From Fasciola hepatica (Eukaryota > Platyhelminthes > Trematoda > Plagiorchiida > Fasciolidae), in the NCBI GenBank assembly GCA_948099385.1, contig CANUEZ040000163.1, forward strand, positions 8,439,001 through 8,503,000: a stretch of DNA of 64,000 nt. The letters run 5' to 3'. A program made the translations under genes and the position numbers. The notes under the pieces are model-generated. The model searched no databases. It had not been told where the DNA came from and saw only the letters and a program-made list of their open reading frames with translations. Below, piece by piece: positions 1 to 64,000 of this stretch. Each line of letters begins with the position of its first letter. Positions within the stretch are counted from its first letter, which is position 1.

Positions 1-30
1 TTAGGCAATACTGGTGCAACATTTTAGGAA

Positions 31-180
31 GAGGAGGGTTCGAAGCCAATTAGAGGCTGCCACCTGGATAGTGAACGACGACGGAAGCAAGACTCGAACC
101 TGCCATCGAAGGACTGAATGCCCACCATGATGACCACCTGACCACGGCCGGTCATCAGACCTAAAAACAACCCAATTTTA
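31..180 (+). repeat. Dispersed repeat family A, copy 1
   Basis: Shares an interspersed pattern with 19046-19200: the block ccaattagagg, then a cac.tgg and agtga.c pattern, and a later accaccgg/ccggtca-type motif. The match is by eye and moderate. Both copies run in the same direction. It may be the body of a non-autonomous retroelement. Family unknown. Confidence 0.45.
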
Positions 181-773
181 ATCCACTGGTAGAATCCATA
201 GGCCATCTAATGTTTTGATCGTTTATTACCAGTTGCTTTTCATTTGAATACTTGTACTGCCAACTTGCCGTCTCACATCTATTCTTAATGAAATTCAAGA
301 TTTATTTCTTACTATTTCCCTTTGGGACAAAGATAAGTTATATCGTTCTCTATCGTTAGCCTAAGTTCCACTTTTAGGACGAATTTCTGCAAAATAATTT
401 TGGATATATCATGCCTGCCTGGATGCAAAACTCTGTGGTGATCGTAACCGTAAGCGAACCGAGAGATCAGAAGTTTTCACTATCATAGATTTTTATATTC
501 GGATAAACACATCTTAAAAAAGCGGATGGACAATTTCAGTCGAGAATATACCGGACTAAAGTCATCATATTCGGTGTAACGCAGCGATAAACTTCAGGAC
601 GAAATTTGCTAATTGGGGCAAACTTTACATTGTAGACCGTTTGATAACTGATATATTTATGACAGATTAACTCAGGGAAATTTTTCAAGGGTTACTTAGG
701 ATAAAGGTTTACTGTGGATGGTTACCGCAGGCTAGATGCGTAAACAGTATGATCTTTTATAAATGCTGCCTAG

Positions 774-840
774 TAGCACATCCGGTAGAGCCCAGACGGT
801 ATTAGGATGTGATTAACTTGACTGTCTGGATTCAAATTCC
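774..840 (+). mobile_element. tRNA-like SINE head (A and B box)
   Basis: An RNA polymerase III A-box-like block at 774-785 (tagcacatccgg, one mismatch to TRGCNNAGYNGG) is followed about 45 bp later by a B-box-like block at 829-840 (gattcaaattcc). The spacing is that of a tRNA. Stems do not pair as a full tRNA cloverleaf by eye, so it is called a tRNA-derived SINE or tRNA relic, not a gene. Confidence 0.4.
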
Positions 841-2876
841 AACGCGGAGGGATGATCAGTATCAAGCCGTAATTCAGGATCAGATTTCACGGTTACTTTC
901 TGATACAACAAATTCGAGGTAGTTAAGTGTTCGTTGTAAACCCGGAACCAGTTAGGGATATTTACTGGCAATAAGGTGCGAATATGGTAAGGTTATAAGG
1001 TAGTCAGCTGCTAAGTATTTGGGAGATGAAACAAATCGTGTTATGGTTTGGAAAGTTTAACACACGGTAGAGGATGAATGCGGTGTGGATTAGACTACTA
1101 CTTATACCTGAGTTCGACCATTTGGGATTATGTCACTGACTCGCGTGATGGGCCATTGTCCGTTTGTGGGAGCACATCATGAACAACTTTCAGCTCCTTG
1201 TGTAAGTGGATAAACTGAGGGTCAATTACTGAAAACAAGTTTTTTCACCGCTTTTTGTACTCCATATGGCAGCAGATATGTCCAGGAAAATTACCCATAT
1301 ATTTGTGTGATCCATGAACTCCTTTTTGAGTGTTCTATTCTGTACGGTGCAAAAAATTGAGATGTCGTTGAAATGCGTTTGTTCACCTCTAACGCGGCAA
1401 ATTTGCACACGCAGAAATTACCAATGAGATTCGGCCAACAGAAACGGAGAGTTGTGCAACAATCATCCGATTAGAAATATCAACTACTTTAATGATTACA
1501 ACTTCCTCTTTATCTTCTAATCCACAGGAAATGAAATGATATTTTCCCTCTATTTTCTATCTTTCTTTCTCCCTCTTTCTAACGCACGGCTGAAGTCATA
1601 GTCGAACAACTAGTTCACAGTCGGGATCATGGTGCAATTGTATGATAGAGACTAACAAAGAGCAAAACAAAACGGGGATTAAGTTATCATCAACGGACCT
1701 GTTCATCCTCGTCTTCTTCTTATCTGACTGAATCAGATAATGAAGGAAAATGATAGCCTGCGAGCAAATTGCCACTATCTTCACTATTCTGTCCAATCGT
1801 TCTCACCCTAGTTTCTTGATGGACAGAGATTTGATACACTATTTTCCTCTCATCTCTGCGGACCAAATGTAGGTTATGCGCAGTGCAGGGAGTGTCCGTG
1901 AACGCACTGACATATTTTTATGTCCGGGGATCATGTCACGATTGACGGTTTTGACTTTCTCTCCTACCCCCCCCCCCTTCCCTCACTTTGTTGCTGTTGT
2001 TGTCGTTGTCGTCGCCGTCCCTCGGATTACTGGAACAATCAAGAGGACAATGAAGCAGCAGAAATAACAACAATAACAAAACAAAACAAAGCTAACTGAT
2101 GCAGCTAAACGCCGTTCGATCAAAAACGACCGGAACGTAATCCTATCTCAAGTGAACTGCCGCCAAAGCTGACTATCGTTAGGGAATAATTGTTCTATTT
2201 AGTCCTTCATTCCATAGGATTTTCTGGATTCGACCAAACACGCGGAGTCATACAACAGCCTAAGTATGTAGGAAAAAGGAGACAGACAAAGAGAGAGTGG
2301 ACCCACTTAGAACACATAATAGAGCTCCATTGGAAACATGCTATTGACAAACAGGCTAGACAGGCCAATGAATAATGTTGCACGGCCGATGAATCTGCAT
2401 CTCTGTTGAGATTTACTGTATTTTCTTGGCATTTGATGGATAAAATAAATCTATTGCTTCCATGATTCTCACAGATAAATTTTTTCGCCAACCTCACATG
2501 ATGCATCTTCCTATTGCGCTTTACATTTCCAAGCTATAATATCGTTCCCCTGGTATTTCTAACCCGAAGGTCCCTGCTTTACATTCAGACCATTCTATTG
2601 GAATATTTCATTGTTATCTCCACCTCGGCAACCTCTTTAGTTGTCGTACCATTTCCGTTCACACAAAGCACTGAGTCGTCTTTCAAGGACTTTAGTCGGC
2701 CGATTTCATACCCGAGACTGCATAAATTCCAGCAAGAAATGCCTACAGGCGTTCGAATTTTACAGTGCCTGTCGGTTGGAAGTCGGTTACGGAAATAGAC
2801 TTAGCAATGAAAAACAACCACGGTGGATATCCCAGCCCGAGTGTCAGTGACAGGAATGCATATCCGAATTGCCTAC

Positions 2877-3185
2877 CTGAATGGATAGACTGTCCTCGAG
2901 CAACTTTTGTCGATGGATCCACATACAAACCAGTTCATTCCAACCGGATTCCAGCGAGTCCAAGCGTTTGTCCAGTTCTACATAATGCTCGTCCGTTTCC
3001 CCTTCAGTGATACACCGACCGTAGGTGATCAGCTGAGCAAATGGTTCCCGTCTAGATTCCAGCTCCATTTTGAGATTTGCATGGTTCTCTAGATGTTGTG
3101 TTGCATCTTCTACAGATTCGGCTTCATTATGAGTAGCAACTGCGCTCTGTATCTTCCGAAGCCATAGTTGGTTCTCGTCTAAATC
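2877..3185 (-). CDS. Beta-spectrin exon: repeat 8
   Basis: 103 codons, phase 0 at both ends, acceptor ttcgatag and donor gtaggc. It reads directly on from the previous exon (QFLQ-DLDENQLWL), matching QFLRDLDDFQSWL of vertebrate beta-spectrin. Later motifs match too: EDATQHLENHANLK (26-39) to EAEKLLTQHENIK, and ITEGETDEHYVELDKRLDSLESGWNEL (59-85) to VTQGQTDAQYMFLRQRLQALDTGWNEL. MWIHRQKLLEDS corresponds to MWENRQNLLSQS. One exon therefore equals almost exactly one triple-helical repeat, without insertion. The next exon, expected to begin like AYQQFLRDTKQAE, was not found in the remaining 2.9 kb and should lie left of the window. Confidence 0.92.
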
Positions 3186-3289
3186 CTATCGAATAAAACG
3201 AATGAGCAAGAGTTATGAGAATACTAGACATTATTGATTGCGCATATGAACCATACACATGTAGCGGGTGTAAGAGTGAATCACTGTAT

Positions 3290-3340
3290 GGATCGATCAA
3301 TAAAATAATAGATCAGTCAGTCAGTAAGTCAATCGATAAG
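3290..3340 (+). repeat. Degenerate 4-base-period tract
   Basis: Imperfect tetranucleotide phasing of the GATC/GTCA type (gatcgatcaataaaat, gatcagtcagtcagtaagtc). One of at least five similar tracts scattered through the window (28476-28527, 31344-31513, 61681-61760, 62797-62860). Confidence 0.6.
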
Positions 3341-3576
3341 CTGTTCATCGACCAATGTGCCATGCGAAACCACGCAACGCGTGGGCTGTTTAGTTTTCAC
3401 GACAAAATTGCGATGAAGAAATTTTGCTGAAACATTGCCCAGAATTTACACGTGAGCAGCATAGTTGAACTAATTTCATCCCTATACCAGACAAATTCAT
3501 TAACGGAGGCATTGAAGCTGACGCTCCGCTTCCTTTATCTGTTCACACGAACCAACGGTTTTTAGGTTATCTCATT

Positions 3577-3595
3577 CTCTCTCTCTCTCTCTCTC
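3577..3595 (+). repeat. CT dinucleotide microsatellite
   Basis: Uninterrupted CT run of about 19 bases in an intron. On the minus strand, the sense strand of the gene, it reads as GA and so is not a splice-acceptor polypyrimidine tract of the spectrin gene. Confidence 0.9.
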
Positions 3596-4500
3596 GGTTG
3601 AAACACTGCTCACATGCATGGACCAGCTAGAAAACCAAAGCAATAACAATGATTTTCCCGTGCCCGGATTTGATCACTTTTAATGCCATCTTTACCACGA
3701 GAAATGGACAACCAGAAAATGGAGGCCAGTTAAATGAAACTTGAACGGGTGCAACACAGCTGAGCAGTGTTCGGTTAATCCTCCCTTTACTCATTTTGAG
3801 AATTCGTAATGTGTCGAAATCACCAAATGGAAATACATCTACAACAGTCTACGTCACAAGACGGAATCGAATATATGACCGATCAGTTGTGTTTGCAGAT
3901 TCTTTTCCCTTTGAAACGTCGTGGCCGAAACCACGGGAGAAAAATGTCAGAAAACTGGATTTCCCACAAATTGTAACAATGAAATAATTTCACTGCACTT
4001 CTTCTTGCTCATTGGCCTGACTGGGACAGTTGCTTCAGGACTAGATATCCACTAAGGCTTAGTGAGTTCCAAAGATGAAATCAAATGAAGCTGGAGAATG
4101 GAATTGTATGGTCAATCAAAGTCTGATGATTGGTAGCCGATAGTTTAGATTTTGACTCTCTGAATTTCATTCCAGATGATTGCTTATTAGCTATTTGGAA
4201 TCTAGTTATTTGTAACCTTCCAATGGCTCGCAGATGTATCATGTTTATTTGTTATCATAGCCACAGAAGATGGTGTGCACCTACGGGTGGATAGTAAAAG
4301 TGTCTTGATGCGCATTTGATGAGGCGAAGACGTAGAAGCTGACTGAAGAAACGAACACACAAAAGTATTTTCAGTTGAATTATGTAATTATGTCAATGCA
4401 TTTGCGTTTCCGCTAGCTGAATTCTCGTAAGAACCAGATTCGTAAAACTGTTCGTTTTTCTAGATACCAAATTAAAATAACAGCTACTCTTATTGGTAAT

Positions 4501-4586
4501 ATTATTACTATCAACACTATTGTTGCTACTACTATTACTACTACTGCTAAAGTCACCACTACCAATGGCACTAACATTATTATTGC
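4501..4586 (+). repeat. Imperfect ATT/ACT trinucleotide tract
   Basis: Repeating att, act and gct triplets with interruptions. It creates Ser/Asn-rich spurious frames on the minus strand (4393-4596), which are a by-product of the repeat. Confidence 0.7.
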
Positions 4587-6456
4587 TGAAGATCACGTTT
4601 GATTAGGTGAGAAAGTATTGTTATCTACTTTATTTATCAAACTGCCAATTTTTCAGTTCGCGTTACTTTCTGAAGAAACCACTTGGCTTTTGTTTTACGT
4701 ACACTGGCTTTAAAGAACTATTTGCCGCTAAGATAATGTACGGATTATTCGTGAATGCCATGAATGAAATGGAAACAGTTCCTCTTTGTTCGAATCATTC
4801 TTATAAATCTGATGACCTTTTTGATTACAACTTCGTTCTGGTTTACTCGAACGTTTGATTGGTTAAACACAAACTTAACTATGTACCTCTGTCAATTGCA
4901 CTGTTAGCAATCAATTCCTTACAATCACCGACGACTTATTTCATGTTCACTTCAACTTTTCACCGTTTTATTTCGATAGCAACTGAAATCACCAATCCAG
5001 AAAGAGACAAACTGTAAATGACTACACGTCACCGAAACATATATTATCGACAATCAGAAACCGTCACACCAAAGTCGAAGCAATCCCACCACCCATGCAC
5101 TGCCCTCCACTCTCCCGCATCCCACGCGGTGCCCTCGCACGTATCAATCATGCAGATTGGTGTATAGAACCAAAGAAACACCAAAGAATGGCCAAGGCAT
5201 TTCATCGACCGTCCACCTCTAACACGTTTCTTATCGTGAATGTACGACCCATCACATTGGACATTATCATGCAATGCAGGATGAAAGAAATAACCATAAT
5301 TTTCAGCCAAATCACGGAATAATGCTTGTCACAGAAACGACAACCCCTGGCATGACAGATGAACGTATTTTACATGTGCTCGTCTGCAGGCATTGCGTCT
5401 CAGTAATTTCTCCCAATCTCGCCTCTTCTACTTTCTTCCGTAATGTTGACACTTAGACCGCACAATATCATCTACCAAGGGATCAATTCCAACCATCATT
5501 CACGACCAACAATGATTCAAAATCATTTGAATTTGGCGATGGCGCAAACAGCCGGGATGATGTAAAAAGTGGAAAATTCATTTAAATTATTTGCATTTGA
5601 ATGTATGCATCGCGGATCGGAATTAGATCAACGAATTTCCGCAACCGGGCTGTTGCTCTACCAGCTGTGATTTCACACTACGGTCAATGGATGCGAATAA
5701 TGCGAACGGATATCCGATAATAAGCAAACAATTTTAAAACGATATACAACAAATGTTCTGGTTCTGATAAATGGACTAGCTTCGTCCGTCATAGTGTTTG
5801 TGCATTATTGGATATTTACTTGAATTATTCGCGTCTGATAACTTTGGTCCAAAGAATAAACTAGTAAAGCAAATGCTCGTTAGACGAAAGATCGCTGCCA
5901 AATTTCACAATCTGAAATACGATGGATATTAAAAGTATAGGTATTCCGATTCCATATTCAATTCAACAAACCAAAAATTTAAAATGTATTCAACAATCAC
6001 GTGAAACCACTGAGGGTACAGACACCATGGCACAGGTGTGCTCATCAAAGAGCCCACCTAAAACAAGTCCTTGAAAATGATGTCTGAAAAGGCTAATCGC
6101 TTGCACGTATCACTTTGCCGCGTCGTGGGTTCGCCGCTTAAAACGATCAATGATTCTGAAAGATATCGAAGATAGATTGTCTGTTCTCCGTACCAATCTT
6201 TTACCGTATTCGCTCGTTTGACCACTTTCAGAAAACCAAGTGAGTAGAGCAATGCAAGTAATATTGAATGGGACTGCCGTGTACTAACCGATCTAGACTG
6301 GGGCGTGAATTCAAGGGGGAGAATCCGTTACGAAATCGAGAACTGCATCGTGAAAGATGAAACCTAATTGATGTAGAAATGGTTTGTGAATGCATAATTC
6401 CTTAAACTCCATAGTTTTGCACGGGAACAGGGAAAAGGACATCCACATTAGCCTAA

Positions 6457-6560
6457 AAGGTTCACTAAGCTATCAAGGGCTACCGGCAAACGTGATCCTG
6501 GGACTAGGGTGATGAACCAGTCGGGTCACAGTCGACAAAGTGGGCTGGTGAGGTTCAAAC
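6457..6560 (+). repeat. Dispersed repeat family B, copy 1
   Basis: Resembles 47515-47620 in the same orientation: aaggttcactaagcta against aaggctcactgaacta, then the shared accggcaa, then a tgat.ctg....t.ggg pattern. Matched by eye, moderate support. Confidence 0.4.
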
Positions 6561-8500
6561 TTGGAGCCTCCGAATTTATAGAAGCCTAAGCCACTGAAGC
6601 CCAACCCGTTGGTGGACCGGTTCCTCATTATAATTGCCGACAGCGAAGGTGGTATCGACGAGACTGTTACACCTGTTTTGAATCTCAAGACGTGCTTGGT
6701 GGCTGGCATGTTTACTGGACAGTACTCATTCAAGGGTCACGAAAATTAATCAAATATAACACCCATGCTTATATTTATGCTGAATGCCAGTTCACTTGAG
6801 AACAGCGAATATTCAGATGGAAGAAAAATCTTATGGTTTGCATGCCCTAATTTACTTTATTGCGCCTGGTCACTTTGACACAGCGGCTTTCGTTATTAAT
6901 TCACAACTGTCCATATTTGCATTCTGAGCAATCATATACTTGCTTATTCAGTAAACAGTATGCACACCCCACCACACACTTGTTGCTTTGGTCACAAAAG
7001 CGATCTCTTAGCCCACTTCGGTTATTTTGGCTTCAATCCGGAACCGGCTTTTGGAGTCCGTGTGACTCTGGCAACGAAGCATCAGTCAAAACCTGGTGTG
7101 AATTATACTGGCCTACTTCGATTATGTACTTGTCATTTATTCCTTCACGAATAAATACGACGCTCCTTGTTTCTTAGCTGCATAATACGCACAGTTGTGA
7201 TTCGATAGTGCATTCAATGTGGCCGGATCTGTGCAAATAGTCTACTTTCCTGATTTCTATTCTATGATCGTCTCAGACAATGTATACCTAAGCTGTTCAT
7301 TCCAATCCCAAAGTTCGACGAATTTTCAGGTTGAACTACTATGCTACGGTGGTCCTTTATTGAAACCCTTGCTACTGCCACTACATTGTGAAAATCTCCT
7401 AACTCTTGTCCTTCAAGAAAACAGTCACATAAACCATGGAGCTTGGGTAGTTGCTCCATCCACCAAAAATGAAGCATATCTTAACACCCACAAGTCAGTT
7501 AGAAACTCGGAAAATTTTCTGTGTTGCCAGCGTTCATTAGCTATCTTTCCTCAGAGTCTCTCGATTTATTATTCTTATCCGTGCTGATTTTGAACATATG
7601 CTAATAATCGAATAATACATTTTGTCTGATCTTTATCAATAGGTTAAATGTATTGCATTATACGTAGGACTTATTCCCATTGTATATCCTCGGTTCTCTA
7701 AATAGCATGCATCCCCCTACATGCACTATCCTCCACTCGACTCAATACCACTGTGCACTATTTGGAATACTTTAACTACAAGGACATATCAAAATCACCT
7801 CAACCTAGAACAAAGTACACCGAAATAACATGAAATTCTTTGTTGTGGAACTCAGTTGCGAAAATACACAACATTAGATGTAATAAATGGTAGATTACCA
7901 GTTGACCAATCAGTGTCAGCTACTGTGGGACCTGTTCACAGTAATTTTGATCTGCTGAAACTTTTCGCTGAGTCACCGCGGAGCTGTATCGTGCGGTGCA
8001 CCAAGAACGGCCTACCGAATCACTACACAACAGTCAGATTTTCACGCGTACAAACGTGTTAATCTTGAAAATTTCGGTCATTGTGCTTCATTCACTCAGT
8101 CGAAAGGATACTTCTCCAAGACCAAATTTGCTACTCATCTCGTATACAATTTTCAAGTGTATGTGCACCACGATAGTTGTCGATGGCCAAAGAATTGACA
8201 TAACTTTGGAGGTCATTTCGCTTAGCCAAATGTACTGGTCATTAGTATAAATTAAAATATTGATATATATATATATATAATGTTTTTATACTAGCGAAAA
8301 CATGGACACGCTTAGGATTCATTTGGTAAATTTTGAGTGAGGTTGATGATTTATCCTCAGTGTTGATTAATACAGTTAATGCAATGTTTCCGCCTTGTAG
8401 TTTAGAGATATGGGTTCAAATTCGTATAAAAGTTATGTGTGGATTACTAAAAACCTCTCCGTGTTTAAAATTTCAAAAGATCAGAAGACCAAAAACGTAC

Positions 8501-9470
8501 CTGTAAAAATTGCTTCAACTCGGCAGAAACTAACAGCTTCTCCTGACGATCTTGTAACGCCTTCTGTAGTTCGTTCCATTGATCAACCAGCTGCTCAGCC
8601 AAATGTTTCACCTCATCAACTGTGTTCAATTCGTTCGATGCCAAGTACAAATCCCGACGAGATGGAGCCTGCAACTGTAATTCTCGAACCAGATGTTGCA
8701 CTTCGTCACCAATCTCAGACATCCGATGTCCTAACTCTTCCATATCAGATTCCCAACCGAGTAGTTTTCGTTGTAACTGTACTAGACTATTCAAATCAGC
8801 TCCCAGTTCATCTGTGGACAGAAGCAATTGATAATTTCGTGTGATCCACTCGTTCGTGTGCAGTACTTTGTTGTAGAAACAATCTATTTCGTCTATCAGT
8901 TGAAATCTTGCTTCAAGAGCATCACAACGATTGTTCACCTTACACAAAGAGGTTCGTACCCGTTTAGTGATTGGAAAATTACAACATTCTTTCGGCTGAA
9001 TGACGGATTCCGTCGTTGTTGCTTTCAGTGAACCATTCGAAGTACAGGCTTTTTCATCCCAGTCCACAGTGTCTCCAAGATTCATACTACCTTTGTTATG
9101 ATCATCTTCGGTGTCATCCTCTGTTCGTGCACCGAGACGACGCTCTACCCATGTGAGTAGTGACACGTGTTTGGGTGATAGATCGGTCAGAGCACAGGCA
9201 ATTTTGGAGTCTAGTTCCTCCATGTATTTTAACCGGTTGATTCCGTTCTGTTTTACTTCATTCTGAATTGTCGTGAAACGAAGACGCAACCCTGAAACTT
9301 GCGAGTCACGACGCACAATGAGTTGCTTGGGAACAGATGGCTCAGAAGAGATTTCATCTCCAAATTTGTCTCGTTCCGATGTCGGAGTCAGAGCAATCTC
9401 CTTCAAAGGTTGAAGTGCGCCTTGTGTTCGGGGATGTATTTTCGGGAAAGCTTGATTAAGCATCTTTTTT
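8501..9470 (-). CDS. Beta-spectrin exon: up to repeat 7 (well conserved)
   Basis: One base plus 323 codons; acceptor ctctgtag, donor gtacgt. The first base completes the lysine split from the previous exon (EAWIEQ-KKK-MLNQ). Residues 185-323 are the best-conserved rod segment in the window. HTNEWITRN, STDELGADLNSLVQLQRKLLGWESDMEEL and QWNELQKALQDRQEKLL...LKQFLQ follow vertebrate beta-spectrin repeat 7 (TKSWIREK, TQDLGNDLAGVMALQRKL, VWEEMKTTLKNRE...LQQFLR) residue by residue. Residues about 10-60 and 116-170 are extra polar stretches, the second starting with an acidic run (TEDDTEDD). Together with the insertions in exons 4 and 5 they explain why this rod is longer between repeats 1 and 7 than the family norm. 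Confidence 0.9.
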
Positions 9471-11396
9471 CTACAGAGAAAACAGATGAGGAAATTCATA
9501 AATGTAGGAAATATGTCCAATTGCACTACGTTGAAATTCCGGTTGCAGTTGCTGGGCATGTAACCAGAAGTCTGGTTAGAACATTTCCGTTACTTGTCAG
9601 AATAAGACCGAATAACTCTCCTAAAAACTAAACAGCGATATATTCTATTACGCTAACATGGGATTAACTGTCACGGATAATATAATGACCGTAAACCGAT
9701 TTCCAATAATTCTCAAACAATGTAACCGCTCAAAGGCAAACTGTAGACAACCAACTTTGTATGAGCTAGAGTGGTGTCTAAAATCCTTCTGATGTCTTCA
9801 AACCTCCGCTAACCCTAATGCTGGAACCATGCCAGTGAATGTCACGTTAGTAGTGAAAGGGGAACTCGTTGCTGCTCGTCTTATTTTACCGACTAGCCTG
9901 CTGGAACTTTCTGTCGTACTCTAATCCTGGTTACTGCTTGTTCACAACGGTACGATAGGAATTCAAGACCACCAGGCTTATATTTACAAAAGCGTATGTG
10001 CAGATTGAAGTGGAAAATACGATGGTAATCAAGTTGAATCAACATAGTGAAGGGGGAAAATATGTCTTCAATGAATCCTATAGGTAATGGGAGAGTTTAT
10101 GCGGATAAGATGACTCTAGAACGTGTTGGTCGTTGGTCGGATTAAGGGCCATGGTAAAAACTGAAACACTGATGGGGAATGGGAGGGTGGACGAGTCTCT
10201 GCTATCTGCATATGGTAATGAGAACTGAACTTCCATCACCTCTTGAGATCACCTATAGTTGGTCACATGATACAATTGAAGATCTGTGACCTCAGATTCT
10301 GATCTGAGTAGACGAAGTGCCTAAACCAGTAGCTTTTGTGCTTATAGATCAGAAGACGAATGGCGATTGCTTTCACCACCTCAGAAAACAGAGACCCATC
10401 CACTCTCCATTCCACCCCCTCCCCCGGAATTTCGCAACGCTATGGCAACCATTTCCAATCTGGTCAGCGCACTCTACTCTCGTCCAGTGTATGTGGATTT
10501 GACGAGCACTCATGGGATTCATTGGAAACAGTTGCTCGAGTCTTGTATCACCGGGTCCAAAAAGATTGAACTATACAATGAAACTGGTAGTTAAATGTTC
10601 CACTCACGATCATTTACTTCAAGGGACATGCTATGCTTAGTGGGGCCTCTAAATTCCAAGATGGTCCTCAAGAACATCCGTGTTTTTGTCACCTTACACA
10701 TTCATCCCGTTGAAGTCATATTTTAAACCTGTCTCATTTAGTGACTATTACGCCTAATTACTCTCTGAGATTTTTCAAATGTCACGGGCACCATGTGTTA
10801 CAGCGTGATTCCGGAATTATCAAAAAATTCTCCAAGCTAGTATTTTATAGATATAAAAGGAGGAAGCTTTACGGCAATACCAAAAATCACGAAGCTGATT
10901 GACAAGCAGCATTGGGCAATTCAGGTCACAGAAAGCTACTAACACCCATCATCGTCTCAATTAAGGTGAGTTCGCTGGTGGGAAAATGACGACTTGGAGA
11001 GTTTTTTAAAGAGGTCCCAATTTTCTGCCTTAGGAATCATTGTGCCGCAAGAGACCTTGGTATAGTATGATACTGATGACTAGCTAATAGAACTACAAGG
11101 AGACAATGTCCAACGGACTGACGGAACCCGACCAAATCGGAATGGGGACACGGTCTAGTAATGCACATCAAACATCCCGGTGTAAGTCTTCAAAAATATT
11201 ACTTACGTATAGGGACAAGTAGATTGTTTGTTTATCCGTGGATCCCAAACCATGTTTACTCAACAAATGCCGATCGACCATCACTACGAATATCTATATT
11301 CCACCTTCTAGTCTATCAAATGATATTTCTGTGTTTGCTGACACATTCGTGTCGGAAATAATAGAACAAGTTTAAACTTCACGGGTCGGCGACATT

Positions 11397-12000
11397 GTGG
11401 ATTTTAATCATTTGGATATCAGTTTTCTAAGTTGCTTGGCGTTGATAAATTTGGTGGACTTTTGTTCAAGAGGAAACCTATACCTCGATTTCATCTTTGT
11501 GAACGAAAACGATGTCATCTCAATCAAGAAGAAAATCCCGTCATTCAACTCTGATCACTGCACGGGGCATTTTAAGTTGGATACACTTGTTCAACTGACC
11601 GCAGGATTGTCCACAAGTACCGTATTCCAGAGAGGTCTATCACTAGGAGAAACGGTTGGGGAAGCCGACTGTGGCCAGTTCTGCAACCCGGATGTCTCAG
11701 CCTGCTGCGATCATCTGACAGGATACCTGAACTCTTGTTGCGATATTTGTTGCCCATTAGGTTCGATTTACGTCTGACCCACCAGCTTTTCGTTGACTTA
11801 TGGGAAAACATTGATACGAAAGAGAAATCTGCTTACGTGATTGGAAATCGTCCATCAGTGAAGCAAATAGCTTAGTTAAATCTGATATAAAATACTAGGC
11901 AAGCAATATACGAAAAACCAATCATCACTAGGTTTGGGATACGGGAAATAACCTCTGAGCCATAAACTCCAAGCCCCGGGGACCTAAAGAGAACAGCTTC
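11397..12000 (+). mobile_element. Possible non-LTR retrotransposon endonuclease remnant
   Basis: The frame at 11397-11777 has the layout of the C-terminal part of an AP-endonuclease-like domain followed by the linker to the reverse transcriptase in CR1/Jockey-type elements. It shows a hydrophobic LVDFCSRGNLYLDFIFVNEND block, then SFNSDHCTGHFKL (the SDHC/H block that normally carries the catalytic histidine). Downstream, in another frame, LVKSDIKY and related pieces look like the following linker. The domain is incomplete, has stops and frameshifts, and no reverse transcriptase follows it. It could also be chance resemblance outside the SDHC block. Confidence 0.45.
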
Positions 12001-14240
12001 GGAGCTTAAACATTATCAACATTCGATATATTTCGACCAGACTTCAGTTTTGAGCCCAGTATGGACTCGGATTCATTTTTTCGGTAACCGCAGTCAAGTA
12101 TTAACCGGACAGAGTGTAGACCGACTTGGCAGATGACAGGAAACAGGAAAGCCATTACCCGTGCAATGGTGGTGCAACTTGCAAACCCCAGATATTCAGT
12201 AAAAAAGAAGCATTCAAACTAGGCCACAACGTCCACACGAAAGCATTAGAAATCGCTTGGAAACATGTGGCGATGTTGGAGGCTGTGCCGATCAGATAAC
12301 TTGATCTATAGATTTGTTATTCAAAAAAGTTTCGGTAAAGCTTTCTGACTGCCCTGGTCACCATTAAGGCTGATCTTTGAACTCAGTGTGGCCCAGCTGC
12401 CGACTCTTTAGTCACATTCAGAAATGGATAATGCAACCATGGAACACCAACAACTCTCCCCCATCCCGTTGTCTAACTACGCGAGATAAACTTGTCATGA
12501 CTACCCAACCACATTCTGACATGCATATATTGTTCGTAAATTACGAGTTTCTAATCTTTAAATATAAATGTGATAGTCACGAGGGTGACTTTACCGAAAA
12601 CAAGCTTGTTAGCTATTTGTATTTTTCTATGTGATGAATGGAACTATTCAGTGAATTACGCATTCTTTACGTATTGGAAGCTAGGCCACACCCAAAGTTT
12701 GATCAGGGAAATATATTGCTGTGAGCATTTCACAAGATCTCACCTTATCCTAGCAAATGGCCTATGCATTCATGAACATTCGATGACTATCCCACACAGC
12801 ACAAGGGGACACTTAACTGTAACCTTAAAGTCTCCTAGGGGAGAGTCGAACAAAACTGATATACTTGAATAGTTAGCGATTTGATCTAATCAATGCTTAC
12901 TGGATCATAAACTTAATAAATATTCCAAAAAAAGTTTTATTGGACAGACGCGAAATTTATTGGGAAAATGATTTCATATAGAGAACGAATAATCTCAGCA
13001 TATTTGAAGGGTAATAAAGTAATTATTAGTAAGAGATGCTGACAAACAACGTTTTTTTATCAATTCTACCATTTATAATGTGATAATTCTATGTGTTGCA
13101 AATCTCTTTTCCTTGTTTGATTTAATTTTACGGCTGTCAGTCCCTCAAAGCATCCTTTTCTCTATTCAAAAGTATATTCAGGTGACGGCCTTACTGCCTG
13201 GGTCATTTTACTTATCGAGTCAGAGGTCCTCGCACATACGGCTATACTCAGTTGAACGTTTTGTGCAATCTTGCACACGTCACGTCTCATTCATTTTCTC
13301 CCTCGTCATCTTTGTCGATTTTACGAATGAACGATTTTGGCATTTTGAGGGCTTCCATTCAACTTATATCACAATTCATTGGTATTTCCCACCGTAATGG
13401 GATCCGTTTTACTACAGTGAAGCACTTTTCTTCGCGTGACGAGCTTTGTACTATCCTATCGGACTCGACTTTTACACGGAATGCGTATTTGATTGGATTA
13501 GTCTTCTTTATCCACCGGGTGTAAATACAACTTGTTCTACTCCCGAAACAGCCACACGTCATTTGTCTTTCCTATTTTATCTTGCAAGCTACCTCAACAA
13601 CTCACTACGACTGGCTGATAAAATCAATCAAGCACGTACAGTCTTAACTTTGCCCCTGTATTCACTCCGTTGTGGTTGCTAATTGAACCAAGTATTTCTT
13701 CTACTCGTTTTTAGTAATTTGTATGGCAGGCACGTATATGCAACGAATGATTTGCCGATGAGCATGGAACTGAATGTCTATCTGTTCGGATGAATAAAGA
13801 CAAATTTCTACTTAGCTGGACTAGTTGATATTTCCTAACAAACTGGATGAAATAATCATAAAGTGCTTGCATGGTTTTCAATAGTAAATTGTGCCTGGAT
13901 GACGGAGTCAATAGCTATGAAAGATCCTTTTCCGTTATCAGAAGATCCTCAAAACTGATCTTCCTTGTATTCGAACTCACATCAAAAAGCAATGAGTGAA
14001 ATGATGATCTACTAACTTGATGGGATAAACTTTTTCAGAGTGAAATGCGGTGCCATGGAAATAAGAACAACAGTCAATCGCAAAACAATATTCACCAAAC
14101 TAAAGACAGTAGAGTTATCATGATTATGTAGATAAAATTGGGATAACTTTTTTTAAGCCAAGATTATGGCTGTTAGCTTGAAAATAAACAATGGTCTGAA
14201 AATAAAAATCATTCCAAGTAGATCAACCATACAATAATAC

Positions 14241-14560
14241 AAACAAATTGCAGTGCGGGAAATCGGTCAATCGATTACGAATCAACAATCAGAGTGAACC
14301 AACAACCCATCCAAACAATATTCACTGACAGTTTAACTCATCGTGAACACCCACCCACACACACACGAGGGCACAACAGACAGATAGATGCACAGATTGC
14401 TCTCACATTCCGGCAGCTTATTTGCTACTCGGCGGCATTTGACTTCTCCCCCATTACTTCTGAACACGGTCCAACAATACAGATTGGGAACGTAATTTAG
14501 CTAACTGATCAAAATTTTCATGCTAGTTGAATTCGACACATATTCTCGAATAGTTGCAAA
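14241..14560 (+). repeat. Inverted repeat, left arm
   Basis: About 320 bp that recur in reverse orientation at 16480-16788. The arms share an uninterrupted 27-base block (14265-14291, containing caatcgattacgaatcaac) and keep recognisable similarity throughout, including a cacaca-type stretch, a gcaaataa.. block and ctcg.atagttg.aaat at the inner end. The arms have small indels and many substitutions, so they are old. They face each other around about 1.9 kb. This is the geometry of a foldback or TIR element, or of two copies of one dispersed repeat in opposite orientation. Confidence 0.8.
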
Positions 14561-16479
14561 TAAATAAGAAATTCTTCAGACGGTATTATCCGATTCCCAG
14601 TAGATCAACTGTTGAGTTATGTTTCCAGTTGCAAGTTACTTTATCAAATTCGAATAACCAGCTGTTATTTGGGATTCCGACATGCTCCAGTCTGATAGAT
14701 GACAACATGACACTGGAATTGTGCTCGTCAAGGTTACCGAAAAGTTGGAACAAAAATGGCCGCGATCACGAGACTGATCCATGTGTCATCATCAACTGTT
14801 ATCAGCCGGCAACGGCTTGAGCTTCAGTCAGATAATTCCGCCTACCGGACTGAAAGCACTCTCGTAAGCCTCCATTTTGGTACAGTGTTTTAATGCTTTT
14901 CACTCACCAGATTCCGGAGACGAAAATGTCATACAGAATAGCATGAGCAGTGCCATGATATTAGATACAGTGGAAAGTTTGGAAGGACTCATAGAATTTT
15001 CAAATGGAGTTGATGTTGTATGAATATAAAGAAGAAAACTTGACCGGTTTGGTTTTTTTAAATGAAAAAGAAAAAGAAATCCCTGTGTAGGGAATTGGAA
15101 GAACCAGGAAGATTCCTCTTCAAGGGTTTAACGGATGATGCAAAGTCCAGTACTCAATAGTCACTTATGAGGATACGTAAAAACTAACCAGAGTTACGAA
15201 TACTTAGGTCTGCATTTTGGCGGCTCCTAATGTGCTTTTCAAACTATTGAAGATATAACTGGCTATGGAGCACTGAACTGTCGCAGTTGGAGGATCTGCA
15301 TGAAAGATGCGCAGCTGGTCGACATCATCTTGTGCTAAATACGTGCGGCCAAAGTTTTCAAATCGCAATCAGATCCAAGATATTCTGCAGCACACCCGCG
15401 AATGCTCTCAGTTTTCATATGCTGAGAAGAGAATTATGGTTGCATAAAAGTATGTAATGTGAAATATGCTTGCATTTTCTGAATCTAAATATCCATGACA
15501 CGTGAGACGAAATCGCACCGAAAACACTCCGATTATCTACTCATATCGCCAGCAATAAATCCTACGACTACACCTAGATTTCCATCGGATCTTATCCAGC
15601 CGTGTGTTGCTCGTCTCATTGGGAACAGGCTGACGAGGCTAATCCAATGACGAATACTGGAACGTTTGATGCGTATCATAGCAATGATGATTTCACATAG
15701 AATATTCACTTGCGCTATTTGCACTTCGGTGATCGTATCGTAGCAGATCAGCTGCAAGAGGAACTACACGGTGATTGCAAAGTCATCGGCAGAATTCCGG
15801 CCTGTGGAGTCCACTTTCAGACCGGCAATGGCTAAACAGTCGTTATGGTAAATTTGGGACCTTTTGTGTTCCGGCTTCGAATGCTGCTGTTACTGCCGAT
15901 CACTTTCCCCAATGACGATCTGCAACTGGTCGCGAACTCCGTCCTGAAACGTTATACTTTTATTACATAATAAAGAGGAGTAAAATTCGAAAATTCGATA
16001 AATGCTTTCACAATCATCAAAGCAGTTTTGGTTATCATGTGATACTTAACAAAGCAAGTAATTCTAAACAGACAAATAAGTCTGATGTGTTCATTGTAAA
16101 GTCGTGTTTCCAATAGCTCTCTGGCCATTCTGGAAATTTGATGAACGAATAGCATCGTAACCCTGTACCCAAGCTGCTGGTTACGTAAGTGCCTTCTGTT
16201 TTACATAAAGAATTATCTGACTGCAGTTTAAACATTCGTTGGCTGATAACAGCTCGTCACGTATGACTCAGTCCCTTGATCACAGAAGTTTACTATTCTA
16301 ACTGATCGGCAAACTTGACAAGCCCATCTTCGATCTCCCAATGCCCAGTATCAGGCCGGATAATGTCGTGATACAGGAAACCAATAACCCATTAGTCAAA
16401 TCTGTAACAACGAACTGAATTGGTCAATTTTTAATCTGATATTCATGCAATATTTCTCTCTGTTTAGTTTATTATCCAT

Positions 16480-16788
16480 TTACAACTATGCGAGAATGTG
16501 TTTCAAAACCAACTAGCATACAAAACTTTGATCACCGACGGTGTATTTGGTTAGTTAAATTACTTTTCCAATCTGCATTGGTGGATTGTCTCAGAAGTGA
16601 TGACGGAGAATTCGAATGCCATCGAGTAGCAAATAAAACGCCGGAATATGAGAACAATATGTACATCTATCTGTTTGTTGTGCACTCGTGTGTTCACCAT
16701 GAGTTGAACTGTCATTGAATATTGTTTGGACGGTGTGATTGTTGATTCGTAATCGATTGACCAATTTCCGCACTGCGATTTGTTTGTC
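16480..16788 (-). repeat. Inverted repeat, right arm
   Basis: Reverse-complement counterpart of 14241-14560. The 27-base identical block lies near 16735-16761 and the shared outer end around 16780-16788 (aaacaaa.cgcagtgcgg on the minus strand). Open frames on both arms give similar translated phrases (ICYS.AF.FS.ITSE), which explains two apparent related small proteins; I do not consider them genes. Confidence 0.8.
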
Positions 16789-18350
16789 CCGCCTTCATTT
16801 GATCTGTGTAGAATGGTGCTTGAATTTGCGCCATAACATGCTGACATAATTGAGGTAATTATAATAAACTAACTTCATACGCTGGTTTCATCTTTCTTCA
16901 TTTTTCGTCGCCACTTCAGCTTGCGTTTTCGGAAAACCTTCGTAGTACTAATGATGATTGGTCGGCTTCTAGAGAACTAGGATTAACCTTGTAGAAAATT
17001 AGTATTATAATATCGAGGAATCACCGCCCCAAATTTGTTAAACGTACCAAAGGAGACAAAACACAATAGAATTATTTGAGCAGACCTGCTCCGAAGTCAC
17101 ATATGATTCATCGAGAATTTCTTCTCAATATCAGAAATGTTAGGAGCACAACGCAACACCGTTCATCATACGATAGAAATTAATTTTCTCAATTTATCAC
17201 TGGTTGGAGTTTTAGTTCCTGAATGAACAAGATGTGCAGCAGCTGGTGTACACAGCATGGTTCGATGAACTAAGAGCTTCATTCGCACAGAAAAACAATG
17301 CATTGTTCTTGCCCTCGGGGGGAAAATTTACATAAATATGAAAAAATAGAATTTGGAGATGAGGTCTTCATAATCCATACCGTTTTTTGAAAATATGAAG
17401 TATATGACTCGTGAGGGTTCATGATGATTTCTCTCATAAAAAGTCGGGCCAATTCAAGGCTGAAGACGATACAGACCAAAAAAATGATTTGAAGTTGCGT
17501 GAGCGATAAAAGGAAATAATACTTGCTAGCTGGAAATAGACAAACGAAATATCTTAGACCATTTTTTATTCTCTAGGGAGCGGTAAAGTTCTGGATCCAT
17601 GAAAGCATTTATTTAGTAGTAGTTATAAGTCGTGGATAAATACGACAATGTATATTTAACTAATCGGTCATTAACAACGATTCACCCAGTAGATTCAAAA
17701 GGTCTGCCTTTGGTGTTGAGACAGCTGATCGTAACATGTTCATCTAGAGTTGTACCAACGGAGCTTGTATTAGACAAAGACATTGTTATCAGTAGTCTTT
17801 TCAGGGGAAAAATGCAAAGTTCAGTACATTGCTCAATTTTTTATCATCTCAGATCCCGATTTCCGCGATTTGCCGTGGACTCTGACAGGTACCTTAGGCT
17901 TCGACACAATTCTGTTTGTAAATTTGAGAGGGAGAGAATAGAATAGAGCGTATGGACTCTTTCGTATCTCTTTCGATACTTCAAACTGAAATTATCCGGT
18001 ATCTCGTTTTTAAATGTAATATTCCTGTAATTTGCACGCATGCACTCACACGGGCTTACAGGTTATACATGGTGAATACCATTTGATTTATTCATGAAGT
18101 AAAAGAGAAACGTGGTAATGGTAAAAAAGTGGTTCACGTTCTCTTACTGCTAACTTCATGAATGACATTTGCTTATCTAATCTGAACTTATTTCATTTAA
18201 ACCGTACCCAACCGTACCCCAACGTTGCAAACTGCATCTGAATTTGGGTGAGGTGGCCTCTTTTTAACCTACTTCTTCCAAGTTTGGTACAACGTAAAAC
18301 AATTCATCTTATTAGTGACCATGCCATTATTTTCTGTCGGAAAACTCTCT

Positions 18351-18361
18351 CCCCCCCCCCC
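18351..18361 (+). repeat. Homopolymer C run
   Basis: Eleven consecutive C bases preceded by ctctct. A similar C run is at 1967-1977. Likely length-variable. Confidence 0.9.
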
Positions 18362-18975
18362 GCCCTTGTCGGGCTGTTATCTTCATTTCGATTGCTTACC
18401 GGCATTCAGTTCTCTAACACCCTCTTCACCGTTTTTATTCTCTCGAATCCCTTTTGAACAATGTTGGCCAAAGCATCATTTTCACCCAGAACCGCAGTAC
18501 TTAGAATATCTTAACATTTTTTACGCACCTTCTGATAACCTGTCACTCTTTGGGTATAAAGCTGAAACAGGTCTTTCTGTGAATGGTCCTATTCACTTGA
18601 GGCACACTGGATAGTGAAGTTCACCTTTTGCACTACATGCCATATCTGTTCAGGCAATGAAAAACGGTACTGGCACATACAAAAGAACTGACGTCTGGTA
18701 ACCACACCAAGACGATTGCATTTGATACAGGAAACTTTTGTATCAGTAAAATTCAAGTCAGATAGTTCGACTGACCCAATTGATGATTATCAGAATCAGA
18801 TGCGAGGTGGAAAATACGGACTGAGTGAGTGGCAAAAATTGGACAGTTCCGAATTGTACATAAAAGATCGACGTATCATTGACAATCATATCAATTATAA
18901 TAACACTACCCGGAGTTCATTAATAATGGGAGTATTTCTGGATATGAGAATGCAAGTGGGTTTTCCTTCTAATTA

Positions 18976-18998
18976 TGAATGAATGAATGAATGATGAT
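18976..18998 (+). repeat. AATG tandem repeat
   Basis: Short run of the tetramer gaat/aatg, ending in a partial palindrome (gaatgatgatcattc). Low complexity only. Confidence 0.75.
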
Positions 18999-19045
18999 CA
19001 TTCATCTTACCTTCTCTTCATTTGGAAATAATGATACAATACTTG

Positions 19046-19200
19046 AGGTTGGGGGTCGCGACCAATTAGAGGTTATCACTTGGGGAAGTGACCAGTGGAG
19101 ATGGTGACGGTGTTCGACACCCCGGAACAAGGAAGTCTGGAGTCCAGCAATTTGACCGTCCGACCAACACCGGTCACCAACTCATCTGTTCTATCCGGGG
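19046..19200 (+). repeat. Dispersed repeat family A, copy 2
   Basis: Second copy of the element seen at 31-180, aligned from the shared 11-mer ccaattagagg outward. It lies about 250 bp upstream of a tRNA-derived SINE at 19445-19600, in the same orientation, so the two could belong to one larger composite element. Confidence 0.45.
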
Positions 19201-19444
19201 TTATTTCGAATCCCTACAAGCTGTAGTGCCAGTTTACCAAGGCCCAACTGGGACTCTAACCCTGGATGGATCATTGTAAGTCACACACACTAGGCTATCT
19301 GGGGTGTCTCTCAGCAGCGTTACTGAGATTAGTTCTACCTAAGGAGTCGAAAGTTATGCGGTTCACAGGTGTTTAAATGCAAAGCCAGCGACCAGCAAGT
19401 ACTAATTAGTATGGTGCTGACGCGAAGCGGAACGTAGACAGCCA

Positions 19445-19600
19445 CTCCGAAAAGCCTTGTGGTAACGTGTGTGTTTGTGTGCCTCACAACCATCCGACCC
19501 GGGTTCGGGTTTAAGTCCAGTCTCTATGGATAATATGCACTGCAACTGATGAAGGCGAATAACAAGCAGGGTAGGACAGCCGTACAACGATTGTATCATC
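19445..19600 (+). mobile_element. tRNA-derived SINE, copy 1
   Basis: A-box-like aagccttgtggtaacgtg (19452-19469) and B-box-like gggtttaagtcc (19507-19518). The body that follows (atgcactg...gat...aacaag...gg...acagccgtaca) is shared with the SINE at 33727-33880. Not a functional tRNA: an inserted GT-rich stretch breaks the anticodon arm. Confidence 0.6.
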
Positions 19601-20638
19601 ATTGTCATTGGTACATTGAGATTCCCCACCGTATGACAAACCACAGTGAGTGATAGATATTGACATGCACCTTGATTTTATTTGACTGGCCATCCTTGCG
19701 CAAAAGAAAGAAACATGTAACCAGTGCCAAACTATTTCATAGAATTCATGTAAACGCATTCAGTCACTGAGGTCGACTCGGGTGGCCGACGAGCATAATT
19801 ATTTCAGAGGGGAATGTTACCAGAAATTAGTGGCAGTCTTAGTCACACTATTACCACAAATAACAATATTGTTACTATTGTTATCATTAGTAGTTGCAAT
19901 AGTAGTAGTAAGGCATCGTTTCATGCTGTCGATAGTACTGATACTGGCGAACTCCTGGGCGTGTGTATTCAGCAAAATCCTACCTAAATAGTACCGTCAC
20001 TTTTCTCAAAAATCTGACGTCGAACTGTAAGCAAGTTAAACTTCCTTACTCTATAGGGGTTTATTGTTCCGTTATGATAGTTGATAAAATCCTTCTTACA
20101 TGAAAATTCATCATGCTTCATTAAGATGCATTTCCACGAGCTGACATCTGTTCGTTTTGAATTTCACGGATTCCTTCACTCTGGTATCCATGACTGTTTA
20201 GGGGCACGTTGTCAGGAGCTGGATCGTACATCGCAGCAAAATCACAAAAAGATTACGAGATGAACCAAAAAATAAATTAACAAAACGAGAAACAATGAGG
20301 TTTTCTGAGTTGGTTTTATCATCGTTTTATCTCCGAAGACATAAGGAAGAAGTTGAGTGTTATTAAACTCGGTGACACACCTCATTAGTGCTGATGCCAA
20401 AACTCCAGCACCCCGGGGCATTTTATGATAGAATATAAACTTGGTACTATTACATGACTGCACGAAGACTAATTAAAAATTGTAGATTCCTTATCTCAAG
20501 ACCTATCTTCTCACCTTGGTTACGTGAAATATATTGTGCATTTTGCTTATCATCAACGAGCGCCTCTCAAAAATCAGTCATTTGTGTCCTTAAAATGTTC
20601 ACCGGACGATCACGTATTTCGGACGTGAGTCAACTTAC

Positions 20639-21372
20639 TTCTGCTCTATCCACGCCTCAAAAGAAGTGGCCATATCGAGTAGTTCCATTGTGCATTGGAT
20701 AATTTCAACAACGTTTCTCGCTCGTGTACAGGAAAGCCAGTATTCTTGTGACCGCAGTGTCAGGTCTCGGACACAGCGCATCAATGCCCACGAGACTTGC
20801 TGGAGTTGTGGATTAAGCAGCAGTCGCAGTTGGAGATCCATCGGTGAAGATGGTGGTACCTCGGAAACCATCGAGGCTACCACAGAAGAAACTCGACGCG
20901 CCTGTGTAGAATCCAGTGAGGCCCGCACGGATGAGTCACTTTGAGTTGCCGGCAGCTCTTCTATTTTTGTTGTGGGCCCCGTTGAAACTGATTTGGTGGT
21001 GACCAATTCAGCTTTTGTTGTTAGAAACGTCCTAAAGGGTCTCGGAGACTCAAGGTTCACTGGTGCAGGTTGATGGTGCGTGGTGGGAATTACTGACACC
21101 AGCTCCACGTCATCAATTATGATCAAATCTTCAATTTCATCATGACTGGAACTCACCGATCCTTTCGTAATGGTTCCCTTCACGGACTCACCGGGACTGG
21201 TATGCACGAGAGAATCTTCGACAGACTCACTGATGTCCAGCAAGAGAAAATCTTCGCCTTCGTCCCCAAATGAGAGCACATCATGGAGCACTGGTCTAGA
21301 CGGAACATATGTTGCAATTTCACGCTTCAAATGATTCAGTATCAAAGGAAAATCTTGGAATTGCTTAGCTGC
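20639..21372 (-). CDS. Beta-spectrin exon with a ~150-residue disordered insertion
   Basis: 734 nt: 244 codons plus two bases (AA) completed by the next exon; acceptor tttcag, donor gtaagt. Residues 1-30 and 179-244 are helical and repeat-like. The latter (QQVSWALMRCVRDL, then SFEAWIEQ) fit the end of one repeat and the first helix of the next. Between them, residues about 31-178 are rich in Ser, Thr, Pro, Asp and Glu, without tryptophan or heptads. They include two acid patches, GDEGEDFLLLDISESVED and DEIEDLIIIDDVE. This insertion is not expected in conventional beta-spectrins, which keep about 106 residues per repeat. The reading frame stays open across it on both sides, so it is coding and not a retained intron, although an internal alternative splice cannot be excluded. 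Confidence 0.8.
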
Positions 21373-22889
21373 CTGAAAAGGGAAATGAGACGAAACTTCC
21401 TGTCACATATTTCAAGGTTCATGCGTGTGTGTGTCACTTCATAAATGTACATCGATAAATGTTCTGGAACTCATGGAGTAACGTTGTCAAAACCTTACAA
21501 TATTTTTGCATTAAAATTATTCTGATTTACCAAAGAACAGAGAAAAAATGGCCAGGGTTGACATTTGCATCTATATCAATGCAGTAATAATGAACATAAA
21601 TTTGATTATTCATTCACCCAACTCACCAGATGAAGACTGACTATGATCAAGTCCAATTTTCAAAGTTTGTTTATCTTATTTCGGTTAAACCAAAGCAAAC
21701 AACGTCATCTGCATCAATACCCGGAGCATCACTAGTATTATCATCAGGACCGTGTTCAACGCCATATAACTGGTAACTGTTGTCAAGGCTGTTCCCAGCT
21801 TAGTCCCTTGTACAGAAGTTTGCTTTCCATTTGTGGAGTACGTGCAAACTTGACTGTCTGTGTACATGATTCATGACAGATGAATCTGTAGCAAAATTTA
21901 TGCCGTATCATTCTTTGAAGGTATCTGTTGATTAACAGCTAACACGCCGACTGCCTTTTCTAGCAATTCAGTGCCTTCACTAAGATTCATGTGACACGCC
22001 AGAATCGCCTGTCCACAATCAAGTTCAGGGCTGAGGAGCACGGAATCAAGAGCGACAGGGCGGAGGATTGACTGCATTGATCAACAAGCTGAGGAGAGAA
22101 ACGTGTCAGGCTGTGCTTGGTCCCATCACCAGCCAATCAGGAAAGACATCCCCCAGTTTCATTCAGTAATTGGTTACGATCACCCCGCATCTTATATGAA
22201 AGTTATATTTCTTAATAATAAGTCAAAATGGTTCGGAAGCCAACTGATTTTCGTCCCAGAACTAGTGAGCTAACTCAGAACATACTGACTCAGGAAATCT
22301 AAAGAACAGCCCAAATTGAGCTACGGAATTCGGTACGAGATGCAAAGTAGAAACGGAACTTAGACTGAATTTTACTTCCTAGTGGCCGACAACAGGGATT
22401 AAAAACTACAAAACACGATTTAAGTGGTTTATCGCAAAATATTTATGAATGTACCACGCTTTGGGTGTTCGTTTGGTTAACCAGATCGAGAAATGGGTTT
22501 GTTTTGAAGCCGGATCAGAATTCCAGTCAGTGGGAAAACCTCTAACAGCTGTCCTATGGCGTAGAACATTTTTGTTATGGTTTACCCACCCATCCTGGCA
22601 ACAGAACTATTTGAGATGCATTCATTAGTCCGTTTCTCCGTGGATCGTTTTATTCTGACTGAACTGTAAAGGGGTGACCTTGTTAGTATTGCTTGTTGTT
22701 TTGATGATAGTGTCGACGTTACTGGTACCGATGGTTTCCTGTGTGGTTTTCGGTATTGATGCTGACCGTGTTGGCCGTGTTGGTGTGTTGGCATACAGCT
22801 GTTGTTCTAACCGTTTTACAGTTAGATATTAGTTTTTCACTCCGTTAGTATTTTCAACGTCAAAGTCTGGCTGTCTTAAACTGCATACT

Positions 22890-23800
22890 CAAAAACACCT
22901 CATCGGATATCCGACCTCCGGGTGAGATGCAGCACCCTAGATATCAGAACTGATCTACTTGGTTTATAGTCTCCCCGGATACTAAAGGTTTGGTTTAGTT
23001 TGGACCAACCCAGTCCTGCAGCGGCATCTTGCATTTTGAAAATGAAAAACGCATACCGAACATTGACAGCGCAGTCAGTCATGCCGTCTAGAAAAGCTTG
23101 CAACTTACCTGGAGCTCCACTTAGAAGGACAATGTTGTCCGCATTTCCAGGTTCTGACACTTTTCCACCCTCGAAAACTTCAATACCACGATCATCACCT
23201 GACAAAAGTGTGGTTTCTAGGATCATATCAATAACGAAGTTAAAGAGAAAAGGAGAAAAGTGGCAGCACTGACATACGCCACTTTCGTGGTGAACTAGGG
23301 TGTAAGATCAGGGCCAGCCCGGACTCGGCTGCGGCTGTTCATGTAAAGGGACTAAGTGATAGAAAGGAATTTCTCTGATACACTCTTCAGCAAGAGAAAG
23401 CGCCAGAAAAGTTTGCGGTCGACTGATTTGAAATCCGTTTTAAGATCAAGAAAAACGGAGGTAGTGGGCCTACGGAAAGTGCATCTGTCTCCTGAAATTT
23501 TTCGAAGAGTGAAGAATTGATCAACACAACTTCGACCACGTCTAACCCCAGCTTGACTCTCGTGCGAGCATTTATCGTGACCGTTAGATGGACGATGGAG
23601 AATAATACCAGCGAGCAGTTTGGATTCGATGCTAAACAAAACTTATTCCCCTGCGGTTTCCATAGGAGAATCTCATAAATGGGCGTGATCACCAGCTCCT
23701 GGGAAATCAATCCTTATCCCATACCAAACAGAGGAGTTTTTCAACTCCATTACCAGCGCTCTGCCACCGTCTTTGAAAACGGACGATCCAGCAGTCCTAT
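22890..23800 (-). mobile_element. Non-LTR retrotransposon reverse transcriptase, decayed (CR1/RTE-like)
   Basis: Reading the minus strand from 23800 down, blocks appear in family order but in shifting frames. They are LFKDGGRALVMEL (finger region), SIESKLLAGIILHR, QAGVRRGRSCVDQFFTLRKI (usually QAGFRPGRGCIDQIFTLRQI), TSVFLDLKTDFKSVDR (usually VFLDLKAAFDSVDR) and then NADNIVLLSGAPGKLQAFLD (usually YADDIVLL). A last piece, LTRRSDIR, corresponds to the WRRRDIRLS stretch near the thumb. Both catalytic regions are damaged: the AAFDS Asp region reads TDFKS, and YADD reads NADN. Stops and frameshifts separate the blocks. Endonuclease and 3' end are not recognised. This is a dead copy inserted antisense to the plus strand, that is, sense to the spectrin gene. 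Confidence 0.85.
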
Positions 23801-26800
23801 GTTGTTTTCGGTAGCCCATCTCACGAAGAATCTTTGCTTCTGACGGAGCATTGGTATCTACAATTAGAGCTATAACCATCGTGGTACTTAGCAAACGAAG
23901 CCTTAGACGACGTCCAATAATGATGCTAATCTTTATGTAGGTGACCCACTGTGCAAGTTCAAATCCAAAGAATGATGGACCGTGTACCAGAAAATAAATT
24001 GAAACAACCCGTTTATTACAAATCAACGAGTCCCGTGCTTCTGGAGGTCACCATAGTGCAAGCCTAAAGGAGGTTAGATCGAATCTATGTTGAGACTGGG
24101 TGGGTATTCATCGTGACTGAGGAAAAGTCATCCGATGAAAATCGAGATACAATTGTGTTATCTACCCGGGCTTCTTTTGAAGAATATCCATTGGTGGAAT
24201 GGATAAAATGAATTGATGATCCTCGAATAGTAGCACTTTTGTCACTCACTTCCAACCTCCGAGTGTACCATGGAAACGCATTTTGATTCAGGCTTTGATA
24301 GAATGACCTCTCATAGCAGTGCACAACCAAACCACTGTTCTCACTGTTTTCGCAGATGTTATCAGTGCACTGTCTCCCTGGCATATTCCGTTACAAAAGT
24401 GAGGTAATCATGGTTACTACGGCCTTCCCAAATTATCTTGGGACCTTTATATAAATTTGATATCCCCAAATTTAACCACAGCGGTATTCTGAGTTGGCAA
24501 AGAAGCTCGTTTACAATGTTTCATTAAAAGACAACTTCAGTATATCATATACCAGTGGCGAACAATAAAAGGGATTTAAGTGTAATCTTTATTTGTGTAG
24601 TATTGATATCCAATCACAATTTAGCAGAGAAAATGAGTAGAACAACTGTGGACTCAATAATAAGCGCTTAGTAGGCTAGCGTTATTAAGATTTTGTAACG
24701 AGCAGGCTTCTGGCGGCCATATTGTTGTTCCAATAATGTAGGCCTTGGATCCAGTTGATGTACTTAGTGAGCCTCGGGCTCATGGAGTTCTCTCTGCTAT
24801 ATTTTGCCGATTGAACACATGCAGTTCCCTTTCAGAGGAAAACTGGCCCTTGCACTCTGCAAGTGTCGGAAAAGGGTTTATAAAGCATCATAAAATATAT
24901 GACTTGCACAGTGGACGCTTTATGCTCGATACAACAAGACTCAGGAACATAATTTTAGGGAAAAACTAAGTTTGTTTATGGAAACGGTTTTCTGACTTCT
25001 CATTACCTATTAGTGAATAAGATTCAGCGAAATTCAGGTATCGACCGAATCAACATATTTTTGTCCTCATGCAGATCATATGACAAAAATTACTCTAATA
25101 AAATGCATATGGTGAATGTCAAATTTTGCTGCAACACCCTCTTGCGATATCTTTTCGACACCAGGCATACCAATAAAATAATGGTGGCATCCCAAAACTG
25201 GTATCAGGTTCCATGTTTCCCAGCGAACGGTTATGACAGAGACTTGTCAGTTCCGATATAGCCGCAGAGATTAGAGTGCTTAGCCTTGAACTGTGCGAGC
25301 AAATTAGTCCTAATTTTGTGGGGACTGCCGTGACTGTAGAAAGACGCGTTTATGGAGCCGTTAGCACCAGTTAGGCAGGAGGGAATAAAGCTTCCATCCC
25401 AACAGTAGCCCACTACAGACAAAATAAAGCTATGACGAAGAGCATTTGGACCTACGCTATAGCCCAATAGAACAAAAGACATGGCACCGTTTGTGAGCGC
25501 CAGGCCAAGAGGTCAATCGGAACGATAAGTTCATATTTTTACACATCAGAAAAAGCTCGATAGCCTCAGGAACATGGCAAGAATGAAAAAGAAGTTCTGT
25601 GGTAGCCAGGTGATTGATCTTTCTGGAATGCGGACGTAAAAGCGAACTGTTTAAGCCATCCAACATGCTTTGCCTGTCTTCTCCACACAGCGCTCTCGTT
25701 ACGGCGTTCATGTATGCAACGATAAGACTTATTCATTGTTTAAAAGCTGAAAGTGACACAACACATCCAGGTTTGATTTTGAGCACAATTTTGATTGGTC
25801 TTGTTTATACTCTTCAGCTAAATTTCTGTGAACACTGAAAATACAATCTAGAGAGAGGGTGACATCAGGAAACGGGTGACAAGGGAAAAAAAGAGGCAGA
25901 GTCGTACCATGCATCCGTAGTAATCTACGGAGCGGAACTATCTCCAGTTCTTAACAAAAAGATTCGCATTCGTCTGCTTTACATTTCGTGGCCGATTTAC
26001 ACCACACAGCTCAGTTATTCGCAGCAAATATTAAATCGTTTAAATCTAGAGTAAGACCTTGTGATCTGTTTTGCAAATTACAAATATGCCCACCCATCCA
26101 CCTACCCACGCATCCATCGACAAACACACACACATACACCCAATAATCCCCTAAATTTGCATACAAATTGTTCAGAGATAATTGACTGCGACAAGTAGAA
26201 TACGGTTAAAATTCGATTTTTCCAGGACCATTTTTACTCAGCTTAGAATACTCTTAATTCTAAGGGTTCAAAGTTAATAAGATGTGCTGCAGACTGTGTA
26301 TTGAAAAAAGTGTTTTTTCGCAATCCGAGTATTGTTCTCCTTTAACTTGGGAGAGAAATGAGATCAGACGGACATCTGTCGTGGAAACTTGGCTAACTGA
26401 TTAGGGGGTAAATTTGTCACGAAAGAAAATAAATGCCTGGTAAAACGAGTTTGTGAAATGATTTATGATACTATATCAATGCTGAACTCCCCAGTGAAAA
26501 GTATGCAAATACAACCGTACAGCTTTTTCTTCCGTGAACTTTTTGAAACTGCCCACCATGCGCGTCCCAGGCACAAAGTAGTAATTTTTCTTATCGTTTT
26601 ATTGTTATCGCTAGTGACTAGTAACTACTTACTACGTTTCATTGTAACATGATGGCCATTGTCGTGTAATCCCGGATCAAATCCAATGAGTAGGGGATTT
26701 TCACTGGGTGATTATGCTCAGTAGTACAATTTTATTGCTAGTGGGTTCATGAAATGTAACTTACCGCGTTAAAAGTCTGTCTTCGCTCAAATTTTACATT

Positions 26801-26981
26801 TTAAATTGGGTCTTATTTAAAAAATTACTGAAATACGTGTACATGAGCTTGCTAAAGCCTTACAAATTGAAACATAAATTATATTCAATGATCCATGTGT
26901 AGTTCACCTTTATGTCACATGGCTATGAAATTTATGTGAGTAAATGTTGCTATTCATTCGCAAAATATCCGTGTGGCCCCT

Positions 26982-27001
26982 CAGCTCAGCTAGTAAAGCT
27001 C
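26982..27001 (+). mobile_element. tRNA-like A-box block (SINE relic)
   Basis: cagctcagctagtaaagctc resembles the D-arm of a tRNA and the block at 63741-63760. No matching B box was found at tRNA distance, so this is at best a SINE fragment. Confidence 0.3.
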
Positions 27002-28475
27002 ATGGTTTCAAAAAGCACCGGCTCCTTTTTACCCTCATGTCACATCATCCATTTTTATGAGCTAAGGAGACTGGACTTTTTTCTCTGATGCCCACACAAT
27101 CCGATCTATATACCATCGACTTGAGCACTACACAAGAAACATGGCAATAGACGCATAGAATCGTGCACCGAGTTTCTCCCAAACGATTCTAGCACGCAAC
27201 TCAATATGCGTGGATTATGTTGCGCTCTCTTATCACTTGCTGGCACGCAATGACTTTTGATGAGCAGCTCTACAGCAAACACATTTCTGAAAATGATACT
27301 GAACTCTAACTTTGAACAGCAAAGAAGATTATTAACTTCACCAGGCCCTATTCTTTGCAAACGAATCACTGTTCTTTCGTCTGCTATTAAACTAAATTCA
27401 TTATTTATTTGAATCCTGATTAGAATTCTTTCATGTAATCCCTGTAAGACGATTTGAAAAAATTGACTGGTTGAAATGTAAGCTTAGAGAATTCATGAAT
27501 TGATATGTATACTAATGTTTGTACACAGCGCATATCTCACACTAATAAGCAATTTGTCACTTCCGGATTACGATGAGATGCTCTTTGTTGAACAGTTCAC
27601 TAAAGAATCACAAGTGCGATTTAGTGGTGGCTTTTAGTGGGTTATTCGCAGCTAACTTACAAAACGATGATGCTAATATATTCGAAAATAATTGGTAAAA
27701 ATTAGATAAGGGTTAACAATACACCTGTGAAGTGTGCATTTATGCAGATGAATGGGCAGAGAAGTACCGGGTACTCATACCTGATGCAGAGTAGTAATCC
27801 CGAACCCGGTTGTGTGCTTCCGGGGAGATTTTGTCCACCCATCTCTACACCACTTACTTTCGAATTCAGTCCTTCCTTTTACGAAAAGATGGAACAGTTG
27901 TTGATGTACACGTTAAGATCTCTTCGTACCGCCTTCTACCCACAGAACTAAACCATTTAATGAAATAATCCTAATGGTAAAAGGCATTAGCCCCGGTGGA
28001 ATTTCGGCTTACGCATGGTCGCTACTTACGATTCCGTTCAGCCCTCAATTTACAAGGAAATTTCACGAATGTATTAAGCAGCTCACCCGCCGGACCGCGA
28101 TGAATAATTAATCCACACTCGTGGATATTTGGTTTGTGAACACCAGTTAATACACGGGGGAAGCCTATTAGAGGTAGGGTCCTACTGCAACCGATCGGAA
28201 CCTCGGGGAGTGGATCACGAAGCATGCTCAAATGTAGGTCACTTAAAATATTCGAAACCGTGCTCCAACGAGAATGATTGACACTAGTACTCCATCCTGT
28301 TCAATAGCGAGACACTGGCTCCCATTTACTCACACAGTGGACGCAAAGCCTTAATACTGGTTACTATACAGTCACTCGACAGCAAGGTTCTTCGTTCTGC
28401 TGAGGAGTCATCGGTCCGAATAACGAAGCCCAACTTTCAAGCCCAGAAGCTGATAAGCGCAGAAGTGAGGTTGCC

Positions 28476-28527
28476 ATCTAACCAACCGGCTGACCAGCAA
28501 GTCAACTAGCAAACTGACTAACTGGCC
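28476..28527 (+). repeat. Degenerate 4-base-period tract
   Basis: Imperfect tetramers of the AACT/GACC type (ctaaccaaccggctgacc, then agtcaactagcaaactgact). Same style as the tracts at 3290, 31344 and 61681. Confidence 0.55.
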
Positions 28528-29069
28528 ACAGGTGTAGTCCATTGTGATCTGTTGAAACGTTTTCTCCGTCCTATTGTTTAATCAATGTACTTCGTTGGCA
28601 TCGCTGGATGACATCAATGTAATGACTTTGCTCACATTACAGTTCACTCCATAGGGCGTTATAAATAGTTCAATGTGTGTGACTTTGGTTGTCAGGATAA
28701 AATCCTCTCAACAGTGAAAACAAAGAGTTTTCAGTGCATGGGAATATGAATAGATTGGTAAATGGAATCAAATTATCTTAAGTTATATTTTGAAAGGTTT
28801 CCCATTTAAAGTATTCAATAGGAAAATTTTTTAAGTCAATACATTTTGCAATTGTGTCTGAAGGAAAAGGTCTAGATAAGTTACGTTACAATTGGGAGAC
28901 TACACGTTATCTCACAAATCCCACAGAGCATATTTGGAAACGCACAGCTGTACAAACTAGCTTGTATCCAGTGATTCTTAACCATACCAGTACATGACAA
29001 TGTATGCGACAAAGCATATAAGAGATACATACAGTTAAAGATCAAAGTGTTAGGGATTCCTGTTCACAC

Positions 29070-30200
29070 CTATTGTGGCACAGGTTTATCCGAAAACCGG
29101 GTGTGAGCGGATGGTCACGTGCTCAGCGTGTGAGCGTTTTCCGTACAGAGAATATCCAACTGAAGTTCAATGAGCAGGTTCAATGCCAGAAAGATGGTGT
29201 ACCAATGGGATCTCTGCTGGGGTCACTATTTGCTGGTGTTTTTATGACAAAATTAGAAAACGGCCCGGTGCAACCATCGATCAGAAATCCTCAGTTGTAC
29301 AAGGGGTATGTAGATGCCACTTTACGCATAGTTGAGCAGTTTGTCCACAGAGATCAATCATTAAGCAGCTTCAGCTCGGTATTTCCGAACTTGCGCTTTA
29401 CACTAGCATCAGAACCAGACAACTCGATAGCATTCTTACTTTTACCTCGTCGAGAAGATGAATCAGTACGGTGATCGGTTTATCTGCTGATGTAGTTTTA
29501 TACCGTTTGAGTTAAAATGAATCCTAATTACATGTCTGCCAGACAGTGTGAGAAAGACACGCACCGAAGATACCATAGAAGAAAGGCTCCTAATCTTGTA
29601 CAATATCCTGATTCAAAATGGATGCCCGGAGCGTTTAATCGACCGGATGATGCAGATGGACGTAGACACTTAAAGGGAGAAGCTAGTTGAGAAGATGTTA
29701 ACGTATATTGCTCTGCCATTTAAAGGTGACGCATTGGCAGATGTCGCGCACAGAATATTATGAAGCGTCATCATCAAGATATTCTGTACTGATAGACCGC
29801 AAATTTTGTTCACATCTGGGACAGCGGTGCTTTTGAGGGTAATAGGAAGTGTGCCTGATTCTACAGTCTCACTTTGTGTGTGTTCATTCCCGAGGAAAAA
29901 CTATATCGGCAGCAAGACCAGACGCCCGTCTGGAAGATCCGTGAGCATCACCTAGCGTGGCTGAGGACTGGAGCAAATAATTCAATTACTAAAGCAGTCG
30001 TTTCACACCCAGCCGAGACTAACCATAAGGTGAACGTGGATCAAGCTCTTCATCCCCAGCAAAGGTTCCGAGATCGGTTGCCCAGATCAGTGAGAAGTCG
30101 AGTCTTGGCCTCAGCGGAGACAGTCGGAATTCGACTTCACAACCCATCTTTGTGCGCTCAAAACCTTACCTTACCTTACTTACCAATCAATGATAAGATT
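29070..30200 (+). mobile_element. Penelope-like retroelement, decayed (RT and GIY-YIG)
   Basis: The first frame (29073-29474) has the Penelope-type reverse transcriptase core: QKDGVPMGSLLGSLFAGVFMTKLE, then LYKGYVDATLRI, then FTLASEPDNSIAFLLLPRR (usually FT.E.E....LPFLDVL). The catalytic YVDD reads YVDA. Further on, in other frames, come EDTIEERLLILYNILIQNG, LPFKGDALADVAHRIL and PQILFTSGTAVLLR. These are followed by NYIGSKTRR (29905-29930 region) and REHHLAWLRTGANNSITKAVVSHPAETNH (29938-30030), the GIY-YIG endonuclease typical of these elements, ending with GIRLHNPSLCAQ. Stops and frameshifts interrupt the frame many times. The 5' part and long terminal repeats are not recognised. Confidence 0.88.
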
Positions 30201-31343
30201 ACACCTTATGGGTGGTTTAAAATGCATCCTAACAGTGACAGTCACACTAAAGAAAAGACATTCCACTCTGCATCCACGTGAACTATGGAACCAAGGTCAC
30301 TAGCTTGCGCTTCAAATAATTCCCTATAAGAATATTGCGATATCGATGAAAAGATACGATAAAACTAGATTCTATCGGCAACCTCGTTAAGAGATTCAAA
30401 GTAAAATTGCAAAGGCTGATAGGTTGGGATTTCCAATAACGGATAAAGTCCAGCAGGAGAATATTTCTGAACAATCTCACTTCCTGTTGCAAGTAAGGAT
30501 ACAGTACTTTCAAATGCAACTAGTATCAGGTGACAATAGGACAGCACTGAAAGACCAACAAAGGAAGGAACGTATTGCTTTCACTGAGGGATTCAAATCA
30601 CAGAGACTGCGATTTTGCTGGTGAGTTTAGCTTGCAAGCGAATGCTCAGTAGGTGACGGGCTATGGGAGGACTAGAAAAAGTCATATGAAGTGAAGAAAT
30701 CTAGCATAAAACGTATCCCCCCGAATACCAAGATATAACACCGACCTAAATTATTGATTTGGATTGGAATAATCCATAATCGGCCTTGTCGGAAAGTCTT
30801 CACAGTCGTGGCTGCAAAACTTCCCAAAATCCAGGGGAAACATGTCATCTGGGTGGGTAACCGTTTTATGGGATAAAGCTCCAAGCCGTGTTTTGCAAGT
30901 TGTTTGTAAATATATTCAAGCAAAACAATCTGTCTGTTCACTATTCAACTTTAGACTCGTCATGTTATGGACTACTTTAAGGTTCGGTTCATGCAATTTC
31001 TTCCCAATAACCCGAATTTAAACATAATAAAAAAACGTGTTCTCTGTTTTGAGGGGAGAATTCAGCGGGCTACGCCCGCACTGTCCACCGGTGTCCAAAA
31101 TGAAACCTGATAGAACAGGAAATGGAAAATGATTTCATTAGCAGCTTGGTGAATTTCGTGCCGAAATATCCTGAGGAATCAAAGCAGCATAATTAGTCGC
31201 CACTTTAAAACGGGCCACGAGAGTTATTGTCCCAGAGCTTCGCCACCATTTGTTAGTTAATACAGGTATATATTTTTGCATTTTGCCGTCACGTGTGAGA
31301 GCAAAATGTGAATATTTGCGCCCTTCCGTATGAGTTTAGAGAG

Positions 31344-31513
31344 ACCAGCTAACCAACAAATAAATAAACAAGCAAACAAATAAACTAATTACCAAACTAA
31401 CTAACTAAGTAACTACCCAACTATCCAACTAACTAATTACCAACCATCTTACGAAATACTTAACATAGACTGAGTCAATAAACAAATAACTAGCTCAGTC
31501 AACAAATAAACCA
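31344..31513 (+). repeat. Long degenerate CTAA/CAAA 4-base-period tract
   Basis: About 170 bp of imperfect tetramers (ctaaccaacaaataaa, aactaactaagtaactac, taacaaataaac), lying about 270 bp downstream on the plus strand, that is, 3' on the gene's strand, of the splice donor of exon 4. Confidence 0.75.
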
Positions 31514-31782
31514 GCGTGAACCTCATCCATATATACGTAAGAATAAATTTTAAATTATCCAGAAACACTGCTCAGTGCAACTGAATGCTAACTTGGTTGG
31601 CAAACATTACTATCTTCTTCAAAACAGAACTGAGATGGTTACGTGGTAAAAACTACCGGAAAACTTCTGCAGCACAAACAAGTCAGCATTACTGCTTGCC
31701 AGAGAGTGTTGTTCTTTATAGAAGATCGCGCAAACAGATCCCAGTTGCGCTCTCTCAACTGACATGACAAGCTTGCACTTAC

Positions 31783-32655
31783 GTGTTCCAACTTTCGAAG
31801 TTCCGTGATAAACTGCATTCGGTGCTCAAACGATAATCCCAATTCAGTTGTGGTCACTCCGGACATACCCATTACCAGTTCCATCTCATCTCGTTCATCT
31901 TCTCCACCCGAATCCTCATACAAAGGAGTAAGAGGAGTGGTAAAGAACCACTGATCACAACGTTTCTCCAAAGTGGGCAGTTCTAAGTTCTCGTAGGTCT
32001 GTTCCAACCAACTGCCCACCTCTTTCACAGTCAAACTGACACCAACCAAACGTTGCAGGATTAATAGTTGATGTGCTAGTTGTGCGGTCTGACACGTCAA
32101 ATTCTGGGCAGCCAGACGAACTGATCCCCATTTGGTTTTCAGTGTTGTGACCAACAAAAGAGCTTGATCATCATCCAATTTGATGCTCAGTAATCCCAGG
32201 TTATAATGCCCTGATGTGGGATAAATTTGTCCACTCGGTTTGTCATGGTCCGTTTGAACTAGGGGGACGACCGTTGTCTCTTCGGTTACAGGTCGCAGTT
32301 CATCTCGGATTGTTCGAAATTCGTCCTCGATTTCACAGATACTCGAATTAATTCGATCCAAAGTGCACAGTGGTTTCAAACAGCTTGTTGAATCCACGCC
32401 ACCAGATGCTTTTCCGAAACAGAGCTCCTCAGTTGATGCGAATCCGTATTTATCTGAATCCGTTGCAGGCTTTAGCGGCACAGATACGAACTCACTTTGT
32501 GCTGTCGTTGAACTGAGTCCATATCGGCTGAGTAACTCGTTTGCAATTAGGCGTTGCCGATTACATGCTTCACGGATCATCTGAAGTTGGGTATCATCAA
32601 GTTGAACCAGTAGGGTTGCATCAAAATGTGGAAGCTGGATGAAATCCAACTGTTT
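31783..32655 (-). CDS. Beta-spectrin exon: rod repeats with polar insertions
   Basis: 291 codons, phase 0 at both ends, acceptor ttttcag and donor gtaagt. Helical heptad-like segments flank inserted low-complexity loops. LKTKWGSVRLAAQ (172-184), followed by EVGSWLEQ (212-219), is the helix C to helix A connection seen between neighbouring spectrin repeats, with both key tryptophans present. Residues about 46-98 are a Ser/Thr-rich insertion and residues 246-262 a short acidic one (EDSGGEDERDE). HRMQFITELRKLEH ends the exon. Homology is weaker than in the flanking exons, so the call rests on frame continuity, splice sites and repeat-like tryptophan spacing. It sits between introns of 17.7 kb (upstream) and 10.4 kb (downstream). 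Confidence 0.82.
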
Positions 32656-33726
32656 CTGAAAACAATCCGGAATGGAGGTAACAAGAGAGATGGCTCATAG
32701 TCGTTTCTCTGTGCAACCAATTTATTAATCTTTTTCACATTCCACTTCAGTGAACAAGAAAACACGATTTTCAATAACGGTATGCATATAATTGCCTGAT
32801 GTCATGCAAGAAGCATTTATATAAAGGCACGTGAGCATCGCCGGACTTGGCCAAGCAGTGGAAATAGTGGCTTTCGCTATGTACAGGTTCACATGTTATT
32901 ACACCCAACCAATCCATGAGTGTGATCATACCGTTTCAAAAGTAAAAGACCATCCAAAAAAATAGTAAATAATAATGGTATTATTATTAGTAATAATCTA
33001 TTACTTCCTTTCTATGCAGTAATCTCCATTGTACAGTTTATTTCTGCAAGGGTACCGTGGCCAATCAAACGCTGTCAAGTAAGAATATCACCGGGGGTGG
33101 CAACAAATGAACCGGGGAATTTCAGGGTCCGAGTTTCACTAGAATGACCGTTTGTCTACTGCCGTGCAAGAAGGTCGGGGTTCTTTAAGTCTTGTTTTAA
33201 TCACACCGTTCCAGGCTCTGACTTGAATAAGTCCTCCTTCAGAGTGTTTAAAAAAAAAGAACTGAAAGAATTGGCATTTCCTTTGATCTAAGCTCACCCT
33301 CAAACTGTTTAAAAGTAGTTAAATATAATAACCAATATCAGCTTGTATATGTCGACCATATTATTTTGAGTCTTCATGCATAAAACCACAATTATTCCTA
33401 GTGCCCTAGTCATCATGATCTCACAAGAAGATAGTCATATCTAACTTGATGAATAGCACAGACAATGCAAACGAGGTTGTTAGCCCACATAGCGTGCTGT
33501 TGGACCGCAGAATGCTACCGTGACCACAACCATCCATTTTAATTTGCCACATAACTCGATGTCACATTCTGACTTGGACTATTCACCTTTTCCGTGTATC
33601 TTATAAGTCATCCATCATAGGAGTCGATCGCTGTGTGGGAAGCGGGTTGTTACCGTTTAAAAGCCAGTGACGGAAGGGTGCTATATCATGTGTTGTGTAG
33701 ATGTTCAACAAACCGTTGAGGGACAG

Positions 33727-33880
33727 CCCGGATAGCCTTGCGGTTAAAGTGTTCGATTCACAATCGTTCACCCCGGGTTCCAGTCCCCGTGGGGGCTCGG
33801 TGGATGTGCACTGTTGGTGATTCCCAACAAGGATGAAACAGCTGTACAGTGCTTCCATGGTTTTCTATGGTTAGTTGAGC
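33727..33880 (+). mobile_element. tRNA-derived SINE, copy 2
   Basis: Clearest copy in the window. A box in tagccttgcggttaaag (33733-33749), B box gggttccagtcc (33775-33786), the spacing of a tRNA, then a SINE body with gattcccaacaagg and acagctgtacagtgc. Copies at 19445-19600 (same strand) and 44325-44435 (opposite strand) share both head and body. Confidence 0.7.
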
Positions 33881-36476
33881 GTTCAAGCTGCATGATGAAT
33901 CATATTATATACAAATCTAATCTCCTACTACTCAATTGTACCTTATAATCACTGACCCGTTCAGTTACCTTGTTTCTTTGTTCTCGACCCGACCACGATC
34001 ACTCACTATCTTCCATTTGACTAGGGTTTTGAAACAGCATCGATTATCTGTTCACTGTGGCTGGTTCCCAAAAATTTCAGGATTATCTGACAGTGCAAGT
34101 AGTTGGGTGAACTTGCGTCCTCTGACTTCGAACTTCAACTTCGTTCATCTGCGACTCACTCAATAACCAAACGGTATAGGTACCCCTACTCCAAAAGCAA
34201 TTCAATCTTCACGATTTTTAAGTAATTCCCATAGTACGACTAGAATTCTCCTCCTTTTTTAGAACAAAAACGATTCGGTAACAAAGGAATGACCTTGACA
34301 ACAAATGAATCTAATACACAAAGAACCAATCTGAGTGATTGATTATCCACTACAAATTCGTCGTAATCACCCATTACAGTAGTCAGTTGCTGTTTGTCTA
34401 CGGCATGATAAATTTTCCTCGTGGCAATTGTCCGATGGGCGCTACAACATGTATTACTGGAAGCCAACCCGAACAAACTAAAAATGAACGTATAGGATTC
34501 CGAATACTGAATGCTCGTATTTAGTCTATACATCACGGTTTCTAACAAGCCAGCTGCCATGTTCGTATATACAAAATACTGATGAAGTATTCTGTATCAA
34601 ATATACGTAAAATTAGACTCCGTCACCCTCCTTGTTCTATCCAGTTCTTTTTATACTTGGTCGGTAAGTGAAATATTGAAATAAATTTTATTACTACTAT
34701 TATACTAATTCGACATTTCTGCATCGACTACAATGACAAGACCACGTGAAACAAGTTTTCAGACTTAACATGTGACTTCCAGTAAGAAATGTAACCAATA
34801 GAAAGTATTTGAATGGCTGAAAGGTGGAAAGTTTGTCTTTTTAGGGAGATGGATTGAGAGCTTAAGATAAATTGTACAAACAAGAATCAGTATTACCGGT
34901 AGTACTGCTAGTGATAATTTTTGGAGTGAAATAGAAGTGAATACAAGTTTCTACATACACATATGGCTGTGTTTTTAACAGTTCACCAGATGACGAACGT
35001 CACATTGTTTCATTTCAGAATGAGAGACATTTCCTGTTTGTAACTATGACAATGGGAGATCCTTTTCCGTGACTGACGACTTAGATTAGGTTTTGGTGAC
35101 AGTCTTTTCCTATGCACCTTGCACAAAAAAGTACAAAGAACGAGAGATTCATATTTGTACACGGGAGATTTTTCGTGTTTATCAGTAGTCACCTGAAGAT
35201 TAACTATTCCAATCCAGATTCTTTTTTATCTTCTGCATGGTTTGTTCTTCTGAATGCCATCTATTTGAATGATTGTTAAGAAAAACCAATAGCTGGGAAA
35301 ATCTTTAGCACCACTGATTTTGTGATAGTGAATATTGAAGAAAACAACAACCCAAGAACAAGCATGGAGAAAATCGGAATTTAAAAGACTATGTTGATAG
35401 CCGGGGTTTTAGCGACCTCAAACAGATATATATGCTCACGGGCTTATCCTCAGATCGTAGACAGAGGAACGGCCTCCGAATTGTTGGTTCTTTGTGAATA
35501 AAGTAGGTTCAGGCTCACTGAATGGGCACCCATGGACAAGCAGCGGCAGCGCCTGAGGACGTGGCTGATCGCCGTTAGCCGTGGTACAGTCACTTACTAC
35601 AGCCAACCTACACAGAACTGTTCACATGAATACTCTGTCTTGTTCCGTGTAAGGTGTGATCCTGTCCTCTTGAGGGTCAACTGAAAACGCGGTTGAGTAT
35701 CGGCAAGAATGACTTGGAGATCCTCGGACTACCGACGGTCTATGGTCGGTGATAACAGAAGGAAAACTGGGTTACGGTTTGTTCTGAGCTCGAACCAAAC
35801 CGCCACCCATGATGGGTGGTGATCAGCAATATCCATAGGGTTGACTTATTCACTAGCAGTAGAAAGTCGTGTAGAAGTAAAACGGAATTAACAGTCAACC
35901 CAGTGGTCTTTCGGCGGCAGAAACCTCCAGTCCCCCAGAAATATGAGTTTTGAACCCTGTCACTGCTGGTCACATTGGTAGTAGACTGAAAGTCACGGTG
36001 TCTTGGTCTTATGCCTCTGAGTTTCACAGTCATGTTTATTCGTTATTTTCATAGTGCCGTGAGCCTTCGAGACCTTTGTATAAGCCTCCACCATTGTACA
36101 CTTGTGTGAGCATGAGATAATACGAAATAGTTCAGTGTTTTTCTGTACTTTCGTTCCCACATTAAATAAAAACCGTTTTCAGTCTTCATAAGATTATCAA
36201 ATTTCAGAAAATTTAGGAAACATCTCAAATACGTCTAACTGATTGTAAAACTAAAAATCTGTCATGTTTTTACGCGGACTTGACTACTTGATAACTTAAA
36301 CCGGGTCACTTGTCTTCACAAGTTAGGCAATAGTATCACAATGCTGTTTACATTACACACATTAATCGCCTAGTGTCTCTGCATAAAGAATTCTGTTTCT
36401 TTATTTGTCAGGAAAGCACTGCGACAGTCAGGTAAAATAGTCTGAGTATCACGCAGTTACTTGTGAGTAGTATGTT

Positions 36477-36531
36477 GGATATGCACCGCTGATGAGCTAT
36501 AACAAAAGCGAAACTGGAGTCTGGTGCTTCC
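36477..36531 (+). ncRNA. Hammerhead ribozyme, type I, with minimal stem III
   Basis: All conserved elements occur in order. Stem I 5' strand is gga-(tat)-gcaccg (36477-36488), followed by the core CTGATGA (36489-36495). Stem II is gct/agc (36496-36498 with 36507-36509, loop ataacaaa), followed by core GAAA (36510-36513). Stem III is only A513-T520 and C514-G519 around the loop tgga. The cleavage triplet GTC is 36519-36521. The stem I 3' strand tggtgc-(t)-tcc (36522-36531) pairs over nine positions, including one G-U, with a small internal loop. Short-stem-III type I hammerheads are known from Penelope-like elements and from schistosome SINE-like repeats. No matching element body was recognised next to it. 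The RNA would be made from the strand opposite to spectrin. Confidence 0.85.
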
Positions 36532-36929
36532 GAGTGCAGGTGGGTCGGATGACCTGAGGTTTGTGCGTGGAAGGTGGAGTCCAAAGAAGTCAGCTAAACA
36601 AATATAGTATGACTCTTACAGATGGTGCCACAAACTGTAATGGCATCTAAGTTTTAAATTTTGACAAAGAAGCACATTTCATGCTTATGACTAATTGCCA
36701 CAGAATTGATGAACCCTGCTATTAAGGAAGTCTACAGCAGTCCTGGCGAAAACTGCAAAGTTTGACTTTGAACCCGCATTCGATAAATCACATCAGAGCC
36801 TAAACAGGTCAGAATTGGAAGTGAGCTGCATAGCTCCTTTATAGCTCTGTTAAACGACAACCGTGATTGGAACACTCATATGATTATTCTGTGGGCCGTT
36901 AATTGGACATCTCCATCGGAAACAGATAT

Positions 36930-36932
<3 letters not shown>

Positions 36933-36984
<52 letters not shown>

Positions 36985-37015
36985 GAGGGAGAGAGAGAGG
37001 GAGAGAGAGAATGAG
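36933..37015 (+). repeat. Compound TA / GA microsatellite
   Basis: TA run of 49 bases (36933-36981) directly followed by a purine-only GAGA/GGGA tract to about 37010. Strong polymorphism is likely. Confidence 0.9.
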
Positions 37016-39744
37016 TGCATGGGCTTGGTTCATGATGCCAAATCAACCACAGGAAAGAGAGGAATAAAGTACAACAATTAGTAGGAGAAGAATGCGATAT
37101 CCGTTTTTTTCACCGCACAATTTTGATGTTTTCTGTCATTTGCATTCGTCTTTTCGACAGTACATTACATCTGCAAGGCACGGGATTTCAACAAACTTCA
37201 CCCTGCGACAACTATGACCCCTTTGAGCTTGGCTGGGATAGTGAGAAGAACTAATCAAAGCCGGTGCTGATGCTAGCTTCGTCATGTTCCTACCCCAAAT
37301 CATGGACTGAACACCACGCCACATCTTCCACACATGGCCAGTATGTGTGAATATGGCACGTAAAGATTAACAACTCGCAATCGTTCTTCTCGGTTCCAAG
37401 TTTACATTCTGGGAGCTCAGTAGACGTGCGTTTCCACCAGTGATTCTTATCAAGACACAATTAACAGCTGTACTTTGCTTATTTCATGGTTATCAACGGT
37501 GAACTGAAACTGACAATACATGATGAGGTATTCGGTCACACACAAACGTTTACCATTATTACAGGATGCAAACATTTCGTTCACTCTTGTCAATACCGTA
37601 CGGGAAACATACGAATTCATACATAAAACGATACATAAAGTACACAGTGGAAAAACTGAGGAAATGTTTATCACAAATAAGTCAGAAATGTGTTTGGAGT
37701 GGTGTGAATAATGTCAGGAAAGCCACAAAAACAACTTTTGTAGACAATCTGCCTTCTCCGGCATTAGTCGCACAATCACAAAAGAATTGTTGACTTGTTC
37801 GTGATAAATACTTTCCTCAATTTTCCACTGTCTTTAATATGCACCGGATCACATATAAACTGAAATGCTTCCATCTCATAATGTGCATTCTTTCAATTCT
37901 TATTGCCTGCATGAAGGGAATACAATATTTCAAGTTTTACAACACTATCTGAGGTATTTATTTTATTCCTCAGTGATTTCCCTCAGAAAGTACTACCGGA
38001 GAGCAATGACCCCATCAGTGCGAACACACCATCCCGGTACCGACTGATTTCACAACGGAAACACCTCAACAACAAACATCCCCTTCAAGCAAACACGGCA
38101 ATCGGGTCGCATATCTACACACCGGTCAGAAAACATCCCTCGATCTTGCGCTGAAGAATGCTCCTAGGCCCTTCTATGACAAGTTTCAAATATTGCACTT
38201 GGGTATGTGTGTGCGGACATCGTAGGCCCTTTAGGTAGTTCACTGAAGGGTACTGGAATCATCTGACAAATAGTCACTGAATATTCAGGAATTCCAATTA
38301 TATTGTCTGTTGTGGCGTGCGCTCAGCTACCGCGTCGGACATCGACAACGATGGTGGTGGTCTTTGCAAATCTACCTTAAGTATTCGATCTCATAGCAGG
38401 CAAGCCTGTTGGATTCACTTAATACAGTTATTGCAAATTTCACAGTCGAAAAGCTTTTAAAAGCTGAAAGTATGTTTCCACAACTTGAAGGTATCCAAGT
38501 ATACGTGAGACATGATCTGCACATTGCTGTGCTACAGGAGAGTTTTCCTACAAGAACTTCTGTTTTACTGTATAACTTGGACGATTCAGGAAAAAGGAAT
38601 TATCTTCGAAAGTAACAGTTTTCATTCGAGTTTCACTGGTACAGTGGGTCAGGCACATTCACCAGCAGGACACATTGTAGTGTCATGGCTAACTGGTGAT
38701 GGTCGCTCTCAGACATGTACTGACGGAGATCCCTCTAAATCATCAGTAGGTCAAACGTGGTGAAGAACCCTGGCAACAACAGATTACTATCCAACACCAC
38801 GAGTGAAGACCACCATGACAATGAAAATTTACTGCTATAGAGTGAATCACTTTAACCAACCCAGAGGCAAAGGCTGAAGAGGGTCGTATTTATGGAAAAG
38901 ATCAAAACAGACAGAACGAATTCTACCGATGATATGTGGGTCAAATTGACGTGGATGGTGGGTAGACGACCTAACTCGATGCCTGCAAGAATGTAATCAA
39001 AATGGAGCCGAAGTTCACTCAAACCGTCTAGGCGCCGTGTGCTAGAGAGTCGCTTTACCGAAGTTGGTACGGTGATTCCAATCTACCTCGGTGCAGTGCT
39101 AGTGTGAAAACGGACCGCTTAAGGACGGAATCGTGTGCCCTGCCATTTCGAGCTGCCTGACTCAGTCAGAACCGTCGTGTCTCCCAAGCTTTGGTATCAC
39201 ATAACAAAATGAGGGCAAACTGCCTTAGAGTCTATTCAGTTCTATCCCAAACGCGGATCGCTTTCTCACTGATGACGAACAATTTTCACAAAATACAAAC
39301 CCTATAACTTTGTCTCATGAAACTTTCACGGACCTGTTCAGATTCTTTTCCGTGTTTCCAACCGACGCTTTGGTACCACAATTTGAGGGTGATTTTAAGC
39401 TGTCCTCTAGAACAAAATTATTCAACCCAAACTGTTTCCCTGAGGGACTAATTACATCTGAAAGGTGTCGTGACCCGTGGGAGCATTAAAACACAATCAG
39501 TAAACAATTTGGATTTTGTCCACTTTTTACAACTCCATGTGGTTGGTGAACTGAAGGGAGATGGATTGCAGACTAACGAGCATCAGTGTGCGCACATTCA
39601 CTGGTCAGTCTGTTGTTCTTGGTCGACTATCTTCTTCCGTAAGCGCATGCGAGTGGGGTGGGGGCAGTGGAGTGAGGCGTGTGAATTTCGCAATAGAACC
39701 AAACAGATCATTTTACGTCGGTGTAAACATGCCAACGAAAACTA

Positions 39745-39786
39745 CAGCAACAACAACGACAATAACAACACCAACAACAACAACAG
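39745..39786 (+). repeat. CAA trinucleotide tract
   Basis: Imperfect (CAA)n (cagcaacaacaacgacaat and onward). It produces an Asn/Thr-rich frame on the plus strand (39470-39913) and a valine-rich one on the minus strand, neither taken as a gene. Confidence 0.8.
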
Positions 39787-42700
39787 TCGACAGGAATTCA
39801 GTTATTTTGGAACAATTCGGATGAAGGAGAACAAAGCACGGACATACGTAAATGAGTTGGTGAAATACATCCGAGTTTCCTCTAGGGGGAACAACGAGAG
39901 TAGTGCAGGTTGACTGAGAAGTGGGAAAATCGGGCACAATGATGCACGGTGAGAAAATGACGTGTATGATGACTGTGAGCAAAAAACGATCACAACAACC
40001 ATTCAGTGACCAGAACAGGCGAGTCCTCGGAACACCGGTGACTGCAAAGATCAATTAAGATCTGGGAATTTTAGAAGTGAAAATTTAGTGAGTAAATGTC
40101 CCATTGCTTGTACGCATTTTGCAACCACACACAATGGATATGATGTCATCGGAACCATTTTCCTACGGTATTTCTTGTGGTTTAGGACTTTGAGCCATTG
40201 TTGAAAATCCGTGCATCAACATATTTTGTGAAGTTCACGGGTAGATATAAATTATAACATCTATTGCACGAGATAAGGCAAATTACATCTATATTGAAAG
40301 TGTAGATTTGATTGATGGCACGTTTTGTTGTTGGATTCTCTCTTAGTGAGAGCATCCAGTGATTCTTGCGTGACCTTCGTAATGCACTATCCCAAAAGGA
40401 CAGCTACATGTAATGACTTCTAAGTTTGCATTCGTGTATGATACACAACTGTCCTTTGAGAGATCATCCCCTCTGTTGGGAGCAACAGACTGGGTTCTGT
40501 AAAATGGTCGCGGTCGATCTTCACGTTGATCCTGGTTTTCGTGTGATAGTGGTGACGGTCAAAATGATTCATCAAAAGTTATCGAGCCCCATTCAATGAC
40601 TCTAGTCCTCTAAGCGGTGACACTCAGCATATTATACTACGGAAAATACGACTGTGTAGAGATGTGATCAGTGACGGCGATCAGTAAATGAGTATTGGGG
40701 CTGATCTCAAAAGAATTCTCAAAGCAAATTGTTTTTGATGATAAACTATCCCAGTACAAATTCGACTGCTTGCTAAGTTTTTCAATCCACAATTCAAATA
40801 AGAATCAGAATTGGTTTGGTGTTTATGGGGAAAAGTGGAGCACGGTGGCCGGCGGTATCGCGAAACGGTCATGAAAAGGAACATCTAATCTGAAAGTCCC
40901 GGGCTTAAACTCTGCGGCTGCCATCGGTCATTTTCCTTTAAGGCATCCGCTAAGTGGCGTCTGCTGTTTTCTCAGATTTATTGCGATTTATGCATTATAA
41001 ATAGGAAAGGAAGTGCAACCGCATTATCATTGTTATTATTATTGTGAGAGAGATTCTAATTAGTTGATGTTTCGTTCACCGTGGATTGCCCCTTAAAAGC
41101 AGGTTCACGAACCGATGAATCAGGGTTAAAAATCTTTATTTATTGGGCTTCCAAATTCCCATGTTCGTGTGTATTGTCGGAGAGGAGGGTGATCCGCTGC
41201 TTCCACTAGCAGTCCCTGTAGTGATGGCGTTACTTAACGTCAACAAAGCGTTGCGGCCGTTGGGATGTTTATTCAATAACGGATTATTGTCTCCAAAATG
41301 CCTGAAATATCTTAGTAACGCTCTAATTGGACAGAGACTTTATTTCAGAAACCCCATATGGTTGGAAAAGGAAGCGTTACTTTGATTCGACTTTTTCCAA
41401 ATAGCAATAACAATTTTAGAACTCAGTGAGTTTGCTAACGGAGGATTAACAGTGGCTTGACTCGGCAAAGAACACCACAACGATTGGTATCGACTTTCCT
41501 CGAGAAGCTGTCGCCAATACCAAAAAACCCTTCCTTAGAACTTTCTGGTCTTCCGTTCTCAACATAATCCATGCACTGAAAGCAGTTTCCACTTTGTGTG
41601 GTTTTTATTTACATACATACAAAACTTCATCACACGTAAACAGTGCCATGATAGCATAGACTGCTCATTATTTGAACACAGCTCAGAAACCGTTGCGTGT
41701 CTCCTCACATAAATTCTATGATGAATCAATATAGAGTGAATCAGTCGCTTTTTTATTGGCGGTTTCTCAAACACAGAATGTAGCGGAGATTGATGAGATA
41801 ACAGAGGGAGGCATTTATCAAGCGGATCACATCGCCTAACAGCTTCAGACGAAAGGAAAAGCTACGACTTACTCCCAGAAAACCCTCAACAGACAATGCG
41901 AACCTCAATAGCAAACAAGCAGACCTTAGCAGAATATAAGACAGATAGTGAGAAGGCCCAAATCGAGGGCTGAAGATCAACGTGCCAGTCGGAACTATTG
42001 TGAACAACTCCAATGGCCGAAGGCACTCAGCTAAAAAAAGAAGCCGAGATGCCGAGGTAGCATTGCTGGTGTAAAAATGAGCTACATAAAAGATTGTGCA
42101 CTCTTAGTCAATTGGGAATTATTTGATCCTACCCGTTTCGCCTTTTGGCAGCAAAACGACACGGGGCAAGCTAAGTTTGTGATGGGATTAGTCAAGCTCA
42201 CCACCATAAAATTTACTTACACCTCGAAGATGCAATTTCTGAAGATAACAAAAATGCTTATAACAAGTGGCAGGTACCCACCCAGGCGAAAAACCAGGAT
42301 TTTACGTGAAAATTGCAAGCGTAATCTTTAAGTGACCTGTGTTATAGCAGGGGCAGTAATGGCAGTCTGATAAACGCCTCTGCATACGGCCAAGTCAATT
42401 CACACTCTTATGCACCCTATCCTGGACGATTTGAGAGCAATCCTCGGACAGTTCATGAAAGACCAACATGAATGTGGTAATGTGGTGGTTTTTCTAATGC
42501 ATGGGGAAAACAGCCAATGCGACATCATTATTATCATCCAAAGCCTGATTTAGGTACAGAAGTAAGTGATCATGGTGGAAAACAGCAACAACAGCAAGCT
42601 GGAAAAATCTCCTAAGTCTTACCCACCAAACCTCCAGCACGCTAACAAGGATCGTTATAAGTTTTATCATCTCCACGTCATTGGGCTGAATAGTTTCAAG

Positions 42701-44324
42701 AATTTCTTATCCTTGATAACGTTTATGTGATCACCCAAATCTAACTACAGCGCACGGAAAGTAAGTCGAAAGCTAAAACAAATTACGATAAAATGTGAAC
42801 CTTCTCAAAATTGCTAAAAATGACTACCCATAATCAGTGTTTACAGGCAGATTTTTATCGGCCCAAAGATCAAGCCGGCCAGTTTATCCGATCCTACTCT
42901 GTACCGCCGTGGAGGAATTTACAGGAAAATAATCTTTCTAGATATGTTTAGCGCTATTCTGCCGGTCTTTTTTGTCGAAACCCAGGAAACATTACTACCT
43001 GAATCAAATGTTTGGGTTTTCTACCCACCACCCCTTTTTGCAACGTCATTTTGTTCGTGAGAAATGCAAAAAATGCCTTTTCGTTTAAGGTAGAGTTCTC
43101 AGCAACATCTTTCAAATTTTTCAGAAAAGTTGAATGCACTTTTTTTCGTTGCATCGCAAAAATAAACCGAATGTTTAATAGATCGCGCTTGATTTTAAGG
43201 CAAGATATTCCAAGAAAGAGCCTACCGTTTTTCTTCTCATGAGTCCAACATCAACCGCGAATCATTCAATAAACCACCAGTGATGCTGTTTTATCTATTT
43301 GTACTGCTTATGCCTCGTCCTGCTCAGAAGAAACACAACCGACACTCCCACGGAAGAACATGCTCCTGGCAGGATTGGGATGAACGACTCTAGTGGTAAA
43401 ACCCTTCATATGAAGAACTTTATTCTATTGACTTACAAAGTTATTCATATTCGGCTGTTCAATAAATTTTGGCTGTCAAACTTCGGTCAATTTATTCGTG
43501 TTATTCAAGATCACACAATTTCAACTTCACACGATACTAAAGAGCTTACGTAAAAAAATCCTGTCATAGAGATTTTGATATTTCCGTCCTCTTTCTGCTA
43601 CTGTATGAGAAAGTTTACGAAAGTATTGTCCAAAAAGAGAAAATTATTTTTTCACTAGAATTTCGAGAGTACTTGAATATTATAAGCAAGTGTTCGTTGT
43701 TGAGATAAACAAAGTTGTCGGAAAACCTGTTCCCATTTAGGGTTCTAGTTTCATCTTTTTGACCGCCATCTACAAAGTCAACTCTGAATTCCGATATAAC
43801 GACCAAATCAGAAATTCCGTAACACATTTGGCTAAGCAAGCAAAAAGTGTGGGTGATTATTCTGCGCTTGAAGTAAAAAACCAAATGTCAGCTTGTCAAC
43901 CGGGGCTTAGTATCGTTAGATCACATTTATGATTTCCTAGTTCACTTACAAATATGAACAATGAGGAAGTTTGTTTGTCCAAACCGTTTATTTTTAATTA
44001 CGATCAATATTGATGGCAACAGAAACACTACAACACCTATTGGCATTTGTTCTTCAGATTTTGTACACTACACATTGTTGCAGGTTTGAATAGGTGGAGG
44101 CCAAACTGCACTACAAAATCTGGCCTTTTAGGCAAAATAATACTAGTTAGTAGTTAAACTGGAGCCCAGTGGTTAGACTGTATTCACAAACGATTTCATC
44201 AGTTTCAAGAGTTCATGATCGCTGAGATTGATAGCTTGTTTGCAAATGTTTCAACACCAGTCTAGATTATTTCATCAGCGCTCAGTGATGTATTTCGGCC
44301 ATTGTTTATGTGAACTTATTCAAT

Positions 44325-44435
44325 GTCATCACACTACACACAGCATACACTTGTTAGGAATCGTTGGCTGCTGTAATCGCACTCGAACCTGGAATGAATC
44401 TTTGACAGTTACACACGTAACCTTTGGACTATCTG
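44325..44435 (-). mobile_element. tRNA-derived SINE, copy 3 (reverse orientation)
   Basis: On the minus strand: A-box-like gatagtccaaaggttac (44433-44417), B-box-like ccaggttcgagtgc (44392-44379 region), then gattcctaacaag as in copy 2 (gattcccaacaag). The order head to body confirms the minus orientation. Confidence 0.6.
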
Positions 44436-44466
44436 GGCTGGTTCTCCATTGTTTGCTTTGCGTCAA

Positions 44467-44483
44467 CGCTGCTGAAAGCAGCG
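44467..44483 (+). repeat. Perfect short hairpin
   Basis: cgctgct-gaa-agcagcg: a seven-pair GC-rich stem with a 3-base loop, just upstream (on plus) of nothing recognised. Could be part of the SINE-flanking repeat. Function unknown. Confidence 0.5.
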
Positions 44484-45375
44484 CCGGTTCTTCACGGTCT
44501 TTGTGAATGGTAAAATCCAACGGGTGGAAATTGATTGACTTCAATGATGATGGATTCCGAAAATCTGTTTCAGCAGTTGGAGGTTCAGATTCTGAACGAA
44601 TCACCCCCGCATGTATTGTGAACGCTCAACATATCTATAGAAACCCCCAGCATCGTTCATTGTGAAGCTGTCTCATATGACCCGTTAGATGTCATCAGCT
44701 AGAATACATGTCCATTGAATCCTAGCTACAACTACCTGCTTTATGTAAACCTCAATAGTCTTTCAAAATCAAAAGCCTTCACAATTATTCCAGTCCAATT
44801 TTAAGTCGGTGGACATGCACTATAGATCATTCCTAATCCACATGCAACTAGCGGTAGCACTAACATCTCACTAAATTATCATTCCTTGGTATTGTTTGAC
44901 ATTTGAGATAATGGACAAGAAAACACCAAGGTGCTTTTGCTTTGGTCGAACTGGGCATTTAATCATACGCGTACAGTCAAGATCTACATTAATTGTACGA
45001 ACGTGGAACACGAACTAAACTGTTACATGGCGAATTACATAACAATAAGAAGAGTAGGAGACGGAAGTTTCTTACAAGTCAGGTGGGACTTGCTGAGTGT
45101 GGGTAAGTTCAGTTTTCAACAAATCGACCACATTAGTCGTTGATTGCTGTTTTTTTATGTTTATCTGAGTGTTATCTACCGAGGTGAGCAAGTCTTAAGC
45201 TCTTTCTACTCCCAGTTGTTTATAAACCACTGTTGATAAAATTCCTCATATTCAAAAAGAAACACCTTTGTTTGTTAGACAACTGATCATCTCTTTGGGT
45301 GAGCAACTGAAATAAGACGTATCACCCTTTTCATCTACACGTTTTTCCCACGAACTTATGCTTATACAAGGCTAA

Positions 45376-45395
45376 ACTTTGCGTTGTCGCAAAGT
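45376..45395 (+). repeat. Perfect short hairpin
   Basis: actttgcg-ttgt-cgcaaagt: an eight-pair perfect stem with a tetraloop. No T-run follows and the setting is intronic, so a bacterial-type terminator is not implied. Confidence 0.5.
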
Positions 45396-47514
45396 CTTCG
45401 CAGCCCTACACGGGTCAAACATTTGTACAGCCATATGTGAATCTTTACAGGTGCTCTAGTGTGTATTAGAGCAAAAGATGCGAACATCATGATAAGACGA
45501 TGACACGCAGCAAGATAATCTTGGCTGTTGTCTATCTGGTTTGTTTTGTAGATAAACAATACCACCCATGAACGCGAACGCAAAAGGTCACAATAACAGT
45601 GTGGAGAGAAAAAATTCATACAAATCATTCATATGCTTCAAGGCATCCGTCGATGGCATCTGGTGAATTTATCCATAGTGTGAGGTGCGCACTCACACTC
45701 CTTGCCACGTCTGTGGTTGTAGTGACACGAATAATCATTTGTTGACTTATTGCAATTTGAAAATTCTGTTCCAACTCATTTACGAACACAGGTGAGCATA
45801 AGCAAAGGTGAATTAAGGGCACGATATGCATTAGATAAGGATCATTTTCATTTTCTGAACAGAACAAAGCACTCAATTTGGGACTATTGCTCTAACAGGA
45901 AGACGTAGCTACGAAGTCAATCGGATCAGTCAACACAAGGGCCCTAGACGGAAAAAATATCTACGAGAATAAGGATTTCAAGGCGAAACGTAAATCCGGC
46001 TAACTGAAAGATGACCCAGATTGTAAGCTTTCGGTAGAAATGTTGATCGAGACAATCGAGCCTATACAACAAGAATGGTCGACAGAAGGACAAGTTCAAT
46101 ACCCGCAGATGGATATCAAAATAATGGCCGTAATGCGCGAGTAGCAAGTAGATCGATTTAAGTGGGGTTTGGATGTGAACAGGAGGAACAACCTGAAGGG
46201 CTGCAGATGTCATGTTGTTTGGAATTGTACGGTTCAGTTGAGACAGCTAATTATTCCAAGAATCGCTCTGGTGTTACAATGAGTAATTGTAAAATTAATT
46301 TGTTAATGAGCTGCAGGGTTTTTCATCATCTATCTCCACCATTCGTGACACTGATCCAAGTGAATATATTCTGCAATGACCAGATCTCATGCGTTGGATG
46401 AAGTGAGTGACTAATTTGGATGTCTTTAGGAGCCAAGCTGTTTTCTGTGCTCGGTCGATTATTTCCTAATTACTGCTTTCAATACCATACGATTTTGGGG
46501 ACCGCTAACTTTAACAACAATTCCATTTCTAATTTTTGATGTTGTTTCTGATCGGTCAGGTGGAAATACGCTTTCAAAATCAGTATTTCTTTTGTGCCTA
46601 ATGAGTGACCTATAGCTATCCATTCCGGGCCATATTAACCACCATAGTGTACAAAAATTGCCTACCACGGTGATTCAGAAACCAAACAAACGTTAACAGG
46701 TAAAAGTCATTGAATTGGCTTTGCCAGCAACTCACCTCGTTTTGGTTGACCGGAAATAGATGTTCGTATTTTAAGAAAGTTAGGTCCAAGCATCTCAGAG
46801 AAAACACAGTGTTTTGGAAAATAATCCCGAATTAAGAAGGTCCTTTTCACTATCACTGTTAAATATCTCTCAAGAAACGGTATTTTTGCGGCTAAGCACG
46901 TGGCGCAGTGATTTCCTCGACAATTATAACTACTGAATGCAGTTCAGAAGCCGTAAAGGCGACAAAATGATAATTATAATCGGTTTGTGTTTCGTTGAGG
47001 ACTCTAACCCGATCCTTTGTTTCAGAAGTCTTATCTACTTGGCAATTGGACCCCAACCGAACACAGGAATGTGACCCGAGCGTCCACATAAAAGCTCCTT
47101 CCTTTGGTGCGTCTCAATATACCTGGTTGTTTGTCTTCAGTGTTGTGGTAGTTGAAGAGGTGGTTGTTGATCGGTTCTCTGGATTCAGCCTATGAGTCCC
47201 GCGCGAGCAATGGGAAAGCAAAACGTGGACAGAACAGCATCTTGTGAACTGGGAGCTGCCAAAAGTTGATGCACGATAGTCGAACAGTGAAGCGCGTTCA
47301 CTTTTCCCACCGTCAAGAGGGTTTTCAAGTAAATCAGTCCTCAGCTAACAGCGCACAGCCCTTGGAGTCCTCAGTGCAAATTTTGTTTCTGAGTGCTCAT
47401 GGAGTGTTGGTCTGGGTGTGAATCCAACTGAGAGCACACTCCAACATAAAGCACTGATTTTGGTGACATGGTTGGACGTCAGTGCAATGGAAGGAATGTA
47501 ACCAGTTAGTCTCG

Positions 47515-47620
47515 AAGGCTCACTGAACTAGTACGGATAACCGGCAACCTGATTCTGAATCTTGGGTTGCGGAACCGTATGAAGTCCTAAGAAATCAGGT
47601 TTGGTAACCAATCGGGTAAC
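47515..47620 (+). repeat. Dispersed repeat family B, copy 2
   Basis: Partner of the copy at 6457-6560. The two share the opening aagg.tcact.a.cta block and the accggcaa block with similar spacing. No coding capacity recognised. Confidence 0.4.
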
Positions 47621-48335
47621 AATGTGCGGTGAGGCACAGTTACTACTCGTATAAGTGACAAGTAGCTCACTAATCGAAGACCGTTATCAACAGCGGAGTG
47701 ACGGTGAACTAGATGACGACCAGCAGACTAAACACAATGAAAGAAAGCAAGACGCAGAAATAACTTGAAAGCATTCCCAGACCGAATAAAGATCGGCATA
47801 AAATGGACAGGGCAGTTTTGATGCAAATTCATATTTCTACTATGATTGATTGATTCTGGTCTAATTTAACTATCTGGTTCTAACGAAGAAATCATTATTC
47901 ATCTATTTTTGCAGATTATGGCAAGTGGATTGAAGTCTGCTTCTAAAGTAACCCGTGATAGTTTGGTCCGAACTCCTGATCTCTCTGGTGGCAAGGGAAA
48001 GCTTTACACAATTCGACAACCACCGGCTCAAACCAGACTCGCAGAAGTTTACTAACGCATAAAGTTACACTTTGCATCACGCTACCAATAACAGCATCGA
48101 TCGTTCAGGTGCCCGTTACTGCAATCTATGGCCATACATTTCCTTGTAATTTATTCTTGTCTTGACTAGACTGCATAACCTTACCCAAACAGCTCAATCT
48201 AAAGGGTTTAGAAATACCAAGTGGTAGAAAACATTAATTAAAAGACACTTTATTCTTCCATTCTAGAGAGTAAATCACGTGGTAATGACTGGAGACGATT
48301 AAACAAATAACATCACGAATTTAGATCCCTATAGT

Positions 48336-48380
48336 TGCAGGTTTGAACCGTGACACAGTTGGATAACTTCTCCTACCGTT
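48336..48380 (+). repeat. Dispersed repeat family C, copy 1
   Basis: Shares gcaggtt.gaa..(g/a)tgacacagttggataac, then ct.ctaccg.tg, with 49308-49354, 970 bp away on the same strand. Immediately after comes gctgatgaattt, which recalls a hammerhead core but lacks the GAAA partner. Confidence 0.65.
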
Positions 48381-49262
48381 GCTGATGAATTTCATTACAG
48401 TTAAATCATAAATAAGACTGAAAAGTAGCATCTTCTGCTCTGCACAGTAAAAAATCGAGCAATTTTTATGGTATGAACTAATACATTTATTACTGATAAT
48501 ATTCCACCGTCTCAAGAATCAGCAACTGTGTGCCCCATGACAGGGTTGCATTCGTTTCGTTGCTTTTAAACACTTTCGCCCCAAAAATTCTTCCAACTTT
48601 CCCAGTTATTTAGAGATGATTTAACTTTCCTGAACCACCGGCACCAGGAATCATCATTTTTTGGGTTTTATGCACTCGTTGGAAGAAGCAACTCAGTGAT
48701 TTTTTGTGGGATGTGGTTAAAATGTTGGAACAGCAAGAGTAGAACCAACATACTAACACACGCATGTCTGTCAAACTATGAACTTTCTGGTCTACAGGAT
48801 TCATTGTACAAGTGAAATACGTGCGGTCCTATTTCTGAACTACTGTCAATTAGTCCGGTGTCTAGGCCAACGTGGAGTCACGCGCAATCCTGAGAAACAA
48901 AATCCACTAGTCGAGGTTTAGTTTGCGGTACTATAATGCAATAGTCAATCAAATTGTTAAAATTTGCAGACCTCAGAACTTAGCGTCCACAGGGGAATCA
49001 CCGTTTAATCACGTTCTGTATAGTTCAGAAAGGATAACATACTAGAGCCAACTGGCCGAGGAACACAAGTCACCAAGCTGGTTAACAAAACGAGTGCAAC
49101 AATGCGAGCAAAAGAAAGGAATCCGCGTTTAAGTGACATAAACAAATGGGAAGGTGAACATGCCGACATCGATCGACGGGTCTGATCAACCAGCAAGTAG
49201 GACAGGGATTCACTCAAGCACACAAATACACGATTAGTCACGGGTCGAACAGGTCACAGTGT

Positions 49263-49264
<2 letters not shown>

Positions 49265-49299
<35 letters not shown>
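49265..49299 (+). repeat. GT dinucleotide microsatellite
   Basis: Uninterrupted TG run of about 35 bases. Confidence 0.92.
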
Positions 49300-49301
<2 letters not shown>

Positions 49302-49307
49302 ATACAC

Positions 49308-49354
49308 GCAGGTTGGAATGATGACACAGTTGGATAACACCTACTACCGCTGAA
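49308..49354 (+). repeat. Dispersed repeat family C, copy 2
   Basis: Same block as at 48336-48380 (tgacacagttggataac is identical). It continues ctactaccgctgaagagg. It lies immediately after a GT microsatellite (49265-49299) and upstream of another GT-rich run, which suggests a repeat end. Confidence 0.65.
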
Positions 49355-49661
49355 GAGGTTCAAACGCACCGTGTTTATGCACGATTGCCGAGTGAGGCCG
49401 ATCAGAACTCGGTGCCCAAATCAAACAGTCTAGTCCAGATCTAGTCAAATCAAGGGAGTGGTGGTTCAGCGTGTGCGAGTCTGTGTGTGTGTGAGCTGAA
49501 AGGGCAACGCTTGGGGGAGCGAAGGGATATCGTGAACTTATAACAATGCAATCATGCGGTCAAAGTCTAATGAGTTACGAACATGTCGAAACAGGTTCAA
49601 ACGAAGCATAGTTTGGTGTTGATGGATGAGCAGAGCCGCAAACAGAAGGAACAGATTCAAT

Positions 49662-49664
<3 letters not shown>

Positions 49665-49706
<42 letters not shown>
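49665..49706 (+). repeat. TA dinucleotide microsatellite
   Basis: Uninterrupted AT run of about 42 bases. It yields a spurious Tyr/Ile-alternating frame on the plus strand. Confidence 0.92.
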
Positions 49707-49709
<3 letters not shown>

Positions 49710-50366
49710 CCAGTTTGCTCAACGAGGCAGAGTAGTGGGTATACCCAGAACAGAATATTGGTGTCACGTTTAACCTTAAAATATCGTGGTCCCGGCTATT
49801 CTGAATGAAAACGACATGCTCAAACTTCGCTGCTCTGACTCATCAATGTTTCATTTCTCACTTGATTGCATGATTCACGTATTGTTCTGGATCAGCGGAT
49901 TCTGGTATTTGATAGCCATGTATGTTCACATTTGAAGTTACAACTAATAAAGTTCATTCGAATTACAGACTTATTAATTACGTTTTTTCGCAACCGATGC
50001 GCCAATATGAGCGAGACGAAACGGACGATCTCGTGATCATAGGTAACAAAACTAGCAATTTTGCGATGCTCCATCTCGGGTTCGATTCGAAGGAAAATAA
50101 CACTCCCCTTTCTGCCGGATGGTCACCATATGATCAGAAGATGTCCTATGTTATCTAACCCCATCCCGTCTTAGTCTCGTCCTGGTATTGTTCGGTCATT
50201 CACGATATTCCACTAATTCTTTGTGGCTCATGAAGTTCCCTTTCCTACTGAAGCACTAGAGCGTATTCATGTAATAAAAATACCTCCGCGGTCAAACTCA
50301 GGGTAGTGGTACAACACGGGGTCAAAGTGAACAACAGAAAGCACCTTAGGCAAAGAGAAAACTCAC

Positions 50367-51212
50367 TTGCGCCCATTCCATTTCTTCTGTGAGTTCATTC
50401 AGTACCTCGTAAGCTCGACGTTTTTGATCGTTCCAGCGATTCATTTTTTTCAAATTTTGACTCATTGAAGAATGGATCTGTCTTACGTGTTGTACATAGT
50501 CACACGGAATATGATATATATCACTCAGTACTGGATAACTTTTGGTTTCATTACCAGTAATCACGTCATTCTCATTTGCCGCCTGATTCAAACACGTAAT
50601 CTCTACCAAACTGGCCCATCGGTCCAATTGATTCAGTCCATCACTGATTCGGTTCAATGTTACCTCGATCTGCACAGTCTGTTCTGAGTTCAATGTGTTC
50701 AACTCAGCCAAACGAAAACACAATCCGTTCAACAAATCATGTACCTCAGCTAGGCAATAAAGCCAATCCTCTGTGGCTTTCAATCCGCGAGTGCGTAGGG
50801 CGAATCGGGATTGTAATTTCATCCAACGAGTTGACAATGCATTCCATTTTGCAGTGCGATCAACGATGTCCGCAGTCTGCTCGGAATGGTTGAGTAACTC
50901 GTTCAGCACAGATCTCAGACGTTGCGATCGAATGTCCACATAAGCCTCCGCATCGGCCAACCATGCAGCGTGTTTCCGTCGTGCTGTCGCAATTCGATGC
51001 AGTTTAGACGTCAGGTTGATCGGGTGCAACTTTTTCGGGTCGGATTTCGCGGTCATGTGACAGAAAAATTCCTGCATGTCAGACATGTCCGATCGAAAAC
51101 TTGCAGCATCTGCACGTTCATTCACTTGGAGCAGTTGTTCATTTTCTGCCAACCACATGGCGAAAATAGACAATTTCCGGTCGAAGCGACGCCCCGCATA
51201 TTTAAGATTTGC
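50367..51212 (-). CDS. Beta-spectrin exon: repeat 1 and following degenerate repeats
   Basis: 282 codons, phase 0 at both ends, acceptor cgttacttag and donor gtgagt. It opens with the hallmark of repeat 1: RRFDRK (residues 8-13), then FAMWLAENEQLL with the helix-A tryptophan, aligning with RRFDRK...ETWLSENQRLV of vertebrate beta-spectrin. KLHRIATARRKHAAWL fits the helix-C stretch KRITARKDNVIRLW. Later segments (AKWNALSTRWMKL, ATEDWLYCLAEV, LDRWASLV) keep the tryptophan spacing of triple-helical repeats but little other identity. Between them is a polar stretch, roughly NQAANENDVITGNETKS, that looks like a loop insertion. Rod repeats make the spacer of the spectrin dimer, and repeats 1-2 also join the actin/adducin interface. 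Assignment of individual repeats after the first is uncertain. Confidence 0.87.
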
Positions 51213-52268
51213 CTAAGTAACGAAAAAAACAATGCTCGGAATAATAATGAATTTCTAAGTAACCCCTTGGTTATGGTGGTCAGTGCAATTAAGCATGTAC
51301 AATCTGAAGTCCTATAATGCTATTCAGTGTGTGATGTAACAACCTAACACGACATCTCTAGGGCCAGACAGAAACAACACCCACTGACAATTGAACACAC
51401 TTATACGGCTTCGATGTGACATCTGTCTGCCTATCAGGGTTGAATATGCATTGCAATAATTATCATTTTCTCTCTGCGGCTTAAAATCTGGTCACTATAG
51501 ATGAAGACAGAAAACTATCGACGGTTGAAACCTACTCTCATTAAAACACAGTTCAATTCATATGGAAACACTCTTCATGATATGGAGATTGGGCGTTGAG
51601 CACTGGACATGAAAGGTAAGTTAACTGAACAAAGTTTAACGCCGTTATGATATTTTGGGACATGTGTTACGCAACCATCAAAAATGACTGGAAATCAGGC
51701 TTCGTTATGTGGGATTTATTTTAGCTCCCGGGTGGAACTCAAGTGAGATGTTGGTGTGCTGTTATCAGTAAGGTCTCTTCCTTCACCTGTCACTTTCATG
51801 AACAGTTCTCTCTTCACTGTTTTTGTACGTATAGTCACAACACATATCTGGGACCGTGTGTGCTCGTTCTGAAGGTTGGCTGTCTTAGTCGATAATTCTG
51901 AGAGGATCAATGTGCGATTCTAAAAATGGACTCTCCTTCCATTCGGCACGATTCAAATGAGATTACAGCTGTATTTCTTGTAACCCTATGGATTGGACGT
52001 TTTTCCGCCCATTAGGTATATAACAGAACCGCCACAACGACGGCATGTTTAATGCTGTCTCAAACAGGAACAAAGACACTCCATCCTTGGGAATAATTCC
52101 TGAAGTACTCAACCGTTGCAAGGCAGCTTAGTTAGTAGAAAAAGTGTCGTATCACGACGTCAAATTGAATACAGATTTGAACCATCTTGGCGAAAAGTTT
52201 TTCAAAAATAAAAAAGGCAGAGAAAATGCTGATCGCCTTGAAACAATAAAGGCTTGCAACTAACTGAC
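51213..52268. other. Intron between spectrin exons 2 and 3
   Basis: 1056 bp, the shortest intron seen. I find no repeat, mobile element or RNA gene in it. Confidence 0.75.
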
Positions 52269-52430
52269 CTGTTTGGTTAATTCCGTCAGGTGGGCCAGGT
52301 AAAGTGTGCGTTCGACCGAAGTTAGCTCTCTCCATCGTTCGTCCACATCGATGGTTCGAAATCCCTCCGGTGGGTAAAACCGAATATGTCCAGCGGCCAG
52401 TTGACGTATTTGTATTGTGTGTAACAGGAA
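52269..52430 (-). CDS. Beta-spectrin exon: end of linker before repeat 1
   Basis: 54 codons, phase 0 at both ends, acceptor ttccag and donor gtcagt. It has no internal methionine and is too short to stand out as a reading frame by itself. It was found because the protein must continue between the CH2 exon and the repeat-1 exon. FLLHTIQ (1-7), FYPPEG (18-23) and DERWRELTSVE (30-40) correspond position by position to VLLFTIQ, YMPREG and KAWERLEKAE of animal beta-spectrin. The exon ends in LTELTKQ, equivalent to the ELIRQ that precedes the first repeat. This is a structural linker helix with no catalytic role. The close match to such a short conserved stretch is strong evidence for the gene model. 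Confidence 0.88.
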
Positions 52431-55400
52431 CTGGAATCGATTTATTTATTTTTTATGATTAGGGCTGGTTAATGTTGTGATGCACATGTGAACAAGCGGT
52501 AGGTACGTCCCTTCACACAATCATCTCCTACGTGTCAGTTCTCCAATAGTTTAATTTAAAAGTATCAATGAAAGCTAACCCCTTTTCTAGATACATAGAG
52601 ACAAATTAGATTTTTGATTTGCACCGTCAGTCACCAAGTAAAACCGAACAATAAAAAGAGAAGAGCTCGAGAAACTAAAGTAAGTTAATGATTTACGAGG
52701 TCGAATGAGAAGTTTCATATCTCACCTCTACTTTCGTATCCAATAAATTGGATTACCACCACCACCCTCAGTTTTTTTTCCTATTTCGTGTTGGATTCGC
52801 CCATTCAGCTCCTATTTTGCACTCATTTATGATAGTGTTATCTTAGAATGTCATATACTGCTTGACCGGTGAATGAGTCTCTCGTGCACACCAAGGAATA
52901 ACGGGCACCTATATTCTCAGTCCAGCTCTTTGAACTTATAACATCGCCGTCAAGTGCAATAGTTTTCCTTGCTTCTCCGCGGTGATATCGGTTCAAAAGG
53001 GAAATAAGTCGAAGTATAAAAGGCAAAACAACAATAAAAATGTATTGGGTAAAATCATCTAAAAGAAAACCGAATGTACCAAACTTATTAGAAAAAATCA
53101 GTATGATTTATTCAAATGCGAAGTTCAGCTGTGAAGTCATGACTGATAAATTATTGGCCTTTTCGAATGGCCTGCCGACACCACGGCTGACAGAACTTAT
53201 TCAACGAGAGTTGTTCTAACCAAAACAGTCTAGACAGAACACCGAATTCAAGATTTTCTCTCTCACTAATCAGAAACAAACAATGGTCCTAAACTAATTC
53301 GTTATTGTAACAAAGAGCACACACAAACAAGAAAAAAACAATGATCGTATTCAACATTGTGTGGTAATAGCAGTCCAGTCTCGGTCATTTTCGTCATCTG
53401 TAAAAGTAGCCGAAGTGGACACAAACACATCTACACACATTCACTCCTTAGAAACGACGTGAATCAACCATTCAAGGGAGCGCTGAAAAGAACCAACTGC
53501 AACGCAGCACTCACGGCGACCGTCGATAACTCCCCAGATCTCCGCTCAAACCTTGCTTCGTTGTTGATTCTGCCTTCATTAGGGGTCCACCCCTTGTGCA
53601 GTGAATCTCGTCCAATTTGTGGACCCCATGTTTCCCAATCTTGAGAAAAAGCCCACAAACTGATTCTGTTTTTTTGGAACACTCTTTATTCCATTTACTA
53701 TCTTCGTGTAATTACTTGTCCGTAGACCAAAAACTAATTGGGAGTAAGGAGCATTAGCCACTCTTTGCTTCGACCATAGTTTCGATTTCAGCTCTTCTGG
53801 TTTTCGCGTATAAATTAGTAACATTTAATCAACAGTGGTGCAGCTTTCCACTTCATTTGATGTATTTAAAAATAATTGAATTTTCTCCAAGTCGTCGCTT
53901 ACGAGTTCAAGTTACACACCAATTCTAAGCCAGAAAGAGTCTGCTGGGATATCGATCAAGTCTGTTTGCAATGCTTTCAGTTCGCTGATGAGATGGCGTA
54001 TCTCGTGCAGCTGCATGTTCTCCGATCAATCAAACACCGATGGAATCATGTTGTGAAGAGTTTAATTGCAACAGATGCTTCTCTAATCAAAAGTCTGATC
54101 TCATGATATTCGTTCTGGTCGAATGTGTGGTGGAGTTCAACCATTTTCTGCATTGCTTTCAAATCAAATCAGTTCACTTATGGATCACGTTTTCACTCCC
54201 TATCTTTCAAGGATGAGGTACTATTATATCGTCATTCTTCTACTATCGACAATTCAGTCTATCTGATAGTCCACCGTCCACACCGACACCTGGTAAGAAA
54301 TCAACAAAATGGTACTTCTCATCCAATGATGAACTTCTTTAGATTCGTCTTACTATGTTGATCCGAACACCTTCGCATAGCTTCGTAAGTGCCAACGAGA
54401 ACAAAACCCAACTAATCACGCGTATTCGGAACTGGATAATCGGATCATCTTGATGCAACCGGCTTGCGTTATGACTGGTCGGCACAGCGACAAGTAATCG
54501 TGCCATATTGCTTCACATATAAAAACAGGTGAACATTAAGCCATACACACACTGCTTTTCCGGTCTACGCATATCCGCGTCGAGCAAAGTTCCAGACATG
54601 ATATACAGTAGTGCATAATTGGTTAAAATACTACTTCTTGAGAAGTACATAATATTTCAAAGTTTGCAGAAATGTCTCCACACATTCCATAAACAATGCC
54701 TTTGTCCTTCAATATACTCTCCATTTTCCGTAGTTATTGTCTTTCTAAATTGGGAAAGTAGTCGTGGACCACTCACCTCGTCTCCGAGTACTCTAATGAC
54801 GTTGTTCTAGCTCAGCATGTATCCAAGTAGTCCCAATAAAATGGGATTTTGGAAAAAACTTCACACATTCAAAACCTTTCGGAGCAACCTATTTTTCTGC
54901 TAAACAATGCCAAATCTCAAAAGTGCATCTGCTACACCTTGCGACTGCTCTTTATAGAAGACACTGCTATCAACTACTCTAGCTCTGTTGCTGTGGCGGA
55001 ATTTGTGAAATATGCAGCGTTTGGTTACAAGATAACTTGCACTGATCTTTTCAAGTATAAATTACTAACGAAAAAGTGCCTCTCTCATTCTTTTGAATTT
55101 GCTGACCACGAAAGTTCAATGCTCCGAGGTCTGTAATTATTCCCTTCAAACACTAGTGTATATCTTCCACAGTTATCCCGGTATTTAATCCTGGTTTAAA
55201 TAAAAGAACCTTATCACTCATCCATTTTCTAGAACAGACGAGCTTCATGTAAACGGATCTCTGCAAAAATTTGTTGTTTTTATTTTGCTTGGCGGCTTTA
55301 AATTTAACTTAAATATGAAATGTCGAATTAAATTTTACTCAGGACGGGATCAAACCACTGAGTTATTCTTCGAAAACAGTTTTAGAGAATTCTGGATGGC

Positions 55401-57660
55401 AAATTTGTGGCTTGCAGCTTTTTCTATGAAGGGATCTCGGAGAACCAACACAGTTTGAGGTGAGCTATTCGTATAGCAGATCAAAACTTTAGGGGCAGTC
55501 TGTACAGATTCCTGGTCTCCTCAGTTGCCTGTGTAGGTCATGGCTAGATCTGTTATGTACGTAACCTAATACTATCATTCCCCGGTCTGAACTTCGTTCG
55601 TTTCTCCTCCTAGACTTCAACGTCTTTCTTCTACATAAAGTGGAGTGTTCATGAGCCAGGCAGTGATAAAGGCGAACTGAAATTGATTTTCCACTATCGC
55701 TCATCCCAGTCATCAATGTCATTTTCTCAGTTCAGTCCCTCTATCCATAACCCTTGTAGTAGTTACCAGCAGGTCATCGTTCTTTTCGTTTCTTTCTTTC
55801 TTTCTTCGTTCACGGGGTTCACCGTCCGGCGGCGGGAACTGCAGTATCTTGGAACACAAGGTCAACTAACGCTGTCCCCTTGTTGGCCGTCTCAATCTTC
55901 CCCTAGCCATTCGTCCTTCAGACACACCATCTACTCAGCGGTCAGGTTTCATTCTAAAAAAGTCAATTATGGTTCGATTAGATCGTGGTCGTACTTTCCA
56001 TACTCGTCACAATCGCTGGAGCGGTCGTAGCAACAGTGATCACACCTCTCCACCTCCCCTAAGCTCTTGCGCAAACTGTTGCGATTGTCAACGAGAACTC
56101 AGCTCACCGGTAGCAGAAGTTATCATCGCCATTAGGGCCACCACGGAGCAGAGAGATTTCGTGGGCAGGTGTCGAGTGGCCGCTGCTGAGCCTATCACCG
56201 GTCTGCGCTCACAAAGCGGTGCGACTGGGTGTTTCACTTTGAGTTACGAATGATTCACTTGAAGTTGCAACAGCTTCACTTAAAATTAAATAGGTATAAA
56301 AAAGACCCACCAAGCTACAAGGCGTAAAGTAAAGAGCTTTAACTGGTATCCATCAGCAATGGAATGAGGAGCGAGTTGAACCCGATTCACCGTGGTAAAC
56401 CGAGAAATCCAACCCCTGTCCCACAGGATCATACAGACATTGACATTAACCCCATCAAACAGTCTACTGGGTTGACTATTATACAAGTGTAATCTTTGTT
56501 CTTCTTTTATGCTTGTCATATGAGAAAGTAAAATATTTGCTGGTGGAGGCCACGGCTAATAAATGGTTGCCAAATTGGGATGTGACCGGTCGCATCAAGA
56601 TCCGAACCCGGAGCATCAAGATCCAAGTCCACGATAATGTCCGTCTGACTACCGAAGATAATCTATATCATTCGCTTCAGCACTCTTTGACATCAGAGAG
56701 AGTTAGTTTTCATTATCCAGCCCTTTTCATTGATGATATTTTTAGTAAAATTACCTGATTGATTGACTAGATGGACCATAGAAAAACGATATCTATTCCT
56801 AAAACTTCATAGTCATGAACCCCGACTCCGCGTGCAATTATACTTATGAAATTTGATTAATAAATAATTCCATGACCATACTTTTAATCGTAGAAATAGT
56901 GGCAATAATACAGGCCCAAACTGAGGCTCGCATGTTAAGAAATAAGCACAAAAGATTAAAAAGTCAAGTTTTGACCGCGTGGTTTAGACCGCCTCATACT
57001 GATTTGTGGGTGGGGTAACTGTGAAAACCAGTCAATACAAGCACTAGGATTTGGCTCACAAAGTTTTCTCCCTTACTATTGTCTTCATAGTTTTTAATGA
57101 AGTAGTTTCATGAATAAGAACGGTGACGTGGATAGACTGAGGACTACGTATGACGTCACCACTGCTGACGGTGTTGAAATGTCTTCGACCGAAACGACAA
57201 ACCCAACGTGACCAGGTGCTTTTGAAACTTGTAAACTTGGGCTTCGCAAAACCACTAGCTACCAATGTTGTTGAGGATAACATAACACTTGAAAAAATGT
57301 TCTTGATAACTGGTTTTGTCTGAAATGTCATGCATGCAAATGTGAGACACAAACTGTGAAATGCGGAAATGCAGCTCTCTCCTCCTCACTTTTTAGTTGT
57401 ACACGCAATACCAGCGAAGTTTATCTGAGGCACAGGACAAAACTAAAGGAATTTGGAACAGATCAACACAAAAGCAGGGGAAAATCGTATGACGAAGGTT
57501 TATGTGCACATCTGTTGATTGACGTCGCTTTGTTCAGAGCTAAGGTTGGTGAGACCATCGTTCAGGTATGGGTTGAACCATCAATTTCACGCATCATATG
57601 ATAACTTCTTAGCCCCTAATCAAAACGAACAATAGCTTCATCCGACCATGTTTTACTTAC
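52431..57660. other. Intron between spectrin exons 1 and 2 of the window
   Basis: 5230 bp. Contents: a weak hammerhead-like sequence near 57160-57200, a 12-bp direct repeat (gcatcaagatcc) at 56592-56603 and 56613-56624, and an unexplained, relatively GC-rich open stretch at 55683-56253 on the plus strand. The frame at 52838-53026 (minus) is open but unrecognised. No supported gene. Confidence 0.65.
57160..57200 (+). other. Hammerhead-like sequence, degenerate
   Basis: ctgctgacggtgttgaaatgtc contains a CTGA-like core, a GAAA and a following GTC-type triplet. This resembles the gacgaaacgtc-style tails found in Penelope-like terminal regions. The core reads CTGACGG, not CTGANGA, so it is not expected to self-cleave. 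Confidence 0.3.
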
Positions 57661-58209
57661 TTCCAGTTCACCTCGTTCCAACATTCGATCCAATTTTTCT
57701 GTTTGACTCCATCCTGAGATCGATTTCAATTGATCACGTATCCAGTTTTCTGGATCCGGACATTTAAAACTCTGTGGGATCAGATCTTGTTCAGTAGAAA
57801 CTAGCCGTCGTTTTATGACATCCGCCCACTGGAACCAACGGTGCAACTTGGTCTTATATTGCAAAGCCATTTGGTCGATATTCAAGCATTGTCTGAGTAC
57901 ATGACTCAGTTTACTAGTGTGAACTTTTGCCGATAGAGAACTGGTTAAATACTGATACCACGTGACCACCACGGTAAGAATGCACCGTTCATCGGACCAA
58001 CAATTTTCAAACAAATCAACCGGTTCGATCAGTCGGGGAATACCCAAATGAACCGTGGCTTGTTTGAATACTGTCTCGATACGTTCCCATGGTTTGGAGT
58101 CCAGTGTGAGCATATTTTCAAAATCGATCAGTTCTGGCCAATGACGATGTAACAGAGCACAAAATGCGAGGCCATCACGCCAGCTTGTTGTGAAATCGAC
58201 CACGTGAAC
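57661..58209 (-). CDS. Beta-spectrin exon: CH2 actin-binding domain and first linker
   Basis: 183 codons, phase 0 at both ends, acceptor ...gcgacag and donor gtaagt. Residues 1-90 form the second calponin-homology domain. VDFTTSWRDGLAFCALLHRH (residues 4-23) and PELIDF (25-30) match the beta-spectrin CH2 core, followed by HLGIPRLIEPVDLF (54-67). Residues 90-183 are the helical linker between CH2 and repeat 1 and contain NWIRDQLKSISGW. With CH1, which lies upstream outside the window, this half of the tandem CH module binds F-actin. The domain is divergent: the usual DPED is EPVD, and the usual PDEKS before the last helix is SDERC. From here to the RRFDRK motif of repeat 1 there are about 245 residues, against about 233 in the vertebrate protein as I recall it, so the exon is essentially collinear with the family. 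Confidence 0.9.
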
Positions 58210-58429
58210 CTGTCGCATTAGATGAAAATAAACGGAATATTATTGCTTATGTCAAATTCATTACTCGATGAAACTGGAACAGTAAACAGTGTTTCCATTA
58301 TCTGTATATTGATAACACTAAGATTTTTTGCCACATCATTCAATGTTGGTGTGGATCAGCAGCGAAGTCGGTGTCCTAACATTGTGTTGAATTGCTAAAG
58401 CTAAGGTTCGAGTATCGTGAAGTTTGACT

Positions 58430-59270
58430 GTGTACAGGCAAGTGCAGAGATTGTTCTTATAGTCGGACTGGCTCTTATTTAGTCGGATCTACCCCTGCTT
58501 GTAGAAATACCACTGTTATACACCGGCTTCTAAATCCAAGTTGGAGTATTTTGATGTTTTCGTAATCTATGTTGTGACCCTCTGCTATGGAGTGAAGAGC
58601 GATGACTGAGTCTTGCCCCAGTTCTGTTAAGGCTGTCTTGTCAGAAGGTCTCTATTTTTCTTTTATCTGATGTTAGGCTAGTCTGATCTTCAGTTGTCTA
58701 CTGGCTTGTCCGGTAAACTCAGCCAGGCATTCCTTACAACTGATTTCGTAGATGAAATTGTCTTGGTCTTGCTGGCTGACTAAGTCTTTATCGTTTATTG
58801 AAGTCTCCAAGGATTGTCTGATTGCCTCAGAAGTGCCCGATGTATAAGGAATTCCAATTGGACCCACGGTCGCTTTTTCGTTCTTGGTCTTAGTTTGTCG
58901 TTCTGCATGTGTTCATTTGTTTTCATATAAGGTGTGGTGGATAGTTATTGTCTTGTAGGACGTTATTCAGGCGCTTCAGTTCTGCTTTACGATCGAACAC
59001 ATCATCACAAAGCTTTTCAACTCTGTTAGCCAGTGAGGAAATGAGTGTTTGTTTCACACATTGTAGATGTGCTGAACTGAAGTGCAAATACTAGTCCGAA
59101 TGTGTGGTTTACTATAAACACTAATGTTGAACGTTCGCGATTTGCTCACTTCTAGACAAAAGCCTAAGAAACTGATGACTCTACTGGTATCTTCTGTCCT
59201 TATCGTAAAACTAATAGAAAATAAAGAAAGATCTCTTTTTGTTCTGATTTGATAACAACGAAGGAATCAT
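58430..59270 (-). mobile_element. Penelope-like retroelement, decayed (RT end and GIY-YIG)
   Basis: On the minus strand from 59270: VDDSFVVIKSEQ (YVDD box of the Penelope-type reverse transcriptase, second and third residues intact), then in another frame LQCVKQTLISSLANRVEKL and DRKAELKRLNNVLQDNNYP (thumb). GIPYTSGTSEAIRQSL, NFIYEISCKECLAEFTGQ and SRQLKIRLA (58867-58673) are the GIY-YIG-type endonuclease with its CxxC knuckle. They are followed by SDKTALTELGQDSVIALHSIAEGHNIDYENIKILQL. The YIG motif reads FTG. Several stops and frameshifts show it is dead. It is a different lineage from the copy at 29070-30200: the linker between RT and endonuclease and the GIY-YIG core differ clearly. Confidence 0.85.
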
Positions 59271-61680
59271 CAACACTTTGCTCGTGGAAACACTGGGTTG
59301 TAGTGAGTAAAAGCCATTGGTGCTTTAGATTCAGCAGAATGCAGAAAAAGATCCGCTACGATGGCGGATACGGGGATCGCATAGGAACACCATCAGTTTG
59401 TCATTACTTTCAAGCTCAATTTGTCCGGACATTTGCAGTGAGAGTTTAGTTATGTTCATTCTGAAATAGTAAATTTCCTATGGTCTCGAAAGGGCTCCTC
59501 ATCTGTGCTCGTACAGAATATCCTCCTGATATGGAAAGTCGATTCACTTATCAGTAAACATCCATTGTTATCACTACTTCTGGACTGGAGACCATCGTTC
59601 GCGGGTTGTTCATCGGTGTTTTGATTGTATCTACTTTGACCCGTAGATTTATGACATCTGACAGAAGAACAGCGCCCCAACTACGCACTCACTCACTCAC
59701 TAGTTGCATCGAAGATTCATCCAGAGTGAAGATACCCGAACATTTTGAAGTTACAATTTCTGCGGGATCGTCCGTAAACCAGATGGCATTGGAAACAATG
59801 TACTGCAAATTCATATAGACTTGGGAATAACAGATTCCCACAGCTCTTGTTTGCGGAAAAGATTTGTTGGTTTTGAATGTCCCCTGATATTCAAGTAAGT
59901 AAAACACTGAAAAATATTTCCCTGTCACTGAAATATCAGACTATTTAATTGCCTGACTTTATTGTCGACTACTTTGATTCATGGTATTGAGTAATTTTGA
60001 GCACGTACATGATGTTAGGACTTCGAAACGGAAATGTCAAAAAATCTACTGCTGTAGTTTAGAGCACGAAATGCTGTTCAATCAATCCGACTTTTCTGCG
60101 ATTCCTTTTGAAGTACACAAAACCCTGTGGACTGATGTGTCAACCCGAACCAACAGTGAATATGCACACAGGTTCTAATCACAACCCAGATAAATTTATT
60201 CATATCGGGAAAATGTGTCTCATATGATGCAAAATATTATTAAGTCCACTCCCGGATGGATGGAGAAAACAACCAGCTGGTTATGAAACAACAGACTCTG
60301 TTATTAGTAGCCAGTTTAAAACGGTCTGGGATGTTTAGTTATGTTTCAAGAAGTACCACACTCTCAGCTGAATACTGAGATTCATCTCTCCTTTATCAAA
60401 ACGGAAGTATGGCGCGAGGGTTGAGGGAAAACATTTTCCAACCCCCCACGGTCACCATACTTTCGATTTTGAAGAAACTTTTGAGACCATCGATCACTAT
60501 GTTTATTTATTCTGAAGCACGCGAATCACTGTGTTGCGCAAAGATTCGCCGAATTCGAAAAAGTATCTCTGAGTAGTCCTTGAGAAGACTTTTGCTTGGT
60601 ACTTTGAACCAACGTATGAGTGCGTCCAATTTTGCAGAGGGCCCTGCCAAATGAATGTCAGTCTTTATTGTCTGCACGAACTCCTATCATATGCACCACG
60701 TCTGCAATATAGAAAAATGGATCCTTTGCCTTGGATGACTGAAGGTCATGTCCAAGATCAAGAGGAATAGGCTAGAAATCACTTCACCTGGAATGCTGAA
60801 TAGAGTGATTCGAGATACAAAGATGAGTAAAAGCTTATTTTCACCGACTTTAAATGAACCATACAAAACTGGTAAGACCTCCGGGATCATTCGATTTATC
60901 TGGGCTACCTCTGAAATCGTTGTGTATAATCATTATATTATGTATGGCTGCGGGCCCACTTAGATCATCTTGAATAGGTTGGTTTAAAAGGAATTGTGGA
61001 AAAACAAGGTGGACTTGTTCACATTTTGTGCAGTATATACTTAGAAAATGTAACATCACACAATAACAAGGCTCAACTCAGCCTTAGGAATCTACTGAGA
61101 CACTTTAAAGCTATTTCCCCTGTCTCGTTGAGTCTTGTCAATTGCCGCTGAAATCCATTGAGACATGTGTACACTTGTACATACATAAATATAGCACTCA
61201 AATCCGGACTTCGAGTTTGTGTCACACGCTAATTGGCTGTCGACACTGCCTCTGAATTGTTAGTTTCATGTCTATACTACATCACATAGCCCCATTTCGT
61301 CACCGGCTTCAGACGGTAACAAACCGTTACCCACAGTGCAACTGGCTCCGTGGACCGATTTCTCCTCGATAGGAAAAACCATGTCATTACGTTACAGGCA
61401 GACGGAAGGGTGCAAAACCATATAGAGGTGAGTGAAATACATCACAGCTAATTTCAATCTCCTGTTGCTGAAATTAATAAATCAAATTTGATAGCAGTCC
61501 AATAGGATCTCTCCCTCAAATGTGAAGTTTCGTAAGCGGGACAGAACCTGACATTTCGAATTTTTAGTATACGGAACAAGCCCTTGATTAACAAGAGAAA
61601 GCAAGATGTGAGCGAACCTATCTTTTCAGTAATATCACTCTCAGGTGAACACAATAAGGAGAAGGAAAGAAAATATGTAA

Positions 61681-61760
61681 CCGGTTAGTCGGTCAACCGA
61701 TAAGTCAAACAACCAACCAGTTGTTGAAACGACCGGTCGATCGATCAACAGATGAACCGA
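61681..61760 (+). repeat. Degenerate 4-base-period tract (GGTC/AACC type)
   Basis: Imperfect tetramers such as ggtcaaccgataagtcaaac and gaccggtcgatcgatcaac. Contains several short inverted matches. Same style as the other tetramer tracts. Confidence 0.65.
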
Positions 61761-62332
61761 GTAAGTTCGCGTAGTACAGTCAGTGGCCTGGATTAATATC
61801 CCGTTGGGGTATGAAGTCATCAGCTTTTGGCCACGAAGTTCACGTTCTCAAACTAACTTCGTTTCTGAACATGGGATTTGGATTAAACCAGTTTAACCGA
61901 GTTCCTCGATATGGTAAGCTGAATTTCCACTCCTATTTTCAGTAGTAATAGTAAATAGTGTGTAAACTTATGAAAAAATTTCCCCGGAGCAGAGCCCTAA
62001 ATGAATATGTTTGCCAAGATCATCTAGCGAGGTTAAACTCCGAGGTCACATAAGCAATCGCCAAAGCTTCTCTTTAACACCCAGCAAAAACCAAGCGCAA
62101 TGTGAATGTAAAAGAGGCGCTTAACCCCCATATGTTCTCACGATCTTTCGGGTCAAAAAGATCATATAATTCACACACCCGTAGCCGTAACAATCCCGGA
62201 GCCAACCCCATCCCCACATGGCTGTCTCCAACCGTGGTAAAATTGAGCCTTGTTCTGTTCTGAATGGCACGATATGAGGCTAAGTTGTCTCCCTGTTTGG
62301 ACAACACAGAATCGGGAGAGGTTGCCGTCTCG

Positions 62333-62348
62333 TCTCTCTCTCTCTCTC
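62333..62348 (+). repeat. TC dinucleotide microsatellite
   Basis: Uninterrupted TC run of about 16 bases. Confidence 0.85.
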
Positions 62349-62796
62349 CCTTTCGAGCATTTTAATCCGTCTGACTAGAACATAAATAATGTTTTGTATT
62401 ACCTAGCAGGAAAATCATTTAATATAAGCCTTGTTTTTTATGTTGTGTTCTTTCTTTCATAAGTACGTGACTGTGGTATATGCACGATGATTAGAGGTAT
62501 GTTTTTTGTTGCCCAATGACAGTAGCATTTCGTTTGATCAATAAGCTAATTCAGTTAACTTCATTGGGAAAGACTGATTATGCTTAGTCGTTGTAACATG
62601 ACATTTTCCCATTCTCCTTCGTCTTGTTTAGACGAAATCACTGCTGATTTGTCGCTCTCATTCTAAGTTGTGTCTGTGGCATCGCGATGTGTATTATATA
62701 GACTGATGTATGTACCCGCTGAGATACAGTGAAGTGTACCCAGGTTTAGATTGTGCAACGCATTTATCAAGCGACAAAATAGACAACGGGGTGTGG

Positions 62797-62860
62797 CGTT
62801 GGTTGACTGGTTAAAGAGTTAAACTTATCAACCAGTGGATGACCGCATTATCAGCCAAAC
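62797..62860 (+). repeat. Weak 4-base-period tract
   Basis: Loose GGTT/AACC tetramer phasing (gttggttgactggttaaaga, then atcaaccagtgg). Weakest member of the tetramer tracts. Confidence 0.35.
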
Positions 62861-63734
62861 CGACCAATTAACGTTTGTGGAAACTAGTCAGGGACATTCA
62901 ACAATTCTTGTAAATACTCCATGAATTCCGTCAAGCCCTCCAACCAGAATAATTATAATTTAATCCCAAATTTCTTCCGACTTGTCTGTGAGGAGTGTAG
63001 ACTATACACTCCAGTGAATAGGCTATCCTCTTCCACATGGTTTGATTGACCTTTCCGGCACTGTACCATCGGCCTGACCCTGAATACCGTTTCTGACTGG
63101 TTGACATGTCGAACACATGTTGACACCCACCCGGAACCACACATAAACATGCACAAACCAGCCTTCTCTTGAGGGAAGAAAATAGCCAACGGTCATGACG
63201 TTATTCCTTCAGTTACTTATCACTTACCCTGTCTGATTATTTGCTTCCTCTGGTTAATGAACTAGCACCCTGGAGGTAATGAATGGATCGACTACATGCG
63301 GTCACATTCCTTCTGACTGTTGCCCGCCGGACATGGCCGTCTGCTGTCTCGTTACCTCCTCATATGTTATCGGACAACTGTCTGATTTTGATCGGGGATT
63401 GCAGTCCTTGGTTTGGATTACATTTTCGCGGAATTAATGCACTCTGTTCGACGCTAATGAACCGATGTGGGTTTGAAGCAGGGAGTTCTTTCTGGGACTA
63501 ACTGGGGACATCACAACATGACCATTCCGTCTCTTTTTTATTATAACTGGACGCATTCTGCATATAACTTCAGTTTCCTAATGATAGGAATAATATTTAT
63601 AATCGACTTTTCATAAAACATTTTTGATGATCTGACTTTAGAAGGAATCAGATCTGTAAAACGTGTAGGTAGATTATATTTGTGGACATCGTTGTTTGCC
63701 GATTTGAGCTGATAACCAATTTAACACATTTAAG

Positions 63735-63760
63735 GCCTCGTAGCTCAGCTGGTAGAACAC
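63735..63760 (+). mobile_element. tRNA-like 5' half (SINE head or tRNA fragment)
   Basis: gcctcg followed by tagctcagctggtagaac: an intact tRNA acceptor 5' strand and D-arm with a perfect A box (TAGCTCAGCTGG). The rest does not fold as a tRNA. The expected T-arm is represented only by cctgggttctg about 40 bases on, and there is no 3' acceptor strand complementary to gcctcg. Best explained as a tRNA-derived SINE or 5'-truncated copy; a diverged tRNA pseudogene is the alternative. Confidence 0.45.
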
Positions 63761-64000
63761 AAACGGGATATTAACGCTTGGAGGGGAGAGGGCATCCATT
63801 CCTGGGTTCTGTTGTGTACGCTAATCCCGGCAAAATACAGTACGTGGGAAATCCGTTTAGTCATACGCAAGTAAGCAAGCAAGAAATTAAGTGCAACGTC
63901 TTACGTAAACGTAACCAGTACGTGCCAAGTGGGGCCGCCCAGCAGACGAGCCATCAAACAAGTATGATTGAGTGCCGAAGTTTCATTGTTTGGGAATGAA

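Follow-up and report, generated by a model that had tools for sequence, protein, structure and literature searches.

The 36.5-kb site of the window, by which we mean the whole 64,000-nucleotide stretch of Fasciola hepatica DNA analyzed here, is a complete type I hammerhead ribozyme by sequence and predicted fold, and on balance it probably derives from a short non-autonomous trematode retroelement, likely related to the surrounding tRNA-like repeat and, judging from its architecture, to the schistosome Sm-alpha SINEs. The features on which this reading is built are summarized in Table 1. Read directly from the sequence, all conserved hammerhead parts lie where the first-pass annotation had placed them: the CTGATGA and GAAA core (CUGAUGA...GAAA in the RNA), the cleavage triplet GTC (GUC, of the NUH type), a stem II of gct/agc and a two-pair stem III around tgga. 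Three helices surround the junction, with stem I open-ended and stem III comprising only the pairs A36513-U36520 and C36514-G36519, around UGGA. The proximal helix of stem I is followed by a 3x1 internal loop (UAU 36480-36482 facing U36528) and by a distal helix of five pairs, formed by 36475-36479 with 36529-36533. The nine pairs with an internal loop originally described are correct within 36477-36531, where six proximal and three distal pairs are found; the full stem has eleven. Both partners of a possible loop-loop tertiary contact exist, namely the UAU/U internal loop of stem I and loop II (AUAACAAA), and cleavage is expected, by analogy with the hammerhead consensus, between C36521 and U36522.

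Table 1. Coordinates of the hammerhead modules, the tRNA-like repeat and the host intron in the window.
Feature	Positions	Strand	Remarks
Complete type I hammerhead ribozyme	36475-36533	+	Stem I of 11 pairs with 3x1 internal loop, stem II of 3, stem III of 2
Stem I, proximal 5' arm	36483-36488	+	Partner 36522-36527; six pairs, junction pair G.U
Stem I, 3' arm	36522-36533	+	Proximal 36522-36527, U36528 bulge, distal 36529-36533
Core CUGAUGA	36489-36495	+	Read from sequence (CTGATGA)
Stem II	36496-36509	+	GCU 36496-36498 / AGC 36507-36509, loop AUAACAAA
Core GAAA	36510-36513	+	
Stem III octamer ACUGGAGU	36513-36520	+	Two cis pairs; outer three pairs possible between two copies
Cleavage triplet GUC	36519-36521	+	Cut site predicted from hammerhead consensus
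Degraded sister hammerhead	33800-33858	+	Stem I as in the 36.5-kb module, GAAA kept, triplet GUA
Repeat copy	33588-33915	+	Holds tRNA-like part and sister hammerhead; same intron
tRNA-like part	33726-33797	+	Directly upstream of sister; A-box-like 33733, B-box-like 33776
Repeat copy, full length	19313-19656	+	B-box-like GGGTTCGGGTT in its tRNA-like part; not scored as a hammerhead
Repeat copy, partial	19126-19337	-	
Repeat copy, full length, decayed	61036-61377	-	
Repeat copy, partial	37331-37540	+	0.8 kb downstream of 36.5-kb hammerhead
Two repeat pieces	44354-44537 (E 8.4e-13), 44600-44748 (E 2.9e-07)	-	Profile matches, not used in building the profile
Putative 17.7-kb intron of CH/spectrin-repeat gene	32656-50366	-	Splice sites read from sequence; holds both hammerheads

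The connection between the ribozyme and a retroelement runs through the degraded sister module, which lies 2.7 kb from the intact hammerhead, in the same intron and on the same strand. Its core reads UUGGUGA (vs CUGAUGA), stem II has lost its first pair, and stem III, ACAGCUGU, is fully self-complementary; given the altered core and the lost stem II pair, the sister should be inactive. Hammerhead_HH9 (HH9), the best Rfam match at the 36.5-kb site, also matches the sister at 33798-33866 with 19.8 bits and E 0.012, a value that applies to 221 bases chosen because they adjoin the tRNA match; scaled to the window, E is about 3.5, and the sister is absent among the matches of the window-wide Rfam search. 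Aligned ungapped, 33800-33858 and 36475-36533 share 37 of 59 bases, a score that none of 1000 shuffles attains. Among 2116 sub-windows on both strands the sister is the best counterpart of the intact module (score 36 vs 28 for the next distinct place), and when the query is extended to 461 bases its score is reached by one shuffle in 1000, other places scoring 44 and 37 through non-ribozyme parts. Searched against the whole window, however, 9 of 400 shuffled modules match something at a score of at least 36, as do 29 of 400 other real 59-mers, the latter including true repeats. These controls led us to lower our confidence in the retroelement reading slightly and to raise slightly that in a Penelope-like or retrozyme remnant and in chance assembly, both considered below.

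Both modules keep a stem I of 6 + 5 pairs and the 3x1 loop. Four of these pairs differ at both bases; across the two modules 31 of 32 cells are paired, and sliding the partners destroys the pairing, while the two-sequence covariation is equalled by 34 of 500 shuffles. The tie to the sister rests on these 59 bases, the flanks of the two modules being unlike (574 of 1000 shuffles are as good upstream and 445 of 1000 downstream). A module model built from the two hammerheads and scanned across the whole window finds no further convincing copy, the next best matches having E 0.048 (59683-59737, minus strand, 15.0 bits) and E 0.1 (27767-27823, plus strand, 14.0 bits). The second of these was picked from the model's list and rejected as a hammerhead copy, with no Rfam hammerhead at that place; this weak hammerhead-like match lies about 1.2 kb upstream of a probable Penelope-like relic on the same strand.

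The sister is embedded in a dispersed repeat some 320 bases long that carries a tRNA-like part internally and is found in at least six places in the 64 kb, on both strands, as five aligned copies and two pieces found by profile. The Rfam tRNA match within the 33.6-kb copy is weak, at 23.6 bits against a gathering score of 29 and with a window-wide E of 1.9, and ARAGORN finds no tRNA in the whole window. This match ends at 33797 and the HH9 match begins at 33798, so that tRNA-like part and hammerhead abut. About 140 bases of the repeat precede the tRNA-like part, which is therefore not at the 5' end and does not form the head of the element. In the alignment of 33588-33909 with 61042-61377 on the minus strand, a score of 81.5 is reached over the initial 138 bases (0 of 1000 shuffles); the tail and the hammerhead piece align weakly (equalled by 14 and 13 of 1000 shuffles) and the tRNA-like piece not significantly (277 of 1000). 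The same copy matches 19328-19643 (plus strand), 19183-19313 (minus strand) and 37361-37526 (plus strand), with 0 of 500 shuffles as good in each case, and the 19.3-kb match covers both the tRNA-like part and the hammerhead region. The two pieces added by the profile align at 44375-44518 and 44610-44728 on the minus strand. The copies at 19.1-19.7 kb stand back to back in opposite orientation. A second interspersed repeat, of about 330 bases, is present as an inverted pair (14239-14571 and 16468-16787, 75% identical).

The two-module hammerhead model scores only the 33.6-kb copy of the repeat. In four of the five aligned copies, the profile alignment reads three extra bases just ahead of the core, and these would shift stem I out of register. 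Compared with the intact module, the piece at 19.4 kb resembles it (6 of 1000 shuffles as good), and those at 61.2 kb (613 of 1000), 19.2 kb (537), 37.4 kb (313) and 44.7 kb (63) are not distinctive. From these sequences it seems likely that the founder of the repeat carried a working hammerhead. The first-pass annotation had seen no Penelope or SINE body beside the ribozyme; this has to be revised, since the tRNA-like repeat lies on both sides of it on the same strand (33588-33915 and about 37331-37540) and the window holds probable Penelope-like relics.

The five-copy repeat profile gives no match at 36.5 kb even at E 10, and Rfam reports no tRNA-like part there; a promoter-box scan finds A-box-like sequences at 36506, inside the ribozyme, and at 36744, with no B box. 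The flanks are not repeated in the window: the best scores elsewhere are 44 for the upstream and 35.5 for the downstream flank, whereas the top score among 12 shuffled queries per flank is 48 and 38.5, respectively. No target-site duplication of at least nine bases is present at 36.5 kb; the corresponding comparison at the 33.6-kb copy (none of at least eight bases) carries no weight, as the flanks used lie inside the repeat. No tandem hammerhead copy was found beside the 36.5-kb site, which is devoid of retrozyme-like units of 170-400 bp, and a tandem retrozyme was rejected, as no second unit lies in the vicinity. The 12-base repeat GAAACTGGAGTC/GAAGGTGGAGTC at 36510 and 36570 was considered as a second hammerhead and discarded, since by eye no stem I is possible. 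An imperfect palindrome of 188 bases (37644-37831, 68%) lies 1.1 kb downstream of the hammerhead and may be a fold-back element. With no recognisable repeat flank and a single hammerhead, the site most likely represents a relic, either truncated or solitary, and its link to the tRNA-like repeat through the 33.8-kb sister, drawn from sequence comparison, is likely, not proven.

Hammerheads have been described in short retroelements of schistosomes, of a mussel, of a coral and of an axolotl (PMC2770079, PMC8490949, PMC7229834, PMC7761336). In schistosomes, about 38,500 hammerhead candidates are reported for S. mansoni and about 5,000 for S. japonicum, hammerheads occur in Sm-alpha and Sj-alpha, and a SINE like Sm-alpha, derived from tRNA-Gln (Gln-TTG), is called specific to S. 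mansoni (PMC2770079). The arrangement in F. hepatica shares with Sm-alpha and Sj-alpha a fluke genome and a SINE-like element bearing a hammerhead, and just as a tRNA origin is reported for the Sm-alpha-like element, one copy here presents a tRNA-like part followed by a hammerhead (PMC2770079). It differs in that the tRNA-like part is situated about 140 bases inside the repeat and in that the 36.5-kb copy has no repeat flanks, and for Sj-alpha no mention of a tRNA origin was met; the elements are likened here by published description. The W-elements of S. mansoni carry type I hammerheads with the core CUGANGA and GAAA and an extremely short stem III, and in vitro cleavage was observed for three of the five tested (candidates 1-3, which are variants of W25.2 and W36.2) (PMC8490949). 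The type, core and extremely short stem III agree with those of the 36.5-kb hammerhead (PMC8490949), whereas the W-elements are described in satellite-like families and the present hammerhead is single in the window. What was earlier proposed as an undescribed non-autonomous element is better taken for a relative, in another fluke, of the hammerhead SINEs of schistosomes, though the 36.5-kb site is without recognisable SINE flanks. Among the matches listed in the literature search, no title names a hammerhead SINE in a non-schistosome fluke, which is no claim of absence. A viral contig collection searched with two hammerhead patterns gave 0 matches, in a search from which near records may be left out. 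In a genome contig collection, the one pattern match was rejected as a relative, being bacterial coding DNA in which Rfam finds no hammerhead; on that contig the two-module model lists ten matches, all at most 7.9 bits and none at the pattern match.

The strongest competing explanation, which we regard as unlikely but to be taken seriously, is that the hammerhead is the remnant of a Penelope-like pseudo-LTR or of a metazoan retrozyme monomer, and that the tRNA-like repeat is related to it through a hammerhead ancestor only, or not at all. Thousands of minimal type I hammerheads are reported in animals, mostly dispersed and some in Penelope-like pseudo-LTRs (PMC7761336), and the pseudo-LTR hammerheads resemble ours in type and in their minimal stem III, with probable Penelope-like relics present in the window; they are described as being without helix III or tertiary contacts (PMC7761336), whereas the 36.5-kb module has a distal stem I helix and an internal loop and no adjoining Penelope body. 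The metazoan non-LTR retrozymes are likewise of type I, and their helix III is often weak, in which case activity is found in the dimer (PMC7229834, PMC7761336); they form tandem repeats of about 170-400 nt, unlike the hammerhead at 36.5 kb, which has no tandem copy. The sequences of the window bear on this alternative in both directions. At 29022-30281 on the plus strand lies a probable decayed Penelope-like element, frameshifted and interrupted by stops, with the motif KDGVPMGS and a GIY-YIG-like tail; we take it to be Penelope-like on the basis of its reverse transcriptase and GIY-YIG motifs. It has no Pfam match, and its reverse transcriptase piece no protein-search match. A second, short trace resembling the endonuclease tail, also on the plus strand, is seen at 62015-62128; it matches at 44.7% over 38 residues, with a within-window E of 9e-05, and contains two stops.

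The presence of these probable relics, the lack at 36.5 kb of both a tRNA-like part and flanking repeat sequence, and flanks unlike those of the sister all favor a Penelope-like or retrozyme origin. Against it, neither a tblastn search using the decayed relic nor inspection of the translated frames, both weak tests, reveals a reverse transcriptase or endonuclease piece at 33.86-36.47 kb or within 1.1 kb downstream, no tandem copy adjoins the ribozyme, Rfam finds no hammerhead at 26-32 kb around the relic, and the stem I sequence is common to the sister within the repeat. A single Penelope-like element with one hammerhead per pseudo-LTR, 2.7 kb apart, was rejected, because the flanks differ, no coding remnant is seen between the two and the 33.8-kb hammerhead is within the repeat. 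LINE-like reverse transcriptase fragments are also present at 22903-23642 on the minus strand (Pfam RVT_1, E 0.008, below the cut-off and in one of two frames); together, the probable Penelope-like and LINE-like relics indicate that reverse-transcribing enzymes were once present in the genome.

The short stem III is of the kind found in retroelement hammerheads, as first noted, and the proposal that such a ribozyme works best as a dimer fits the modelled pairing, in which the outer three bases of ACUGGAGU can pair between copies. Short helices III with better activity of the dimer are reported for the axolotl retrozymes (PMC7229834), and dimer activity has also been suggested for Penelope-type hammerheads (PMC7761336). 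Stem III is self-complementary in both modules (ACUggAGU at 36.5 kb and ACAGCUGU at 33.8 kb). Since a self-pairing stem III with at least three outer pairs arises in 13.9% of random octamers, this is only a hint. The computed energy of the dimer hammerhead is -28.2 kcal/mol, vs -21.2 for two monomer hammerheads and -28.8 for two minimum-energy monomers.

That the motif is a hammerhead-like sequence assembled by chance is very improbable. The full-length HH9 model scores 29.9 bits at the 36.5-kb site, with E 0.0019 for 64 kb and 4227 families (E 1.2e-05 within 401 bases), and this is the only hammerhead listed in the window-wide Rfam search with E up to 10. The first-pass annotation had named a covariance-model match above threshold as the test of its claim; formally this failed, as the HH9 gathering score is 52 and no Rfam family passes its own anywhere in the window, a point in favor of chance. 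The shortfall is not decisive, because HH9 is the family of one mammalian intronic hammerhead, that of C10orf118, with a strict cut-off. Folding energy is also unremarkable, with z-values of -0.81, 0.64 and 0.47 in three plus-strand stretches (41, 144 and 130 of 200 shuffles as good), and the hammerhead fold is not the minimum-energy fold of either the 36.5-kb or the 33.8-kb module. A loose hammerhead descriptor is satisfied by one of the 17 CTGATGA sites on the two strands of the window, the 36.5-kb site; in 400 order-2 Markov windows it is satisfied 0.0125 times per window, or 0.0075 times with at least six stem I pairs. A second simulation, of 27.6 million flanks around the given core and with a narrower geometry, yields 0.0020 per 64 kb for the loose class, so that the loose expectation spans 0.002 to 0.0125 per 64 kb. 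Six stem I pairs occur there at 0.00079 per window and, with the distal stem added, at 0.00017; six stem I pairs with a G-C first pair in stem II and GUC, without the distal stem, are found in 11 flanks (about 5e-6 per 64 kb), and the full architecture including the distal stem in none of the 27.6 million, these strictest classes (distal stem, stem II G-C, GUC) having been chosen with the motif already in view. That simulation, the E of 0.0019 across all Rfam families and the position of a related module within the tRNA-like repeat argue against chance, and the initial judgement that a random occurrence is unlikely stands.

The hammerhead, of probable trematode retroelement origin, lies in a putative intron of a host gene on the opposite strand. 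The 17.7-kb intron antisense to the ribozyme was initially proposed; the gene appears to be a CH/spectrin-repeat gene, and the minus-strand splice signals fit such an intron, with a donor GTGAGT at about 50366 and an acceptor TTTTCAG before about 32655. Pfam, applied to ten reading frames, identifies on the minus strand a CH domain in one (E 1.4e-17) and a spectrin repeat in two, and the closest solved structure to the CH-domain frame is a spectrin beta chain. The protein of the host exons is closest to public assemblies with 72% and 64% identity and to Paragonimus westermani with 66% over a third of the query, which points to a trematode source, in a search whose candidates spanned only 0.55 to 1.75x the query length, so that full-length spectrins of other worms could not appear. 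With both hammerheads antisense to the gene, the host pre-mRNA contains the complement of the ribozyme and cannot cut itself, and the host gene should be unaffected unless there is transcription of the plus strand.

Mammalian intronic hammerheads, of which those of C10orf118 and RECK are the Rfam families HH9 and HH10, are comparable in being intronic and in that HH9 is the best Rfam match here; they differ in that the 36.5-kb site falls well below the HH9 gathering score (29.9 bits vs 52) and lies opposite to the gene strand. Retention by selection of an intact intronic antisense element that cleaves itself in an antisense transcript, as proposed for amniote intronic hammerheads, is extremely unlikely: the core is intact while the sister 2.7 kb away decayed, and the best Rfam family is that of the C10orf118 hammerhead, but the pre-mRNA carries only the complement, the hammerhead being opposite to the gene strand, and a younger insertion explains the intactness equally well. 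The C10orf118 hammerhead is reported in all examined mammals except mouse and rat (PMC3088659). We give as little credence to the fuller version of this idea, in which the ribozyme would have been recruited from a tRNA-like hammerhead SINE and retained in the spectrin-family intron to cut antisense or enhancer RNA as its neighbour copies decayed. An intronic ribozyme kept on its own, the other option of the first-pass annotation, is possible, with no positive support in this window.

Under the preferred reading, that of a short non-autonomous retroelement, the tRNA-like part of a full element would drive transcription by RNA polymerase III, and the resulting RNA would fold and self-cleave at the C36521/U36522 junction, giving one end with a 2',3'-cyclic phosphate and one with a 5'-OH. 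With a stem III of two pairs, a single molecule would cut poorly, and pairing of two copies through ACUGGAGU would improve cutting; the reverse transcriptase of another element would presumably copy the RNA back into the genome.

A hammerhead in a short fluke retroelement is already known from blood flukes, and the single site at 36.5 kb is most likely an ordinary relic of this kind. Should intact copies of the tRNA-like repeat in this fluke prove to bear a functional hammerhead, SINEs of the Sm-alpha kind would extend further among flukes than is apparent from the schistosome reports found, one of which calls its tRNA-derived SINE specific to S. mansoni.
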